The position numbers and the translations under genes are program-made. From Calditrichota bacterium (lineage in GTDB: Bacteria > CLD3), in assembly GCA_008501735.1 (NCBI GenBank), contig QQUF01000045.1, positions 1-64,000 of the forward strand: DNA of 64,000 nucleotides, given 5' to 3'. Under the pieces are notes generated by a model. That model saw only the letters and a program-made list of their open reading frames with translations, did not search any database and was not told where the DNA came from. Of the stretch, positions 1 through 64,000 are shown piece by piece. Every line of letters begins with the position of its first letter. Position 1 is the stretch's first letter.

Positions 1-353
1 AATTCTAAAAGGCTCTCTAAAATTAAGGCAGAACGTCGAAAATCAAGACTTTCGTAATTTAAAATGCCTAAACCTGAAATTGCATTTTTATAATTTTTAT
101 TACGTTCTAAAGCGGAATTAAAAAAAGTAAAACTTTCAGTAAAGTTTTCTAATTTTAGATGACACCAAGCAATCCCTGTTTCAATTTCGGTTTCATCTTC
201 TCCTCTTTCAACCGCTTTTTCAAAATTAGCAATTGCATTTGAATAACTTCCCTTTTCAAAATCCTGCCAACCAAATTTCAAATATGAATTGTCTTTGGTT
301 TCAGAACAAGAAATTGTGCATAAAAAAAGTAATGTTACTAAAAAGACTCTCAT
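1..353 (-). CDS. TPR-containing lipoprotein, partial (runs off the left edge)
   Basis: The first 117 codons of a gene read leftward from ATG at 353 and stay open to the edge of the window. The protein starts MRVFLVTLLFLCTISCSETKD: a short basic/hydrophobic signal followed by a cysteine at residue 16, which resembles a lipoprotein signal peptide although Thr at -3 is not the classical lipobox residue. The following residues (WQDFEKGSYSNAIANFEKAVERG…) have the spacing of tetratricopeptide repeats, which are protein-interaction scaffolds. It lies 7 bases downstream of the exported protein gene at 361-939 on the same strand, so the two are probably co-transcribed. The C-terminus is outside the window and the function is unknown. 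Confidence 0.7.
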   Translation of the reverse strand, partial: MRVFLVTLLFLCTISCSETKDNSYLKFGWQDFEKGSYSNAIANFEKAVERGEDETEIETGIAWCHLKLENFTESFTFFNSALERNKNYKNAISGLGILNYESLDFRRSALILESLLE

Positions 354-360
354 AGTAGGT

Positions 361-939
361 TTACTTCACGATTTTAAAGTATGCTTTATTACTTTTGATT
401 TCATCTGTGAAGGTCTTAATCTTAGAACCTGGGAAATCGTATTTATTTTCATAAATAAGTCTAATAGTATATTCACCTTCATTCGGAAAAATGTGTTTCA
501 TTTCCATTCCAATGGAATCGGCTTGAGCTAAATTACTTGTAACCATAAACATTGGAACTTTTGTGTTATATCCATCAATTAACATATTTTGTTTAATTGG
601 GATTGAAATTGTTTTGACATATTCATCTCCGATTTCAAGTAAAAGGAAATCATCTCTTTTTAATTTTTTAGGGGCTATTTCGACTTGACTTACTTCTGGT
701 TTTAACTCAACATTACTCCTGAGTTCATAAACCCATAAAGCTCCATCTTTGTTCCACCAAACAGTATTTTTAGAATCATTGTAAACAACAAGATTTAATT
801 TTAATTCTCCGCCTATTTTTACTTTTGGTGTTAATACTTGGACGCTAAAACTAATTCCGTCTAAAGCGTAAACTGATTGGATAGTGAACAAAAATAATCC
901 AATAAAAAATAAAATGTTTTTAAGTGAGTTCTTTTGCAT
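361..939 (-). CDS. Exported protein of unknown function, probable beta-sandwich
   Basis: The likely start is ATG at 939 (MQKNSLKNILFFIGLFLFTIQSVYA…), because it places a clean signal peptide at the N-terminus with cleavage after 'VYA'. The open frame continues upstream to 993, but that extension has no signal character. The mature part (about 170 residues) is rich in alternating hydrophobic strands ('SFSVQVLTPKVKIGGELKLNLVVYNDS', 'YVKTISIPIKQNML', 'EGEYTIRLIYENK'), as in immunoglobulin-like folds that sense or coat surfaces. No catalytic motif is visible. It precedes the TPR lipoprotein gene by 7 bases, so both products are probably envelope proteins of one operon. The family was not recognised. 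Confidence 0.6.
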   Translation of the reverse strand: MQKNSLKNILFFIGLFLFTIQSVYALDGISFSVQVLTPKVKIGGELKLNLVVYNDSKNTVWWNKDGALWVYELRSNVELKPEVSQVEIAPKKLKRDDFLLLEIGDEYVKTISIPIKQNMLIDGYNTKVPMFMVTSNLAQADSIGMEMKHIFPNEGEYTIRLIYENKYDFPGSKIKTFTDEIKSNKAYFKIVK

Positions 940-1103
940 CGTACTAAAAATCCTAAATTTGTTTGTTCCCTTAAAATAATAAAAAAAAATCAAATCAACG
1001 AATTTTTAAAACCAAAAATTTTCAATAGAAAAAATTCGTTTTTCTTAGTAAATTTCACCTCCGAAAATGTATATCAAAATAAAATTTTAATTTAGGACAA
1101 AAG

Positions 1104-2321
1104 ATGACTAAAATTTCGTCAAAAATGGCAATGGAATTGGAATCAAATTATGGAGCTCATAACTATCATCCTCTTCCAGTCGTCCTTTCAAAAGGAGAAG
1201 GTGTTTACGTTTGGGATCCCGAAGGAAACCGATACTTTGATTTTCTTTCTGCTTACAGTGCAGTAAATCAAGGACATTGTCACCCAAAAATTATCAATGC
1301 TTTAAAAGAACAAGCAGAAATTTTGACACTTACTTCTCGTGCTTTTTACAACGATTGTCTCGGAGAGTATGAAAAATTTATCACTGAGTATTTTGGTTTT
1401 GAAATGGTTTTACCAATGAACACTGGAGCTGAAGGCGTTGAAACTGCTTTGAAACTCGCAAGAAAATGGGGTTATGATAAAAAAGGTATTCCACAAGACA
1501 AAGCAAAAATTGTCGCTTGTTCAGGTAACTTCCACGGGAGAACAATCGCAATTATTAGTATGAGTACTGACCCGGATTGTTTCAAAGGTTATGGACCAAA
1601 AGCAGAAGGTTTTGGAATTGTTGAATACGACAACTTAGAAGCTTTGGAAGAAGCAATTAAAGATCCAAATGTTGCAGGATTCATTGTTGAACCAATTCAA
1701 GGTGAAGCTGGAGTTTATGTCCCTTCTGAAGGTTATTTGACAAAAGCAAAAGCTCTTTGCGAAAAATACAACGTTCTTTTCATCGCCGACGAAGTTCAGT
1801 CAGGACTTAGCAGAACAGGAAAACTTTTAGCTTGCGACCACGAAGGTGTTAAACCAGATGTTTTGATTCTTGGAAAAGCACTTAGTGGCGGAGTTTTACC
1901 AATCAGTGCAGTTCTTTCAAGTAAAGAAATTATGCTTTGCATCAAACCAGGTGAACACGGTTCAACTTTCGGTGGATTTCCATTAGCTTGTAAAGTTGGA
2001 ATCGCTTCTTTGGAAGTTCTCCGAGATGAAAAATTAGCTGAAAATGCTGAAAAATTAGGAAAGATTTTCCGCTCTGAACTTGAAAATATTAATCACCCAA
2101 TGATTGAACTTGTAAGAGGAAAAGGACTTCTTAATGCAGTAGTTGTTAAACCAAAAGAAGGTAAAACTGCTTGGGACGTTTGTGTTGCTCTTAAAGACAA
2201 CGGACTTCTCGCAAAACCAACTCACGACCACATTATTCGTTTCGCTCCTCCTTTAGTAATGACTGAAGCACAAATCCGAGAATGTATGGCAATCATCAAA
2301 AAAACTTTCGACGAGTTTTAA
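1104..2321 (+). CDS. rocD: Ornithine aminotransferase (ornithine–oxo-acid transaminase)
   Basis: This is a 405-residue class-III PLP aminotransferase that converts L-ornithine and 2-oxoglutarate to glutamate-5-semialdehyde and glutamate, linking arginine/ornithine to proline and glutamate. The N-terminus '[54 protein letters not shown]' is characteristic of the OAT branch rather than acetylornithine transaminase. PLP contacts are visible: '[12 protein letters not shown]' (106-117), 'FIADEVQSG' with Asp229, and the Schiff-base lysine in '[11 protein letters not shown]' (Lys258). Length is normal for the family. It stands alone on the plus strand and ends just before a hairpin at 2333-2365. Assignment to OAT is confident from the overall signature. 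Confidence 0.93.
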
Positions 2322-2332
2322 AGAATTATTTT

Positions 2333-2365
2333 AAACCTTTCAGGTCTTAAAGGCCTGAAAGGTTT
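2333..2365. terminator. Hairpin between convergent genes, likely bidirectional terminator
   Basis: The arms AAACCTTTCAGG (2333-2344) and CCTGAAAGGTTT (2354-2365) are perfect 12-bp reverse complements around a 9-base loop. The hairpin starts 12 bases after the rocD stop codon, and the stop of the convergent minus-strand gene lies in its loop. The core CCTTTCAGG/CCTGAAAGG recurs in the hairpin at 14498-14528, so it belongs to a dispersed repeat type. Confidence 0.65.
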
Positions 2366-3288
2366 GACTTTTCTGAAATCACTTTTTTTCCCATCAAAAA
2401 ACAAAAACCTAAAATATTTTCTGAATTAAAATCTTCATTTTTGAAGCATTTATTTAATGCACTTTCAAAATCTTTTTTATCAAAAATTGTTTGGCTTTGA
2501 TTTAATTCCTTTTCCATAAAAAGCAACTTTACGTGAGCAGAAATATTTCTTTGAATCTGAATTGGTTTTACCTTAACATTTTTATAAATGTATTCGAGAT
2601 GAAGTAAATTTGCAAAAATATCTTGATTTTCCGTTTTCAGTTTCAATGAATCTTCGTAAACTTTTGTGAAATCAATTTCTGGTTTAATGTGTTCAGGCAA
2701 TTCAATGTAACCGATTTCACTTTTGCAAATTTCTTGGATACAAGGGTAAAAAATGAAATTTATGAATTTTGAACTTAAAAGACCAAGTGAACGGCAACAA
2801 GAATTTACGAACCTAATTGTTTGGCAATCGTCATCAAAATTTGAAACAGCTGAGCCAAGAATTATTTCTATCAGAAAATTTCTAGAATCCGTTACTTGCA
2901 TACTCTGTGCAAGAACATTAAAAGATTCTTTCAAATTTGCAGTTCTGAGTGCGTGTTCAAAATCTCCAATGTAAATGCTTTGCCCAATTTGAGAAGGGTC
3001 AGGCAAAATCAATTCTTTATTCATTTCCTCAAATTCCATTTGTAGAAGAAGTTTCAAAGCCCATTCAAATGCTTCATTTAACAAACTTGTTTCCAAATCA
3101 AGTTTCTGTAAATCTCTTAATGAATTCGTTAATTCAATTGCTCGTCTATTTTTTATCTCTGTTTTCTCGTGAAGTGCTAAAAGTGTCATTGATTTTAGAG
3201 CATTTTGTAAATCACTTTCATTTCTGAAAGAATCAAAAACTTTATTTTCATTTTTACTTTTAAGAGCTTCTAAGATTTCAATATTCAT
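2347..3288 (-). CDS. Hypothetical protein, alpha-helical
   Basis: A 313-residue protein if translation starts at ATG 3288 (MNIEILEALKSKNENKVFDSF…). An upstream in-frame TTG at 3327 would add 13 residues and seems less likely. The sequence has no signal peptide or membrane segment. It is mostly amphipathic helix with a cysteine pair in 'RFVNSCCRSLGLLSSKFINF' and a Leu/Glu-rich N-terminal half ('LQNALKSMTLLALHEKTEIKNRRAIELTNSLRDLQ') that could form helical repeats. No family was recognised. It is convergent with rocD, shares the terminator hairpin with it, and is divergent from the adenosine deaminase gene. Function unknown. Confidence 0.65.
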   Translation of the reverse strand: MNIEILEALKSKNENKVFDSFRNESDLQNALKSMTLLALHEKTEIKNRRAIELTNSLRDLQKLDLETSLLNEAFEWALKLLLQMEFEEMNKELILPDPSQIGQSIYIGDFEHALRTANLKESFNVLAQSMQVTDSRNFLIEIILGSAVSNFDDDCQTIRFVNSCCRSLGLLSSKFINFIFYPCIQEICKSEIGYIELPEHIKPEIDFTKVYEDSLKLKTENQDIFANLLHLEYIYKNVKVKPIQIQRNISAHVKLLFMEKELNQSQTIFDKKDFESALNKCFKNEDFNSENILGFCFLMGKKVISEKSNLSGL

Positions 3289-3425
3289 AAAATTTCTTTC
3301 TAAAAAGGTTCGTGTATTTTTATTCAATTCATTAAATTTGACAATTAATTGAATAAAAGGAGAGTGAATTTAATTATCTCAAGTAACAGATTCAACTCAT
3401 TTAGAAAAAGTATGAAAGTAAATAA

Positions 3426-4490
3426 ATGAAAATAACAAAAGAACTAATCAATAAACTTCCAAAAACAGACTTGCATTGCCATTTGGACGGTTCAATTAGA
3501 CCCGAAACAATGATTGAATTGGCTGAACAGCAAAAAGTAAAATTGCCTTATTCTAATCCTGATGAACTTAGAAAATTTATGGCTTTAGGAGATGACTGCA
3601 AAAGCCTTGAAGAATATTTAGAAAAATTTGAATACACTCTTTCGGTTTTGCAAACAACAGATGCGATTGAACGCGTTTCTTATGAGTTAGCGATTGATGC
3701 TTGGAATGAAAATGTTTGGTACATTGAAGTGCGTTTCTCACCAATCTTACACCAACAAAAAGGTCTCAGCTTAACTCCAATTGTTGACGCTGCAAGAAAA
3801 GGTTTAAAAAGAGCTGAAAAAGAAACAGGAATCAAGACAGGAATTATTATTTGTGGAATGCGAAACATTAGTAATTTGGTTTCTTTAAAATTAGCTGAAC
3901 TAACTGTCGCTTTTAAAAATAGAGGAATTGTTGGCTTTGACTTGGCAGGAGCAGAAAGAAATTTCCCAGCAAAGGAACACATTCAAGCATTTTACTTAAT
4001 TCGCAACAACAATGTAAAATCAACAGTTCACGCAGGAGAAGCTTACGGACCTGAAAGTATCCACGAAGCATTACATTATTGTGGAGCTCACAGAATTGGT
4101 CACGGAACAAGACTCAAAGAAGATGGTGATTTACTGAACTTCATTAACGATATGAGAATTCCATTAGAAATTTGTGTTTCAAGCAATTTTCACACAAAAA
4201 CAATTTCAAGTATTGCAGAACACCCGATTAGATTTTATTTCGATTACGGTTTGAGAGTAACAGTAAACACAGATAACAGATTAATGTCAGACACAACTGT
4301 TTCAAATGAACTTTGGGTTGTTCACAAAAAATTTGGCTTTAGCTTAAAAGATATTAAGTTATTAATAATCAATGGTTTTAAAAGCGTTTTTCTTCCTTAT
4401 AAAGAAAAAGTTGAATTACTAGAAAAAGTATTGAGCGAACTTAAAAAATACGAACCCGATGATAAAGAATCTAAACTCTATTTCAGATAA
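3426..4490 (+). CDS. add: Adenosine deaminase (adenosine/adenine deaminase family)
   Basis: A 354-residue metal-dependent hydrolase of the adenosine deaminase family, converting adenosine to inosine and ammonia in purine salvage. The family's metal and catalytic residues are all visible: 'DLHCHLDGS' (His17, His19), 'VHAGEAYGPESI' (His202, catalytic Glu205), 'HRIGHGTRL' (His226) and 'VTVNTDNRLMS' (Asp283). The C-terminal 'HPIRFYFDYGLRVTVNTD' and 'ICVSSN' motifs are also typical. Adenine deaminases share this fold, so the exact substrate is inferred. The gene ends 9 bases before moaA on the same strand and the pair may be co-transcribed. Confidence 0.9.
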   Translation: MKITKELINKLPKTDLHCHLDGSIRPETMIELAEQQKVKLPYSNPDELRKFMALGDDCKSLEEYLEKFEYTLSVLQTTDAIERVSYELAIDAWNENVWYIEVRFSPILHQQKGLSLTPIVDAARKGLKRAEKETGIKTGIIICGMRNISNLVSLKLAELTVAFKNRGIVGFDLAGAERNFPAKEHIQAFYLIRNNNVKSTVHAGEAYGPESIHEALHYCGAHRIGHGTRLKEDGDLLNFINDMRIPLEICVSSNFHTKTISSIAEHPIRFYFDYGLRVTVNTDNRLMSDTTVSNELWVVHKKFGFSLKDIKLLIINGFKSVFLPYKEKVELLEKVLSELKKYEPDDKESKLYFR

Positions 4491-4499
4491 AGGTCAAAA

Positions 4500-5477
4500 A
4501 TGTTAAAAGACAAACTTGGTCGTGTAATTGACAATTTGAGAATTTCAGTTACTGATAGATGCAATTTAAGATGCCTTTATTGTATGCCAGAAGAAGGTTT
4601 AGATTGGTTTCCGAAAGAACAAATTCTCACTTTTGAAGAAATAGAGAGACTTGTCCGAATTTTTGCCGAACTCGGAGTAAATAAAATTAGACTAACTGGT
4701 GGGGAACCTTTAGTCAGAAAAAATTTACATCTATTAATTAAAAAGCTAAATGCCATTCCACAAATCCAAGACATCGGAATGACAACAAACGGACTTCTTT
4801 TCAAAAAATATGCTCAACAACTTTTTGACGCTGGACTTTCAAGAGTAAACATTTCTCTTGATTCGCTTGACCCTAAAATATTTTTTGAAATGACTCGCAG
4901 AGACCAGTTAAATGATGTCATTGAAGCAATCAAAGAAGCTCAAAGAATTGGATTTTCTCCAATAAAAATAAACCTTGTCCCAATCAAAGGAATGAATGAT
5001 CACGAAATGTTAGAATTTGGTCATTTTGCAAGAGACGAAAATCTTGATGTTAGATTTATTGAATTTATGCCTATTGGAGCAGATGATTGGACTTTGGACG
5101 ATGTTGTTCCGACTCAAAAGATTAAAGACGTTCTTAACCAAATTTCACCACTTGTAGAAGTTCCTCACGACGAAAGGCTTCCAGCTGCCGAATATACTTT
5201 TGCTGACGGTAAAGGTAAAGTTGGTTTCATTAGTTCAGTTACAGAACCCTTTTGCGGAAGTTGTAATCGAGTTAGGATTACTGCTGATGGAAGATTCAGA
5301 ACTTGTCTTTTTTCAATTGAAGAAACAAATTTTTTAGCTCTTCTTCGTGAAGGCAAAACTGATGATGAAATTGCTAAAATCATTGAAGAAAGAGTTTGGA
5401 TTAAAGAACCAGGTCACTTAATCAATAAAGATGCGTTTGTAAAACCAACTCGAACAATGTCCCAAATTGGCGGTTAG
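4500..5477 (+). CDS. moaA: GTP 3',8-cyclase, molybdenum cofactor biosynthesis
   Basis: A 325-residue radical-SAM enzyme that catalyses the first step of molybdopterin synthesis from GTP. The N-terminal SAM-binding cluster motif is 'CNLRCLYC' (Cys21, Cys25, Cys28). The C-terminal substrate-binding cluster is CX2CX13C in 'FCGSCNRVRITADG…TC' (Cys252, Cys255, Cys269). 'RLTGGEPLVR' (64-73) and the terminal Gly-Gly ('SQIGG') are diagnostic of MoaA. No other moa or mob genes are in the window, so the rest of the pathway must lie elsewhere. The last 4 bases overlap the 3' end of the convergent hydrolase gene. Confidence 0.95.
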   Translation: MLKDKLGRVIDNLRISVTDRCNLRCLYCMPEEGLDWFPKEQILTFEEIERLVRIFAELGVNKIRLTGGEPLVRKNLHLLIKKLNAIPQIQDIGMTTNGLLFKKYAQQLFDAGLSRVNISLDSLDPKIFFEMTRRDQLNDVIEAIKEAQRIGFSPIKINLVPIKGMNDHEMLEFGHFARDENLDVRFIEFMPIGADDWTLDDVVPTQKIKDVLNQISPLVEVPHDERLPAAEYTFADGKGKVGFISSVTEPFCGSCNRVRITADGRFRTCLFSIEETNFLALLREGKTDDEIAKIIEERVWIKEPGHLINKDAFVKPTRTMSQIGG

Positions 5478-6292
5478 CTGTTCATTGACTTAAAGAATTC
5501 GGTTGTTAGTTTGATTGCTTGAGTTAGTTCTTTTGAAGTTCCTTTAAAAGGATGTCCAGATTCAAAAGTGTGTCCTGCATTTTTTATTATTTTAAAATCT
5601 GATTTATTTTTTGGAAGGTTTGCTGCCAATTCTTTTCCTTTTTCGAGTTTGACAGCCAAATCATTTTCACCGTGAATTAGTCGCACTGGAATTTCTAATT
5701 TTCTCAAAGTTTCTTTGACATCTCCATTTTTCTGAATTTCTAGAGCATCTTCATAATGATTTTTCCCAAGTGGCATAATTTGATTTGTTCTACCATTCAG
5801 AACTTCTGTAAAACCTTTTGTTTTGAAATTATTGATGTCATTTTCAGAGAATCTAACTACAGATTCGATAGAAGCCCAAGTTACAACTGATTTAGGTTTT
5901 AAAATTTTTGAAGCCAAAATTACAATTCCGCCACCACGACTGTGTCCTAAAAACCCATAAGGCAAATTTTGAAGTTCCGGCTGTAATTTTCCTGAATTAA
6001 CAAACTCAACAACTTCTTTTAAATCTAAAATCTCACGAGAATAAGTATTTGCTTTGAAATTTTCGAGATTCGTAAAATTCTCAAAATCCTCCTCTACTCC
6101 ATTCAACGAGAAATTAAAACTAACAACATTAAAACCTTCTTTTCCTAAAGCTTCTGCAACAAAAGGAAACCAACCCCAATTTTTAAAACCTTTGAAACCG
6201 TGACAGATAAAAATTATTGGAGCATTCTTTTTCCCTTCAAAGAAATCACCATAAATTTTAAAATTTTCAGAGTTTGTAAATTCAAATTTCAT
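5474..6292 (-). CDS. Alpha/beta hydrolase (dienelactone-hydrolase/acyl-peptidase-like)
   Basis: A 272-residue cytoplasmic alpha/beta hydrolase without a signal peptide. The oxyanion-hole region 'FICHGFKGFKNWGWFPFVAEAL', nucleophile elbow 'GHSRGG' (Ser118), acid 'HGENDLAV' (Asp211) and histidine 'NAGHTF' (His241) make a complete catalytic triad. The sequence resembles the uncharacterised 'prolyl oligopeptidase family/dienelactone hydrolase' group, so the substrate (ester, thioester or peptide) cannot be named. The gene is convergent with moaA (4-base 3' overlap) and divergent from the Trm112-like gene. Confidence 0.85.
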   Translation of the reverse strand: MKFEFTNSENFKIYGDFFEGKKNAPIIFICHGFKGFKNWGWFPFVAEALGKEGFNVVSFNFSLNGVEEDFENFTNLENFKANTYSREILDLKEVVEFVNSGKLQPELQNLPYGFLGHSRGGGIVILASKILKPKSVVTWASIESVVRFSENDINNFKTKGFTEVLNGRTNQIMPLGKNHYEDALEIQKNGDVKETLRKLEIPVRLIHGENDLAVKLEKGKELAANLPKNKSDFKIIKNAGHTFESGHPFKGTSKELTQAIKLTTEFFKSMNS

Positions 6293-6379
6293 TTTTTTAC
6301 CTAAGATTTTTAATTATTTCAAGACAAGAAAATATTTGTTAATTTGGCAATCTAAATTTTAACAAAAAGGTAAGAAAAA

Positions 6380-6595
6380 ATGGCATTAAATCCGAAATTA
6401 TTAGAAGTTTTAGTTTGTCCAGAAACAAAAGCAAAATTGCTTTACGACGAACCTAACAACAAACTTATTTCAACTGATCCAGATTCAAGACGTAGTTATA
6501 AAATTGTCGATGACATTCCAATTATGCTTATTGACGAATCAGAAATAATGGAAAAAGATTCTTGGAAAGACGCTGTTTCAAAGCTTAGAAACTAA
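6380..6595 (+). CDS. Trm112-family small protein (UPF0434/YcaR-like)
   Basis: A 71-residue protein beginning MALNPKLLEVLVCPETKAKLLYDEPNNKLIS and continuing 'SRRSYKIVDDIPIMLIDES', which is the conserved pattern of bacterial Trm112-like proteins ('LL.ILvCP.ck..L.yd…YpI.dgIPimL.dEA'). Eukaryotic and archaeal relatives are zinc-binding activators of methyltransferases; the bacterial role is poorly defined. Only one cysteine of the usual CPxxK motif is present. The stop is 2 bases before the recO start, indicating an operon. Confidence 0.85.
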   Translation: MALNPKLLEVLVCPETKAKLLYDEPNNKLISTDPDSRRSYKIVDDIPIMLIDESEIMEKDSWKDAVSKLRN

Positions 6596-6597
6596 AA

Positions 6598-7404
6598 ATG
6601 GCTATCCAAAAAATTAAGGCACTTATTTTAAGAAGTGTCAATTTTCACGAGACTAGTCGTATTCTTACTGTTTTTACAGAAGAATACGGCAAAATCACTT
6701 TGATTGCAAAAGGAGTCAGAAAGTCTAAAAGTCAATTAATTGGAATTTTAGAACCCACCAATATTATCCAAGCAATAATTTATAAAAAGCCAAACCGAGA
6801 TATTTACACCTTAACTCAAGCAGAACTTTTAACTTCTCTCACTAAATTAAAGCAGGACTTAAAGAAACTTTATTTAGGATATGCAATTCTTGAGACGATT
6901 CTAAAACTCACTGAAACCGAAGATGAATCACCTGAGCTTTTTAAGCTTGCTGCAAATTCACTTTTCTTCTTGAATAAATCTGGAAACAATAATTGGAATC
7001 AACTTTTTTTCTTTTGGTTTGAATTTCTAAAATTAAGTGGTTATCAAATGAATTTCTTTAATTGTTTTAGATGCGAAAAAGTTTTTGATAATGGTTACAA
7101 ATGGAGATTCTCAAAATTTGATGGTGGAATTTTGTGTGATAATCATAACACAAGTGCAAACATTCCAATTATTACAAAAAATGCAATTCTTGCAATTCAG
7201 AAAATTAAAACTTCAAAGTTACAATCTGTTACAAGTTTTGAAATTGCCAACTCAACTGCTTTAGAAGTTACAAAACACATAGAACTTTATTTTCAAGAAC
7301 ATTTTGAGAATTTTGTGGGCTGGAATTCAACAAAACAGTTAAGTGAAGTTTTAAGAGAGATGCAGAAGAATCCTGTGAAAGAGAAAATCCAAATTGACAA
7401 TTAA
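6598..7404 (+). CDS. recO: DNA repair protein RecO
   Basis: A 268-residue RecO, which with RecR loads RecA onto SSB-coated single-stranded DNA during recombinational repair. The N-terminal OB-fold signature is clear: 'KALILRSVNFHETSRILTVFTEEYGKITLIAKGVRKSKSQLIGILEPTN'. The C-terminal half is helical with a Cys-rich zinc-site-like segment ('FNCFRCEKVF…GGILCDNH'), as in many RecO proteins. It follows the Trm112-like gene by 2 bases and is convergent with tadA (3-base gap). Confidence 0.92.
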   Translation: MAIQKIKALILRSVNFHETSRILTVFTEEYGKITLIAKGVRKSKSQLIGILEPTNIIQAIIYKKPNRDIYTLTQAELLTSLTKLKQDLKKLYLGYAILETILKLTETEDESPELFKLAANSLFFLNKSGNNNWNQLFFFWFEFLKLSGYQMNFFNCFRCEKVFDNGYKWRFSKFDGGILCDNHNTSANIPIITKNAILAIQKIKTSKLQSVTSFEIANSTALEVTKHIELYFQEHFENFVGWNSTKQLSEVLREMQKNPVKEKIQIDN

Positions 7405-7407
7405 ATT

Positions 7408-7914
7408 TTAATTCAAATTAATTTCAAGATTTTCATTTTGCTTTGACTTTTCGATTCTAAGATTCCTAAAAAACTCTTTCAAAATCCCTGAACATTTGGC
7501 TTCCAAAACACCCTTCTCAATTTCAATTTTATGATTGTAAAGATTGCTACTTGCCAAATCTAACTTTCCACCACAAGCTCCTGTTTTGGGGTCGCTTGTT
7601 CCAATAACAATTTTCTTAAGGCGAGACAAAACCAAAGCTCCAAAGCACATTGTACAAGGTTCTAAAGTTACGTACATTGTAGCCTCAGACAAGAATTTGC
7701 TATCAAGATTTGCACAAGCAGAGGTTATTGCTAAAATTTCAGCGTGAGCAGTTGGGTCTTTTAAAGTTTGGACTAAATTGTGGGATTTTGCAATGATGCG
7801 ATTTTGGTAAACAATCACTGCACCAATTGGAATTTCTTTTTTTTCGTAGGCTTTTTCAGCTTCAAGGAATGCTGATTCCATAAACTTTTTGTCAGAATAA
7901 ATTGAAAATTCCAT
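7408..7914 (-). CDS. tadA: tRNA-specific adenosine deaminase TadA
   Basis: A 168-residue zinc-dependent deaminase that makes inosine at the wobble position (A34) of tRNA-Arg(ACG), allowing decoding of CGN codons. The zinc and proton-shuttle residues are 'TAHAEI' (His57, Glu59) and 'EPCTMC' (Cys87, Cys90). 'IPIGAVIVYQNRIIAKSHN' and 'DPKTGACGGKLDLA' are typical of TadA rather than guanine or cytosine deaminases. It starts immediately after the stop codon of the upstream histidine kinase gene with no spacer, so the two are probably co-transcribed. Confidence 0.93.
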   Translation of the reverse strand: MEFSIYSDKKFMESAFLEAEKAYEKKEIPIGAVIVYQNRIIAKSHNLVQTLKDPTAHAEILAITSACANLDSKFLSEATMYVTLEPCTMCFGALVLSRLKKIVIGTSDPKTGACGGKLDLASSNLYNHKIEIEKGVLEAKCSGILKEFFRNLRIEKSKQNENLEINLN

Positions 7915-9552
7915 TTAATTTAATTCTAATTTAGGTAGGAATATTTTAAAAACTGTTCCTTCGTCAGTTTTAGTTTCTAAATTTATTGAACCTTTATGAG
8001 CTTCAACAATTCGCTTTGCAATCGCGGTTCCAAGCCCTGAACCTTTTGCTTTACCTAAAGTTGTAAAAGGTTCGAACAAAGTATCTCGAATTTCTACAGG
8101 AATCCCGTTTCCGTCATCTCGAATTTGAATTTCAATATTTTTTGAATGCTCAATTGCTACTAATTCAATGTTACCATTTTTATCTAAAGCTTGAATTGCA
8201 TTTATGAAAAGATTATTAATTGCCCTTTTGATTTGATTCCTATCTAAGTTAAAATCTTTTTCGAATCTAATTTCAATACTAACTTTGATTTTCTTTAATA
8301 ACAAGTCGTGAGTGTTTTCAGTTTTAATATCTTCAAGGATTTCAGAAATTGAAGTTGGTCGTAAATGTAATTTTTCTTGACCTTTTGCAAAATTTAAAAT
8401 CTCCATAAGCATTTCATTAGTATCAAAAACTTTGTCTTTAATTTTGCCGATTTGAGATGTTAGAAATTCGTCTTCACCAATTTTCATATCTATTATACTT
8501 GCATAACCGTGAATCACCGCTAATGAATTTTTTACATCGTGAATTATCAGACTTGACATTTTACCGATTGTACTCATTTTTTCTGCACTAGCAACTTGAG
8601 AATAAAGTGTTGCATTTTGAATTGCCATTGCTGCACTCGAACTAAGTAATTTTAAAAATTCCTCATCGTCGTCAGTAAAAGAGCCTTTTATTTTATTCAG
8701 AAGTTGAAAAATTCCGATGAGATTATTTTCATTTCCAATAATTGGGACACAAATCAAATTTCGTGTGTTGTAACCGCTTTCTTTATCAAAACTACTATCA
8801 AACTCAGGTTCGTCGTAAGCATTTTTAACATTATAAACTTTTTTCTTTAAAGCAGCTTTTCCAGCAATTCCAACTCCAATTGGCAATCGAATTTCTTTAA
8901 ACTCATCACCGTCAAAGATTTTTGAAACTAAAATTTGCTTATTCGCCTCATAAATATAAATTGTCCCTCTTTCTGCTTTTATATTTTCTTTAGCAATGTT
9001 TAAAACATAACGTAAAATTTGATTTAGGTCTAAAGAGGAATTTATTTCTTTGCTAATGTCAAGAATACTCGAGAATCTATTTATCGATTTATTCAGTTTT
9101 CGTTGCATTTGAGCAATCATTTCAACTAAATCCTCGTCTGTTCTTCGAATTCGGCGACTTAGTTTCACTGATAATTTTATTGCTAATCCAGGATTACTTC
9201 CAGCAAAATTCAAGAATTTTTTTTCTTCAATTAACAAGACTTTTACATCAGTTAATGCAAAAACAGAAGCTGAACGAGGTCGTTTTTCCAAAACTGCCAT
9301 CTCGCCAACTAACTCACCTTCATTTATTACTTTTTCGATTGCGATATTTTTAGATTCTGCACGTTTTGAAATTTTAAGTTTTCCCTCAATTAAAAGAAAA
9401 AGTACGTTTCCTGTGTCTCCTTCTTCAAATAAAACTTCACCTGCTTTATACTCTTTTTCTTTAAAACTAGGTTCTAAAGAGTTGAATTCTTCTTCTGAGA
9501 GTTCAGAAAAGATACTTTTTTGGAAAACCTTTTTGTACTTTGTAAAAAACAT
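7915..9552 (-). CDS. Sensor histidine kinase with cyclic-nucleotide-binding and GAF domains
   Basis: A 545-residue soluble sensor kinase with no membrane segment. Domains in order: a cyclic-nucleotide-binding-like domain (about 15-135; 'GEVLFEEGDTGNVLFLLIEGKLKI', 'GELVGEMAVLEKRPRSASVFAL'), a coiled linker, a GAF domain (about 165-320), a dimerisation/phosphoacceptor helix with H-box 'LIIHDVKNSLAVIHG' (His338), and a HATPase domain with N-box 'NNLFINAIQAL', 'DDGNGI' and 'GSGLGTAIAKRIVEAH'. The NtrB/AtoS-like H-box suggests partnership with a sigma-54-type response regulator, but no receiver protein is adjacent. The input may be cAMP-like or redox ligands. It directly abuts tadA downstream. Confidence 0.88.
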   Translation of the reverse strand: MFFTKYKKVFQKSIFSELSEEEFNSLEPSFKEKEYKAGEVLFEEGDTGNVLFLLIEGKLKISKRAESKNIAIEKVINEGELVGEMAVLEKRPRSASVFALTDVKVLLIEEKKFLNFAGSNPGLAIKLSVKLSRRIRRTDEDLVEMIAQMQRKLNKSINRFSSILDISKEINSSLDLNQILRYVLNIAKENIKAERGTIYIYEANKQILVSKIFDGDEFKEIRLPIGVGIAGKAALKKKVYNVKNAYDEPEFDSSFDKESGYNTRNLICVPIIGNENNLIGIFQLLNKIKGSFTDDDEEFLKLLSSSAAMAIQNATLYSQVASAEKMSTIGKMSSLIIHDVKNSLAVIHGYASIIDMKIGEDEFLTSQIGKIKDKVFDTNEMLMEILNFAKGQEKLHLRPTSISEILEDIKTENTHDLLLKKIKVSIEIRFEKDFNLDRNQIKRAINNLFINAIQALDKNGNIELVAIEHSKNIEIQIRDDGNGIPVEIRDTLFEPFTTLGKAKGSGLGTAIAKRIVEAHKGSINLETKTDEGTVFKIFLPKLELN

Positions 9553-9654
9553 TAAAATCCATTATTATTTTAATTAAGTAAAGTTAAAAACTTTTTTCCA
9601 ATAATTTTTGTTTTAAATCAAAAGTTAAACTTTTTCATAAAAAAGAAATTTCAA

Positions 9655-10110
9655 ATGTTAGAAAACCAAAAAGAATTAAAAACAAGTTTCGAGAATCGCC
9701 TAAACTCTTCTGAACTTTCAAAAATATTTAATGTCAAATTAGGTAATTTCGACTTGGATTATGCAGAATTAATTATTGAACATTCGAGTTTAATTTCAAA
9801 TCCGACAGGCAAAGGCACGATTAATGGCGGAATTTTAGCAATGCTTTCTGACTCCGCGACTGCTTATGCTTTGGCAACAAACTTTAATGGACAAATGAGC
9901 TTTGCAACAATTGACTTGCAAATCCACTACTTAGCTCGTGCAAAATCAACTGTAACAGCTAAAGCAAAAGTAATTCGTAAAGGCAAAAGAATTAACGTTG
10001 CTGAAGTTGAAATCTTTGATATCGAAAACACAATGGTTTCAAAAAGTATAGTTACTTTTATTCTCACAAAACCAATGGAATTTACACACGGAATTAAAAA
10101 GGAAAAATAA
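9655..10110 (+). CDS. PaaI-type hotdog-fold thioesterase
   Basis: A 151-residue cytoplasmic protein with the hotdog thioesterase pattern 'NPTGKGTINGGILAMLSDSATAYALATN…SFATIDLQIHYLARAK', where 'NGGILAMLSDSA' is the central-helix active-site segment of PaaI/YdiI-like acyl-CoA thioesterases. The following strands ('STVTAKAKVIRKGKRINVAEVEIFDIE') are also conserved. The acyl-CoA substrate cannot be deduced. It is followed one base later by the DUF1232 gene, so they form a tight operon. Confidence 0.85.
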   Translation: MLENQKELKTSFENRLNSSELSKIFNVKLGNFDLDYAELIIEHSSLISNPTGKGTINGGILAMLSDSATAYALATNFNGQMSFATIDLQIHYLARAKSTVTAKAKVIRKGKRINVAEVEIFDIENTMVSKSIVTFILTKPMEFTHGIKKEK

Positions 10111-10111
10111 A

Positions 10112-10504
10112 ATGGAATTTTCAAAATCTCCTACAAATAATTTTAAAGAAGCAATGACAGAAATTTTGATGTTAATCCCAAACTTTATGGCTTTAATGTA
10201 CGGACTAATCAAAGATTCAAGAGTTCCTTCAATTGAAAAGAAAATCTTAGCAGGAACAATTGCTTACGTAATTTTACCTTTGGATTTAATGCCTGATGCA
10301 ATTCCATTTATTGGGCAAATTGACGATATTTTTCTTGTTGCAGTAACTTTAAAACGAATTTTGACTTCAGTTCCTGAAAGTATTTTAATGGAATATTGGA
10401 ACGGCGAAAAAGCACTACTTGGAATCGTCGAATCAATTATTGAAACTGCAGTAAATTTCTTACCTGAACAGGTTAGAAATGTTCTTCTAAGGAAAATTGA
10501 TTAA
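10112..10504 (+). CDS. DUF1232 (YkvA-family) protein
   Basis: A 130-residue protein containing the DUF1232 core 'AGTIAYVILPLDLMPDAIPFIGQIDDIFLVAVTLKRIL', in which the 'P.DLiPD.iP.iG..DD' stretch is diagnostic. Family members are small, probably membrane-associated helical proteins of unknown function. There is no signal peptide. The start is one base after the thioesterase stop, indicating translational coupling. Confidence 0.85.
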   Translation: MEFSKSPTNNFKEAMTEILMLIPNFMALMYGLIKDSRVPSIEKKILAGTIAYVILPLDLMPDAIPFIGQIDDIFLVAVTLKRILTSVPESILMEYWNGEKALLGIVESIIETAVNFLPEQVRNVLLRKID

Positions 10505-10571
10505 TACAAAAATTAAAATTTTGAATACTTTTTTCAGATTCTAAACCCTATCTAAAACTTTGGAGAAACAA

Positions 10572-12974
10572 ATGTTTACAATTACAAAATCAATCTCAAG
10601 TGCATTGGTTCTTGGTCTCGTTTTTGCAAATTCTGCAAAATCACAGACAATCGTTGAATGGTACACTTCAATGGGAAACTTTAAAGGAGAAATGAGAGAA
10701 GACATTGTACCAATAACGGCAAATAATTTTATCTCTCTCGCAAATCAAAATTTTTACGATAATATAATTTTTCATAGAGTAATTGCAGATTTTATGATTC
10801 AAGACGGCGATCCTACAGGAACAGGAAGTGGTGGACCAGGTTATACAATTCCAGACGAATTTCATCCAGATTTAATTCACGATGGACCAGGAGTGATTTC
10901 AATGGCAAATGCTGGACCAAATACTGGAGGTTCACAATATTTTATAACAGTAGTTCCGACTCCTTGGCTTGACAATGCTCACGCAATTTTTGGACACATT
11001 ATCGAAGGAATGGACAATGTTTTTGCGATTAGTGAAGTTCCGACAAACGCAAATGACAGACCATTAACTGACGTTGTTATTGACAGTATTCGTGTTCTTG
11101 GTGTGATTTATCCGCACATTGATTTGGAAGAAAGTTGGGTTGTTGAAAAAACTGTAAACTCTGACGCTGACGGAATTATTAATCCACTCGAAGAAGTTCA
11201 AGTTACTTTTAAAGTAAAAAGTTGGGCTGGTTGGGCTGATGCCCAAAATGCCGAAGCAACTTTGGAATCTGACGACCCAAGAATCACAATTTTAAGCGGA
11301 AATTTACCACTCGGAACTTTAGCAAATGGTGACTCTACAGACAATTTAACAATGCCTTTAGAATTTTATGTAAACACAAACGAAGCCTTTACAACTACAA
11401 TTGATTTGAAATTCACCGCAAATGCTAACACAAATTACCCTTTTGAAGTCATTTATCCGTTAGAAATTGACATCACTTTGAACCAAGCAGGTTTTCCATT
11501 TGTAACAAGTTCACGTTCATCTGCTTTGCTCATTGACATCGACAACAACGGAACAAACGAAATGGTTTTTGGCGACGATTCAGGAAATATTCACGCTGTT
11601 ACAGCTGACGGAATAAATGAGTTAAACGGATTTCCTGTAAATATTGGAGGAGGAATTAGAACTGCACTTGCTGCTGCTGACTTCGATTCCGACGGGAAAA
11701 TGGAATTAGTCGCAAGTACGATGAATGGAAAATTAATTGCAGTTGACTACACTGGAACTGTAATTTTTGAACACTCAAGTACAGGTCTTTATTTCGGAAA
11801 CCCAATGATTGCTGACGTTGACGGAAACGGAACTAAAGAAATTATCGGAGTAACAAGCACAGGGCATATGAACGTAATTGATTTTGCAGGAAATAATTTT
11901 GGAGCATTTCCAGTGCCAATTGGTGGAACTGTTCTTTCTCCTCCTGCGACTGCTGACATTGACGGAGACGGAAACCACGAAATCATTTTTACCTCAAATG
12001 CAAACGGCGGCTCTGTTCACGCAGTTTCAACAACAAACGCTCAAGACATTACAGGATTTCCTTACAATGCAAATTCTGTTTCGACAAATGGAGTTACACT
12101 TGCAGAGTTAAATTCAACTCCAAATCCTGAAATTCTGGTTGGTTTGACAAGTGGAGAATTATTAGCAATTGCTTCAAACGGAACTTTACTTTTTTCCAAA
12201 ACTGCTGACTCAGCTATCAAAACTGGAATCATTGCATCAGATTTGAATAATGATTTGGGGCTTGAAATCGCTTTTGTGAGCAATAATGGAACTGTTTACA
12301 TTACTGACTCAAATGGAGGCGACCTTTTCGGATTTCCTTTCGCCTTGTCAGGAATTACAGAATCTACACCGATTTTGGCAGACTTGAACGGAAACGGAAC
12401 TTTCGATTTACTTTTCGGAGACAATAACGGGTTCATTCACGCAATTGATATGAATGGTGATGCAATTGATAATTTCCCTCTTGAAATTGGCGGAACTTTA
12501 AAATACAGTGCTTCCATTGGCAGACTTGACTCTGACTCAGATTTTGAAATCACAATGCCAAGCACAGGAAATTTTGCAGTAATTGATTTCAAAAACACAG
12601 CTTTTTCAAATTGGTCGGTTTTTAGAGCAAATCCACAAAGAACAGGAAATGCTTTGGAGGTTTTCACAAACATTGAAGAAAATGAAAACGTTAACCCGAA
12701 ATCATTCCAACTCTCTCAAAATTACCCGAATCCTTTTAACCCAACAACTTCAATAAATTACGAATTAGAAATTACGAATTACGAAAATGTTAAGTTGTTA
12801 ATTTTTGATACTTTAGGAAAGAAGGTCAAAGAATTTAGTTTGACAAGCTCAAAAGGAACTGTTGTTTGGGACGGTAAAAATAATGCAGGAAAATCTGTTG
12901 CAAGTGGAGTTTATTTTTATAAAATTGAAGGAATTGACTTTGCTTCGGCTAAGAAAATGCTTTTACTAAAATAA
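10572..12974 (+). CDS. Exported cyclophilin-type peptidyl-prolyl isomerase fused to FG-GAP propeller and T9SS sorting domain
   Basis: An 800-residue exported protein. ATG 10572 is preferred over the in-frame TTG at 10560 because GGAG lies 7 bases before it. Residues 1-25 are a signal peptide (cleavage near 'AKSQ'). Residues about 26-180 are a cyclophilin: 'NFYDNIIFHRVIADFMIQDGDPTGTG', 'GPGVISMANAGPNTGGSQYFITVVPTPWLDNAHAIFGHI'. Next comes a beta-sandwich (about 185-300), then FG-GAP/VCBS-like blades ('LIDIDNNGTNEMVFGDDSGNIHAVTADG', 'AADFDSDGKMELVASTMNGKLIAVD') to about 690, and a T9SS type A domain from about residue 710 ('LSQNYPNPFNPTTSINYEL…WDGKNNAGKSVASGVYFYK'). It likely acts as a surface-bound or secreted foldase. 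The next propeller gene follows 36 bases later. Confidence 0.88.
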   Translation: MFTITKSISSALVLGLVFANSAKSQTIVEWYTSMGNFKGEMREDIVPITANNFISLANQNFYDNIIFHRVIADFMIQDGDPTGTGSGGPGYTIPDEFHPDLIHDGPGVISMANAGPNTGGSQYFITVVPTPWLDNAHAIFGHIIEGMDNVFAISEVPTNANDRPLTDVVIDSIRVLGVIYPHIDLEESWVVEKTVNSDADGIINPLEEVQVTFKVKSWAGWADAQNAEATLESDDPRITILSGNLPLGTLANGDSTDNLTMPLEFYVNTNEAFTTTIDLKFTANANTNYPFEVIYPLEIDITLNQAGFPFVTSSRSSALLIDIDNNGTNEMVFGDDSGNIHAVTADGINELNGFPVNIGGGIRTALAAADFDSDGKMELVASTMNGKLIAVDYTGTVIFEHSSTGLYFGNPMIADVDGNGTKEIIGVTSTGHMNVIDFAGNNFGAFPVPIGGTVLSPPATADIDGDGNHEIIFTSNANGGSVHAVSTTNAQDITGFPYNANSVSTNGVTLAELNSTPNPEILVGLTSGELLAIASNGTLLFSKTADSAIKTGIIASDLNNDLGLEIAFVSNNGTVYITDSNGGDLFGFPFALSGITESTPILADLNGNGTFDLLFGDNNGFIHAIDMNGDAIDNFPLEIGGTLKYSASIGRLDSDSDFEITMPSTGNFAVIDFKNTAFSNWSVFRANPQRTGNALEVFTNIEENENVNPKSFQLSQNYPNPFNPTTSINYELEITNYENVKLLIFDTLGKKVKEFSLTSSKGTVVWDGKNNAGKSVASGVYFYKIEGIDFASAKKMLLLK

Positions 12975-13010
12975 TAGAAAAATATAACAATTTTAAAATT
13001 AGGGATTAAG

Positions 13011-14486
13011 ATGAAAAAAACAATTAAGTTTATACTTATATCTTCTGCCTTTGGAGCATTTGCTTCTAATTCGTTTGCACAAAAAATTTATTGGACTGAT
13101 ACCAACTCTGATAAAATCCAAAGAGCTGATTTAGATGGCTCAAATGTAGAGGATTTAGTTTCAACTGGCTTGATGAGTCCTGAAGGGTTGGCATTAGATT
13201 TAAATAGTTCCAAAATGTATTGGGTTGATTTTGGTACAAATAAAATTCAAAGAGCTAATTTAGATGGCTCGAATGTTGAAGATTTGATTTCAACTGGCCT
13301 TGTCGATCCTTTTGATTTAGCATTAGATTTAAATAATTCTAAAATGTATTGGGTTGACGCTGGCACGAATAAAATGCAAAGAGCTAATTTAGATGGCTCG
13401 AATGTTGAAGATTTGATAACTAGTTTAATATACCCATATGGAATAACTTTAGATTTAGTAAATTCAAAAGTATATTGGACAGACGCAGCTCAAGCAAGAG
13501 TTTATAGAGCTAATTTGGATGGTTCTAATATTGAAATAATTATTCCAGGTGGCAGTTTCTTAAACCCAAAAGGTATTGCTTTGGATTTAATAAATTCTAA
13601 ATTGTATTTTACTGATCAAGGTGACCCAAGAGTTGTTAGGTCTAATTTAGATGGTTCCAATATAGAAGTCATTTTTACAGATACAGAATTAAGCGAAAAC
13701 TCTCACCCTCAAGAAATTGTTCTAGATATTGCAAACTCTAAATTTTATTTTGCTCTTTCTGGAACAGATAAAATTTCTAAAGCAAATTTTGATGGAACCT
13801 CATTAGAAGATGTAATCATAGGAATTCCAGCTCCTCGTAGTTTAGCCTTATCCATAAGTGATAATCCACTTTCTGTTGAACTTTCCTACTTTAATGCACA
13901 TCAAATTGGAAACTCAATCCAATTAAACTGGGCAACAGGTTCTGAAAAAGATAATGCTGGTTTTAATATTTATAGAAAATTTGCTGATAATGATTTTTTT
14001 AAAATCTCTTCTTTTAGAACTAACATAAGTTTGATAGGTCAAGGTAACACATCTTTCGATACTCAATATAAATTTACTGACTACTCGAATTTTAATAATA
14101 GTGAAATTTACACTTACTTAATTGCTGATGTAGATGCAAAAGGAGCCGAAACAATACATAAAGAAATATCACAAAGTGTTTTATTTGAACTTAAGACACA
14201 AAAAGTCAATAGATTTGCATTAGAACAGAATTACCCAAACCCTTTCAACCCGAAAACAACAATTTCTTATCAACTTGAAAAAGATTCAGAAGTAAACCTT
14301 AAAATTTACAATGAAAAGGGAAATTTTGTAAAAAGCTTATCAAATGGCTTCCAAAAACAAGGGTCTTACAAAGTTATTTGGGATGGCACCGACAATAATG
14401 GAAATCAAGTTTCAAATGGCACTTATTTTTATAAACTTATAACTGAAACTTTCTCTCAATCAAATAAAATGATTTTATTAAAATAA
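13011..14486 (+). CDS. Exported six-bladed YWTD propeller protein with T9SS sorting domain (copy A)
   Basis: A 491-residue protein with a signal peptide (about 1-23, 'AFGAFASNSFA|QK'), then six LDL-receptor class B (YWTD) blades of about 43 residues, each of the form K-[IM]-YW-x-D…KIQRANLDGSNVEDL…LALDLxNS. The fifth and sixth blades are degenerate ('LYFTDQG', 'FYFALSG'). A fibronectin-like domain follows ('LSVELSYFNAHQIGNSIQLNWATGSEKDNAGFNIYRK'), then the T9SS type A domain ('LEQNYPNPFNPKTTISYQL…IWDGTDNNGNQVSNGTYFYK'). It has three paralogues in this window. It sits 36 bases after the cyclophilin fusion, probably in the same transcript. The likely role is ligand or glycan binding at the cell surface; the ligand is unknown. 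Confidence 0.88.
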   Translation: MKKTIKFILISSAFGAFASNSFAQKIYWTDTNSDKIQRADLDGSNVEDLVSTGLMSPEGLALDLNSSKMYWVDFGTNKIQRANLDGSNVEDLISTGLVDPFDLALDLNNSKMYWVDAGTNKMQRANLDGSNVEDLITSLIYPYGITLDLVNSKVYWTDAAQARVYRANLDGSNIEIIIPGGSFLNPKGIALDLINSKLYFTDQGDPRVVRSNLDGSNIEVIFTDTELSENSHPQEIVLDIANSKFYFALSGTDKISKANFDGTSLEDVIIGIPAPRSLALSISDNPLSVELSYFNAHQIGNSIQLNWATGSEKDNAGFNIYRKFADNDFFKISSFRTNISLIGQGNTSFDTQYKFTDYSNFNNSEIYTYLIADVDAKGAETIHKEISQSVLFELKTQKVNRFALEQNYPNPFNPKTTISYQLEKDSEVNLKIYNEKGNFVKSLSNGFQKQGSYKVIWDGTDNNGNQVSNGTYFYKLITETFSQSNKMILLK

Positions 14487-14497
14487 TCCAACAAACC

Positions 14498-14528
14498 AAA
14501 CCTGAAAGGTATAAAACCTTTCAGGTTT
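14498..14528. terminator. Hairpin between convergent genes, bidirectional terminator
   Basis: AAACCTGAAAGGT (14498-14510) and ACCTTTCAGGTTT (14516-14528) form a perfect 13-bp stem with loop ATAAA. It lies 12 bases after the propeller A stop and 5 bases from the stop of the convergent YHYH gene. It shares the CCTGAAAGG core with the hairpin at 2333-2365. Confidence 0.7.
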
Positions 14529-14533
14529 CAATT

Positions 14534-15751
14534 TTAATTCTTAATAAATTTTTTGCTAATCGAAATGTTTCCAAGTTTGAGTTTCAGGAAATAATTTCCA
14601 ACAGCTAATCTTGAGATGTCAATTTCTTTGGCTTCGGCAAATGAAGTTGAAAGTACTTCTTGCCCCAAGATATTGAAGATTTTAATTTCCTCTACTCTAC
14701 TTGCCACAAATTGATTCATCTTAAATCGAATTACACCACTTGAAGGATTTGGCGAAATTGAAATGCTGTTTGCGATTTCAGTTGCTTCGTCATTTGAGAT
14801 GTGTTCATTAATCGAAGTTGTCATACAAATTGAACTCGAATTTGAAACTCCACAACCTGCAAACGGAGGTCCAATTGTGAAAATCATATCAGGATTTCCA
14901 CTCAAACATCTTGGAATTACAGGAAAATCTTCTGTTAAAACGTAATAGTAAATTCCGTTTGGATATTCAGGAGTAACTCCGAACCTTCCGTTACATTCGT
15001 CCAAAGAATTCGCCGTTCCGCTTACAAATTCGTAATCTTGTGTGTAAGTTCCATCATAATTTCCGTCAGGAGCAGTAATTCCGTCTCCAGGGCGAGTTCC
15101 ACTTTTAAGTTGATATTGAGAAGTTATTTCTACGATTGCACTATTTGCATCGTTTGGGTCATCATAAACATATTTGTAATAAATCGGATAACCGTCTGCG
15201 GCATAACCAATTAATGGAGAATGACTTCCTGCTGTTGCACCAAAATCGGTTCCCAAAGTTGAAGGAAATCCGTGATAATGATATTTTCCATTTGGCTGAA
15301 CGTGAGCATCGTTAAAATCCAAACCTAAGTTAACATTACTTGAAAGAGCGTTCAAATTCCAATCTGTGTTAAGTTGACCTGTGTTAGGGTTTTCAAAAAA
15401 TTCTGCTGCAATTGGGTCAAATATCAATCCATTAGTAGCAATTCCAAATTCCCAAAATGCACAGCCTCCTGTCGTTCCTTCATCAAGAAAAGTCTTAGAA
15501 GTTGCCATTGTCGGAAAAGCACACATCGACTTTGTTAGTTGCTGAGCAGAAATTGCATTGGGGTTTCCGGGGTTTGGAAAAGTTCCTGTTGAGTGATCTG
15601 GAAGAGAATTTGAGTAAACAGTTCTAACAGCTCCGTCAGTTGTAAAACAAACTGCATTTGTGGTTGTATTACTGAAAATTGCATTTGAATCGCATTGAGA
15701 ATAACCTTGCGAGGCTAACCCAATCAGAATTAAAAATGAAAGTTTTTTCAT
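14534..15751 (-). CDS. Exported YHYH-domain protein with T9SS sorting domain
   Basis: A 405-residue exported protein with a signal peptide 'MKKLSFLILIGLASQGYSQ'. The central part carries the YHYH domain: 'GKYHYHGFPSTLG' followed by 'SPLIGYAADGYPIYYKYVYDD', 'GDGITAPDGNYDGTYTQDYEFV…LDECNGRFGVTPEYPNGIYYYVLTEDFPVIPRCL'. These His/Tyr and acidic motifs are conserved in the family (metal binding is plausible, function unproven). The C-terminal 80 residues ('ISISPNPSSGVIRFKMN…VEEIKIFNILGQEVLS…GNYFLKLKLGNISISKKFIKN') are a classical T9SS type A sorting domain of a different subtype from the neighbouring NPFNP modules. Its start overlaps the stop of the upstream DUF6702-like gene by 4 bases (ATGA). 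Confidence 0.88.
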   Translation of the reverse strand: MKKLSFLILIGLASQGYSQCDSNAIFSNTTTNAVCFTTDGAVRTVYSNSLPDHSTGTFPNPGNPNAISAQQLTKSMCAFPTMATSKTFLDEGTTGGCAFWEFGIATNGLIFDPIAAEFFENPNTGQLNTDWNLNALSSNVNLGLDFNDAHVQPNGKYHYHGFPSTLGTDFGATAGSHSPLIGYAADGYPIYYKYVYDDPNDANSAIVEITSQYQLKSGTRPGDGITAPDGNYDGTYTQDYEFVSGTANSLDECNGRFGVTPEYPNGIYYYVLTEDFPVIPRCLSGNPDMIFTIGPPFAGCGVSNSSSICMTTSINEHISNDEATEIANSISISPNPSSGVIRFKMNQFVASRVEEIKIFNILGQEVLSTSFAEAKEIDISRLAVGNYFLKLKLGNISISKKFIKN

Positions 15752-16227
15752 TTTTCACTCCTAAACTTATGAATAATTTTGGTTCTTTTATCTGTCATTT
15801 TATAAGTCAAATCTTCATTCCTTAGATTAAACCTTATGATATTTGAATAATTTTCATCGTAAGTATTAAAACAAGTATTTTCAATTTTTAGCTCAATGAT
15901 TTCCTTTACCAAAAGATTAGAATCAAAATTTAGAATTAAATAATCGTTTTTTTCAACTATTGCCATATTTTTAAACTCAATTTTCACTTCACTTGCAAAA
16001 CTAGCAAAATTGTTTTCTAAATATTTTTCAATACACCAAAACAACTCCGAAGAATCTGAACAAGAATCTTTAGTCTTTAGTTCTTCTTTTAAATCAAAAA
16101 TTTTGAATTTTACTACAAGTTGTAACTTTTCGGCTTTTTCAGAAAAAGTAAAAAATGCTTTGTGACCAATGTGTGCGAAAGAATTACTCGTTAGAATAAA
16201 TATTAAAATCGAAATAAATTTGCTCAA
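15748..16227 (-). CDS. DUF6702-like exported protein
   Basis: A 159-residue protein with a signal peptide ('MSKFISILIFILTSNSFA|HIGHKAFF'). The mature part ('KLQLVVKFKIFDLKEELKT…IEKYLENNF…EIIELKIENTCFNTYDENYSNIIRFNLRNED') follows the layout of DUF6702, small periplasmic proteins that begin with a His-rich start and end with a conserved 'N-I-I' strand; this assignment is by recall of the pattern. It is translationally coupled (ATGA overlap) to the YHYH-domain gene downstream, suggesting a two-protein exported unit. Function unknown. Confidence 0.65.
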   Translation of the reverse strand: MSKFISILIFILTSNSFAHIGHKAFFTFSEKAEKLQLVVKFKIFDLKEELKTKDSCSDSSELFWCIEKYLENNFASFASEVKIEFKNMAIVEKNDYLILNFDSNLLVKEIIELKIENTCFNTYDENYSNIIRFNLRNEDLTYKMTDKRTKIIHKFRSEK

Positions 16228-16334
16228 TCTTTTAGCCTAAATTATTGAATTTAAAATTTTTACTTTTTGCACTTTAGTATTTTTATAAAACTTTTACAAG
16301 AAAATTTTCAATTGGATGTAATTTCAGTTTTTAA

Positions 16335-16370
16335 TTTGTGAAAACATAATTTCTGTTTTATGTTTTTCTA
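16335..16370 (+). promoter_or_regulatory. Leader element shared by the two giant regulator genes (copy 1)
   Basis: The block TTTGTGAAA…ATTTCTGTTTTA.GTTTT.CTA lies about 25-60 bases before the regulator 1 start and recurs almost unchanged before regulator 2 (25453-25487). Copy 1 contains an inverted repeat, AAAACATAA and TTATGTTTT, separated by 8 bases; this is not conserved in copy 2. Conservation outside the coding region suggests a shared promoter or autoregulatory site, though recent duplication could also explain it. Confidence 0.45.
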
Positions 16371-16394
16371 CAAATTTTTAAAACAAAGATGTTT

Positions 16395-19300
16395 ATGCCT
16401 TACAAAATCATTTCAAAAATTGCATCTGGAACTTTCGGAACAGTTTACAAAGCTCAAGAATCAACTAAAGGTGAATTCTACGCACTAAAATTAATTCACG
16501 AAAATTACAAAACCCCTATAGAACTGAAACGAATCAAACGAGGTTTTGAAACTGCACAAAAAGTCTCACACCCAAATTGTGTTAAAATGATTGAATGGTA
16601 CGAGGAAAAAGACCAAATCGGTTTTGTGATGGAATTTGTGGATTCCGTAGGGAACAAAAATCTTTGTTCCCTACAAAATAAAATCTCAAAAATCATTCAA
16701 ATTTCAAATGGACTTGAAGCACTTCACTCAAGAGGAATAATTCACAGAGACCTAAAACCTTCAAATATTCTTGAGGATAAAAACGGACAAATTAAAATCA
16801 CAGACTTTGATTTGGTTAAAACACAAGAGGCTTCAACAATTACAAATTCAAAATCGTTTTTGGGAACAGTAAAATTCTCTTCCCCCGAACAGTGCAAAGA
16901 TTCAAGCAAAATTGACCACAGAAGCGACCTTTACTCACTCGGAATAATTTTTTATAAACTTCTAACTAACAGATTTCCTTTTGATGGAGATTCCGTAACA
17001 AATATTATTCTTGGACATATAAGAACTCCTCTGATTTCTCCGACTCAATTTAATCCCGAAATCCCAATTGAGATTGAAAATGTTGTCAAAAAATTATTAG
17101 CAAAAAATCGAAATGACAGGTTCAATTCGGCAAAAGAAGTAGTCGAAAAACTCCACGTATTTTTAGAAACTCCAACCGAAACTCAAATCCAAACTTCAAG
17201 TGATTTTCTTCTTTATCCAAGATTTATCGGAAGAGAAAATGATTTTAAGAAACTTGAAAAATCATTTTCAAAAACTTCGGAAAGAAAACCACAGTTTGTT
17301 TTGATTTCAGGCAAATCGGGAAGTGGTAAGACCCAACTTTGGAAAGAATTTAAAGAAGGATTTTCTGATAGAGAAACACTTTACCTTAACACAAAATGCA
17401 AGGAAAATTCCACAAGTCTTGAACCGTTAAGAGAAGTTTTATTTCAATGTTTAGAGATTTTGGAAGGATTTTCCGACAATGAAAAACTTCCCTATTTTGG
17501 GAATTTCTGTAGAGACTTGGAAATTATTTTACCGCAAATTTCACAACTTAGCTTTTTTGAAAAACTACCTCAAACCGTAAAACTTTCTCAAGAAGATGGA
17601 ATTTTTAGATTGTTTGAGGCAGTAGTAACCTTGCTCAAAAATTTGCAGAAAGAAAAGATATTAGTTTTGTTTTTTGACGATTTACAATGGGCAGATTCGC
17701 AAACAACTAAATTTTTACACTTTCTACAAAACAACTTTAAAAATGAAAAACTTTTGTTTGCAGGAACTTTAAGACCAAATTTTTCTAAATCCGAACTCAA
17801 AGAGAATTTTATAGAAAATTGCTCCCAAATAGAACTTGAGTCTTTAACTCTTGGGCAAGTAAAAGAAGTGTTGACTTCAATGCTCGGACAAGTTGAACCT
17901 GTAGAAACCAATTTTGCACAGTTGATTTTGGAGAAGACGGAAGGAAATCCACTTTTTATTCAAGAAATTATGTTTCACTTATTGGAGCAGAAGAAAATTT
18001 ATAAGAAAAAAAATAAGTGGGTTCTTTCTGAAAGTGAGATTTTGTCCGAAGAATTACCAAAAAGTATTCATTCGACAATTACAAAAAGAATGGAAGTTCT
18101 TCCAAAATCGGTTAAGAACATTTTGCAGATTGCTTCGGTAATTGGTAAAAGTTTTGATTTTGAATTACTCAAAATTCTTTTGCCAAATTTATTGGAAGTC
18201 GAAATTCAAAAAGCACTTTTAAAATCTTGTGAAGAAAATTATTTGACATCATTTTCAGAGAATTATGAATTTTATCACGACTCAATTCGTGAGACTTTAG
18301 AGAAACAAATTCAGTCAAAGAATAAAATTAAATTCCACAAACAAATTGCGAAATATCTCGAAAGAAAGTTTGACGGTGAAAACGAAGATTTGATTTTACA
18401 GCTTGCACATCATTTTTACGAAGCAAAATTAAAACAAAAAGCAAAGAAGTATTGTTTGTCTGCAAGTAAGGTTGCTGAAAAAAAATACTCAATCTCAAAT
18501 GCCATTGATTTTTTGACAAAAGCTATTGAATTAGAAGTAGATAAAGTCAAAATCATTTCTTTGACGATAAAAAAAGCACTTCTTATGAGAACTTTGGGTG
18601 TTCCTAACGAACCTTTGAAGATTGCAAAAAAGGCACACAAGCTTTCATTAGAATTGAATGATGAGAATTTAATTGTAGATTCTCTTTTAGTAGTAGGCAA
18701 CGAAGAAATCCAAAACTTTTTGTTTGAAGAAGGTTTTGCATCTTTAAATGAAGGATTGAAAATTTCTAAGAAGTTAGGAGATGAAACAAGACTTTCAAAA
18801 GCCTTGTTTAAGCTAGGTCAATATTACACAATGAAAGGTGATTTTGAAGAATCAAATTCTTATTGCCAAAAAGCACTAAAGTTAGCGATAAGTAATGGTT
18901 TAAAAGAGCTGGAAATGAAAGTCAATTTTAATATTGCAGTTAATTTCCAAAATATTTGGGAATTTGAAAAAGCCTTAAAATACTTAGAAAATAGCATAGA
19001 ACTTTCTAAAGAATTAAAATTTATCTCAGAATCAATTTTTTATGAGACTTCTAAAGGAGTAATTTTAAGAAACTTAGGGAAACTCGAAGAATCTTATAAC
19101 CTTTTTCTAAAAAATCTTACGAAAACCCAAAAATACGGATTTTATGAAGGAATAATTACAGCAACTTTCGGGATTAGCAATTATTTTTTCATAAAAGCCA
19201 ATTACTCAAAATCAATTCCTTATTTGGAAAAAAGTATCTCTATTGCCGAAAAAATTAATGACCCAAAAGCCCTTTTGGAAGGCTTCCAAAACTATTCTTC

Positions 19301-21440
19301 AGTTCAATTTTTAATGGGAAATTTTGAAAAAAGTAATGAGTGCTTAAGAAAAGTTTGGATACTTGCAAATACTTCTAATACAAAAAAAGATTTTGCAACT
19401 TATTATAAAACAAAAGGCTTAAATCAATTTGCTCAAAAAGAGTTTGAAGCATCTGCTGAATCATTTTCCAAATCAATTCCTTTTAGAAATAATGACTATT
19501 CGGTCGGAGGAGTTTTGTTTCTCAAAGCAAATTCGCTTTTTGAACTTGGTGATTTGGAAAGTGCACAAAAAGAAAACAAACAAGCAAAAAACTTAGCAGA
19601 AAAAGTAAACGACCTTCAAACAATTACCAAATCCAAAATCCTTTCTCTAAAAATTGATTTTAACTTCGGTTTGCAAAAAAAAGCATTGGAAGGTTTGTTA
19701 GAAATTACTGAAACAGAAAAAAATGAGAAATTACTTGCAACAGCACTTTTTGAGTTTTGTTCACTTTTTGCAAAAAATCAAAATCTTACTTTGCTCCCCG
19801 GCAAAAAAATAAATTTTGAAAGTTACAGAAAAAGAACACTTGAGCTTTTCCGAAAATTAATCCAAAATGACGAAAGTTTTGAGCTTAAAGAAAAACTAAT
19901 CATTCTTGAAAACCTCAAAAATGAATCGGGAATCTTTCATTCAGGTTTCTTAAACTCACTTGTTCCTTTGATGGAACCCGAAACAATTTTGAGCGAATCA
20001 GTTGAATACCTAACTACGCAAACACAATCTAATAATTGCTTTATTGTCCTTAGAAATAAAATAACAGGAAAATTTGAACCTTGTTTCTTTTCCAAAAATT
20101 ACGAAGACAAAGAAATTGATTTTAGTCAAACGATTTTGGAGGAAGCAATTAGAACCAATCAATCAATTTTGGTAGAAAATGCTTTGGATTCCGAGAAATT
20201 CAAAAGTAATGAAAGTATCATTGGTAAAATTTTCCTTTCTGTAATTTCCGTTCCATTTGGGAAAGATGGTGAAGCAATCGGAGCAATTTATTTAGATAGA
20301 ACAAATCCTGAAAATGATGTTTACCAAAATTCCGACTTAGAAAAGGTAAAAGGAATCGGTAAAGTTTTGTTGCCTGTAATCCAAAAACAAAACGAAAACC
20401 TAACTTTAAAAATCAAATCTCAAATTCAAGAATTAGGAATTTTTATCGGTAACAGCCCAAAAATGCAAAAAGTTTATGAAGAAATTGAAAATGCTGCAAA
20501 CTACAATTTCCCAGTTTACATTTTTGGAGAAACAGGAACAGGAAAAGAACTTGTTGCAAATGCTTTACACAAACTTTCACCGCGAAGAAATGAGCCTTTT
20601 GTAGCGTTAAACTGTTCGGCAATTCCAAAAGACTTAGCAGAAAGCGAACTTTTCGGACACAAAAAAGGAGCTTTTACAGGAGCTACTTTTGATAAAAAAG
20701 GTGTTTTTGAATTAGCGGAAAATGGAACTCTTTTGCTCGATGAAGTTGGCGACCTTAGTTTGGACAACCAAGCAAAACTACTTAGAGTCATTCAAGAAAA
20801 AAAGCTAAGAGTAATCGGTTCTGAAAAAACCACGAAGGTAAATGCAAGAATCCTTGTTGCCACTCACAAGAACTTAGAAGAGGAAGTGCAAAAAGGGAAT
20901 TTCCGTGAAGATTTGTTACACCGATTAGATGTTTTGAAAATATTAGTTCCACCACTAAGGGAAAGAATTGAAGACATTCCACTTTTGGCGTTTCACATTT
21001 TGGAAAAATTCAATTTGGAATCAGGTAAAAAAAACAAAGGGCTTTCCAAAGATATTATTAAGGATTTTGAAAATTATAAATGGAAAGGAAATGTCAGAGA
21101 GTTAGAAAACAGAATTATCAAAGCCTCAGTCAAAAAGAAAAAAGATGTGCCTTTGACATTAAAAGATTTTGATTTTCTAAATCCCAAAAAGTCTGAAAAA
21201 GTAATTCAAATTACCCCTAACGAATCTCAAAATCTAAATTCTGAAAACCTAATTAATTTGGTTCACAAATTAGAAGGTGAAACAATTTATGAAAAATTAG
21301 CAACTGTCGAAAAAGCAATTATTACCCAAGCATTGAATGAGTACAACTGGAATAAAACAAAAGTATCCGCGAAGCTTGGAATTAGTAGAATGCAAATCAA
21401 CAGAATAATTGCACGTTTTAATCTTGTGAAAAAAAGTTGA
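16395..21440 (+). CDS. Giant fused regulator 1: Ser/Thr kinase – STAND ATPase – TPR – GAF – sigma-54 activator
   Basis: A 1,681-residue cytoplasmic protein. The start at the second ATG (16395, MPYKIISKIAS) matches the paralogue; ATG 16389 would add two residues. Domains: protein kinase (1-260; 'IASGTFGTVYKA', Lys32, 'HRDLKPSN' 117-124, 'TDFDLVK' with DFD in place of DFG, APE-like 'SSPEQC'); STAND/AAA ATPase (about 275-560; Walker A 'GKSGSGKT' 306-313, Walker B 'LVLFFDDLQWAD'); TPR array (about 640-1150); GAF (about 1205-1345); sigma-54 AAA+ domain ('GETGTGKE' near 1378, 'GAFTGA' near 1425, 'LLLDEVGDLS'); Fis-type helix-turn-helix at the C-terminus ('NWNKTKVSAKLGISRMQINRII'). It should combine signal input, phosphorylation and DNA-bound activation of sigma-54 promoters. 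Two T9SS propeller genes follow. Confidence 0.88.
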   Translation: MPYKIISKIASGTFGTVYKAQESTKGEFYALKLIHENYKTPIELKRIKRGFETAQKVSHPNCVKMIEWYEEKDQIGFVMEFVDSVGNKNLCSLQNKISKIIQISNGLEALHSRGIIHRDLKPSNILEDKNGQIKITDFDLVKTQEASTITNSKSFLGTVKFSSPEQCKDSSKIDHRSDLYSLGIIFYKLLTNRFPFDGDSVTNIILGHIRTPLISPTQFNPEIPIEIENVVKKLLAKNRNDRFNSAKEVVEKLHVFLETPTETQIQTSSDFLLYPRFIGRENDFKKLEKSFSKTSERKPQFVLISGKSGSGKTQLWKEFKEGFSDRETLYLNTKCKENSTSLEPLREVLFQCLEILEGFSDNEKLPYFGNFCRDLEIILPQISQLSFFEKLPQTVKLSQEDGIFRLFEAVVTLLKNLQKEKILVLFFDDLQWADSQTTKFLHFLQNNFKNEKLLFAGTLRPNFSKSELKENFIENCSQIELESLTLGQVKEVLTSMLGQVEPVETNFAQLILEKTEGNPLFIQEIMFHLLEQKKIYKKKNKWVLSESEILSEELPKSIHSTITKRMEVLPKSVKNILQIASVIGKSFDFELLKILLPNLLEVEIQKALLKSCEENYLTSFSENYEFYHDSIRETLEKQIQSKNKIKFHKQIAKYLERKFDGENEDLILQLAHHFYEAKLKQKAKKYCLSASKVAEKKYSISNAIDFLTKAIELEVDKVKIISLTIKKALLMRTLGVPNEPLKIAKKAHKLSLELNDENLIVDSLLVVGNEEIQNFLFEEGFASLNEGLKISKKLGDETRLSKALFKLGQYYTMKGDFEESNSYCQKALKLAISNGLKELEMKVNFNIAVNFQNIWEFEKALKYLENSIELSKELKFISESIFYETSKGVILRNLGKLEESYNLFLKNLTKTQKYGFYEGIITATFGISNYFFIKANYSKSIPYLEKSISIAEKINDPKALLEGFQNYSSVQFLMGNFEKSNECLRKVWILANTSNTKKDFATYYKTKGLNQFAQKEFEASAESFSKSIPFRNNDYSVGGVLFLKANSLFELGDLESAQKENKQAKNLAEKVNDLQTITKSKILSLKIDFNFGLQKKALEGLLEITETEKNEKLLATALFEFCSLFAKNQNLTLLPGKKINFESYRKRTLELFRKLIQNDESFELKEKLIILENLKNESGIFHSGFLNSLVPLMEPETILSESVEYLTTQTQSNNCFIVLRNKITGKFEPCFFSKNYEDKEIDFSQTILEEAIRTNQSILVENALDSEKFKSNESIIGKIFLSVISVPFGKDGEAIGAIYLDRTNPENDVYQNSDLEKVKGIGKVLLPVIQKQNENLTLKIKSQIQELGIFIGNSPKMQKVYEEIENAANYNFPVYIFGETGTGKELVANALHKLSPRRNEPFVALNCSAIPKDLAESELFGHKKGAFTGATFDKKGVFELAENGTLLLDEVGDLSLDNQAKLLRVIQEKKLRVIGSEKTTKVNARILVATHKNLEEEVQKGNFREDLLHRLDVLKILVPPLRERIEDIPLLAFHILEKFNLESGKKNKGLSKDIIKDFENYKWKGNVRELENRIIKASVKKKKDVPLTLKDFDFLNPKKSEKVIQITPNESQNLNSENLINLVHKLEGETIYEKLATVEKAIITQALNEYNWNKTKVSAKLGISRMQINRIIARFNLVKKS
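16647..16674. repeat. Palindromic repeat inside the kinase domain of regulator 1
   Basis: GTAGGGAACAAA (16647-16658), spacer AATC, then TTTGTTCCCTAC (16663-16674) form a perfect 12-bp stem. It is in frame and encodes the segment between 'EFVDS' and 'SLQNKISK', just after the kinase hinge. The paralogue carries a different palindrome with the same AATC spacer at the same codon position. The GTAG…CTAC boundary resembles dispersed intergenic palindromes. Confidence 0.75.
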
Positions 21441-21564
21441 GTTTTAAACTTAACTTTTCTGGACTTTAAAACCTTTTTTATAATTCTTCGCCAAGTGAGC
21501 TTGATAAAAAGACTTTTAGAATGAATCGATAATCGAAAACTCGGACATTTTTCTATCATTCTAA

Positions 21565-21864
21565 CTGATGTTACGCAAAAGAAAATAAGAACTCGGTAAA
21601 AGCTAAATTTTCTGATAAAATTTGACGTTGCTTTAACCACCCCATTTTTTCCTTTTCAGAAACTAAAGTTTCAAACGAAAAAATTCCTCTCCTTCAAAAG
21701 GGTAGAAAAAAACAAGTTGTGCTTTATACAACCGAAAACTCTCCTCCTTTACAAGGAGGAGACAGAAAACAAATTCAAGCGAAGCGTTAGAATTTTTTTC
21801 AGAGGTGGATTAAACACAAGTCAAAATAAAAAAATCAAACTTTTCCTAATTTGCGTAACATCAG
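21565..21864. mobile_element. 300-base element bounded by 15-bp inverted repeats (MITE-like or IS remnant)
   Basis: CTGATGTTACGCAAA (21565-21579) and its exact reverse complement TTTGCGTAACATCAG (21850-21864) face each other across 300 bases. No transposase frame lies between them. The interior includes a perfect hairpin (21740-21762). Flanking target-site duplication was not evident. Size and termini fit a non-autonomous transposable element or a collapsed insertion sequence. Confidence 0.5.
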
Positions 21865-22060
21865 ATTCTAAACTAACGTGAGTTTGAGAAAAAACTGAAC
21901 TTTATCTAGCTCCTAACGCTCTTCGTAAGGGTTTTCTTTATGGAAGCCAAGATAAATATCTTTGAGAAAGGGCAACCACAAGGGTTTGCCCATACAATCT
22001 TTGTAAGAGCTTTTTTTCAAAAAATTATTTCTCGAACTCATCTTTATTCCCTCTTCAAAG

Positions 22061-22225
22061 TGTAACAGATTGTTCCACTTATAATTCCCATCTCATACTT
22101 TCTAACTTTTATTCTGCATTTAAACCCTACGACTAAAGACTGTAACAATTTGTTATAGCGACCGAAACACCTGTTTTTTCAATAACTTACAAACAGGAAA
22201 ATCAAAAATGTAACAATTAGTTCCA
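22061..22225 (+). promoter_or_regulatory. Three dyad sites, candidate upstream activating sequences
   Basis: Copies: 22061-22077 TGTAACA-GAT-TGTTCCA, 22141-22157 TGTAACA-ATT-TGTTATA, 22209-22225 TGTAACA-ATT-AGTTCCA. The left half-site is identical three times; the right half-site is an imperfect inverse of it. They lie about 80-245 bases upstream of the -24/-12-like promoter, the usual distance for sigma-54 enhancer sites bound by a Fis-type helix-turn-helix. The candidate binder is regulator 1, encoded next door. Confidence 0.5.
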
Positions 22226-22304
22226 AGTTCTTAGTTTAGCATCAATCTATTTTATTTGTTCTAAATATTTATTTATTAACAAATTATACTTTCAAATTCC
22301 CTTT

Positions 22305-22320
22305 TGGCATTGAGTTTGGA
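22305..22320 (+). promoter_or_regulatory. Sigma-54 (-24/-12)-like promoter of propeller B
   Basis: TGGCATTGAGTTTGGA matches the sigma-54 consensus TGGCAC-N5-TTGC closely at -24 and has GG-N10-G with correct spacing, but the -12 dinucleotide is GG rather than GC. It ends 53 bases before the propeller B ATG. Aligned with 30766-30781, the shared pattern is TTTGGCA..GA.TT.G.AAC. Sigma-54 dependence is inferred from this and from the adjacent activator gene. Confidence 0.45.
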
Positions 22321-22373
22321 ACTAACAATTTTGTCAAACAACAAATTCATTACAAACCAAAGGAAACAAGACA

Positions 22374-23843
22374 ATGAAAAAACTTACAACTTCACTTATC
22401 ACACTTAGCTTAGGGTTAACTTTAGCCTCAAATTCTTTCGCAATTAAAATGTATTGGAGTGATACTATAGATCATAAAATTCAACGAGCAAATTTAGATG
22501 GCTCAAGTGTAGAAGATTTAGTTTCAATTCCAGGTAATAGCGATATTTATGGAATAGCATTAGATATTAATAATTCAAAAATGTACTGGGCTGATTATGG
22601 AGAAGATAAAATCCAACGAGCGAACTTAGATGGTTCGAATGTAGAAGATTTGATAACAGTATTTGACTCTATATTTAACTTTGATCCTTTGGGAATTGCA
22701 TTAGACTTAACAAATTCCAAAATATATTGGGTTAATAATGGTGATAAGATAATGCGAGCAAATTTAGATGGCTCAAATGCGGAAGACATTGTCACCGGAC
22801 TTAGTAGCGGAGTTGTAGATATAAATTTAGATATTATAAATTCAAAAATTTATTGGAATGATGGTGGAACAGGTAAGATCCAAAAAGCAAATTTAGATGG
22901 CTCGAATGTGGAAGATGTCGTAACAGGAATAAATTCTACTTATTTTATGGCTTTAGACCCAATAAATTCTAAAATATATTGGACAGGTTTTGATGCACAC
23001 AAAATTGAACGAGCTAATTTAGATGGCTCAAATGTGGAAGATGTCGTAACAGGTTTAGATGAGCCGTTTGATATAACTCTTGATATTGCAAATTCCAAAA
23101 TATATTGGACAGAAGCTGACAATAACAAAATCCAACGTTGCAATTTTGACGGAACTAATGTTGAGGACCTTGTTACAGGATTATCGGAACCCGGTGCAAT
23201 TGTTCTTGGTGTTCCTGACATTGCACTTTCAGTAGAACTTGCTTCTTTCTCCGCTCGCCAAATAGAAAACTCAATCCAACTCAATTGGTCAACAGCTTCC
23301 GAAACTGAAAACGAAGGTTTCAACATTTACAGAAAAATAAGTGGAAGTGAATTTGTCCAAATCGCTTCTTACAAAAGCCACAGAGAACTCAGAGGGCAAG
23401 GAAACACTTCTGTTGAGACAAATTACACTTTCACTGACAATTCAAAATTACAAAACAATGAATTTTATACTTACGTAATTTCTGATGTTGAAACAAACGG
23501 ACTTGAAACAAAGCACGAAGAAAATTCTCAAAGCGTCTTTTTTGAAATAAAAACTCAAGCTGTAAAAAGATTTGAGTTAGCTCAAAATTTCCCTAATCCT
23601 TTTAACCCAAGCACAACAATTTCTTACCAACTTGCCAAAGACACAAGAGTAAGTCTCAAGATTTACAACGAAAAAGGTGAATTTGTAAAAGAACTCACAA
23701 ACGGCTTTCAGCACGAAGGTTCACACAATGCAGCTTGGGACGGAACAGATGAAAATGGAAAATCAGTTTCAAGCGGAACTTACTTCTACAAACTCCAAGC
23801 AGGAACTTTCACACAAACTAACAAAATGATTTTGTTGAAATAA
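22374..23843 (+). CDS. Exported six-bladed YWTD propeller protein with T9SS sorting domain (copy B)
   Basis: A 489-residue exported protein with a signal peptide ('MKKLTTSLITLSLGLTLASNSFA'). Six YWTD blades run from about residue 24 to 285 ('KMYWSDTIDHKIQRANLDGSSVEDL', 'KMYWADYGEDKIQ…', 'KIYWVNNGDKIM…', 'KIYWNDGGTGKIQ…', 'KIYWTGFDAHKIE…', 'KIYWTEADNNKIQ…'). A fibronectin-like domain ('SVELASFSARQIENSIQLNWSTASETENEGFNIYRK') and a T9SS type A domain ('LAQNFPNPFNPSTTISYQL…') follow. AAAGGAAAC lies 10 bases before the ATG as a ribosome-binding site. It is the first gene after regulator 1 and its control region, and is followed by close paralogue C. Confidence 0.9.
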   Translation: MKKLTTSLITLSLGLTLASNSFAIKMYWSDTIDHKIQRANLDGSSVEDLVSIPGNSDIYGIALDINNSKMYWADYGEDKIQRANLDGSNVEDLITVFDSIFNFDPLGIALDLTNSKIYWVNNGDKIMRANLDGSNAEDIVTGLSSGVVDINLDIINSKIYWNDGGTGKIQKANLDGSNVEDVVTGINSTYFMALDPINSKIYWTGFDAHKIERANLDGSNVEDVVTGLDEPFDITLDIANSKIYWTEADNNKIQRCNFDGTNVEDLVTGLSEPGAIVLGVPDIALSVELASFSARQIENSIQLNWSTASETENEGFNIYRKISGSEFVQIASYKSHRELRGQGNTSVETNYTFTDNSKLQNNEFYTYVISDVETNGLETKHEENSQSVFFEIKTQAVKRFELAQNFPNPFNPSTTISYQLAKDTRVSLKIYNEKGEFVKELTNGFQHEGSHNAAWDGTDENGKSVSSGTYFYKLQAGTFTQTNKMILLK

Positions 23844-23866
23844 ATTTGCTCTCTCCTCTTGTGAAG

Positions 23867-23885
23867 GCCTCATTCAAAATGAGGC
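23867..23885 (+). terminator. Hairpin between tandem propellers B and C
   Basis: GCCTCATT (23867-23874), loop CAA, AATGAGGC (23878-23885) form a perfect 8-bp stem. It is not followed by a T-run, so it may be an mRNA-processing or attenuation hairpin separating the two genes rather than a full terminator. Confidence 0.4.
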
Positions 23886-23926
23886 TTGCACTTTAATTAA
23901 AGATTTAAAATTTAGGAAACAAGGCA

Positions 23927-25399
23927 ATGAAAAAACTTACAACAACACTCTTAACACTTAGTTTAGGCTTAACCTTAGCTTCAACTTCTTTCGCAGATAA
24001 AATGTATTGGACGGATTATGGAACAAAAAAAATCCAACGTTCTGACTTAGATGGTTCAAATATCGAAGACCTTGTTACAACAGGGTTAGGTTTTCCTTTT
24101 GGAATGACCTTAGATTTAACTAATTCCAAAATGTATTGGGCGGATGGTTCGACAAATAAAATCCAACGTTCTGACTTAGATGGTTCAAATATCGAAGACC
24201 TTGTTACAACAGGGTTGAGTTTTCCTGTAGGAATCACCTTAGATTTGACTAATTCCAAAATTTATTGGTCAAACTACGGTGACTTAAATATTCAAAGGTC
24301 TAATTTAGATGGCACAAATGTGGAAGAAGTAGTTACAAATCTGGATACTCCTCTTGGAATTGATTTAGATTTAACAAATTCCAAAATTTATTGGGTTGAC
24401 ACAGGAACGAATAGAATCCAAAGAGCAAACTTAGACGGTTCAAGTGTAGAAAATTTAGTTACATCAGGGGTAGATAATTGCAGATTTATTAAGTTAGATA
24501 TAGCTAGCTCAAAAATGTATTGGACTGATACTTCAGCAGATAAAATCCAAAGAGCTAATTTAGACGGTTCTAATGTGGAAGATTTAGTTACTACAGGATT
24601 AAGTTCCCCTGTAGGTTTAGCTTTAGATATTCCAAATTCGAAAATGTATTGGACTGATACTTCAGCAGATAAAATCCAAAGAGCAAACTTAGACGGTTCT
24701 AATGTGGAAGATTTAGTTACTACAGGACTAAGTTCTCCTTCTGCAATCGCACTTAATCTTACAGACGCACCACTTTCGGTAGAATTAAATTCTTTCTCTG
24801 CTCGTCAATTTGAAAATTCAATCCAACTTAATTGGTCAACAGCTTCCGAAACTGAAAACGAAGGTTTCAACATTTACAGAAAAACAAGTGGAAGTGAATT
24901 TGTCCAAATCGCTTCTTACAAAAGCCACAGAGAACTCAAAGGACAAGGAAACACAACATTTGAGACAGGTTACACTTTCACTGACAATTCAAAATTACAA
25001 AACAGTGAATTTTACACTTACGTAATTTCTGATGTTGAAACAAACGGAGTTGAAACCAAGCACCAAGAAAATTCTCAAAGCATAAAATTTGTTTTTGATG
25101 AAGAAATTTCACAAACAAAACTTGACTACATTTTAGCTCAAAATTTCCCTAATCCTTTTAATCCAAGCACAACAATTAATTTTCAAGTTGCGAAAACCCA
25201 AGATGTTAGACTTGCAGTTTATAATTTAAACGGAAAACTTGTGAAGGAACTTGTCAACGAACCGAAAGCCAAAGGCTCACACAATGCAGTTTGGGACGGA
25301 ACAGATGAAACCGGAAAATCTGTCTCAAGTGGAACTTATTTCTACAAAATCTCGGCAGGCACTTTCACACAAACTAACAAAATGATTTTATTAAAATAA
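23927..25399 (+). CDS. Exported six-bladed YWTD propeller protein with T9SS sorting domain (copy C)
   Basis: A 490-residue paralogue of copy B with an almost identical signal peptide and six blades. Blades 1-2 and blades 5-6 are near-identical at the DNA level with a 129-base (43-codon) period, for example from 24032 to 24161 and from 24512 to 24641, which shows recent internal blade duplication. The fibronectin-like domain resembles copy B closely, while the T9SS domain has a more divergent start ('ILAQNFPNPFNPSTTINFQVAKTQDVRLAVYNLNGKLVKELVNEPKAKG'). TAGGAAAC precedes the ATG. It is probably co-transcribed with copy B and ended by the terminator at 25421-25450. Confidence 0.9.
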   Translation: MKKLTTTLLTLSLGLTLASTSFADKMYWTDYGTKKIQRSDLDGSNIEDLVTTGLGFPFGMTLDLTNSKMYWADGSTNKIQRSDLDGSNIEDLVTTGLSFPVGITLDLTNSKIYWSNYGDLNIQRSNLDGTNVEEVVTNLDTPLGIDLDLTNSKIYWVDTGTNRIQRANLDGSSVENLVTSGVDNCRFIKLDIASSKMYWTDTSADKIQRANLDGSNVEDLVTTGLSSPVGLALDIPNSKMYWTDTSADKIQRANLDGSNVEDLVTTGLSSPSAIALNLTDAPLSVELNSFSARQFENSIQLNWSTASETENEGFNIYRKTSGSEFVQIASYKSHRELKGQGNTTFETGYTFTDNSKLQNSEFYTYVISDVETNGVETKHQENSQSIKFVFDEEISQTKLDYILAQNFPNPFNPSTTINFQVAKTQDVRLAVYNLNGKLVKELVNEPKAKGSHNAVWDGTDETGKSVSSGTYFYKISAGTFTQTNKMILLK

Positions 25400-25420
25400 A
25401 TTTGCTCTCTTACTAGAATA

Positions 25421-25450
25421 GCCTGACAATTAAAATTGTCGGGCTTTTTT
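25421..25450 (+). terminator. Rho-independent terminator after propeller C
   Basis: GCCTGACAAT (25421-25430), loop TAAA, ATTGTCGGGC (25435-25444) followed by six T. The stem has one G·U pair. It closes the propeller B–C unit before the leader of regulator 2. Confidence 0.85.
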
Positions 25451-25452
25451 GT

Positions 25453-25487
25453 TTTGTGAAATCTAGATTTCTGTTTTAAGTTTTCTA
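25453..25487 (+). promoter_or_regulatory. Leader element shared by the two giant regulator genes (copy 2)
   Basis: TTTGTGAAATCTAGATTTCT followed by GTTTTAAGTTTTCTA corresponds to 16335-16370 upstream of regulator 1. This copy includes the perfect palindrome GAAATCTAGATTTC. It lies 23 bases before the regulator 2 ATG and directly follows the T-run of the preceding terminator, so any promoter for regulator 2 has to be here. Confidence 0.45.
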
Positions 25488-25510
25488 ACCCAATTAAACA
25501 GAGATACAGA

Positions 25511-28500
25511 ATGCCTTACAAAATCATACGTAAAATCGCCTCAGGAACTTTCGGCACAGTTTACAAAGTCCAGGAAACAACTAACAGTGAATTCTACGCC
25601 TTAAAATTAATCCACGAAAATTACAAAAGCCCTAAAGAACTGAAAAGAATCAAACGTGGTTTTGAGTCAGCTCAAATAGTATCACACCCAAATTGTGTAA
25701 AAATGATTGAATGGTATGAGGAAAAAGACCAAATTGGTTTTGTGATGGAATTTGTAGATTCCGTAGAGACGCAAAATCTCGCGTATAGTGAAAAGAATAA
25801 TTCCCTTGTAGAGACGCAAAATCTTGCGTCTCTACAAAATAAAATTTCAAAAATAATTCAAATTGCAAATGGGCTTGAAGCACTTCACTCAACAGGAATC
25901 ATTCACAGAGATTTGAAACCTGCAAACATTCTTGAAACCAAAGATGGTCAAATTAAAATCACTGATTTTGATTTAGTGAAACTTGACGATTCCTCCACTC
26001 TCACAGCTTCGGGAGCTTTCCTTGGAACTGCAAAATATTCTTCTCCTGAACAATGCCAAAACTCTGCTAAAATTGATTTCCGTTCTGACCTTTACTCACT
26101 TGGAGTTCTTTTCTACCAATTAGTTTGTGGCAGAGTTCCTTTTGAAGGAGATTCATTGGCAGAAATTGCACTTGGTCACATTCGTACTCCACTAATTTCT
26201 CCAAAACAATTTGTTCCTGATTTACCAGAAGTTTTGAATACAGTAATTGCCAAACTCCTAAAAAAAAATCCAAAAGATAGATTTCAATCTGCTCAAGAAG
26301 TCTCAAAGATTTTAGATACTTTTTTGAAAGAAGGAAAAGTTGAAAACTTGGAAACTTTCGGTGATTTTCTTTTAACTCCGGGTTTCGTTGGACGAGGAAA
26401 AGAATTTTCAGAGTTGAGCAAAATCTTTTCAGAAACAACTAACAAGCTGAAAACAATTCTAATTAGTGGTGAACAAGGAGTTGGAAAAACAAAATTGTGG
26501 AAAGAATTCAGACTTGGTTTACCAAAAAACTCAACTTTAGTGTTTGAGACAAAGTGCAGACAAAATGGAAACACTTTTGAACCACTTCAAACAATTCTTG
26601 CAAAAGCATTAGAACAAATCGAGAAACTTTCTGGCAAAGAACAAGCTGAAAAAATTGGACGATTTGGAAAAGACCTTTGTAAGATTTTTCCACAACTTGA
26701 ACAAAAATTTTTTTTTAAACATTTACTGGAAATTCCAGCTCTTGAGGGTATTGAATCAGAGCTTAGACTTTTTGAAGCATTTACAAATTTCCTAAATAAT
26801 ATTCAAAAAGAAAAACAGACTTTAGTTTTCTTTTTCGACGACTTACAATGGATTGATGAACTTAGTCTAAAGTTTCTTGGTTATTTAACAAGGAGTTTAT
26901 CTAATAATTCAATTTTAGTTTTGGGAACTATTAGAAAAGAACAAATTGAAAATGTATTAGAAGAAATTGATGATTCTAAGATTCTCACTCTCGAAAATTT
27001 TGAATTAGAAGAAGTCCGTGAATTTCTCACAAAAATGTTTGGCAAAGCTGACCCTGTAAACACAAGATTTTGTGAAGAAATTTTGAAACGCACAGGTGGA
27101 AATGTTTTGTTTGTTCAAGAGCTAATTTTTCACTTGTTAGAAACAAAGGAATTGAATAAAAGTGAGGGTGATTGGGATTTAGGTGAAGAATCTTTCACAA
27201 AACTAAAACTACCAAAATCAATTCAAAGTGTTGTTGGTGAACGTCTAAATTTCTTACCTAAAAATTTACTAAAGTTACTCGAAGTTGGTGCACTTCTCGG
27301 AAAGTTTTTTACAACGAAAGTAGTGGCAGAAGTCCTTTCTTTAGAAGAAAATGAAGTTGAAAGTAAATTAGCAAACTCGACTTTTGAAGGTATTTTAGAA
27401 AAATCGGAAAGTAATATTTTTGAATTCGTAAACGACTCTTTTAGAGAAAGCCTTTCAAATTCGCTAAAACCAAATACCAAAAAGTCAATTCACAGAAAGA
27501 TAGCAGTTTACTTAGAGAAGCGTTTTAATGAATTTGAAATTTTGGAAGAACTTGCTAATCATTACTTTGAAGCTGGTGTGAAGAAAAAAACTTTTAATTA
27601 CTGTTTGAAAGCTGGAGTTTCTTTAAAAGAGGTTTATGACTATGCGAAAGCAGAAACATTTATTTCAAATGCAATTACTGCAATTGAAGCGAGAAATATT
27701 TCCGAAAGAATAAATATTTCTAACCTAAAGGCTGAATGCTTAGAAAAGTTGGGTGATTTTGAACAAGCCGAAAAAATTTATTCCCATAATTTAAAATTGG
27801 CATTTGATTCAAATTCTGAAAATGAAATAATAGCTGATATTTATTTTGCTTTGGGTAGAATTAATTCTGAATTATTTAATATTGAAAATACTCAAAAATA
27901 TTTTAAACTATCTTTAAACCTTTACATCAAATTAAGAGATTTTAAATTTATAATTTTAATTCATAAAGAATTGTCTCGTTCATTTATTTATCAAAATAAA
28001 TTTTCTGAAGCCCAAAAATATTTAGATTTAGCATTAGAAGTTGCTGAAAGTAATAAAATTTATGATGAAGTGATTAGTTGTTATACTTACCAATGTACTA
28101 TTCTTGGAAGTGTCGGAAAATTCGATGAGGTTTTGATTTATGCAAAAAAGATTAATGATTTTGAAGAAAAGCAAGGAAGTTCAAGGAAAGATTTTACGGG
28201 TTTAATTTTTCTCGGTTGGGTTTATAAAAACTTAACAAATTTTGTAAAAGCATCTTTTTATTTTGAAAAAGCTGTTAAAAATTTAGAGAAGAACAGTTAT
28301 TCTGATACATATTTAAGAGCGTTAAACGGTGTTAGCCTTTGTAATTTTGAATTAGGAAATTTTGAAAAAGCAATTGAATTCTCTTTGAAAACTATCAGAC
28401 AAGCAATCCTAATTAAAGATTTTAGACAAGTAGGAAATTCTTACAACGACATTGCATTATTTTATACAACCTACGGAAACTTTGATGAAGCCTCTAAAAT

Positions 28501-30568
28501 GCTTGACAAAAGCATTGAAGTATCAAGAAAAATTAATGATGAATTTCAAATTGCAAATTCATTTTATCTTTTGGGAGAGATTGAATTTTTTAAAAGCAAT
28601 TTTTTAGAAGCGATTTCAAATTATGAAGAATCTGTTAAAATTTATAGTAAAATTGAAATGGAGTTCAAAGCTCCAATTTTATTATACAATCTTTCTAAGT
28701 CAAATTATAAACTCAGAAACTACCCAAAAGCATTAGAAAATATATCTAAAAGCCAAGAACTTGCCCAAAAATTTGAAAATGAGAATGTAATTTTCAATTG
28801 TCAAATTTTGAAAAATAAAATTGATTTTATGTTGGGAAATAAAGAGCAAGCAATTCAAAATATTTACTCTTTTATTCAATCTGAAAATGATGAAAGAAAA
28901 TCAGCAATTTTAAGAATTTCATTCTGTAATCTTTTTGCAAAAGACCGAAGTTTGGGAATTTTGATTTCAGAGGATTTTGATTTTCAAGAATTTCTTTTAG
29001 AAACAAAAAGTTTAACTGAAAAGGTTCTGAAAGAGAAGTTTAATTATGAAATTTCTAAGGACTTAGAAGAACTGAAACTTCTTGAAAAACCTTCTATTAG
29101 CTTGGATTTAGATTTAATTTCCTCGTTTGTGAAATGGATTGAACCTTCAAATCTTTTTAGCGAACTTTTAGAATTTTTGAAAAAACAAACAAATGCAACT
29201 TCGGCAATTCTTATTTTACAGAATCCAATTACCAAAAAATTTGAAATTGCAAGTTCAACGAATGAAATTTCAAATGAGGATTTAGATTTTAGCAAAGGTA
29301 TTTTTGAAGAATCAATAAAAAATCATAAACCAATTCTAATTGAGAATGCTTTAGAGAATCCAAATTTTAGTTCAAACCAAAGTGTTGTCGGTAAGATTTT
29401 CCTTTCGGTTTTAGTTGTCCCAGTAAGTCTAAATAAAAAAGTTATTGGAGCAATTTACGTTGAACGCTCAAAATTGGAATTAGAAAAATTTAGAATCCCT
29501 GATTTGCAACAAGTCGAAAGAATTGCAAAACTTATTTCACCGATTTTGCAAAAACAAAACGAAAACAAAGTTCTTAAAACTGAATCAGAAGTTAAAAAAT
29601 TAGGAATCTTCATTGGTAACAGCCTAAAAATGCAAAAATTATATCAGCAAATCCAAAATGCTGCGACAGTTGATTACACAACTTACATTTACGGCGAAAC
29701 CGGAACAGGGAAAGAATTAGTTGCAACTGCTCTGCACAAATTAAGTCTAAGAAAAGACAAACCTTTTGTAGTAATTAATTGCTCGGCAATTCCGAAAGAT
29801 TTAGCTGAAAGTGAACTTTTCGGACATTCAAAAGGTGCGTTTAGTGGAGCAATTTCTGATAAAACAGGAAAATTTGAACTTGCAAACGAAGGAACACTTT
29901 TCCTTGATGAAGTCGCAGAATTATCTTTGGAAATTCAAGCAAAACTGCTCCGAGCAATTCAACAAAAGGAAATTTGGCGAGTCGGTGGAAACAAAGGAAT
30001 AAAAGTAAACATAAAAATCATTGTTGCAACTCACAAAAATCTTAGCGAGGAAGTTCAGAAAGGTAATTTCCGTGAAGACCTTTTTCACAGATTAGATGTT
30101 TTGAAAATCGAAGTTCCTCCTTTGAGGGAAAGGTTAGAAGACATTCCACTTTTAGCAAATTCAATTTTAGAAAAAGTCAGTAAGGAGTTGAACAAAAAAT
30201 TCTTGGGTTTCTCACAAAGTGGAATTAAATCTCTTTTTGAACAAAGATGGAAGGGGAATGTCAGAGAATTAGAAAATGTGATTACAAAATCAGTAATAAA
30301 TCTTCAAATTGAAAAGTCATTAAGCGAAAATGATTTATTCCCAAATCAAATTACCAAACGAAATTCAGATGAACCTTTAGAAGTAATCCTTAATGGAAAA
30401 TCTTTTGATGAGAAATTAGAAAACTTGGGTAAAAAAATCTTGTTAACAAACTTAGAGTCCACAAATTGGAACAAACGGCAATCGGCAAGAGAATTAGGAA
30501 TTAGTAGAAATAGGCTCAAACGTTTGATTTCTAAGTATGAGCTTGTTGAACCACATTCTTCACTTTAG
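25511..30568 (+). CDS. Giant fused regulator 2: Ser/Thr kinase – STAND ATPase – TPR – GAF – sigma-54 activator
   Basis: A 1,685-residue paralogue of regulator 1 with the same domain order. Kinase (1-275): 'IASGTFGTVYKV', Lys32, 'HRDLKPAN' (132-139), 'TDFDLVK' again with DFD. STAND/AAA ATPase: 'GEQGVGKT' Walker A, 'LVFFFDDLQWID' Walker B. TPR array (about 660-1150), strongly diverged from regulator 1. GAF (about 1225-1360). Sigma-54 AAA+: 'GETGTGKE' near 1395, with the sigma-54-contact loop reading 'GAFSGA' near 1442 instead of GAFTGA, then 'LFLDEVAELS'. C-terminal Fis-type helix-turn-helix ('NWNKRQSARELGISRNRLKRLI'). The DNA-recognition helix and TPR region differ from regulator 1, implying a different signal and DNA target. 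Propeller D and the FG-GAP protein follow. Confidence 0.88.
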   Translation: MPYKIIRKIASGTFGTVYKVQETTNSEFYALKLIHENYKSPKELKRIKRGFESAQIVSHPNCVKMIEWYEEKDQIGFVMEFVDSVETQNLAYSEKNNSLVETQNLASLQNKISKIIQIANGLEALHSTGIIHRDLKPANILETKDGQIKITDFDLVKLDDSSTLTASGAFLGTAKYSSPEQCQNSAKIDFRSDLYSLGVLFYQLVCGRVPFEGDSLAEIALGHIRTPLISPKQFVPDLPEVLNTVIAKLLKKNPKDRFQSAQEVSKILDTFLKEGKVENLETFGDFLLTPGFVGRGKEFSELSKIFSETTNKLKTILISGEQGVGKTKLWKEFRLGLPKNSTLVFETKCRQNGNTFEPLQTILAKALEQIEKLSGKEQAEKIGRFGKDLCKIFPQLEQKFFFKHLLEIPALEGIESELRLFEAFTNFLNNIQKEKQTLVFFFDDLQWIDELSLKFLGYLTRSLSNNSILVLGTIRKEQIENVLEEIDDSKILTLENFELEEVREFLTKMFGKADPVNTRFCEEILKRTGGNVLFVQELIFHLLETKELNKSEGDWDLGEESFTKLKLPKSIQSVVGERLNFLPKNLLKLLEVGALLGKFFTTKVVAEVLSLEENEVESKLANSTFEGILEKSESNIFEFVNDSFRESLSNSLKPNTKKSIHRKIAVYLEKRFNEFEILEELANHYFEAGVKKKTFNYCLKAGVSLKEVYDYAKAETFISNAITAIEARNISERINISNLKAECLEKLGDFEQAEKIYSHNLKLAFDSNSENEIIADIYFALGRINSELFNIENTQKYFKLSLNLYIKLRDFKFIILIHKELSRSFIYQNKFSEAQKYLDLALEVAESNKIYDEVISCYTYQCTILGSVGKFDEVLIYAKKINDFEEKQGSSRKDFTGLIFLGWVYKNLTNFVKASFYFEKAVKNLEKNSYSDTYLRALNGVSLCNFELGNFEKAIEFSLKTIRQAILIKDFRQVGNSYNDIALFYTTYGNFDEASKMLDKSIEVSRKINDEFQIANSFYLLGEIEFFKSNFLEAISNYEESVKIYSKIEMEFKAPILLYNLSKSNYKLRNYPKALENISKSQELAQKFENENVIFNCQILKNKIDFMLGNKEQAIQNIYSFIQSENDERKSAILRISFCNLFAKDRSLGILISEDFDFQEFLLETKSLTEKVLKEKFNYEISKDLEELKLLEKPSISLDLDLISSFVKWIEPSNLFSELLEFLKKQTNATSAILILQNPITKKFEIASSTNEISNEDLDFSKGIFEESIKNHKPILIENALENPNFSSNQSVVGKIFLSVLVVPVSLNKKVIGAIYVERSKLELEKFRIPDLQQVERIAKLISPILQKQNENKVLKTESEVKKLGIFIGNSLKMQKLYQQIQNAATVDYTTYIYGETGTGKELVATALHKLSLRKDKPFVVINCSAIPKDLAESELFGHSKGAFSGAISDKTGKFELANEGTLFLDEVAELSLEIQAKLLRAIQQKEIWRVGGNKGIKVNIKIIVATHKNLSEEVQKGNFREDLFHRLDVLKIEVPPLRERLEDIPLLANSILEKVSKELNKKFLGFSQSGIKSLFEQRWKGNVRELENVITKSVINLQIEKSLSENDLFPNQITKRNSDEPLEVILNGKSFDEKLENLGKKILLTNLESTNWNKRQSARELGISRNRLKRLISKYELVEPHSSL
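25763..25837. repeat. Double palindromic repeat inside the kinase domain of regulator 2
   Basis: The second unit is a perfect 14-bp stem: TTGTAGAGACGCAA (25806-25819), AATC, TTGCGTCTCTACAA (25824-25837). The first (from 25763, GTAGAGACGC…GCGTATAG) has the same left arm and a decayed right arm. Together they encode the insertion 'VETQNLAYSEKNNSLVETQ' just after the kinase hinge, at the codon where regulator 1 carries an unrelated palindrome. GTAGAGACGC palindromes are a dispersed repeat type I recall from other bacterial genomes. Confidence 0.75.
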
Positions 30569-30632
30569 TAAAGCATTACAGCAAAAGGATCTAATACGAA
30601 CCACCATAAATTCAATAATTTAAATTATTTAT

Positions 30633-30696
30633 AAAAAAGGGTCTAGAGTGAACCCAATGATTTTAAAATCATTGGGTTCACTCTAGACCCTTTTTT
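30633..30696. terminator. 64-base perfect palindrome, strong bidirectional terminator-like structure
   Basis: The two 32-base arms are exact reverse complements centred between 30664 and 30665 (TTTT|AAAA), with GGGTCTAGAGTGAACCCAAT in the left arm. The right arm ends in seven T, giving a classical terminator for regulator 2 on the plus strand; the A-run on the left does the same for the other strand. The stem is far longer than an ordinary terminator. Confidence 0.8.
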
Positions 30697-30765
30697 TGTT
30701 TAAAGGAACAATGGGCTTGAATCAAATTATTGATTTTACACAACTTATACAACCTTTGGAAAATT

Positions 30766-30781
30766 TGGCACAGAATTAGTA
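30766..30781 (+). promoter_or_regulatory. Sigma-54 (-24/-12)-like element of propeller D
   Basis: TGGCACAGAATTAGTA has a perfect -24 box (TGGCAC) and GG-N10-G spacing, but the -12 box reads AGT instead of TGC. It aligns with 22305-22320 over TTTGGCA..GA.TT.G.AAC. It lies 90 bases before the propeller D ATG. Taken alone the match is weak; its support is the shared position and sequence. Confidence 0.4.
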
Positions 30782-30813
30782 ACTACTTTGAGGTAATTAA
30801 TTACATAGCCTTT

Positions 30814-30841
30814 CGTCTCGTAGTTTTATTGCTACGAGGCG
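30814..30841 (+). promoter_or_regulatory. Leader hairpin upstream of propeller D
   Basis: CGTCTCGTAG (30814-30823) pairs with CTACGAGGCG (30832-30841), one G·U, across an 8-base loop. It sits between the -24/-12-like element and the start codon, so it would be in the 5' untranslated leader and could stabilise or attenuate the transcript. Confidence 0.45.
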
Positions 30842-30871
30842 ATTTATTAATTAAAACTAAGGAACTAAAAA

Positions 30872-32347
30872 ATGCACAAATTTACAAAAGCCTTCATTTC
30901 TTTAAGTTTACCACTTTGCTTTATCGCAAACGTCAATGCACAGAAAATTTATTGGTCCGACCAACCAAATTTGAAAAGAGCAGATCTAGATGGCTCAAAT
31001 GTAGAAGACATTACTCCAGCAATTTTTAACGGTCCAAGAGCCGTTACAGTTAATAAAACAGAATCAAAGATTTATTGGGTTGACCAAAACGGATTTAATT
31101 ATCGCAAATCTGATTTAGACGGTACAAATTTGGAAACTTTGTTCAATACAACAGGTGGTGCAGGAACTGCAATGGCAATTGATGAAACAAACTCAAATAT
31201 TTATCACGGAAATGTTAGTTTTGTAGGTGGCTTTAACCCATTTATTGAAAAAAGAAATTTAGATGGTTCGAACAACTCTACAATTATTAGTTCTTTATCT
31301 GGTAGTGTCAAAGATATTGCATTAGATGTTAATAACTCTTTAATTTATTTTACAGTTTCAAATACAATCCAAACAGTAAACTTTGATGGCTCTAACCAAC
31401 AAACTATTGTTACAGCAACAAGTAATATTCAAGACATTACTTTAGATTTGACGAATAATAAACTTTACTACACAGACCAAAACACTGGTTTAAATACTGG
31501 AAAAGTAGTAAGAACAGACTTAGATGGTTCAAATCCAACAGACATTCTTACAGCCTTATCTAATCCTGAAGATATTCATTTAGATGTAACAAATTCTCAA
31601 ATCTATTGGGGAGACGGTGGAGAAGATAAAATTTTTAGATGCAATTTTGACGGAACAGGAACTGAGACAATTGTCACTGGAGTCAGTATTTCTATTGCTG
31701 ATTTCTCATTAGTCTCAGCAGATGCACCACTTTCTGTAGAATTAAATTATTTCACAGCTCGTCAAATTGAAAACTCAATTCAGCTTTCCTGGGCAACGGC
31801 TTCTGAAACTGAAAATGAAGGTTTTAATGTTTATAGAAAATTAGGAAATGAGGATTTTGTAAAAATCGCTTCTCACAAATCTCACACTGAACTTAAAGGG
31901 CAAGGGAACACTTCTTTAGAAACTTTTTACACCTTTAATGACAACTCAAAATTACAAAATGGCGAATTTTACACTTACCTAATTTCAGACGTTGAAACAA
32001 ATGGAATTGAAACTAAGCACGAAGAATCTGCTCAAAGTGTTCTTTTTGAAGTCCAATCACAGGAAGTCAGAAAATTCGAGTTAAAACAAAACTATCCTAA
32101 TCCTTTTAATCCAAGTACAACAATTTCTTACAATCTTGCAAAAGATTCAAAAGTAAGTCTCAAGATTTACAATGAAATAGGTGAATTTGTCAAAGAACTC
32201 ACAAATGGTTTTCGTTACGAAGGTTCACACAATGTAATTTGGGACGGAACTAACAACAATGGAAAATCTGTTTCAAGTGGAACTTACTTCTACAAAATTT
32301 CAGCAGGAACTTTCACACAAACTAACAAAATGATTCTACTCAAATAA
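30872..32347 (+). CDS. Exported six-bladed YWTD propeller protein with T9SS sorting domain (copy D)
   Basis: A 491-residue exported protein with signal peptide 'MHKFTKAFISLSLPLCFIANVNA'. The six blades are more divergent than in copies A-C ('KIYWSDQPNLKRADLDGSNVEDI', 'KIYWVDQNGFNYRKSDLDGTNLETL', 'NIYHGNVSFVGGFNPFIEKRNLDGSN', 'LIYFTVSNTIQTVNFDGSNQ', 'KLYYTDQNTGLNTGKVVRTDLDGSN', 'QIYWGDGGEDKIFRCNFDGTG'). The fibronectin-like domain and T9SS type A domain from about residue 316 onward are nearly identical to those of the next gene. AAGGAAC precedes the ATG. It is the first gene after regulator 2 and its control region. Confidence 0.9.
   Translation: MHKFTKAFISLSLPLCFIANVNAQKIYWSDQPNLKRADLDGSNVEDITPAIFNGPRAVTVNKTESKIYWVDQNGFNYRKSDLDGTNLETLFNTTGGAGTAMAIDETNSNIYHGNVSFVGGFNPFIEKRNLDGSNNSTIISSLSGSVKDIALDVNNSLIYFTVSNTIQTVNFDGSNQQTIVTATSNIQDITLDLTNNKLYYTDQNTGLNTGKVVRTDLDGSNPTDILTALSNPEDIHLDVTNSQIYWGDGGEDKIFRCNFDGTGTETIVTGVSISIADFSLVSADAPLSVELNYFTARQIENSIQLSWATASETENEGFNVYRKLGNEDFVKIASHKSHTELKGQGNTSLETFYTFNDNSKLQNGEFYTYLISDVETNGIETKHEESAQSVLFEVQSQEVRKFELKQNYPNPFNPSTTISYNLAKDSKVSLKIYNEIGEFVKELTNGFRYEGSHNVIWDGTNNNGKSVSSGTYFYKISAGTFTQTNKMILLK
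31817..32190 (+). repeat. 374-base direct repeat, copy 1 (C-terminal export module)
   Basis: Identical base for base to 34148-34521 by direct comparison. It encodes the fibronectin-like domain from 'EGFNVYRK' through most of the T9SS sorting domain. The identity ends at 32191 (c versus a). Confidence 0.9.
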
Positions 32348-32428
32348 ATTATCAGATTTAAAGTTGGAAATTGGAAAAGAAGCGATATTGGAAAATTTAA
32401 ATTCTAAACAACAATAGGAATTAACAAA

Positions 32429-34678
32429 ATGAAAAATTTAGCTAAATCCATTTTAACCATAGTAATTAGCTTTAATTTCTTTTCGAATAGTTTCGCAGAG
32501 TATGAGAAAAAAATTGTTTCTAATGACTTGGTAGCAGATGATTTTTTAGGTCAAGATGTTGACATTAGTGGAGATTACGCAATTGTTGGAGCTCCAAATG
32601 ATGACGATGGATTTCTAAGTTCGGGTTCAGCTTACATTTTTAAAAGGTCTGGAACTGCTTGGGTCCAACAAGCAAAACTAACGGCAAGTGATGCTGCACA
32701 AGGTGTTAATTTCGGAAAGGCTGTTGCTATTAGTGGAGATTATGCCGTTGTTGGTTCTAATTCGTCTTTTATTGCAGGTTCTGCAAATGTTTTTGTCAGG
32801 ACTGGAAATTCTTGGACTGAGCAAGCTAAGATTTCGGGCTTAGACCCAACGGCTAATAATGAATTTGGCTCATTTGTTGAAATTGATGGAGATTACATAA
32901 TTGTTGGAGCTCCAAGAGCTGAACACGGTGGAATTCAAAATACAGGTGCAGTTTACATATTTCATAGAAGTGGGACAAGTTGGAATCAGCAGAACAAACT
33001 TGTAGGCTCTGGTTCAGGTTCTAATGATGGTTTTGGGTATTCAGTTTCAATAAGTGGAGATAAAGCTATAGTTGGAGCAAACGGCACAAATAATGCTGGA
33101 ATAGCTTACATTTTTGAAAGAAATGGTTCATCTTGGACTCAACAAACTGCATTAATTCCGAATGATACTCATTCAAATGCTTTCTTTGGACAAGGAGTTG
33201 GGATTTATGAAAATTATGCTGTAATTGGTGCTCCATTTCATAATGGAACAGAATCAGCTTCAGGTTCCGCTTATGTATATAAATTTTCAGGTGGTTTTTG
33301 GACTCAAGAGGCTCAACTTTTTGCAAGTGATATTGGTGCAAATGAATTTTTTGGTTGGTCGGTAGATATAAACGGAACTGACTTGTTTATTAGTTGTTTA
33401 AATGAAAATGATGGAAGTTTTTCTCAAATTGGTTCTGCTTATCATTTCGCAGAAGAAGGAAACAACTGGGTCCAACAGGCAAAATTCAAAGCAGATGATG
33501 GAGCTTCAGGAGATAATTTTGGATTCCAAATCGCAGCCTCTTCAAGTTTTGCAATTGTTGGAGCTTATCAAAATGATGGAGTTGCAACTGATGGAGGAGC
33601 AGCATACATTTATTCAATAAACCCATTCGGGAATGGTGATGTAACAAAAGCAATCTCTGGAGATGTTGATGTGAGTTTTGACGAAGGTTCTGGTGATAAC
33701 ACAACTCCAAATGAGGACACAGGAATAGACATTTCTTTTACTGGTGTCTCGAATTCTGCAAGTGTTCAATGTGAATCTTTTCCAGAAGCCCCAACAGGAA
33801 CAAATGGAATTTCAGGAACGGTACAAGAAGTTCGTTGGGTAATTACAAATTCGGGATTGAATTTTGCAAATGCTGAAATTAAAATTGATATGACAACACT
33901 TCCTATTGAAATGAATAATCCTAATACAGCAATAATTTATCATCGTTCAACTCCTGGAAGTGGAACCTTTTCAGCACTTGCAACAACCGTTGATGGAAAT
34001 AATCTTGTCGCAAACACGCCAAGTTTTAGTGAATTTGCAATTGGTGGCGGAGATTCTCCTCTTGCAGTGGAATTAAGTTCTTTTTCTGCTCGTCAAATTG
34101 GAAGTTCGATTCAACTTAATTGGTCAACAGCTTCTGAAACTGAAAACGAAGGTTTTAATGTTTATAGAAAATTAGGAAATGAGGATTTTGTAAAAATCGC
34201 TTCTCACAAATCTCACACTGAACTTAAAGGGCAAGGGAACACTTCTTTAGAAACTTTTTACACCTTTAATGACAACTCAAAATTACAAAATGGCGAATTT
34301 TACACTTACCTAATTTCAGACGTTGAAACAAATGGAATTGAAACTAAGCACGAAGAATCTGCTCAAAGTGTTCTTTTTGAAGTCCAATCACAGGAAGTCA
34401 GAAAATTCGAGTTAAAACAAAACTATCCTAATCCTTTTAATCCAAGTACAACAATTTCTTACAATCTTGCAAAAGATTCAAAAGTAAGTCTCAAGATTTA
34501 CAATGAAATAGGTGAATTTGTAAAAGAACTCACAAATGGATTCCGTTACGAAGGTTCACACAATGTAATTTGGGACGGAACTAACAACAACGGAAAATCT
34601 GTTTCAAGTGGAATTTACTTCTACAAAATTTCAGCAGGAACTTTTACACAAACGAATAAAATGATTTTGCTGAAGTAG
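32429..34678 (+). CDS. Exported FG-GAP beta-propeller protein with T9SS sorting domain
   Basis: A 749-residue exported protein. Signal peptide 'MKNLAKSILTIVISFNFFSNSFA'. Residues about 25-400 are seven FG-GAP-type repeats of about 55 residues with the pattern 'G..V.ISGDYAIVGAPNDDDG…GSAYIFKRSGTAWVQQAKLTASD', expected to fold as an integrin-alpha-like propeller. Residues about 405-545 form an extra beta domain ('VTKAISGDVDVSFDEGSGDNTTPNEDTGIDISF…'). The fibronectin-like domain and T9SS type A module (about 550-749) share 374 identical bases with propeller D. AGGAATT precedes the ATG. It is the second gene of the regulator 2 module and ends at the terminator at 34706-34737. Confidence 0.88.
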   Translation: MKNLAKSILTIVISFNFFSNSFAEYEKKIVSNDLVADDFLGQDVDISGDYAIVGAPNDDDGFLSSGSAYIFKRSGTAWVQQAKLTASDAAQGVNFGKAVAISGDYAVVGSNSSFIAGSANVFVRTGNSWTEQAKISGLDPTANNEFGSFVEIDGDYIIVGAPRAEHGGIQNTGAVYIFHRSGTSWNQQNKLVGSGSGSNDGFGYSVSISGDKAIVGANGTNNAGIAYIFERNGSSWTQQTALIPNDTHSNAFFGQGVGIYENYAVIGAPFHNGTESASGSAYVYKFSGGFWTQEAQLFASDIGANEFFGWSVDINGTDLFISCLNENDGSFSQIGSAYHFAEEGNNWVQQAKFKADDGASGDNFGFQIAASSSFAIVGAYQNDGVATDGGAAYIYSINPFGNGDVTKAISGDVDVSFDEGSGDNTTPNEDTGIDISFTGVSNSASVQCESFPEAPTGTNGISGTVQEVRWVITNSGLNFANAEIKIDMTTLPIEMNNPNTAIIYHRSTPGSGTFSALATTVDGNNLVANTPSFSEFAIGGGDSPLAVELSSFSARQIGSSIQLNWSTASETENEGFNVYRKLGNEDFVKIASHKSHTELKGQGNTSLETFYTFNDNSKLQNGEFYTYLISDVETNGIETKHEESAQSVLFEVQSQEVRKFELKQNYPNPFNPSTTISYNLAKDSKVSLKIYNEIGEFVKELTNGFRYEGSHNVIWDGTNNNGKSVSSGIYFYKISAGTFTQTNKMILLK
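34148..34521 (+). repeat. 374-base direct repeat, copy 2 (C-terminal export module)
   Basis: Exact copy of 31817-32190, fused here to an unrelated FG-GAP passenger. Downstream similarity continues with few differences to the stop codon. Confidence 0.9.
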
Positions 34679-34705
34679 CTAAACTCTCTCTTACAAACAT
34701 AAGAA

Positions 34706-34737
34706 GCCTGACAATTAAATTTGTTAGGCTTTTTTTA
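34706..34737. terminator. Terminator shared by convergent genes
   Basis: GCCTGACAA (34706-34714), spacer TTAAAT, TTGTTAGGC (34721-34729), then a run of seven T. The DinB-like gene's stop codon is inside the right arm. The sequence is close to the terminators at 25421 and 60674. Confidence 0.8.
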
Positions 34738-35227
34738 TTGCAGTAATCTTCGCGAGATGATGGTCATCGTGTTCAGCAATGAAGAAACACAAATCAACAA
34801 CTGTCATCAACTTTTTTAGTCTTGGGTGAAATACGGAAGTAAAAACTTTTTCTGTTGACAAATTTTCAAGTCTCATTACTAATTCACCCCTTTCTTTTCT
34901 AAAATCAACCAAAATTTCTTTTAAGTCTTTTCCGTTGTGATTAGAATTTTCGGTTTTTAGATTTTGTAAATCCGCAGCTCGTAAAGTTTCTATTTTGTTT
35001 TCGAAATCATCTAATCTTCCAAGCCAAAGTTCTTCCAAATCTAATAAGTGTCCAACATTTTCTTGAATTGACCAAGAGGCTTCATCAATTTTAGTGGTAC
35101 AAATACTTGGAGAAAGGTTTCTAGTTCTTTCTTCTAATCTTAAAGGAGTTCCTCTCAGCCTTTCGAGTAGATTTGGGAAAAGCCAAATTGGAGTTTCCAA
35201 AGCAAATTTTCTATCAAACCACTTCAT
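34724..35227 (-). CDS. DinB-superfamily protein
   Basis: A 167-residue four-helix-bundle protein of the DinB/YfiT type. The three metal-ligand histidines are suggested by 'SIQENVGHLLDLEELWLGRL' and 'CFFIAEHDDHHLAKI'. Family members are metal-dependent thiol transferases or stress-induced proteins; the activity here cannot be specified. The last codons run through the T-tract of the terminator shared with the convergent FG-GAP gene, giving the C-terminus 'TAIKKA'. Confidence 0.85.
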   Translation of the reverse strand: MKWFDRKFALETPIWLFPNLLERLRGTPLRLEERTRNLSPSICTTKIDEASWSIQENVGHLLDLEELWLGRLDDFENKIETLRAADLQNLKTENSNHNGKDLKEILVDFRKERGELVMRLENLSTEKVFTSVFHPRLKKLMTVVDLCFFIAEHDDHHLAKITAIKKA

Positions 35228-35322
35228 TTAAATTCTTCATATTATTTAAAATTTGAAATGAGTTCAGCCTTTAGGTTGTTTTTTACACAATCAGCCTAAG
35301 AACTTACCATTAATTTCTTATT

Positions 35323-38300
35323 CTATTTTTCTAACTCAATTTCTTTTATTAAACTTGGTGCAGTCAGTGAATCAGTGTTTGCAGTAACTACGTAAAAGAC
35401 TTTATTTCCAAGGTTAAAAGCGTTTTGATCTGAGAAATTCAAATTTTGAGTTGTTCCAATTTGAGAAGAAGTTCCAATACTAAATTTTGGATTTCCTGCA
35501 TTTTTATAAATTTTGTAAAAATTAGCACCAACAATTGAATTCCAACTTAACTGAACATTGTTTCCAACCAAGTTTAAAGAAACTTGAGGAGGTATCAACT
35601 CACTACTTGTAATTGAAATGTCATCAAAAGCAAAACCGTCTGTTGCAATTGTATGATTGTCTCTGTGTTGAAATCTAACATAAAATGGATGTGAAATTGT
35701 CATTCCGTTTGAATTTGCAACTTGACTTAAATTCACTGCAAATTGATTCCAACCGCTAAAACTTTGAGGTAGAAGTTGAAAAGCTAATACATAATTTTCA
35801 CCGTCATCACTTATAAAAATTCCATCTTCTGAATTGTCTTCATCGGCAAAATCTTTCCACCAAAATGAAAGCATCAAATTTGAATTATTTTCAGGGTTTA
35901 TTTCAATTGTTGCAGAGTTTGTACTTGTATTTTGATCAACACTTGAATCCATAGTTAAATGGTAATTTCCACTATGAGTTGGCAGCCCTAATGAATTTGT
36001 AACTTGAACTTGACCGAAGGAACTACTTGATTCAAATTTCCACCATTCTCCGAGAGGCTGATTTTCAAATCCTTCCGAAAAAGGTAAAGTTGTGGAATAG
36101 TCAACTGGTACCACTAAAATTTGATTTGAATAACTCGAACTTCCAATAGAATTTACAGCTTTCACTCTGTAAATATAACTAACACCTTCAACCAAATTGA
36201 AATCTGTAAAACTCCACTCATTTTCATTTGTTGTTCCAACTTCTGTAAAAGTTGACCAAATATTATCAATTTTTCTTTCAATAATAAAATGAGTTTCATT
36301 ATAAGAATTTTCTGTCCAATTTAGCTTGACTTTCAAGGACTTTGAATTATCTGATATTAAATTTGTCGGAGCTTGAGGAACGCCTTCCAAAGTTGTTGCA
36401 CTCAAAGTATTTGTGTAATGAGAATTACCTATAGAATTATAAGCTGTAACTCTGTAAAAGTATTCTGTTTTTTCTTCCAAATTTGTGTCAATGAAAGTCT
36501 CAATGTTTGCATCAACTGTGTCAACGACAGAAAAACCCGAATTTTGATTATTTGACCTTTCAATGATAAATCCTAATTCATCATTTGACTGGTCAATCCA
36601 AAAATTGTAAATCTCACTTGTAGAGGTCGCTAATAAAAATAAATTTGTCGGAGCTTGAGAAGAAGTTCCTGCATTTGAGTCAACAACCAAATTTACAGGA
36701 ATATTAATAATTGGGTCTACAGGGTCATTTGAGGCAAATTCTAAAGTAGTGTTGTAAATTCCATTTGTTAAATTTGTTGCGTCTAAACTCAAAGTCAAAA
36801 GTTCCTGACTAATTCCTGTAACTAACCCATTTTGTGGAGAAATACTTGCCCAAGTTGGTGAATTTGTAAATGTTGTATTATAAGAAAGAATCGAACCCAA
36901 AATTCCACTAACAACATTTATACTTTTATTTACAAAGCCATTTGGAGCTAAAGAAAGCGTAACATTATTTGTCAAAATAATACCTGAAGGATTTGAGAAA
37001 CTCTCCAAATTCGATTCCCAAAGCCCTCTACCAAAAGTCGCTGCTCTGATTTTCCCTGAAGGATAATGAAGTTCGATTTCTTCAACTACAACATTTGGTA
37101 AACCATTACTAAAGTCCTGCCAATTTCCTCCACCTGTTGTTGAAAAGAAAATTCCTAAATCAGTGCCAATATAAACTTGATTTGGAAAAAGTGGGTCAAT
37201 TGCAATACAATTTACAGGCATATCGGGAAGATTCCCTGAAACATTTGTCCAGTTCAAACCGCCGTCAGTTGATTTAAATACTTTCTCGCCACTCGAACTC
37301 GTGAAACCCGAATGAGTTACCCAAACTGTGTGTTCGTCATTTGGGTGAACTGCGATGTAAGTGATTGAATTACTTGGCAAATTCCCACCAATGTCAATCC
37401 AAGAATTTCCACCGTTTGTAGTTTTAAAAATATTACTTCCGTTTGCAGTATAAATCACATTTTGGTTTGAGTTTGCAAGCACAAGTGAAGTCAAATTTCC
37501 TGCTCCCAAATCATCACTTATCGGGAACCAATTTGCACCTTGGTCAGTACTTTTGTAAACTTTAATTGTGGTTCTGTAAAGTTCATTAGTGTTGTAAGGA
37601 TTTATCACGAAAGGAGTTACCCAAGCACCATTTTCATTTACTCCATTGTTAATTCCAGAATTATTTACTCCAGCATTTGTTGATTTTAAAAATGAACCGT
37701 TTTGGTAACTTGTGTAAATGATATTCGGGTTTGTTGGGTCAACAGCACATTCCATTCCATCACCACCAGAGACTTTTGTCCAAACTCCATTGTCTATTTT
37801 TGAAGTTCCATTGTCTTGAGCTCCTGTGAGGACAAACTCTGGGGTCATTTGTGAAACTCCAAGTGTGTAAAATTGTCTAATTCCCAAATTCCCACTAATA
37901 TTTTCGTAAGAAGCTCCACTGTTTGTTGACTTGTAAATTCCACCATCATTTCCGATTAAAACTGTGTTTCCGTCATAAAAAACAACCGTGTGATTGTCAA
38001 CGTGCATCGAACTTGAAAGATTTGTTACTTGATTGTTGATTGACCAAGTTGAACCACCATTAACAGAACGATAATTCCCGACTACTCCAACAATTACGTT
38101 GTTTTCATCAGTTGGCGAAACTCCGAGATGTAAATCATACCAAGCCTGATTTCCGCTTGTTACTGAAGAATCAGCCAAAGTCCAAGTCGCTCCATTAGTT
38201 ACACTTTTAAAAAGCGTTGCATCATCTGAATTTGTAAACAATGAAAAAACTGTTGAAGGGTTTGTAGCTCCTGTTACGTCAACTGCAATTCTATCGTAAT

Positions 38301-39222
38301 CAATGTTATTGAATCCACTAAAAGTTGAATTCCAAGTTTCACCGTTGTCAGTAGATTTATAAATTCCATTGCTTTGTCTTGCTGCATACCAAGTTGTAGT
38401 ATTGTTTGGGTCAAATTCAATGTCTTTGAAAGTTCCTGATTCTTTGGTTATCCAAGTTGCCGCAGCATCAGTTGATTTTAGAATTCCTTCTCCTGTAACA
38501 GCAAAAATTGTATTAGAATTCGTTGGGTCAAAAATCAATTCATAAATTTTTGCATAATTCTGGATATTGTAACTTAAACCAGTTGTGTTCCAAGTTTGTC
38601 CGCCGTCAATTGATTTTAAAACTCCAATACTAATTGTAGCTCCGTGGTCTCTGTCTCCTGTTGCGATGTACATAATATTTGTATCATTCGGGTCAATCAA
38701 AATCCAAGAAATTCCAAGTGTTGGCAACTCATCAGTCATTGGTTCCCAATTTTGTCCGTTATCAACTGTCTTCCAAAGTCCGCCTGCAGGAGTTCCAGCC
38801 CAAATAATGTTTGAATTGTTTGGGTCAACAGCAATGCAATCAACTCTTCCGCTTCCCTGACCGCTTCCACTTGGATAAAGAACAATTTGCTCTGGTCCCA
38901 TTTCTGTCCAATTTGCAGTATTGATTTGATTTGTTCCTTTTCCATTTCCAAAATTTAATTTCTTTTGTTGCCAAGCATTCCACAAAGCAGTTGGATTTGG
39001 GAAATCTCCATTCGGTTCTATTCTGTCTTGCCAAAAATGTTCCCAACGTTTGAAAGGCTTCCAACCTTCTCCTTTTCCGGGAATTTTTCCTTCCCAATGT
39101 TGGGTAAAGGCTTCTTGAATTTCGTAAAAATTGGCGTTTCTATCCAAATCTTTCATCCAAGGTTGTGCAAATAATTGAGTAATAAAAATTAGACTTAAGG
39201 AAATTGTTAAAAGAAATTGCAT
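35323..39222 (-). CDS. Exported sortilin/BNR-type propeller protein with fibronectin-III domains (tandem copy 3)
   Basis: A 1,299-residue exported protein with signal peptide 'MQFLLTISLSLIFITQLFAQ'. After a conserved N-terminal segment ('MKDLDRNANFYEIQEAFTQHWEGK…WKPFKRWEHFWQDRIEPNGDFPNP') come many BNR/Asp-box blades ('GGLWKTVDNGQNWEPM', 'GVLKSIDGGQTWNTTG', 'KVFKSTDGGLNWTNVSGNLPDMPVNCIAIDP') to about residue 740, as in VPS10/sortilin-like propellers. Then follow an Ig-like domain, two fibronectin-III domains (from about 860), a jelly-roll-like segment ('GEWWKFESSSSFGQVQVTNSLGLPTHSGNYHLTM') and a last fibronectin-like unit. No NPFNP or other T9SS sorting domain is visible. It is the most diverged of three tandem copies. 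Confidence 0.85.
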   Translation of the reverse strand: MQFLLTISLSLIFITQLFAQPWMKDLDRNANFYEIQEAFTQHWEGKIPGKGEGWKPFKRWEHFWQDRIEPNGDFPNPTALWNAWQQKKLNFGNGKGTNQINTANWTEMGPEQIVLYPSGSGQGSGRVDCIAVDPNNSNIIWAGTPAGGLWKTVDNGQNWEPMTDELPTLGISWILIDPNDTNIMYIATGDRDHGATISIGVLKSIDGGQTWNTTGLSYNIQNYAKIYELIFDPTNSNTIFAVTGEGILKSTDAAATWITKESGTFKDIEFDPNNTTTWYAARQSNGIYKSTDNGETWNSTFSGFNNIDYDRIAVDVTGATNPSTVFSLFTNSDDATLFKSVTNGATWTLADSSVTSGNQAWYDLHLGVSPTDENNVIVGVVGNYRSVNGGSTWSINNQVTNLSSSMHVDNHTVVFYDGNTVLIGNDGGIYKSTNSGASYENISGNLGIRQFYTLGVSQMTPEFVLTGAQDNGTSKIDNGVWTKVSGGDGMECAVDPTNPNIIYTSYQNGSFLKSTNAGVNNSGINNGVNENGAWVTPFVINPYNTNELYRTTIKVYKSTDQGANWFPISDDLGAGNLTSLVLANSNQNVIYTANGSNIFKTTNGGNSWIDIGGNLPSNSITYIAVHPNDEHTVWVTHSGFTSSSGEKVFKSTDGGLNWTNVSGNLPDMPVNCIAIDPLFPNQVYIGTDLGIFFSTTGGGNWQDFSNGLPNVVVEEIELHYPSGKIRAATFGRGLWESNLESFSNPSGIILTNNVTLSLAPNGFVNKSINVVSGILGSILSYNTTFTNSPTWASISPQNGLVTGISQELLTLSLDATNLTNGIYNTTLEFASNDPVDPIINIPVNLVVDSNAGTSSQAPTNLFLLATSTSEIYNFWIDQSNDELGFIIERSNNQNSGFSVVDTVDANIETFIDTNLEEKTEYFYRVTAYNSIGNSHYTNTLSATTLEGVPQAPTNLISDNSKSLKVKLNWTENSYNETHFIIERKIDNIWSTFTEVGTTNENEWSFTDFNLVEGVSYIYRVKAVNSIGSSSYSNQILVVPVDYSTTLPFSEGFENQPLGEWWKFESSSSFGQVQVTNSLGLPTHSGNYHLTMDSSVDQNTSTNSATIEINPENNSNLMLSFWWKDFADEDNSEDGIFISDDGENYVLAFQLLPQSFSGWNQFAVNLSQVANSNGMTISHPFYVRFQHRDNHTIATDGFAFDDISITSSELIPPQVSLNLVGNNVQLSWNSIVGANFYKIYKNAGNPKFSIGTSSQIGTTQNLNFSDQNAFNLGNKVFYVVTANTDSLTAPSLIKEIELEK

Positions 39223-39252
39223 TTTGAATTCTTTTTAAGTTTAGAGTGAATT

Positions 39253-42200
39253 TTACTTCTGAATTTCTAATTTCTCAGAAGTACTAATTGGTACAGAAGT
39301 TGAATCTGTGTTAGCAGTAACAATGTAAAATATTTTGTTTTCAGAACTAAAAGCATTTTGGTCTGTAAAATTCAAAGTTGATGTAATTCCCAAGAGATTT
39401 GAATTGTTCACGCTAAAGTTTGGGTTTCCGATACTCTTGTAGATTTTATAAAAATTTGCACCAAGAACGGAATTCCAATTTAATTGAATGTCATTTCCAA
39501 CCAAGTTTAAAGTTACTTGTGGAGACAACAATTCACTACTTGTAATCGAAATGTCATCAAATGCAATTCCATCTCCATCAGAAATTGGAAAGTTGTCTCT
39601 TTGCTGAAATCTAACAAAAAATGGATGCGAAATAGTCATTCCAACAGAATTAGCAACTTGGCTCAAATCTACTGTAAACTCTGTCCAACCAGAGTAACTT
39701 TCCGGAAGCAATTGCAAAGCTAAAACATAATTTTCACCGTCATTACTAATAAAAATTCCATCTTCTATGTTATTCTCATCACCAAAATCTTTCCACCAAA
39801 ACGAAAGAATTAAATTAGAATTATTTTCAGGATTAATCTCAACTGTTGCAGAATTAGTACTAACTTTTAAATTTTCACTTATATCCATTGTCAAATGATA
39901 ATTTCCACTGTGAGTCGGTAAACCTAAGGTATTTGTTACTTGAATTTGCCCGAAAGTACTGCTTGTTTCAAATTTCCACCATTCACCCAAAGGAGAATTT
40001 TCAAATCCTTCATTAATCGGTAATGTAGTTGTGTTATCAATTGGAACAACCGTAATTTGATTTGAATAAACTGAACTACCAATGGAATTTATAGCCTTGA
40101 CACGATAAATGTAAGAAACTCCCTCAACCAAATTATTATCTGAAAATGTCAATTTATTTGCCTCAACACTTCCAATTTCCGTAAAACTTGACCAAATATT
40201 ATCAACTTTCCTCTCAATCACAAAATTGGTTTCATTATCCGAATTATCTGTCCAACTTAACTTTACTTGCAAAGAGTTAGGAGTATCACCAATCAAATTA
40301 GTTGGAGCTTGCGGAACGTCGTCCAAAGTAGTTGCCGAAAGAGTATTTGTGTAATGCGAGTTTCCTGTTGCATTGTAAGCCGTAACTCTATAAAAATATT
40401 TCGTAGCTACTTCTAAATTAGTATCTACAAAAGTTGTAATATTTGCATCAACAGAATCTACAACTGTAAAGCCTGAGTTTTCATTTTTAGAACGCTCAAT
40501 AATAAAACCTAATTCGTCATTCGATTGGTCAGCCCAAAAAGTATAAATATCACTTGTAGATGTTGCCAATAGGAATAAATTTGTTGGAGGATTTGGAGAA
40601 TTTCCAGCATTTGGGTCAACAGTTAAATTTACAGGAATATTGATAACAGGATTTGTTTGGTCACTTGTTGTAAGTTCAAGAGTCGTGTTATAATTTCCAT
40701 TTGTTAAATTCGTTGCATCTAAACTCAATGTTAGAATTTCATTCGTTATCCCGACCAATAAACCGTTTTGTGGAGAAATTGATGCCCAAGTAGGTGAATT
40801 AATTAAAGTTGAATTATAAGAAAGAGCCGCTCCTAAAGTCCCATTAATTAGACTTATATTTTTGTTCGCAAAACCATTTGGTTGCAAAGAAAGTGTAACA
40901 TCATTTGTCAAAATTATTCCTGCTGAATTTGAGAAACTCTCCAAATTTGATTCCCAAAGTCCTCTTCCATAAGTTGCAGCTCTAATTTTTCCTGAAGGAT
41001 AATGAATTTCAATTTCGTTGACTACAACATTTGGCAAACCGTTACTAAAATCCTGCCAATTTCCTCCGCCTGTTGTTGAAAGAAAAATTCCTAAGTCTGT
41101 TCCGATATAAACTTGGTTTGGGAAAACTGGGTCAACAGCAATACAATTTACAGGCATATCAGGAAGATTCCCAGATATATTTGTCCAACTTAAACCTCCG
41201 TTAGTAGTTTTAAAAACTTTTTCTCCACTTGAACTTGTAAAGCCAGACATCGTTACCCAAACTATATTTTCGTCAGTTGGGTGAACTGCGATATAAGTAA
41301 TTGAATGAAGTGGTAAATTAGAACTTATATCAGTCCAAGAATTTCCACCATCTAAAGTTTTTAAAATAGTATGAAAATTCGCTGTATAAATTACATCTTG
41401 ATTTGAGTTTGCAAGTGCAAGTGAAGTCAATCTTCCTATCCCAAAATTATCACTAATCGGAAACCAATTTGCTCCTTGGTCAGTACTTTTATAAACTCTA
41501 TTTGTAGTCCTAAAAAGTTCGTTAGTGTTATAAGGATTAATTATAAATGGAGTTACCCAAGGACTATCTTCATTGATTCCATTATTAATAGCAACGTGAG
41601 TAGTACCTGCATCTGTAGATTTTTTAAAATATCCAAGTTGGAAGCTAAAATAAATTATGTTTGGGTCAGTTGGGTCAACAGCACATTCCATTCCGTCAGC
41701 ACCAGAAATATTTGTCCAAACTCCATTTTCCACTTTTGCATTTCCATTGTCTTGAGCTCCTGCAAGAACCATTTCGGGTGTCATTTTTGAAACACCAATT
41801 CTATAAAGTTGCCTAATTGCAATATCTCCATTAATGTTCTCATAAGAGACTCCAGCATTTACTGATTTGTAAACTCCTCCATCACTTCCAATCAGAACCG
41901 TAGAACTATCAACCCAAACAACTGTGTGATTGTCAACGTGAACATTACTTTGGAAATTATTTATTAGCTGATTGTTTAAAGTCCAGGTCGAACCACCGTC
42001 AACAGAACGAAAATTTTCTATTACACCAACTAATACAATGTTTTCATCAGTCGGAGAAACTCCAAGATGCAAATCGTACCAAGCTTGAGAACTACTTGTT
42101 ACAGCAGAATCTACAAGAGTCCAAGTTGTTCCGTTAGAAACACTTTTGAACAAAGTCATATCATCTGGGTTTGCGAACAAAGAATAAACTATAGAAGGGT

Positions 42201-43161
42201 TTGTAGCTCCTGTTACGTCAACTGCAATTCTACCATAATTAACTCCATTGAATCCGCTAAAAACTAAATTCCAAGTTTCACCATTATCAGTAGATTTGTA
42301 AATTCCACTACCTTGTTTTGCTGCGTACCAAGTTGTAGTATTGTTTGGGTCAAATTCAATGTCTTTGAAAGTTCCTGATTCTTTAGTTGTCCAAGTTGCC
42401 GCAGCATCAGTTGATTTTAGAATTCCACCACTTGTAACAGCAAAAATTGTATTAGAGTTTGTAGGGTCAAAAACTAATTCATAAATTTTTTTATAATTCT
42501 GAATATTATAACTTAAACCAGTTGTGTTCCAAGTATTTCCTCCATCAATTGACTTCAAAACTCCAATTCCAATTGTTGCTCCGTGGTCTCTGTCACCAGT
42601 TCCTATGTACATAATATTTGTGTCATTCGGGTCAATCAAAATCCAAGAAATTCCAAGTGTCGGGAAATCGTCAGTCATTGTAGTCCAATTTTGCCCATTA
42701 TTAGTTGTTTTCCAAAGCCCACCAGAAGGAGTTCCAACCCAAATCGTATTGTAATCATTTGGGTCAACTGCGATACAATCAACTCTTCCAGCTCCGTGGC
42801 TATCACCATTTGGATAAAAAACATTTCCCAAAGGTCCCATTTCTGTCCAATTTGCAGTGTTGATTTGATTTGTTCCTTTTCCATTTCCAAAATTTAATTT
42901 CTTTTGTTGCCAAGCATTCCACAAAACTGTTGGATTCGGGAAATCTCCATTTGGCTCAATTCTATCTCGCCAATAATGTTCCCAACGTTTAAACGGTTTC
43001 CAACCTTGTCCTTTTCCTGGAGTTTTTCCTTCCCAATGCTTATTGAACGCTTCTTGAATTTCATAAAAATTAGCATTTCTATCTAAATCTTTCATCCAAG
43101 GTTGAGCAAAAAGATTTACCGAAAAAAGTAAGCTAAGCAAAAGTGATAAAATTATTTTCAT
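39253..43161 (-). CDS. Exported sortilin/BNR-type propeller protein with fibronectin-III domains (tandem copy 2)
   Basis: A 1,302-residue paralogue with signal peptide 'MKIILSLLLSLLFSVNLFAQ' and the same architecture as its neighbours: N-terminal 'RNANFYEIQEAF' segment, BNR blades with Asp-box motifs ('STDGGNTW'-like), Ig-like domain, two fibronectin-III domains, jelly-roll-like segment and final fibronectin-like unit, ending 'SEKLEIQK'. From about residue 770 onward it is nearly identical to copy 1 ('NGLLVGITNEILTLSLDATNLTNGNYNTTLEL', 'PPTNLFLLATSTSDIYTFWADQSNDELGF'), whereas the propeller carries more differences. It lies 30 bases downstream of copy 1's operon position and upstream of copy 3. 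It probably binds an extracellular polymer or participates in surface attachment; no enzyme motif is seen. Confidence 0.85.
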   Translation of the reverse strand: MKIILSLLLSLLFSVNLFAQPWMKDLDRNANFYEIQEAFNKHWEGKTPGKGQGWKPFKRWEHYWRDRIEPNGDFPNPTVLWNAWQQKKLNFGNGKGTNQINTANWTEMGPLGNVFYPNGDSHGAGRVDCIAVDPNDYNTIWVGTPSGGLWKTTNNGQNWTTMTDDFPTLGISWILIDPNDTNIMYIGTGDRDHGATIGIGVLKSIDGGNTWNTTGLSYNIQNYKKIYELVFDPTNSNTIFAVTSGGILKSTDAAATWTTKESGTFKDIEFDPNNTTTWYAAKQGSGIYKSTDNGETWNLVFSGFNGVNYGRIAVDVTGATNPSIVYSLFANPDDMTLFKSVSNGTTWTLVDSAVTSSSQAWYDLHLGVSPTDENIVLVGVIENFRSVDGGSTWTLNNQLINNFQSNVHVDNHTVVWVDSSTVLIGSDGGVYKSVNAGVSYENINGDIAIRQLYRIGVSKMTPEMVLAGAQDNGNAKVENGVWTNISGADGMECAVDPTDPNIIYFSFQLGYFKKSTDAGTTHVAINNGINEDSPWVTPFIINPYNTNELFRTTNRVYKSTDQGANWFPISDNFGIGRLTSLALANSNQDVIYTANFHTILKTLDGGNSWTDISSNLPLHSITYIAVHPTDENIVWVTMSGFTSSSGEKVFKTTNGGLSWTNISGNLPDMPVNCIAVDPVFPNQVYIGTDLGIFLSTTGGGNWQDFSNGLPNVVVNEIEIHYPSGKIRAATYGRGLWESNLESFSNSAGIILTNDVTLSLQPNGFANKNISLINGTLGAALSYNSTLINSPTWASISPQNGLLVGITNEILTLSLDATNLTNGNYNTTLELTTSDQTNPVINIPVNLTVDPNAGNSPNPPTNLFLLATSTSDIYTFWADQSNDELGFIIERSKNENSGFTVVDSVDANITTFVDTNLEVATKYFYRVTAYNATGNSHYTNTLSATTLDDVPQAPTNLIGDTPNSLQVKLSWTDNSDNETNFVIERKVDNIWSSFTEIGSVEANKLTFSDNNLVEGVSYIYRVKAINSIGSSVYSNQITVVPIDNTTTLPINEGFENSPLGEWWKFETSSTFGQIQVTNTLGLPTHSGNYHLTMDISENLKVSTNSATVEINPENNSNLILSFWWKDFGDENNIEDGIFISNDGENYVLALQLLPESYSGWTEFTVDLSQVANSVGMTISHPFFVRFQQRDNFPISDGDGIAFDDISITSSELLSPQVTLNLVGNDIQLNWNSVLGANFYKIYKSIGNPNFSVNNSNLLGITSTLNFTDQNAFSSENKIFYIVTANTDSTSVPISTSEKLEIQK

Positions 43162-43202
43162 TTTTAAGTTATTTGAGTTTTGAGTTTGATTTTTTGAACT
43201 AA

Positions 43203-46200
43203 TTATTTTTGTATCTCCAATTTTTTAGAAATACTAATTGGAGCGGTAAGTGAATCCGTGTTTGCTGTAACAATGTAGAAAATTTTATTACCAAGGCTAA
43301 ATGGATTTGAATCTGAGTAATTCAAATTTTGTGTTACTCCGACTAAATTTGAAGTACTTGGACTAAAGTTTGGGTTTCCGATACTCTTGTAGATTTTATA
43401 AAAATTTGCACCAAGAACTAAATCCCAATTAAGCTGAATGTCATTTCCAACCAAGTTTAAAGTTACTTGTGGTGGTAACAATTCACTACTTGTAATCGAA
43501 ATGTCATCAAATGCAAATCCTTCACTGTCAGAAATTGGAAAGTTGTCTCTTTGCTGAAATCTAACAAAAAATGGGTGCGAAATAGTCATTCCAACAGAAT
43601 TAGCGACTTGGCTCAAATCTACTGTAAACTCTGTCCAATCAGAGTAATTTTCCGGAAGCAATTGCAAAGCTAAAACATAATTTTCACCATCATTACTAAT
43701 AAAAATTCCATCTTCTATGTTATTCTCATCACCAAAATCTTTCCACCAAAATGAAAGAATTAAATTTGAATTATTTTCAGGATTAATCTCAAGAGTCGCT
43801 GAATTAGTACTATATTTTAAATTCTGACTGACTGACATTGTTAAATGGTAGTTTCCACTGTGAGTCGGTAACCCTAAAGTATTTGTTACCAAAATTTGAC
43901 CATAAGGACTATCTGAATGAAATTTCCACCATTCACCCAAAGGAGAATTTTCAAATCCTTCGTTAATCGGTAATGTAGTTGTGTTATCAATCGGAACAAC
44001 CGTAACTTGATTTGAATAAGCTGAACTTCCAATAGAATTTATAGCCTTGACACGATAAGTATAAGGAACTCCTTCAACTAAATTATTATCTGAAAACGTC
44101 AATTTGTTTGCCTCAACACTTCCAATTTCCGTAAAACTTGACCAAACATTATCAGTTTTTCTTTCAATTATAAAATTTGTCTCATTATCCGAATTATCTA
44201 TCCAACTTAACTTTACTTGCAAAGAGTTAGGAGTATCACCAATCAAATTAGTTGGAGCTTGCGGAACGTCGTCCAAAGTAGTTGCCGAAAGAGTATTTGT
44301 GTAATGTGAATTTCCTGTTGCATTGTAAGCCGTAACTCTATAAAAATATTTTGTAGCTGCTTCTAAATTAGTATCTACAAAAGTTGTAATATTTGCATCA
44401 ACAGAATCTACAAATGTAAAGCCTGAGTTTTCATTTTTAGAACGCTCAATAATAAAACCTAATTCGTCATTCGATTGGTCAGCCCAAAAAGTATAAATAT
44501 CACTTGTAGATGTTGCCAATAGGAATAAATTTGTTGGAGGATTTGGAGAATTTCCAGCATTTGGGTCAATAGTTAAATTTACAGGAATATTGATAACAGG
44601 GTTTGCTTGGTCATTTGTTGTAAGTTCAAGAGTCGTGTTATAATTTCCATTTGTTAAATTCGTTGCATCTAAACTCAATGTTAAAATTTCATTCGTTATC
44701 CCGACCAATAAACCGTTTTGTGGAGAAATTGATGCCCAAGAAGGAGAGTTTATTAAAGTTGAATTATAGGAAAGAACTGAGCCTAAAGTCCCATTAATTA
44801 AATTTATACTTTTGTTCACAAAGCCATTTGGTTGTAAAGAAAGCGTAACATCATTTGTCAAAGTTATTCCTACCGGGCTTGAGGAACTTTGCAAATAAGA
44901 TTCCCAAAGTCCTCTACCATAAGTTGCAGCTCTAATTTTTCCTGAAGGATAGTGAATTTCAATTTCTTCAACTACAACATTTGGTAAACCATTACTAAAA
45001 TCCTGCCAATTTCCTCCTCCTGTTGTTGAAAGAAAAATCCCTAAGTCTGTTCCGATATAAACTTGGTTTGGCAAAAGTGGGTCAACAGCAATACAATTTA
45101 CAGGCATATCAGGAAGATTCCCTGTAACATTAGTCCAACTTAGCCCTCCGTTAGTAGTTTTAAAAACTTTTTCTCCACTTGAACTTGTAAACCCAGACAT
45201 CGTTACCCAAACTATATTTTCATCAGTTGGATGAATTGCAATATAAGTAATTGAATTTGTTGGTAAATTAGCACTTACATTAGCCCAAGAATTTCCACCA
45301 TCTGTTGTTTTTAAAATATTGTAAATATTTGATGTATAAATTACATCTTGATTTGAGTTTGCAAGTGCAAGTGAAGTCAATCTTCCTATCCCAAAATTAT
45401 CACTAATCGGAAACCAATTTGCTCCTTGGTCAGTACTTTTAAAGACCATATTTGTAGCTCTATAAAGTTCATTTGGGTTATTCGGGTTAATTAAAAATGG
45501 TGTTACCCAAGCTCCATCTTGGTTGATTCCATCGTTTACTGCAAAAAGGTTTGAACCACCGGATATAGATTTCAAAAAATAACCTAATTGAAAACTCACA
45601 TAAACTATGTTAGAATTTGTCGGGTCAACTGCACATTCCATTCCGTCACCGCCAGAAATACTCGTCCAAACTCCGTTATCAACTTTTGCAGTACCGTTAT
45701 CTTGTGCACCGCCTAAAATGAATTCAGGGTCAGTTTTTGAAACACCAAGTCTATAAAATTGTCGAATTCCCAAATCTCCACTAATATTTTCGTAAGTGCT
45801 ACCACCATTTGTTGACTTGTAAACGCCACCATCATTTCCAAGAAGAACAGTATTTCCATCTTCAAAAACACTTGTGTGATAATCTGAGTGCATAAATGTA
45901 GAAGTTGGAAAATTTGTTACTTGCTCATTTGTAACCCAATTAATACCGCCATCTATGGAACGATAATTTCCAACTACTCCAACGATTACATTATTCTCAT
46001 CTGTCGGAGAAACACACAAATGTAAATCGTACCAAGCTTGAGCACTACTTGTTACAGCAGAATCTACAAGAGTCCAAGTTGTTCCGTTAGAAACACTTTT
46101 GAACAAAGTCATATCATCTGGGTTTTCGAATAAAGAATAAACTGTAGAAGGATTAGTAGCTCCCGAAACATCAACTGCAATTCTACCGTAGTTTACTCCA

Positions 46201-47111
46201 TTGAATCCGCTAAAAGTTGAATTCCAAGTTTCACCATTATCAGTAGATTTGTAGATTCCACTACCTTGTTTTGCTGCATACCAAATTGTTGTGTTGTTGG
46301 GGTCAAACTCAATGTCCTTAAAAGTTCCTGTTTCCTTTGTTGTCCAAGTTGCTGCAGCATCAGTGGATTTCAAAATTCCACCACTTGTAACAGCAAAAAT
46401 TGTATTAGAGTTTGTAGGGTCAAAAATTAATTCATAAATTTTTTTATAATTCTGAATATTATAACTTAAACCAGTTGTGTTCCAAGTATTTCCTCCATCA
46501 ATTGACTTCAAAACTCCAATTCCAATTGTTGCTCCGTGGTCTCTGTCTCCTGTTGCGATGTACATAATATTTGTGTCATTCGGGTCAATCAAAATCCAAG
46601 AAATTCCAAGTGTCGGAAAATCGTCAGTCATTGGAATCCAATTTTGCCCATTGTTTGTAGTTTTCCAAAGCCCACCTGAAGGAGTTCCAATCCAAATTGT
46701 ATTTGAATCATTTGGGTCAACTGCGATGCAATCTACTCTTCCATTGTTTGGAGCATCTCCATTTGGATAAGCAACGAGAACTTCAGGACCAATAACTGTC
46801 CAGTTTGCAGTGTTGATTTGATTTGTTCCTTTTCCACCAAAAATTGCTTTCTTTTGTTGCCAAGCATTCCACAAAACTGTTGGATTCGGGAAATCTCCAT
46901 TTGGCTCAATTCTATCTCGCCAAAAATGTTCCCAACGTTTAAACGGTTTCCAACCTTGTCCTTTCCCTGGAGTTTTTCCTTCCCAATAATTATTGAAAGA
47001 TTCTTGAATTTCGTAAAAATTAGCGTTTCTGTCTAAACCTTCCATCCAAGGTTGTGCAGAAAGGCAATTTGCGAATACAATTAAAATAAAAGCCGTAATA
47101 AAATTTTTCAT
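43203..47111 (-). CDS. Exported sortilin/BNR-type propeller protein with fibronectin-III domains (tandem copy 1)
   Basis: A 1,302-residue protein and the first of the three tandem genes in the direction of transcription. Signal peptide 'MKNFITAFILIVFANCLSAQ'. The same domain series as copies 2 and 3. Within the propeller it differs from copy 2 in patches (for example around 45450-45950) yet is almost identical elsewhere, as expected from duplication followed by local recombination. There is no T9SS C-terminal domain. Intergenic gaps between the three genes are only 30-41 bases, without terminator hairpins, so they probably form one operon. Confidence 0.85.
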   Translation of the reverse strand: MKNFITAFILIVFANCLSAQPWMEGLDRNANFYEIQESFNNYWEGKTPGKGQGWKPFKRWEHFWRDRIEPNGDFPNPTVLWNAWQQKKAIFGGKGTNQINTANWTVIGPEVLVAYPNGDAPNNGRVDCIAVDPNDSNTIWIGTPSGGLWKTTNNGQNWIPMTDDFPTLGISWILIDPNDTNIMYIATGDRDHGATIGIGVLKSIDGGNTWNTTGLSYNIQNYKKIYELIFDPTNSNTIFAVTSGGILKSTDAAATWTTKETGTFKDIEFDPNNTTIWYAAKQGSGIYKSTDNGETWNSTFSGFNGVNYGRIAVDVSGATNPSTVYSLFENPDDMTLFKSVSNGTTWTLVDSAVTSSAQAWYDLHLCVSPTDENNVIVGVVGNYRSIDGGINWVTNEQVTNFPTSTFMHSDYHTSVFEDGNTVLLGNDGGVYKSTNGGSTYENISGDLGIRQFYRLGVSKTDPEFILGGAQDNGTAKVDNGVWTSISGGDGMECAVDPTNSNIVYVSFQLGYFLKSISGGSNLFAVNDGINQDGAWVTPFLINPNNPNELYRATNMVFKSTDQGANWFPISDNFGIGRLTSLALANSNQDVIYTSNIYNILKTTDGGNSWANVSANLPTNSITYIAIHPTDENIVWVTMSGFTSSSGEKVFKTTNGGLSWTNVTGNLPDMPVNCIAVDPLLPNQVYIGTDLGIFLSTTGGGNWQDFSNGLPNVVVEEIEIHYPSGKIRAATYGRGLWESYLQSSSSPVGITLTNDVTLSLQPNGFVNKSINLINGTLGSVLSYNSTLINSPSWASISPQNGLLVGITNEILTLSLDATNLTNGNYNTTLELTTNDQANPVINIPVNLTIDPNAGNSPNPPTNLFLLATSTSDIYTFWADQSNDELGFIIERSKNENSGFTFVDSVDANITTFVDTNLEAATKYFYRVTAYNATGNSHYTNTLSATTLDDVPQAPTNLIGDTPNSLQVKLSWIDNSDNETNFIIERKTDNVWSSFTEIGSVEANKLTFSDNNLVEGVPYTYRVKAINSIGSSAYSNQVTVVPIDNTTTLPINEGFENSPLGEWWKFHSDSPYGQILVTNTLGLPTHSGNYHLTMSVSQNLKYSTNSATLEINPENNSNLILSFWWKDFGDENNIEDGIFISNDGENYVLALQLLPENYSDWTEFTVDLSQVANSVGMTISHPFFVRFQQRDNFPISDSEGFAFDDISITSSELLPPQVTLNLVGNDIQLNWDLVLGANFYKIYKSIGNPNFSPSTSNLVGVTQNLNYSDSNPFSLGNKIFYIVTANTDSLTAPISISKKLEIQK

Positions 47112-47156
47112 TTGAATTTCTTTTGATTGAGTTTTGTTTGGAAAACTAAATTAAAA

Positions 47157-47741
47157 TCAAACTTTTAACTTAGCAAGAATAAAAAATTCTCTGTCCTTTC
47201 GCCTCTCAACAAAATGTTTGTTATTTTCTAATTTTAAAATTTCGAAATCTTTTTCAAATCTTTCCAAATACTCTTCTTTGCTTCCGCCAAAAGGAGGTCC
47301 TTCTTCCGTCAGTGGAAAACTCATCAAAGCCCCAATGAAAGTTCCGTTTGGTTTCAGATTTTTACTTGCAGTTTTTATATAACTTTCTCTTTCAGTTGGG
47401 TGAATTGCACAAAAGCAAGTGTGTTCAACCCAAAAGTCAAATTTGTTTTCAAAAGTATAATTTGTAACATCTCCACAAACCAAATTGATTTTTAAATCCA
47501 ACTCTTCTGCTCTTTCCTGAACGATTTCCAAAGCCTTTTCAGAGACATCAAGAATTGTTACTCCAAAACCTTTTTGAGCTAAGAAAATTGCGTCATTACC
47601 TCTTCCTGCTCCGGGAACAATTGCAGTTTGATTTTTTCCATCAAAATTTTCAAAGTATTTTACAAAGATTGGTGAAGGCTCACCTAAATCCCAAGGAAAA
47701 TCGTTTTGTAAGTAGTGGTCGTTCCATTTTTTTGCAGTCAT
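47157..47741 (-). CDS. SAM-dependent methyltransferase, thiopurine S-methyltransferase family
   Basis: A 194-residue TPMT-family methyltransferase. ATG 47741 (MTAKKWNDHYLQNDFPWDLGEPSPIF) is preferred over ATG 47765 because AAAAGGAATTC precedes it. SAM-binding motifs: 'TAIVPGAGRGNDAIFLAQKGFGVTILDVSEKALE' and 'VCGDV', then 'FDFWVEHTCFCAIHP' and 'PPFGGSKEEY', all typical of bacterial TPMT-like proteins that methylate thiols, selenium, tellurite or halides. The physiological substrate is unknown. It is divergent from the threonine aldolase gene. Confidence 0.88.
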   Translation of the reverse strand: MTAKKWNDHYLQNDFPWDLGEPSPIFVKYFENFDGKNQTAIVPGAGRGNDAIFLAQKGFGVTILDVSEKALEIVQERAEELDLKINLVCGDVTNYTFENKFDFWVEHTCFCAIHPTERESYIKTASKNLKPNGTFIGALMSFPLTEEGPPFGGSKEEYLERFEKDFEILKLENNKHFVERRKDREFFILAKLKV

Positions 47742-47789
47742 TTTGAATTCCTTTTGTAAATTCATTAAAATTAAAATTAGGAAAAATTG

Positions 47790-48866
47790 ATGGCTGAAAA
47801 TATTCGTTTTTTAACCCAACACAAAAGAAAAAATCCAAAACAAATTCTTTCAGAATTATCTGAGTTTACAAAATCTGATGCCAAACTCGATGTTTATGGA
47901 ACAGGAGATTTAATTTCCAATTTTGAGAAAAAGATTGCTGAACTACTGGGTAAAGAATCCGCAGTTTTTATGCCAAGTGGAACAATGGCACAACAAATCG
48001 CACTCAGAATTTACTCCGATTGGAAAAATATTTCCACTGTTGCCTTTCACCCTTTGTCTCACCTTGAAGTTCACGAACAAAATGCCTACTCAAAACTTCA
48101 CAACTTAGATTCAGTTTTAGTGGGTGAAAGTAACCGAAAGTGGAAAATTGAAGACTTTCAAAAAATCGAAACTGAAATTTCAACTCTGCTTGTAGAGCTT
48201 CCACAAAGAGAAATCGGCGGACAACTTCCGACTTGGGAAGAATTAACTAAAATTTTTAGTTGGGCAAAAGAAAAAGAAATTGCTCTGCACCTTGACGGAG
48301 CAAGACTTTGGGAATGCAAACCATTTTACCAAAAATCTTACGCAGAAATTTGCGAGCCGTTTGACAGTGTTTACGTTTCGTTTTACAAAATCTTAGGTGG
48401 AATTGCAGGAGCAATTTTGGCTGGTTCTGAGGAGTTGATAAAAGAAGCGAAAATTTGGCAAAGAAGGCACGGAGGAAATTTAATTTCACTCTACCCTTAC
48501 GTCCTTTCGTCCCAAAAAGGACTTGAAGAGCATTTACCACAAATTGATTCTTACGTTTCAAAAGCTCAAGAAATAGCGAAAACTTTAAGTAAATTTCCAG
48601 AATTAGAACTAATTCCAAATTCGCCACAAACAAATATGTTTCACCTTTACTTAAATTTTCCAAAAGAAAAATTAGAATTGGCTTCAAAAAAGATTATCGA
48701 AGAAGATAAAATTCAAATTTCAGGTTATTTTAGAGAGATTTCAAAAGATGAAAAATCAATGTTTGAATTTACAGTTGGGAGTTCAACTTTGAATTTTGAA
48801 AAAGATGAAATTGAAAGTATTTTTAGAAAATTAATCGAAATTGCAAAAACTGATAGCCTGAACTAA
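47790..48866 (+). CDS. Low-specificity threonine aldolase / beta-eliminating lyase family
   Basis: A 358-residue fold-type I PLP enzyme. ATG 47790 is chosen (AGGA eight bases upstream); an adjacent TTG at 47787 is in frame. Motifs: 'DVYGTGDLISNFEKKIAELLGKESAVFMPSGTMAQQIAL', 'ALHLDGARLWEC' (Asp169 pairs with the pyridine nitrogen) and 'VSFYKILGGIAGAIL' with PLP lysine Lys200. The family cleaves L-threonine or L-allo-threonine to glycine and acetaldehyde; the Tyr-Lys (rather than Ser-Lys) sequence and the 'QREIGGQLPTWEEL' segment are the subgroup form. It is followed 34 bases later by a small basic protein gene. Confidence 0.85.
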   Translation: MAENIRFLTQHKRKNPKQILSELSEFTKSDAKLDVYGTGDLISNFEKKIAELLGKESAVFMPSGTMAQQIALRIYSDWKNISTVAFHPLSHLEVHEQNAYSKLHNLDSVLVGESNRKWKIEDFQKIETEISTLLVELPQREIGGQLPTWEELTKIFSWAKEKEIALHLDGARLWECKPFYQKSYAEICEPFDSVYVSFYKILGGIAGAILAGSEELIKEAKIWQRRHGGNLISLYPYVLSSQKGLEEHLPQIDSYVSKAQEIAKTLSKFPELELIPNSPQTNMFHLYLNFPKEKLELASKKIIEEDKIQISGYFREISKDEKSMFEFTVGSSTLNFEKDEIESIFRKLIEIAKTDSLN

Positions 48867-48900
48867 AAGTCAGACAATCAGAAAATTATGAGGTAAAAAA

Positions 48901-49101
48901 ATGGCAAGAGTAAAGCCTGAAGAAATTATTGAGGATTTAAGTTCATTTTTCAAAAGAGCAATGCAAGAAGCAGTGAAAGACACTTTCCCAAATCAAGAAA
49001 TCGATTCTGATGCACTTTTCAGAAATTTTAAAAGACAAGTCAGAAGGCGTTCAGGAAGTTGGCAAAATGTTTCAGACAGGGCTGTTCAAAGTGATTATTA
49101 A
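48901..49101 (+). CDS. Small basic protein of unknown function
   Basis: A 66-residue protein, MARVKPEEIIEDLSSFFKRA…, with an acidic N-terminal helix and a basic C-terminal part ('FRNFKRQVRRRSGSWQNVSDRAVQSDY'). GAGGT lies 7 bases before the ATG as a ribosome-binding site. There is no cysteine or membrane segment. The basic patch suggests nucleic acid or ribosome contact, but this is only inference. The family was not recognised. Confidence 0.6.
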   Translation: MARVKPEEIIEDLSSFFKRAMQEAVKDTFPNQEIDSDALFRNFKRQVRRRSGSWQNVSDRAVQSDY

Positions 49102-49109
49102 AAATTAAA

Positions 49110-49199
49110 ATGGAGAATAATTATGAGAATTTTTTTGTTAGTATTGAATTACCACCCGTTAAGCAAAAAACAACTTTAGAATTAATTTCAATTGAATAA
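49110..49199 (+). CDS. Possible 29-residue peptide
   Basis: A short frame starts 8 bases after the preceding stop: MENNYENFFVSIELPPVKQK…, ending TAA at 49199. Codon content looks similar to neighbours, but no ribosome-binding site is evident and the length is at the limit of chance. It could be the remnant of a longer gene. Confidence 0.25.
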   Translation: MENNYENFFVSIELPPVKQKTTLELISIE

Positions 49200-49216
49200 A
49201 CCAAACTCTAAAATTT

Positions 49217-50815
49217 TTAGTTCGTTCTTAGAATTGGAGGTTTTTCATTTAGTTGGTCTAATAATGGTTTATCTCGCTCATAAATATCATTTCTAAAATT
49301 CACATTTCCGTTAGAATCAACCCAAGCTGTCCAATACAAAAGGTGAACATTTGGCTGTTCTTTTAGTTGCACAGTTTGTGTTTTTCTGGTTTCCACAACT
49401 TTGTTAATACTTTCACGATTCCAATTAACTTCATCGTTTAAAAAATATTCCGCTAATACTAATGATTCTTGAACTCGAATACAACCTGAGCTAAAAGCTC
49501 TTTCATTCTTTGAGAATAATTCTTTTGAAGGAGTGTCGTGCAAGTAAACGTGAAATTGGTTAGGAAACATAAATTTTACTGCTCCAAGAGCATTTTCAGG
49601 TCCTGGAGGTTGACGGTAAGTGTAACCTTTTACGGCTTTACTATTCCAATCAATTTCAGAAATTTTTATCTGATTGCCTTGATTGTCAAGAACTGATAAT
49701 TTTTTCTTTTCGAGATAAGAAACATCTTTTTTCACTGCGGGCAAAACATCAGCATTTAAAATTCCAGGAGGAACAGTCCAAGTTGGATTTAGAACTAAAT
49801 ACTGCATTTTGGAGCTAAAAACAGGAGTTTTACGAAACGGCTTTCCGACAATTATTTTATGCGTCCTTATTAACTTTCCATCTTTTATAACTTCTAACTC
49901 GAAATTGGCAATGTTTACTTTTAAATAATAATTTCCAAATTCTTGTTGAAGCCAACGCCAACGTTCCAAATTAGCTTCGATTTGATTAATGCGTTGTTCG
50001 AGCGAAATATTTAATGTTGCAATAGTTTTTTTACCAATATTTCCATCATCTTCTAACCCATTTCTTTTTTGGAAAAGCTGAATTGCTTTGAAAAGATTCT
50101 CGTCATAAAAACTTGGATTTTCGGTAGTCTTGTCTTTTAAATCTCCGAGAATGAAAAGTCTTTCTCTAATAATTGAAAGGCGTTCGTCGTTTCCATTTTC
50201 TTTAATAGTTTCTCCAATTGGAATGTTTGCCCAACTCTCATTGGTTTTCTCACGGTAAATTTTGAGTGTTTTCTTAAGGTTTTTATAAATTTCGTGTTTA
50301 GGCATTGTTGCTTGGATTGCATTTTTAATATCTCCTGATTCAATTGCATTTTCCAAAATTTCAAGAGGATTTCCTTCTCGTCTTACAACGTGCCATTCTG
50401 CATCAATTGTTTGCGGATTTACTTTTCCCGAAAATAAATGTGAAGTGTAAAGCAGAAATGCGTCCGTCAAAAGAATGTCTAATTCAGCCTTTTGAAACTC
50501 TGTTTTGGTCGAATTTGTCAAAAACTGTTGCAATTTTTCAAAATGATAATCTCTTGGGTTAAGACCTTCTTGGTCAGCTTCTTTAATTGCTGTTAATAAT
50601 TCAGATGAAGTCTTGGAATTCCAAGCTAATTTGAAAAATCGTTTCTGATAGAACAGTGAAACAGATTTTGAGCAGTGAATTTGTTCATTCAAAGCACTAA
50701 AAGAAACATTTGAGCTGTTTTCAATTTTTAACCTGACGATTTCATTGCCATTTAAAATTAAAGGAAGAATTAAGATTGAAAACGAAAATGAAAGTATTAA
50801 AAAGTATTTATTCAT
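49217..50815 (-). CDS. L,D-transpeptidase, YcbB/LdtD-like
   Basis: A 532-residue exported murein enzyme with signal peptide 'MNKYFLILSFSFSILILPLILNG'. The N-terminal part has the YcbB scaffold ('ELLTAIKEADQEGLNPRDYHFEKL', 'LTDAFLLYTSHLFSGKVNPQ'), followed by a peptidoglycan-binding motif ('LFKAIQLFQKRNGLEDDGNIGKKTIATLN', about 240-270) and a YkuD catalytic domain: 'NPTWTVPPGILNADVLP', 'FHVYLHDTP' (His426), 'RAFSSGCIRVQES' (Cys445). It forms 3-3 cross-links in peptidoglycan. Its start overlaps the end of the second transpeptidase gene by 8 bases, indicating coupled translation. Confidence 0.9.
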   Translation of the reverse strand: MNKYFLILSFSFSILILPLILNGNEIVRLKIENSSNVSFSALNEQIHCSKSVSLFYQKRFFKLAWNSKTSSELLTAIKEADQEGLNPRDYHFEKLQQFLTNSTKTEFQKAELDILLTDAFLLYTSHLFSGKVNPQTIDAEWHVVRREGNPLEILENAIESGDIKNAIQATMPKHEIYKNLKKTLKIYREKTNESWANIPIGETIKENGNDERLSIIRERLFILGDLKDKTTENPSFYDENLFKAIQLFQKRNGLEDDGNIGKKTIATLNISLEQRINQIEANLERWRWLQQEFGNYYLKVNIANFELEVIKDGKLIRTHKIIVGKPFRKTPVFSSKMQYLVLNPTWTVPPGILNADVLPAVKKDVSYLEKKKLSVLDNQGNQIKISEIDWNSKAVKGYTYRQPPGPENALGAVKFMFPNQFHVYLHDTPSKELFSKNERAFSSGCIRVQESLVLAEYFLNDEVNWNRESINKVVETRKTQTVQLKEQPNVHLLYWTAWVDSNGNVNFRNDIYERDKPLLDQLNEKPPILRTN

Positions 50816-51494
50816 TGTTTTTTATCAATTTTGAATTTTTAAAATATTTGGCTTCAGGGTAATAAATAAAAAGACAAGACTTGTTCTTTAATAAATTTAT
50901 TACTTCTTTGTGTTTACTCATTGAAATTGCAGGACAACCATAACTTCTTCCTAATCTACCATATTTTTTTATAAAATTTTTGTTAACATATTTTGCTCCG
51001 TGCATAACAATGCTTCTTTCTCTTGCATTATCATTAATTCCTTCTTCCATACCATCTAAATAAAGTGAAAGACCGTGTTTTCCGTAATAAGTTTTACCTG
51101 TAACATAAAAACCGAGGCTACTTTTCTTAGATTGAAGAACATTAGAAAAATTGGTAGCAAACTCATTTCCTGTATTTCTTCCGTGAGAGACAAGAAGATG
51201 ATGCAATATTTTTTTCTTTTTCAAGTCAATTACCCACATTCGCTTCTTATTTGAAGACAGACTAAAATCTATTATTGTTAATAAATTTTTGCCTCCTAAC
51301 AATCCCATTCCTTTGAGTTTAGAATAACCAATCATTCCTTTTTCAAAAACCTCAAATTTGGGCTTTTGACTATCAGTTTCAAGACTATTGAAAAGTATTA
51401 AGGTTGAGTTTTCCTCATTTTCAATATTTTTGAATGAAAACATTAATGAAACTGAGAATAATAAAAATAAATACTGAAAAATTTTTAGTGGCAT
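50808..51494 (-). CDS. Murein L,D-transpeptidase catalytic-domain protein (YkuD_2 type)
   Basis: A 228-residue exported protein with an N-terminal hydrophobic signal ('MPLKIFQYLFLLFSVSLMFSF'). The catalytic part 'KRMWVIDLKKKKILHHLLVSHGRNTGNEFATNFSN…SSLGFYVTGKTYYGKHGLSLYLDGMEEGINDNARERSIVMHGAKYV' and 'GRSYGCPAIS' (His165, Cys187) matches the compact YkuD_2 group. Together with the overlapping YcbB-like gene downstream it forms an envelope-remodelling operon. Confidence 0.87.
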   Translation of the reverse strand: MPLKIFQYLFLLFSVSLMFSFKNIENEENSTLILFNSLETDSQKPKFEVFEKGMIGYSKLKGMGLLGGKNLLTIIDFSLSSNKKRMWVIDLKKKKILHHLLVSHGRNTGNEFATNFSNVLQSKKSSLGFYVTGKTYYGKHGLSLYLDGMEEGINDNARERSIVMHGAKYVNKNFIKKYGRLGRSYGCPAISMSKHKEVINLLKNKSCLFIYYPEAKYFKNSKLIKNNE

Positions 51495-51577
51495 TGTAAT
51501 TTTAAAACCTAAAACTTATATGAAAGAATAAAATAAAGAACAATTTTCCAAAGTGAACAACATTAATTATGATTGAA

Positions 51578-52072
51578 CTAATTTGCAAAGAGTAATTCAC
51601 TCATTGCGTAGTAAACTGCCATAAAAGCGGAAAAGATGCAACTACTCAAGAAACGTCTTTCATTTGAAACTTTGTTTTGAATAAGGTAATTGCCGATAAT
51701 TGAAATTGGAATTGAGCCAACAAATGAATCCCAACCAATTCCCCAAAGTGACGAATTGATTCCTCCAAAGTCTAACGAAATTACTTTTAGGAAAAATAAA
51801 TGCCTCGTTACCCAAAGTGGATTAAAGTAAGCAGAGGCAAGTAAAGCTCTGTTCATCAAAGCTTTAAAACTCTTATCAGTTTCTGGAATTTTGTAATTTA
51901 TCCAATTGAAGAAATTCGGGATTTCAAATGCGTAAACAGTTCCGCCAATCAAAATCATTCCGAGAAGTCGTGTGAGTAAAAATTCACCTGTCAGAAGACT
52001 TGCAACAGAATCACCAATTCCGTAAATCAAAAGTCCTGTGATGATGTTTTGCTTTGTGTATTCGAGTTTCAA
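51578..52072 (-). CDS. Integral membrane protein of unknown function
   Basis: A 164-residue protein with about four hydrophobic helices ('NIITGLLIYGIGDSVASLL', 'LLGMILIGGTVYAFEIPNFFNWINY', 'GWDSFVGSIPISIIGNYLI', 'SCIFSAFMAVYYAMSEL'). The N-terminal 'GIGDSVASLLTGE' and 'NWINYKIP' recall Mpv17/PMP22-type membrane proteins, but the resemblance is weak and I do not assign the family. It is divergent from the radical-SAM gene, with a 171-base shared upstream region. Confidence 0.6.
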   Translation of the reverse strand: MKLEYTKQNIITGLLIYGIGDSVASLLTGEFLLTRLLGMILIGGTVYAFEIPNFFNWINYKIPETDKSFKALMNRALLASAYFNPLWVTRHLFFLKVISLDFGGINSSLWGIGWDSFVGSIPISIIGNYLIQNKVSNERRFLSSCIFSAFMAVYYAMSELLFAN

Positions 52073-52165
52073 ATTCCAACCAATCTTAGTTTTAATTTTA
52101 ATTGAACAAAAAAGTAAAAGATAAATTTTAGTAACTCAATCATAAAATCCGACTATTCGTTTACC

Positions 52166-52197
52166 TTTTGGCTAAAAAGAAAAATTACTTATCTTTA
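52166..52197 (+). promoter_or_regulatory. Candidate Bacteroidota-type promoter for the radical-SAM gene
   Basis: TTTTG (52166-52170) and TATCTTTA (52190-52197) are separated by 19 bases, close to the Bacteroidota pattern TTTG-N19-TAnnTTTG, with the last base differing. It would start transcription about 40 bases before the TTG start codon. The evidence is pattern only. Confidence 0.35.
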
Positions 52198-52243
52198 GCC
52201 CTCCAAAAAAGAACTCTAAATTAGCTTAACCGAAAGAATCCTC

Positions 52244-54988
52244 TTGTTACAAAATCATCCTTATTCTGACTTTATTCACAAAGTCGCAAAACCTGCTCGT
52301 TACCTTGGTGGCGAATACAACTCTGTTGTGAAAGATTTCAACTCTGTTGACGTTACAATGTGTTTGGCGTTTCCTGACCTTTACGACATCGGAATGAGCC
52401 ATCTCGGAACAAAAATCCTTTACAATATTCTTTGTAAAAATGAAAAAATTCTTGTTGAAAGAGCTTTCACTCCTTGGCTTGACCTTGAAAAAGAACTTCG
52501 TGAAAGAGATTTGCCTCTGCTCTCTTTGGAAACTCATAAAAGATTTATTGATTTTGATGTTGTTGGATTTTCATTACAGTACGAACTGACCTTCACAAAC
52601 ATTTTAACAATGCTTGACCTTTCAGGAATTCCATTTAGAAGCAAAGACAGAAATTTAGATTTTCCACTTTTGATTGCTGGTGGACCAAGTGCAACTCACC
52701 CAGAAGCAATTGCAGATTTTATTGATGTTTTTCTTCTCGGCGATGCAGAAGAAAAACTACCCGAATTGCTTTTGAAGTACGCTGAACTCAAAGAAGCTAA
52801 TTTAAACAAAACTGAAATTTTAGTCGAACTTTCAAAAATCGGCGGGCTTTACATTCCAGCTCTTTACGAAACTGAAATCTCTGATTTTGGATTTGAAATT
52901 GTAACGAATCCTAAATTTGAAGGCGTTCCCGAGAAGCCACAAAGAGTAATTCTTGAAGACATTAACAGATTTCCATTTCCAGATGACAGTCCAGTTGCAG
53001 CAGCAGAAGCGATTTTTGACAGAATGAGTGTTGAAATTGCAAGAGGTTGTACAGAAGGTTGTAGATTTTGTCAAGCAGGAATGATTTACAGACCTGTTCG
53101 CGAAAGAGACCCAAATCAAATTGTTGACACTTTAGTTTCAGCAATCAAAAAAGGCGGTTACGACGAAGCAAGTTTGACTACTCTTTCAACTGCTGATTAC
53201 TCGTGCATTTCGCCTTTAATCAAAAAAGTTAATGAGAAGTTACGTCCAGAAAAAGTTTCACTTTCAGTTGCAAGTTTACGTGCTTACGGATTAACAGAAG
53301 ATGTTTTAGATGAAATTTCTTCTGTAAAAAATTCAGGTTTGACTTTCGCACCAGAAGCAGGAACGCAAAGAATGCGAGATGTAATTAATAAAAATATTTC
53401 AGAAGCAGACATTCTCAAAACTGCTGAAAATGTTTTCTCACGTGGTTGGCAAAGAGTCAAACTTTATTTTATGATTGGACTTCCAACAGAGGAAAAAGAA
53501 GACATTGCAGGAATCGCAAAAATGGGAATTCAAATGCGAGACATTGCTTACAAATACCACAAAAAAGGTAGAGTGAACATTAATGTTTCGACTTCTTCTC
53601 ACGTTCCAAAACCTCACACTCCTTTCCAGTGGTGTGCAATGGATTCGATTGAAACTATTGTTGAAAAGCAGAGATTTTTGAAAGACCTTTGCCGTTACAA
53701 CAAACTCGACTTCAAATACCACAACCCTAAGACTTCTTATTTAGAGTGCATTGTTGGACGTGGTGACAGAAGAATTTCCGAAGTAATTGAAAAGGCTTGG
53801 GAAAAAGGTGCAAGATTTGACGGTTGGGATTCAGAATTAAAATTTGATGCTTGGCTCGAAGCACTTGAAGAAGTCGGTTTGGATTACGATATTTTTCTTG
53901 GAACAATTCCAGTTGACACTCAACTTCCTTGGGACCATTTGGATATGCAACTTGAAGAAAAATTCCTCAAAACTGAATACAAAAGATCAATGAAAGACAA
54001 ACTTTCGCCTCCTTGCGGAAAACCAGTTGGAGCTCAAGTTCACCACACAAATCTTGAAGATGCAGAAAATGACAACAAAATTCTTGTTTGTTACCACTGC
54101 GGAGTTACTTGCGATATGGATTTTATGCGACAAGAACGAAAAGATTTTCTAACAGAAATGGGTTCTTTCACGAAAGAAGATTTGAAGCCAAGTTTTGAAA
54201 AAACTGCTTTTAAATCTGCACAAGAAAGATACAATTCTGGACTTGCTCCTCACGATTTCAAACAAGGTGAACCTGTGAAATACCGTCTTGGATTTGCGAA
54301 AAAAGGTGTTTTTGCAATGCAAGGTCATTTGGATTTGATTCGTACTATTCCACGAATTTTCAAACGGGCAGAAATTGAACTTTTCTACTCAGAAGGTTTT
54401 AGTCCGAAACCACAAATGAGTTTTAGTTCAGCTCTGAGTCTTGGCGTTGAAGGTTTGCAAGAATTTATGGATATTTCTTTGCTTCACGAAATTCCTGTTG
54501 ATGAGTTTTTTAGGAAACTTTCAGCAGTTGCTCCAGAAGGTTTTGAATTACTTTCTGTAACTCGTGTGCCAAAAGGTGAAAAAGGTATTTCAAAAGTAAT
54601 TAAAGTTCTTGATTATATTTTAAGAGTTGATAATTCAATTGAAAAAGATTTGTTTCAAGAGAAAATTAATAATTTCTTAGACTTAGAAACTTTGGATATC
54701 GAAATTGAAAGAAAAGGCAAAGTCAAAAAAGTTGACGCTCGAAAAGTTGTTCGTGAAATCGAAATTCTAAATGAAAATGAAATCCCAAGCGATTTGATTC
54801 TTGGGCAGAAGGGTGGATTTTTTGTAAAAATTAGCATTAATAACATCGAATCAAGAGCTAAACCTTACGAAATTATCGAAGCAATTTTGGGTGAAGAGAT
54901 TAACTACGAACCAACAAAAATGGCAAGAATTGGAAATTGGACTTTAGTTGACGGAAATTTACAGCCGATTTCTGAAGTTGTAAATTAA
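52244..54988 (+). CDS. Radical-SAM protein fused to a DUF2344 domain (TIGR03960 + TIGR03936)
   Basis: A 914-residue protein starting at TTG 52244 (MLQNHPYSDFIHKVAKPARYLGGEYNSVVKD), where the 'KPARYLGGE' start is conserved in the family. Residues about 30-230 form a B12-binding-like N-terminal domain ('YDIGMSHLGTKILYNIL', 'LIAGGPSATHPEAIADFIDVFLLGDAEE'). The radical-SAM cluster is 'RGCTEGCRFCQAG' (Cys269, Cys273, Cys276). A Cys-rich segment ('KILVCYHCGVTCDMDF') precedes the C-terminal DUF2344 domain from about residue 680 ('YRLGFAKKGVFAMQGHLDLIRTIPRIFKRAEIELFYSEGFSPKPQMSF'). In many bacteria the two parts are separate or fused genes; the reaction is not established. The TPR lipoprotein gene follows 79 bases later. 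Confidence 0.9.
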   Translation: MLQNHPYSDFIHKVAKPARYLGGEYNSVVKDFNSVDVTMCLAFPDLYDIGMSHLGTKILYNILCKNEKILVERAFTPWLDLEKELRERDLPLLSLETHKRFIDFDVVGFSLQYELTFTNILTMLDLSGIPFRSKDRNLDFPLLIAGGPSATHPEAIADFIDVFLLGDAEEKLPELLLKYAELKEANLNKTEILVELSKIGGLYIPALYETEISDFGFEIVTNPKFEGVPEKPQRVILEDINRFPFPDDSPVAAAEAIFDRMSVEIARGCTEGCRFCQAGMIYRPVRERDPNQIVDTLVSAIKKGGYDEASLTTLSTADYSCISPLIKKVNEKLRPEKVSLSVASLRAYGLTEDVLDEISSVKNSGLTFAPEAGTQRMRDVINKNISEADILKTAENVFSRGWQRVKLYFMIGLPTEEKEDIAGIAKMGIQMRDIAYKYHKKGRVNINVSTSSHVPKPHTPFQWCAMDSIETIVEKQRFLKDLCRYNKLDFKYHNPKTSYLECIVGRGDRRISEVIEKAWEKGARFDGWDSELKFDAWLEALEEVGLDYDIFLGTIPVDTQLPWDHLDMQLEEKFLKTEYKRSMKDKLSPPCGKPVGAQVHHTNLEDAENDNKILVCYHCGVTCDMDFMRQERKDFLTEMGSFTKEDLKPSFEKTAFKSAQERYNSGLAPHDFKQGEPVKYRLGFAKKGVFAMQGHLDLIRTIPRIFKRAEIELFYSEGFSPKPQMSFSSALSLGVEGLQEFMDISLLHEIPVDEFFRKLSAVAPEGFELLSVTRVPKGEKGISKVIKVLDYILRVDNSIEKDLFQEKINNFLDLETLDIEIERKGKVKKVDARKVVREIEILNENEIPSDLILGQKGGFFVKISINNIESRAKPYEIIEAILGEEINYEPTKMARIGNWTLVDGNLQPISEVVN

Positions 54989-55067
54989 AGCATTTGTAAA
55001 ATTATAGATTTTGCAAAACCAATTTGCTATTTTTGTAAAATTTTAACCCCACACGGAGGATTTTAAA

Positions 55068-56012
55068 ATGAAGTTGTTACAACTTTTAATCGTTAGTTTA
55101 ATTTTTGTCATCGGCTGTGGAAGCAATCCAGTTGAAGAAGCACTCAAAGAAATCAACGAAGGAAAACCTAACAAAGCAATTCGGATTTTGAGCAAAGCGG
55201 AAAATCCAACCCCAGAAATGAAAGACGTTCTTGCAAGAGCACGTTTACTTCAAGGTAAGATTGTTGTAGAAAAAACTCGTAAACCAGAAGTTGGTGAACG
55301 TGCAATGGAAGCTGCTGAAAAGGATTTGGAAGGCGTTACAATTTCTGCTGAGACAAAAAAAGTAAAAGAAGAATTTTTTATGGCAATGGCAGATGCTTTT
55401 AATAAACTCAAAGTTTATGACAAAGCATTCGAGTATTACGATGAGCTTTTAAGTTTTGCACCAAATAATGCAGAAGCCAAAAAACAACTTGATGATTTAA
55501 GTAGTTCAAGAGGAAATTATTACCTTGAAAAAGCACAAAATGCTTTCGACGATAAAGATGATGCTTTAAAATACGAAGCATTAAAAAACTTTCGTTTAGC
55601 TGAAAAGTACTTACCAAATGCAGTAGATTACGATGATTTTTATCAAAAAATCTACAAAACTACAAGAAATATGTTCAGTTTTGACGACTACTCAATCAGA
55701 ATCAATGACATTAAACAAGACAAAGAGTTGACAGGTGTTTTGATTGACATTCTTAACAACACAGAATCTGAAATGAATGTCAATGTTGACAATTTTAGTT
55801 TAGTTCTGAAAGATGGAAAAACTATTAAATACGACGCAAAAAGTGCAGAAGACGGACTTAAGAAATTTGAATCCAAAAAACTCGCTTCATTTAAAAGCAC
55901 AGGTGGAGTTGTTTTCTTTCAAGGCGGAAAAGATACCATCAAACCTTCTGACTTAGAAAAAATAACTTACACTGACGGCGATATCGAAATCGAAAAACAC
56001 TTTGCTTTCTAA
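55068..56012 (+). CDS. TPR-containing lipoprotein
   Basis: A 314-residue lipoprotein: signal 'MKLLQLLIVSLIFVIGCGSNP' with lipobox 'VIGC' (Cys17). Residues about 20-200 are helical repeats of TPR type ('KAIRILSKAENPTPEMKDVLARARLLQGK', 'DAFNKLKVYDKAFEYYDELLSFAPNNAEAKKQL'). The C-terminal part ('DYSIRINDIKQDKELTGVLIDILNNTESEMNVNVDNFSLVLKDGKTIKYD…') resembles a DUF4352-like beta domain. A strong Shine–Dalgarno GGAGG is 9 bases upstream of the ATG. It is followed by its own terminator. Confidence 0.8.
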   Translation: MKLLQLLIVSLIFVIGCGSNPVEEALKEINEGKPNKAIRILSKAENPTPEMKDVLARARLLQGKIVVEKTRKPEVGERAMEAAEKDLEGVTISAETKKVKEEFFMAMADAFNKLKVYDKAFEYYDELLSFAPNNAEAKKQLDDLSSSRGNYYLEKAQNAFDDKDDALKYEALKNFRLAEKYLPNAVDYDDFYQKIYKTTRNMFSFDDYSIRINDIKQDKELTGVLIDILNNTESEMNVNVDNFSLVLKDGKTIKYDAKSAEDGLKKFESKKLASFKSTGGVVFFQGGKDTIKPSDLEKITYTDGDIEIEKHFAF

Positions 56013-56043
56013 ACCTTAGTTCTTAATTTTCAATAAAATTTTT

Positions 56044-56076
56044 AAAACTTCCATTTAGAAATTAAATGGAAGTTTT
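56044..56076 (+). terminator. Rho-independent terminator after the TPR lipoprotein
   Basis: AAAACTTCCATTT (56044-56056), loop AGAAATT, AAATGGAAGTTTT (56064-56076), a perfect 13-bp stem followed by CTTTTAT. Confidence 0.8.
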
Positions 56077-56132
56077 CTTTTATCATTTTGTTTCTATAAA
56101 TCAATTTTTAATAATTCTCTGAAAGTTTTTTT

Positions 56133-56582
56133 ATGTCTAAAGCAAACAAAGAAGCATTGCAAATTCTCAAAAAATACCTTAAGAAAAATAATATGCGTTA
56201 CACTCCAGAACGTGAAATTATTTTGAACGAGGTTCTTGCAATAAAATCTCACATCGAAGCAGATTCACTTTTTGCAAAACTTCACAACAAAGGAGTTAGA
56301 GTTTCACGTGCTACTGTTTACAGAACTTTGGATTTACTTATCAAATGCGGTTTGGCAGAAAAAAATTCTTTTGGACAAAACCACGCTCACTACGAACCAA
56401 TTTTCGGTCAAGACCACCACGACCATTTAATCTGTAATTTTTGTGAAAAAGTTATTGAATTTCACAACGAGGAAATTGAAAGAATACAAAACCAAATTTG
56501 TAAAAATTTTGATTTTAAACCATTAAGCCATACACATCAAATCTTTGGGGTTTGTTCCGATTGTCAAAAGGAAGACAACTAA
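56133..56582 (+). CDS. fur: Fur-family metal-responsive repressor
   Basis: A 149-residue Fur-family regulator. The winged helix reads 'MRYTPEREIILNEVLAIKSHIEADSLFAKLHNKGVRVSRATVYRTLDLLIKCGLAEKNSFG'. The C-terminal metal and dimerisation part has 'HAHYEPIFGQDHHDHLICNFCEKVIEFHNEEIE' and the second Cys pair 'GVCSDCQ', so two CxxC structural zinc sites and the His/Asp regulatory site are present. Iron (Fur) is the most likely effector; Zur or PerR specificity cannot be excluded from sequence alone. A glycosyltransferase gene follows 4 bases later. Confidence 0.9.
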   Translation: MSKANKEALQILKKYLKKNNMRYTPEREIILNEVLAIKSHIEADSLFAKLHNKGVRVSRATVYRTLDLLIKCGLAEKNSFGQNHAHYEPIFGQDHHDHLICNFCEKVIEFHNEEIERIQNQICKNFDFKPLSHTHQIFGVCSDCQKEDN

Positions 56583-56586
56583 TTCA

Positions 56587-57264
56587 ATGAAACCAGTTTT
56601 ACTTATCGCAGCCAAAAACCCTCTTCCAGGAAATGTTAAAACAAGGTTGACTCCAGATATTTCACACAAACAAGCATCTGAACTCTACACCTGTTTTTTG
56701 CAAGATTTGGTGGAAAGAGTTTTTTCACTCACTGAGTTTGAAACTTACATTTCTTTTAGCCAGAATTCTGAAACAGATTTGGAAGATTTGAAAAAGTTAC
56801 TTCCTTATCCAAATTTGAAATTCCAAATTCAAGAAGGAAGCGATTTGGGTGAAAAGCTCAAAAATTCCTTTGATTACTTTTTCAGTTTAGGTTATAACAG
56901 AATTGTAATTGTTGGAAGCGACCACCCAGATTTACCTTTAAATATTTTACATAAGGCTTTTGAAAACCTGCAAAAAAGTAATGCAGTTATCGGACCTGCA
57001 AATGATGGAGGTTATTACTTAATTGGTTTGAGCAAACCTGAAACCGATGTTTTTGAAAATATTGATTGGAGTACGGCAGTTGTTTTTTCGCAAACAATTG
57101 AGAAATTTGCTGATTTAAAACTTAGCCACGATGTTTTAAGAGTTTGGTCAGATGTTGACGATTACGAAGCTTTACTTAAATTTTGGGACAAACTCCCAAA
57201 AGGCGTTTGTCCGAGAACAGAAGACTTTTTAGAAAACCTATTTAAGAATGTTCAAAAAGTTTAA
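56587..57264 (+). CDS. TIGR04282-type glycosyltransferase (DUF2064)
   Basis: A 225-residue nucleotide-sugar-transferase-like protein. The start is ATG 56587 (MKPVLLIAAKNPLPGNVKTRLTPDI); the open frame extends upstream into fur, but this start aligns with the family. Motifs: 'AKNPLPGNVKTRLTP' (nucleotide loop), 'QEGSDLGEKLKNSF', 'IVIVGSDHPDLPLNIL', 'NAVIGPANDGGYYLIGLS', 'DWSTAVVFSQTI'. The family is annotated in arsenosugar biosynthesis clusters, but no arsenic genes are adjacent here. Its end overlaps the CoA-transferase start by 17 bases. Confidence 0.87.
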   Translation: MKPVLLIAAKNPLPGNVKTRLTPDISHKQASELYTCFLQDLVERVFSLTEFETYISFSQNSETDLEDLKKLLPYPNLKFQIQEGSDLGEKLKNSFDYFFSLGYNRIVIVGSDHPDLPLNILHKAFENLQKSNAVIGPANDGGYYLIGLSKPETDVFENIDWSTAVVFSQTIEKFADLKLSHDVLRVWSDVDDYEALLKFWDKLPKGVCPRTEDFLENLFKNVQKV

Positions 57265-58417
57265 AGTTATTGAATTAGCAAGTGTTCTCGCAGGACCTTC
57301 TGTAGGAATGTTTTTCGCTGAACTTGGAGCAACAGTCCTTAAGGTTGAAAACCCTAAAACTAATGGTGATGTTACTCGAAGTTGGAAACTAAAATCCGAA
57401 TCAAAAGAGAATGATGTTACAGCTTATTTTTCAAGTGTAAATTGGGGAAAAAAATCGATTGGAATTGATTTTTCTAAAAAAGAAGGTCAGGAGATTATTT
57501 ATGATTTAGTGAAAGATGCTGACCTAGTTATTTCGAGTTTCAAGCCAAAAGATGATGTAAAATTTAACCTCGATTACTCTACTCTTTCAAAAATAAATCC
57601 AAAATTAATTTATGCCCAAATCACTGGATTTGGACTTGATTCGGACAAAACAGGTTACGACGCAATTGTTCAAGCTGCAACAGGTTTTATGTTTATGAAT
57701 GGTGAGAAAGGTTCGATTCCAACCAAAATGCCAGTTGCTTTAATGGACGTTTTGTCTTCTCACCAACTCAAAGAAGCGGTTCTTTTGGCAATAATTCAAA
57801 GAATGCAAACGGGAAAAGGTTCATTTGTAACAACTTCGCTTTATAACACTGGACTTGCATCGCTTGTAAACCAAGCAACGAACTGGTTAGTTGGTAAAAA
57901 AGTCCCACAAAGAATCGGTTCTGAACACCCGAACATTGTTCCTTACGGAAGTATTTTTATCACAAAAGACAAAAAAGAAATTGTCCTTGCAATTGGGAAT
58001 GACAGACAATTCCAAGCCATTTGTAAAATCTTGGGAAACAGTAATTTAGCCTTTGAAGAAAAGTTCAAACATAATTTTAACAGAGTCCAAAATAGAAAAG
58101 AAACTCAAAATGAATTGGCTAAACTAATTTCCAATTTTGAAAGGGATTTCTTGATTAATGAATTAGATAAAAATCAAATTCCTGCAAGTGGTATTTTTGA
58201 TTTAAAAGAAGTTTTTGAGCAAGAACTTTCGCAAAAAATGATTTTAAAATCTGATGAAATTTTAGGTGTAAGAAGTGTTGCTTTTGACGGAATTGAAAAA
58301 GTCCGGGAAATTGCTAAACCTCCTCACTTTAACGAACACTCAAAAGAAATTTTAGAGGAAGTTTTAAACTACCCTAAGGAGAAAATTTCCGAATTAGAAA
58401 AGTTAAAAATTATTTAA
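57248..58417 (+). CDS. CoA-transferase, family III (CaiB/BaiF)
   Basis: A 389-residue family III CoA-transferase that moves CoA between acyl groups through an aspartyl-CoA thioester. N-terminal 'KVIELASVLAGPSVGMFFAELGATVLKVENPKTNGDVTRSW', 'LIYAQITGFGLDSDKTGYDAIVQAATGFMFMNG' and 'PVALMDVLSSHQLKEAVLLAI' (nucleophile Asp167) are characteristic. Substrates cannot be deduced. The start lies within the last 17 bases of the glycosyltransferase gene. It is convergent with the topoisomerase gene, 2 bases apart. Confidence 0.9.
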   Translation: MFKKFKVIELASVLAGPSVGMFFAELGATVLKVENPKTNGDVTRSWKLKSESKENDVTAYFSSVNWGKKSIGIDFSKKEGQEIIYDLVKDADLVISSFKPKDDVKFNLDYSTLSKINPKLIYAQITGFGLDSDKTGYDAIVQAATGFMFMNGEKGSIPTKMPVALMDVLSSHQLKEAVLLAIIQRMQTGKGSFVTTSLYNTGLASLVNQATNWLVGKKVPQRIGSEHPNIVPYGSIFITKDKKEIVLAIGNDRQFQAICKILGNSNLAFEEKFKHNFNRVQNRKETQNELAKLISNFERDFLINELDKNQIPASGIFDLKEVFEQELSQKMILKSDEILGVRSVAFDGIEKVREIAKPPHFNEHSKEILEEVLNYPKEKISELEKLKII

Positions 58418-58419
58418 AA

Positions 58420-60552
58420 CTAAAAGTCAAACTTGCCTTGATTTGGGTCAATTTTCTTTAAGTTAAATTTAATTTTACCAACAATATCTTTTTCATCAAG
58501 TTTTTCATTGTTCTTAGTTTTTGGTTTTTCTTCAAGTGCTTTCTTAGGCTCTTGAGTTACCGTTTTGGGTTCAGAAGTTGCTTGAATTTTCTTTTGGGTT
58601 TCGGCTGAATTGCTTTCATTTTCCTCTTTTGCCTGTTCTAATTCAGCAGTTTGCGAATTATTTAGGATTCTAAATTTTATGATATTTTTTGTCGCAATTC
58701 TAACACCTTTTGCTCCAACTCCTTTTATTAAAAAGTCATCTGCTAAGAAGTCATTGAATAAAACTTTCATTCCTTTTGTCTTTTCATACTCTGCTCTAAA
58801 AGCAAAATTCTCTTTCCAATTGAATTGCTCTAATTTGTTCGATTTTGAATCAAATAAATTGTATTCTTTTTCTAAAATGAATTTTGAGATTTGAAATCTT
58901 TTGATGTAACAATAATTTGATTTTTTATCTCTATAAATTAGATTAAAAGTAATTTCTTTGCTCACAACGTCGAAGTAAAGTAAGCCTTTTCCAACAAAAA
59001 GTTTGTCAGGAACATTGATAACTTTATAAATTCCGTCTTTGAAAATCATTAAAATCTTATGGTAAGGAGAAGTTTCAATAAACTTATCGCTTTTAACACT
59101 TGAACCAATAAAACCACTTGCTTTGTCATAGCCAAGTTTTGTGTTTTTAATAGCAACTTCTTTCAAAGTAATTTCCTCGAAACTCGAAATCTTAGTTTTA
59201 CGGGAATAATTTTTGCCAAATTTGTCAAGAATTGCTTGGACGTAATTAATTGAATAAGTGATAATATTTTTGAGATTCGCTTTAATTTCGCGAATCTTTT
59301 TGTTGATTTCCTTTACTTCTTTACGATTTTTTTCAATGTCATAACGCGAGATTCTTTTGATTTGAATTTGCAATAATTTTTCAACGTCGTCCAAATTAAC
59401 GTCTCTTTGGAGTAACTCACGAAAATTATTCACACCGTCTAAAACTGCTTTCTGAGTTGCTTCGTAAGTTTTACACTCTTCAATATCTTTGTAAATTCTG
59501 TTTTCAATAAAAATTTGTTCTAAGGTTTTAAAATGAAGCTTTTCTTGATTTTTGTCCAAATCAATTTGAAGTTCTTTTCTAAGATTTTCGACTAAAAGCT
59601 CGGTACATCTTTGCAGAACATCGTTAATATTTCTAAAAATCGGCTTTCCATTTTCAATGACAATCAAGTTTACGCTTGTAGAAATTTCGCAATCGGTAAA
59701 AGCATAAAGTGCTTTAATTGCATCTTGAGCGTCATAACCTTTTGACAAAGTAATTTCGATTTCAACATTTTCAGAAGTAAAATCATTTATCGAATTGATT
59801 TTGATTTTATTCTTTTTCGCTGCATTTTCGATTGAAGTGATTAAACTATCGGTTGTTGTTCCGTAAGGAATTTCCTTAATCACGAGAACTTTGTTTGCAC
59901 TTTGTTCAATGATTGCACGAATTTTTACTTTTCCGTTTCCTTTTTCATATTCACTAACATCAATTAAACCACCTTGTAAAAAATCAGGAAAAATCTCAAA
60001 TTCTTCTTCTTTTAAAAATTTGATTTGAGCTTCAAGAACTTCGTTGAAATTATGTGGAAGGACTTTTGTTGACATTCCAACAGCAATTCCTTCTGTTCCT
60101 GCAAGAAGTAAGTAAGGGATTTTGCAAGGAAAAACTAAAGGCTCAAGATTCCTTCCATCGTAACTGTCCAAAAATTCTGTTATTTCTTTGCTGTAAAGAA
60201 CTTCTTTTGCCAAAGGAGTCAAACGGCACTCAATGTAACGAGCCGCAGAAGCTGAATCTCCTGTAAAAATATTCCCAAAGTTTCCTTGTTTTTCGATAAA
60301 ATAATCTTTGTTAGCGATGTTTACCAAAGCGGAATAAATTGAAGCATCTCCGTGAGGGTGATATTTCATTGTGTTTCCAACAACGTTTGCAACTTTATGA
60401 AATTTACCGTCGTCCATTTCATTCAAAGAGTGCATAATTCTTCTTTGAACGGGCTTTAAACCATCTTCAATTTGTGTTATTGCTCTGTCTTTAATTACGT
60501 AAGAAGCGTACTCGATGAAATTTTGATTCATCAAGGGTTTTAGGTATTTCAT
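58420..60552 (-). CDS. DNA topoisomerase IV/gyrase subunit A (ParC-like)
   Basis: A 710-residue type IIA topoisomerase cleavage subunit. 'YASYVIKDRAITQIEDGLKPVQRRIMHSL', 'VVGNTMKYHPHGDASIY' and the catalytic tyrosine in 'SAARYIECRLTPL' (Tyr106) are clear. The C-terminal domain (about 470-620) is short and divergent from GyrA pinwheels. It is followed by a Lys/Glu/Thr-rich low-complexity tail and the end 'LKKIDPNQGKFDF'. This compact form matches the second A subunit (ParC-type) of Bacteroidota-like genomes. The partner B subunit is not in this window. Confidence 0.88.
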   Translation of the reverse strand: MKYLKPLMNQNFIEYASYVIKDRAITQIEDGLKPVQRRIMHSLNEMDDGKFHKVANVVGNTMKYHPHGDASIYSALVNIANKDYFIEKQGNFGNIFTGDSASAARYIECRLTPLAKEVLYSKEITEFLDSYDGRNLEPLVFPCKIPYLLLAGTEGIAVGMSTKVLPHNFNEVLEAQIKFLKEEEFEIFPDFLQGGLIDVSEYEKGNGKVKIRAIIEQSANKVLVIKEIPYGTTTDSLITSIENAAKKNKIKINSINDFTSENVEIEITLSKGYDAQDAIKALYAFTDCEISTSVNLIVIENGKPIFRNINDVLQRCTELLVENLRKELQIDLDKNQEKLHFKTLEQIFIENRIYKDIEECKTYEATQKAVLDGVNNFRELLQRDVNLDDVEKLLQIQIKRISRYDIEKNRKEVKEINKKIREIKANLKNIITYSINYVQAILDKFGKNYSRKTKISSFEEITLKEVAIKNTKLGYDKASGFIGSSVKSDKFIETSPYHKILMIFKDGIYKVINVPDKLFVGKGLLYFDVVSKEITFNLIYRDKKSNYCYIKRFQISKFILEKEYNLFDSKSNKLEQFNWKENFAFRAEYEKTKGMKVLFNDFLADDFLIKGVGAKGVRIATKNIIKFRILNNSQTAELEQAKEENESNSAETQKKIQATSEPKTVTQEPKKALEEKPKTKNNEKLDEKDIVGKIKFNLKKIDPNQGKFDF

Positions 60553-60673
60553 AAAGTTAAACCGTAAGTTGAAAAGGTTGATTTGGGAGTAATAAAATAA
60601 GGTCTAAAAATAAGAAAAGTGGGTTGGCTTACAAATCATTTTATTTAAAGAATTAATAATTTTGGTATAAAAA

Positions 60674-60698
60674 AAGCCTAACAAAATTTGTTAGGCTT
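60674..60698 (-). terminator. Terminator of the coiled-coil protein gene
   Basis: AAGCCTAACAAA and TTTGTTAGGCTT form a perfect 12-bp stem around one base. On the minus strand it is followed by a T-run (plus-strand A-run 60669-60675). It starts 6 bases after the stop codon at 60705. Confidence 0.85.
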
Positions 60699-60704
60699 GA
60701 ATTT

Positions 60705-61733
60705 TTATTCTTCTTCAATTTCTTTGATTTTGGCTTTTAAATCCTTGACATCTTTAAAGACTTCTTCGATTTTTTCTTCCTTCTCACCGATGTAATTTTC
60801 GATTTTTGAGATGTAAGCATTATCGCTACCCTCATAATTCTCAATTAATTCATCAAGGTAATCGATTTCATTTTCAAGTTTATCAAGTTCTTCTTCTTTT
60901 TTGCCAAGCATAAATTTGATTTTAGGCAATTTGTCTTGTAATCTTTTAGAATCATCTTCAAGCAAACTTCTGATTCTTCCGCGTGAAGTTGCAAAACTAC
61001 CGTCTTTAATTCTTCCAATTGCCACATCGCCAGCTTTTTGAAGAATTTCGTGAACATCTTTATATTGTTTTCTTGTAAGAATTGAATTTTTGATTTCAGT
61101 TCTTACTTCTCTTATCATTTTTATTGCATCGTGTGGATTTTCTTCTGTCGCAATTGCTAAAATTTTATTTGCTTCTTCTGAAAGGTGATTAAAAGCAGTT
61201 TCGCCTATTTTTTCTCTTCTCGTCTCGTGGTCATCTTTAGCTTTCTTCCAAGCGTTCCAACATTTTTTACGTTCAGTTCTAAGAAGGTAATCGCTTATTT
61301 TTTTTAGCTTGTTCAAACTTTTGATTAAAATATTGTTAGCTTTATCGAATTCACTTTGAGTATTAGCATCAGAACCTAACTCAACTGCTTTTTCGATTTG
61401 CTCCATTATTTCAGCAGCAATTTTTTCAGATTCACCTCTTTTAGATTCCCATTCTTTATCTTGTTTTTTCCGAACATCATCACAAAGATGTTTAAATGTT
61501 CTCCACAAAACTTTTCGGTCATCTGGAAGTAACTCTAAAGTTTTAAACAACTTAGTTATTTCTTTTGCGTGAGTGAAAAAAAGTTTATAATCTCTTTTTC
61601 CGTCATCTCCAAAATGACTGTATTCTAAGTTATAAATTTCATCTCTGATTTGTTTATTATTTTGGTCGGCAATAACAATTTTATTGTCATTTTCGTTTTC
61701 GTTATTTGCGACATTTTCTGGTTGAGAATCCAT
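60705..61733 (-). CDS. Coiled-coil protein, DUF349-like
   Basis: A 342-residue soluble, highly charged helical protein with no signal peptide. Segments such as 'LPDDRKVLWRTFKHLCDDVRKKQDKEW' and 'RKKCWNAWKKAKDDHETRREK' resemble the repeated 'lW..Fk…d' helices of DUF349 proteins, and the C-terminus is a long coiled coil ('KKEEELDKLENEIDYLDELIENYEG…KEEKIEEVFKDVKDLKAKIKEIEEE'). Bacterial DUF349 proteins have been linked to ribosome and DNA-related processes; the role here is unknown. AGGAG lies 9 bases before the ATG. A 7-bp hairpin (61776-61796) sits in the upstream leader. Confidence 0.65.
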   Translation of the reverse strand: MDSQPENVANNENENDNKIVIADQNNKQIRDEIYNLEYSHFGDDGKRDYKLFFTHAKEITKLFKTLELLPDDRKVLWRTFKHLCDDVRKKQDKEWESKRGESEKIAAEIMEQIEKAVELGSDANTQSEFDKANNILIKSLNKLKKISDYLLRTERKKCWNAWKKAKDDHETRREKIGETAFNHLSEEANKILAIATEENPHDAIKMIREVRTEIKNSILTRKQYKDVHEILQKAGDVAIGRIKDGSFATSRGRIRSLLEDDSKRLQDKLPKIKFMLGKKEEELDKLENEIDYLDELIENYEGSDNAYISKIENYIGEKEEKIEEVFKDVKDLKAKIKEIEEE

Positions 61734-61888
61734 ACAAATTGCTCCTGTGTTTGATAAATATTAACAAGAAGCTACCTGACTAATTTTGATAGTCAGCAAC
61801 TTACATTATTTTAAAGCCTTTGAATTTACTAAATAATCTCTTTAATCAAAATACAATAAATAAAATTTTATTAACGATTTTGTAAACA

Positions 61889-61919
61889 AAAAAAGCAAGA
61901 CAAAATGCCTTGCTTTTTT
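61889..61919. terminator. Terminator after pspA
   Basis: AAAAAAGCAAG (61889-61899) and CTTGCTTTTTT (61909-61919) form a perfect 11-bp stem with a 9-base loop and T-runs on either strand. It lies 19 bases after the pspA stop. Confidence 0.8.
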
Positions 61920-61938
61920 ATTTTTCAAATAACTTTTC

Positions 61939-62616
61939 TTACTTATTCATACTTGCCTTTAAAGCAGCTAACTCGTCATCAACTACACTTGAAGTTTCAA
62001 GAGCTTCAAACTCCTTTTCAAGGTTTGAATCTGAGCTACTTTCACCTGCAATTTCCGCAGCTGCATCAGCTTGAGCTTCTTTGTCTTCGATTTTTCTTTC
62101 AAATCTATCGAAGCCACCGAAAGCATCGCCACCAATTCCACTAACTGAAGCTGAGATTTCCTCTTTCGCTTTTGCCGCTCTAAAACGTGCAATTAGAGTA
62201 TCACGTTTGATTTTTGCATCGTCTAACTTTTTCTTTAACTCGCGAAGTTGTTCTCTAAGCTGAGTTGCTGTGGTTTTAGCTTGCTCGTAACTTGGAAGTA
62301 GATCATCAGCAGCTCTTTGGTAATTATTCTTCTTTTCAAGTGCTGCTTTTGCCAAATCGTCTCGGCTATTTTGGATTGCCAAAACAGCTTTTTGTTGCCA
62401 CTCTTCTGCTAAGGTCAAATTTTGTTTGTATTGTCTTTCTAATCTTTTCTCATTTGCAACAGCAACCCCGACAGAATTTGTCGCTTTGCTAATTGCTTCT
62501 TCCATTTCAATGACCATTTGTTTAATCATTTTTTCTGGATCTTCGGCTTGGTCAACTAAATTATTAATGTTTGCTTTAACTACATCTGAAATTCTATTAA
62601 AAATGCTACGTGCCAT
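61939..62616 (-). CDS. pspA: PspA/IM30-family envelope-stress protein
   Basis: A 225-residue PspA/Vipp1 (ESCRT-III-like) protein. The start 'MARSIFNRISDVVKANINNLVDQAEDPEKMIKQMVIEMEEAI' is the conserved amphipathic helix 0 plus helix 1, followed by long coiled coils ('EKRLERQYKQNLTLAEEWQQKAVLAIQNSRDDLAKAALEKK', 'AKTTATQLREQLRELKKKLDDAKIKRDTLIARFRAAKAK') and a Ser/Glu-rich tail ending 'LAALKASMNK'. It binds and remodels the inner membrane under stress. AGGAT precedes the ATG. The upstream same-strand genes are DUF350, DUF4178 and ftsH, an association consistent with membrane quality control. Confidence 0.93.
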   Translation of the reverse strand: MARSIFNRISDVVKANINNLVDQAEDPEKMIKQMVIEMEEAISKATNSVGVAVANEKRLERQYKQNLTLAEEWQQKAVLAIQNSRDDLAKAALEKKNNYQRAADDLLPSYEQAKTTATQLREQLRELKKKLDDAKIKRDTLIARFRAAKAKEEISASVSGIGGDAFGGFDRFERKIEDKEAQADAAAEIAGESSSDSNLEKEFEALETSSVVDDELAALKASMNK

Positions 62617-62684
62617 TTTATTTATCCTTTTTTTAGGTTTCCGTTAATTGAAGTTATTTCTCTTTACGAAAAAATTTTGAAAAG

Positions 62685-63158
62685 TTACGAAAAACTTGCG
62701 TGAATTACCAAAGCAATTGTGATGTAAAAAGATGCTTCGAGTAAACCAACTGCTATATTTTTATCTTCAACAATTTCTTTATCAATTGAAAATGCCATTG
62801 TTTTATTCAAAATGAATCTTCCTAACGAAAGAGCAATTAGCCCAATGATAAAATAAGAAACTGTCAAAATCATATCTTTTATAAAAATTGCTGCGAGACT
62901 TTTATCCTCAGCATAAAAGTAACTATCTCCAGAAACAGTTGCGTGAATGATTATTCCAAGTGCAATGTAAAAACCAGCTTGTGTAACTCCTACTGCAACA
63001 TTATCATTTTCTGAAAGTTCGTGTTTTAAGTCGTAAGGAGTGATGAAGTCAAATACTTTACCTCCAATTATGAGAATCAAAATTCCCATTACAAAGTAAA
63101 TCACTGAATGAAGTATTCCATTTAGTAATTCAGGAAAGTTTGTTATTAATTCGCTCAT
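62685..63158 (-). CDS. DUF350 membrane protein
   Basis: A 157-residue integral membrane protein made of two homologous halves, each with two helices: 'ILHSVIYFVMGILILIIGGKVFDFITPYDLKHELSENDNVAVGVTQAGFYIALGIIIHATVSG' and 'MILTVSYFIIGLIALSLGRFILNKTMAFSIDKEIVEDKNIAVGLLEASFYITIALVIHASFS'. The repeated 'DN.AVG…aGFYIAlgiiih' is the DUF350 signature. Function unknown, but it is commonly found beside DUF4178 and PspA genes, as here. It starts 9 bases downstream of the DUF4178 gene. Confidence 0.9.
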   Translation of the reverse strand: MSELITNFPELLNGILHSVIYFVMGILILIIGGKVFDFITPYDLKHELSENDNVAVGVTQAGFYIALGIIIHATVSGDSYFYAEDKSLAAIFIKDMILTVSYFIIGLIALSLGRFILNKTMAFSIDKEIVEDKNIAVGLLEASFYITIALVIHASFS

Positions 63159-63167
63159 CTTTTGCTC

Positions 63168-63686
63168 CTATGAACCTGGTAAAATTTCAATTTCAAAATC
63201 TTTTACTGACTTACCAATCGAAACTGTCAATGAACCGCCTGCTTTTTCAATTGAAAGCATTTCGCCATCTTTTGCTTCAAAATCCCAATATTCTGTGCGA
63301 AATTGTGATTTTTTCCCACTTTCAATTGTTCTTGTAACATTTGCCATTCCGTGTTCAGTTTGATTGAAACTTTTTCCAGAATGAGAGAAAGTTGAACTAA
63401 TCGGCTCGTTTACGGGAATTATAATTTCTTCCCAAATTACTAATTCTAAACTATCATCTTCGACAACAGACAAAAATTTTTGATTTTCTTCTAAATCTTT
63501 AAACCCATAACTGTACCATTTAAAATCACCATCTTCATAAATGAAAGTCGCCGAGACAACATAATCTTCTCCGTAATAAGTCAAAATATCTCCGCAACGA
63601 ATGTTGAAAAAATTACGTTTTTCGATATCCGATTTACTTTCTTCAACTGGAAAAAGTGATTTTTTTAATTTACTAAAAAAGCTCAT
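63168..63686 (-). CDS. DUF4178 protein
   Basis: A 172-residue soluble beta-rich protein. The part 'IRCGDILTYYGEDYVVSATFIYEDGDFKWYSYGFKDLEENQKFLSVVEDDSLELVIWEEI' matches DUF4178, and the rest ('FNQTEHGMANVTRTIESGKKSQFRTEYWDFEAKDGEMLSIEKAGG…') completes the domain. Biochemical function unknown. It is placed between ftsH (adjacent, 0-base gap) and the DUF350 gene, so it is part of the same membrane-stress operon. Confidence 0.87.
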   Translation of the reverse strand: MSFFSKLKKSLFPVEESKSDIEKRNFFNIRCGDILTYYGEDYVVSATFIYEDGDFKWYSYGFKDLEENQKFLSVVEDDSLELVIWEEIIIPVNEPISSTFSHSGKSFNQTEHGMANVTRTIESGKKSQFRTEYWDFEAKDGEMLSIEKAGGSLTVSIGKSVKDFEIEILPGS

Positions 63687-64000
63687 TTAACTTGCCTTTG
63701 CATCTTTTACTTCTTTTGGTTCTTCGCTGAAAGTATCAACTTTATTTGGATTTGGTCCTAAAATTTCAACTAAAGTATCTCTTTCAATAATTTCCTCTTT
63801 AAGCAACTTTTGAGCTAATTCTTCAAGTTTGTCTTTGTGTGTGTAAAGGACTTGTTTCGCTCTTTCGTAAGATTCGGTTATGATTTTTAAAATTTCTTCA
63901 TCAATAATTTGTGAAGTCTTTTCACTGTAATCTCTTGAAGCTGCTCCGTAACCGAGAAAATTATTTTGCTGTGATTCAGTCAATGAAATGTTTTCCAATT
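63687..64000 (-). CDS. ftsH: ATP-dependent zinc metalloprotease FtsH, C-terminal fragment (runs off the right edge)
   Basis: The last 104 codons of a gene whose start lies beyond the window; the apparent ATG at 63998 is internal. 'GYGAASRDYSEKTSQIIDEEILKIITESYERAKQVLYTHKDKLEELAQKLLKEEIIERDTLVEIL' is the characteristic C-terminal helical part of the FtsH protease domain, where the conserved Asp in 'DYSEKT…' follows the zinc-binding domain. The end is an acidic/Lys tail. FtsH degrades misfolded membrane proteins. It directly precedes DUF4178, DUF350 and pspA. Confidence 0.85.
   Translation of the reverse strand, partial: LENISLTESQQNNFLGYGAASRDYSEKTSQIIDEEILKIITESYERAKQVLYTHKDKLEELAQKLLKEEIIERDTLVEILGPNPNKVDTFSEEPKEVKDAKAS

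Follow-up and report, generated by a model that had tools for sequence, protein, structure and literature searches.

What might a single polypeptide control when it carries a protein kinase at one end and a sigma-54 activator at the other? Two genes for such giants are present in the window (the whole stretch of 64,000 nucleotides analyzed here). The initial annotation described each product as one chain comprising a kinase, a STAND ATPase, a TPR array, a GAF domain, a sigma-54 enhancer-binding protein (EBP) module, and a Fis-type helix-turn-helix (HTH), and the Pfam search found every one of these domains in both proteins. Both open reading frames (ORFs) are open throughout, so the frame between the kinase and AAA+ domains is intact.

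Domain architecture of the two giants

The two genes and their Pfam domains (with E-values) are as follows.

16389..21440, plus strand: giant 1, 1,683 aa in an uninterrupted frame; the likely true start is 16395, a start common to the paralogues
16401-17147, plus strand: kinase domain with DFD triplet (Pkinase, 3.3e-50)
17220-17735, plus strand: STAND ATPase domain (AAA_16, 6.4e-25)
about 18609-19928, plus strand: TPR array (TPR_12, 5.2e-15)
19977-20351, plus strand: GAF domain (1.8e-4; 22.5 bits against a cut-off of 22.4)
20445-20942, plus strand: sigma-54 AAA+ domain (Sigma54_activat, 2.8e-70)
20958-21149, plus strand: AAA+ lid (AAA_lid_14, 5.2e-17)
21297-21404, plus strand: Fis-type HTH (HTH_8, 3.2e-9)
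25511..30568, plus strand: giant 2, 1,685 aa in an uninterrupted frame
25517-26296, plus strand: kinase domain with DFD triplet (Pkinase, 4.8e-49)
26384-26920, plus strand: STAND ATPase domain (AAA_16, 6.1e-27), followed by TPRs (TPR, 5.0e-27)
29147-29539, plus strand: GAF domain (GAF_2, 1.4e-5; both GAF models slightly below cut-off)
29612-30112, plus strand: sigma-54 AAA+ domain (Sigma54_activat, 3.5e-70)
30125-30370, plus strand: AAA+ lid (AAA_lid_14, 2.6e-17)
30416-30538, plus strand: Fis-type HTH (HTH_8, 7.3e-6)

Both kinases retain the glycine loop, the VAIK lysine, the HRD aspartate, the DFG aspartate (within DFD), and an APE-like glutamate (as SPE). The AAA_16 domains contain Walker A and a Walker B of the hhhhDD type and are followed by helical repeats, as in STAND ATPases, and the AAA+ domains combine Walker A and B with a GAFTGA-type motif and a C-terminal Fis-type HTH, as in EBPs. 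The motifs originally quoted, HRDLKP, FFDDLQW, and GETGTGKE, occur in both proteins; GAF[TS]GA reads GAFTGA in giant 1 and, in giant 2, GAFSGA. The paralogues share a GAF-like block that contains 'VGKIFLSVIAVPL'. The gene for sigma-54, which the initial annotation proposed to look for elsewhere in the genome, is present in a single copy; its product looks like an ordinary RpoN, with region I and an RpoN-box-like motif.

A family of giants in the genome and beyond

The count of two giants is correct for the window but understates the genome total: the genome (4.14 Mb, 59 contigs, 100% complete) encodes about 20 members of the family, that is, about 18 besides these two. The genome contains 37 strong sigma-54 activator domains, 20 of which sit in ORFs longer than 1,100 aa, and all 23 kinase-domain matches in the whole genome fall in giants or contig-end pieces (17 complete ORFs, 2 giants truncated within the kinase at a contig end, and 4 N-terminal pieces running off contigs). 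Several contigs terminate within giants, a pattern that disruption of the assembly by near-identical kinase segments would produce.

Identity of the core group to giant 1 is 46-80% for the kinase and 53-78% for the EBP part, and 17-40% for the TPRs and 17-50% for the HTH; the kinase and EBP engine is constant across the paralogues, and the sensor and DNA reader are variable. The catalytic lysine, the HRD aspartate, and the DFG aspartate are intact in most copies, with the core group carrying the unusual triplet DFD instead of DFG. In L025 (9493-14523), the kinase HRD is replaced by HGN, the EBP Walker B is altered (DGI) with loss of the glutamate, and no TGGCAYN5TTG-type promoter (see below) was found beside the giant; considering these three features, L025 may simply be decaying. 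In L023, HRD is replaced by HQK, and the ATP-binding lysine motif did not align; this giant of 1,559 aa lies at 9440-14119 of contig C24, about 2 kb past the window end. Given the degenerate kinases of L023 and L025, the family does not depend on catalysis, and the architecture can persist without an active kinase. In the shorter paralogue L011, the AAA_16 Walker A did not align. Separately, about nine genes for AAA_16 (STAND) proteins cluster at positions 37641-98167 of contig C41 in G000; the products have no kinase matches and are roughly 900-1,170 aa long.

A search of other genomes showed that the fusion is not unique to this genome, an idea that we rejected because the same architecture occurs across the phylum and outside it. 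The phylum of the window is represented by nine genomes only. In its other family, six of the seven genomes have one giant, with kinase and activator in one ORF of 1,624-1,852 aa, and the seventh shows a contig-end piece. G001, from the family of the window, has about six giants. Single copies in the other family compared with many in this one indicate that the expansion belongs to this lineage. Among the 386 genomes searched outside the phylum, full-length or near full-length matches occur in scattered families (examples are G248, G144, G156, G158, G112, G142, G109, G187, and G042), and in most of the extracted ORFs a single frame carries the motifs of both kinase and activator. At locus L080 of G248, one copy is split into adjoining genes of 1,191 aa and 525 aa.

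Sigma-54-type promoters beside the giants

Genes adjoining giants often encode secreted proteins with a T9SS-type tail, and a sequence of the form TGGCAY-N5-TTG lies just 3' of 11 of the 20 giants, preceding a secreted, often T9SS-tagged gene. In the window, the arrangement is as follows.

22061..22077, unstranded: enhancer-like palindrome, copy 1 of the giant 1 cassette, TGTAACAGATTGTTCCA (the three copies together give z = 7.0 relative to shuffles)
22141..22157, unstranded: palindrome, copy 2, TGTAACAATTTGTTATA
22209..22225, unstranded: palindrome, copy 3, TGTAACAATTAGTTCCA
22305..22318, plus strand: sigma-54-type promoter TGGCAT-tgagt-TTG, 69 bp 5' of the propeller gene
22374..23843, plus strand: predicted target, a secreted YWTD (Ldl_recept_b) propeller with a T9SS type A tail (domain search)
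23927..25399, plus strand: second YWTD propeller with a T9SS tail, without a TGGCAYN5TTG of its own
30587..30602, unstranded: candidate palindrome copy of the giant 2 cassette, the weakest, GGATCTAATACGAACC
30639..30690, unstranded: palindrome pair GGGTCTA-GAG-TGAACCC / GGGTTCA-CTC-TAGACCC of the giant 2 cassette (z = 5.0)
30766..30779, plus strand: candidate sigma-54-type promoter with one mismatch, TGGCAC-agaat-TAG
30872..32347, plus strand: predicted target, a secreted protein with YWTD repeats and a T9SS tail
32429..34678, plus strand: next gene in the same direction, a secreted FG-GAP_2 repeat protein of 749 aa with a T9SS tail

The T9SS sorting tail (TIGR04183) on the target genes scored 33.5, 39.1, 28.4, and 31.4 bits against a cut-off of 23. 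The second propeller gene is probably co-transcribed with the first. The pair at 30639..30690 jointly forms a long inverted repeat followed by T7, and this repeat may serve as a terminator for giant 2, either instead or in addition. Elsewhere in the window, positions 10572-12974 encode a protein in which a cyclophilin domain is joined to FG-GAP/propeller repeats and ends in a T9SS tail, and the minus strand at 35323-47111 encodes, in tandem, three secreted proteins each about 1,300 aa long, the one examined having Sortilin-Vps10 and fn3 domains.

A canonical TTGC weight matrix gave no clear excess (34 matches versus 28 in shuffles). TGGCAY-N5-TTG was derived after that scan by reading the same upstream regions, which makes the count for this genome partly post hoc, and the independent checks that matter are the spacer controls, G001, and the other phyla. 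Across about 353 kb around the giants, there are 17 matches. Of these, 14 are intergenic, although intergenic DNA makes up 11.5%, and 11 follow a giant on its strand at a distance of up to 1.1 kb, a zone that covers about 3% of the strand-bases searched. Six other spacer lengths combined gave 25 matches in the same DNA, 3 of them intergenic and none downstream of a giant. Genome-wide, the motif occurs 71 times versus 30 for the reversed pattern. At L018, the promoter precedes a propeller gene located upstream of its giant. No perfect adjoining promoter was found for 8 of the 20 giants, one of which, giant 2 of the window, has the one-mismatch candidate listed above.

In G001, the promoter directly follows the giants at L091, L095, and L097, with L095 resembling L012 in layout and target; at L099, from another family, it precedes the gene adjoining the giant. 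In other phyla, it lies 169-444 bp after the giants at L067, L071, L075, L077, and L078 (the last a 1,228-aa relative without a recognized kinase motif), and L083 and L084 are one-mismatch cases. A stricter ORF-based count for these phyla yielded 4 downstream matches for 13 giants and one off-spacer match. In G000, the -12 element is mostly TTGA (TTGGCAYN5TTGA, 28 versus 3 in the control; TTGGCAYN5TTGC, 6 versus 4), and it appears, from sequence, to be TTGA rather than TTGC in G000 and its relatives; in other phyla, the promoters beside giants mostly have TTGC. The predicted targets are unrelated to each other (propellers, a 1,934-aa MAM protein, and a CarboxypepD_reg protein) yet have the same arrangement, a putative -24/-12 promoter with upstream sites, as expected for genes controlled by an EBP.

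Cassette-specific palindromes

Most promoters have two or three copies of a palindrome upstream, the sequence of which differs by cassette: TGTAACANNTTGTTNCA for the window promoter at 22305, GTTACANNTTGTAAC at L024, GACACANNTTGTGTC at L018, TTAGGCGAANTGCCTAA at L010, TAGTCANNNTGACTA at L016, TGGCTCTN5AGAGCCA at L015, GTTTCCN6GGAAAC at L019, and CGTAACN6GTTACG after the giant of L014. Repeated palindromes were scored with composition weighting, adopted in place of an unweighted score because AT matches dominated the latter. Against dinucleotide shuffles, 14 of the 17 own-genome promoter regions had z > 3.3 (up to 17), although these regions are not all independent, four coming from the single C38 array. 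Control regions had a mean z of 0.28, with 3 of 50 exceeding 3, one being the L024 cassette left among the controls. No significant repeated palindrome was found at the promoter regions of L009, L012, L022, L095, L097, and L099.

Contig C38 (L085, L014) contains five sigma-54-type promoters in tandem, each preceding a T9SS-tagged gene. A TGTACTGN4CAGTACA pair lies before each of the five, at about -205 and -177; the regulator of this array is probably off the contig end.

When searched at 0-1 mismatch in 446 kb, most palindromes were confined wholly or mainly to their own cassette, with stray matches for win1, L024, L018, L016a, L016b, and, above all, L019. The more alike two HTHs are, the more alike are their palindromes (Mantel r = 0.57, p = 0.0005, n = 11 giant-cassette pairs, with site strings entered by hand and related sequences not independent). 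The most direct case joins L097 of G001, where the palindrome AGGCGATTCGCCT is present in a single clear copy, to L010: the two cassettes have nearly the same AGGCGA palindrome, and their HTHs are similar and share the helix 'NKRLDRLL'.

A model for the giants and its alternatives

Most giants adjoin a sigma-54-type promoter with cassette-specific palindromes, which supports the original proposal of a self-contained transcription switch. Every giant is probably a one-component sensor in the cytoplasm that also serves as a sigma-54 EBP dedicated to switching the adjacent surface-protein gene. At rest, the STAND module would be ADP-bound and monomeric, and the EBP part restrained. The TPR/GAF region would bind a signal, a step that the N-terminal kinase possibly gates or tunes, and would thereby cause the STAND module to load ATP and oligomerize, upon which the C-terminal AAA+ domains would form a ring. 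The Fis-type HTH would anchor this ring on its own palindrome, present two or three times at about 70-265 bp upstream of TGGCAY-N5-TTG, and an ATP-driven GAFTGA contact would open the sigma-54 polymerase at the promoter. The gene turned on would be the neighbor, usually encoding a secreted beta-propeller or another T9SS-tagged surface protein. As for the kinase, it may serve to license the switches, to tune them, or to cross-link them. More tentatively, and with somewhat less than even confidence, we suggest a set of about 20 one-protein sensors insulated from one another, each with its own signal and surface protein. They would have arisen by duplication, the sensor, HTH, and enhancer diverging together and the kinase and AAA+ remaining fixed; shared kinases may link these sensors for combinatorial surface choice.

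The role of the kinase could be larger than this. Under autophosphorylation in cis, which the initial annotation considered probable, a phosphorylated GAF/EBP part would switch transcription and the kinase would be the main control, as might be expected from the intact lysine and HRD and DFG aspartates of most copies and from the place of the kinase among the best-conserved parts (46-80% identity to giant 1 in the core group versus 17-40% for the TPRs). We nevertheless regard this as rather unlikely, considering that catalytic residues have been lost from L025 (HGN) and L023 (HQK), that the core group has DFD for DFG, and that a phosphosite is not predictable. A role in trans, in which the kinase would modify further giants or different proteins and the switches would be networked, is less likely still: fusion to private DNA-binding parts points to insulation, even though a cell would contain about 20 closely similar kinases, the other kinase-domain matches being contig-end pieces only.

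Regulation of the neighboring gene can itself be questioned. Some palindromes immediately follow the stop codon, and the second in the window precedes a T-run, so giants might bind near their own 3' ends for repression or termination, or the palindromes might be terminators or chance repeats. This is very improbable given the 2-3 copies spaced 18-90 bp apart, the adjoining TGGCAYN5TTG, the HTH-linked sequence, and the same palindrome pair before each promoter of the five-promoter array. We give the least credence to mere proximity, in which giants and surface-protein genes were duplicated as blocks with no regulation between them; paralogous blocks and contig breaks at giants do show recent duplication, but the promoter arrangement is common to unrelated targets and to other phyla.

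If each giant indeed switches its adjacent surface-protein gene, a eukaryotic-type kinase, a STAND switch, and sigma-54 activation would be united in one molecule with the cell surface as target. Because the family would constitute natural parallel regulators with matched DNA sites, two questions become testable, namely, how the specificity of Fis-type HTHs diverges and what a cis-fused kinase contributes to a sigma-54 activator. In addition, matched pairs of regulator and site could find use as orthogonal sigma-54 switches.

Comparison with known systems

Every module of the giants belongs to a known family, and the target assignment is the new result. Within the open-access literature, as distinct from subscription papers and database annotations, we found no description of a kinase-STAND-sigma-54 fusion or of a cassette of giant, promoter, and surface gene.

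Like EBPs of the NtrC/NorR/NifA class, the giants possess a complete AAA+ module with GAFTGA, lid, and Fis-type HTH; the top NCBIfam scores of the EBP part are NifA and NorR, all under cut-offs, and the top PDB matches are LuxO, NifA, and NtrC1. Unlike that class, their input consists of kinase, STAND, TPR, and GAF rather than a receiver, PAS, or GAF alone. Like STAND regulators (MalT) and kinase-STAND proteins, the giants run from kinase through STAND ATPase to helical repeats, but they have a sigma-54 activator as output, where those proteins have a LuxR-type HTH or no output at all. The Mycobacterium tuberculosis protein with a kinase and a MalT-like part is presumably PknK. Such a kinase and MalT-like protein is listed for that species (PMC1262709). 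Excerpts of an inventory of EBP types give 43% receiver, 12% PAS, 10% GAF, and about 3% PTS-linked proteins, and name no Ser/Thr kinase type (PMC3162934); in NorR, GAF can restrain the AAA+ domain (PMC2941729).

The TOMM kinase/cyclase fusion (TIGR03903) has the same kinase-STAND order and matches residues 279-713 of giant 1 with 208.7 bits, far below the cut-off of 705.75, but it ends in a cyclase. Control of PEP-CTERM proteins by PrsK-PrsR/RpoN (PMC9850573) likewise involves a surface-protein gene, a TGGCAC sigma-54 promoter, and a predicted enhancer. Whereas PrsK-PrsR is a two-component pair with exosortase cargo (PMC9850573), the giants number about 20, each regulating as one protein through private sites, and their cargo is T9SS-tagged.
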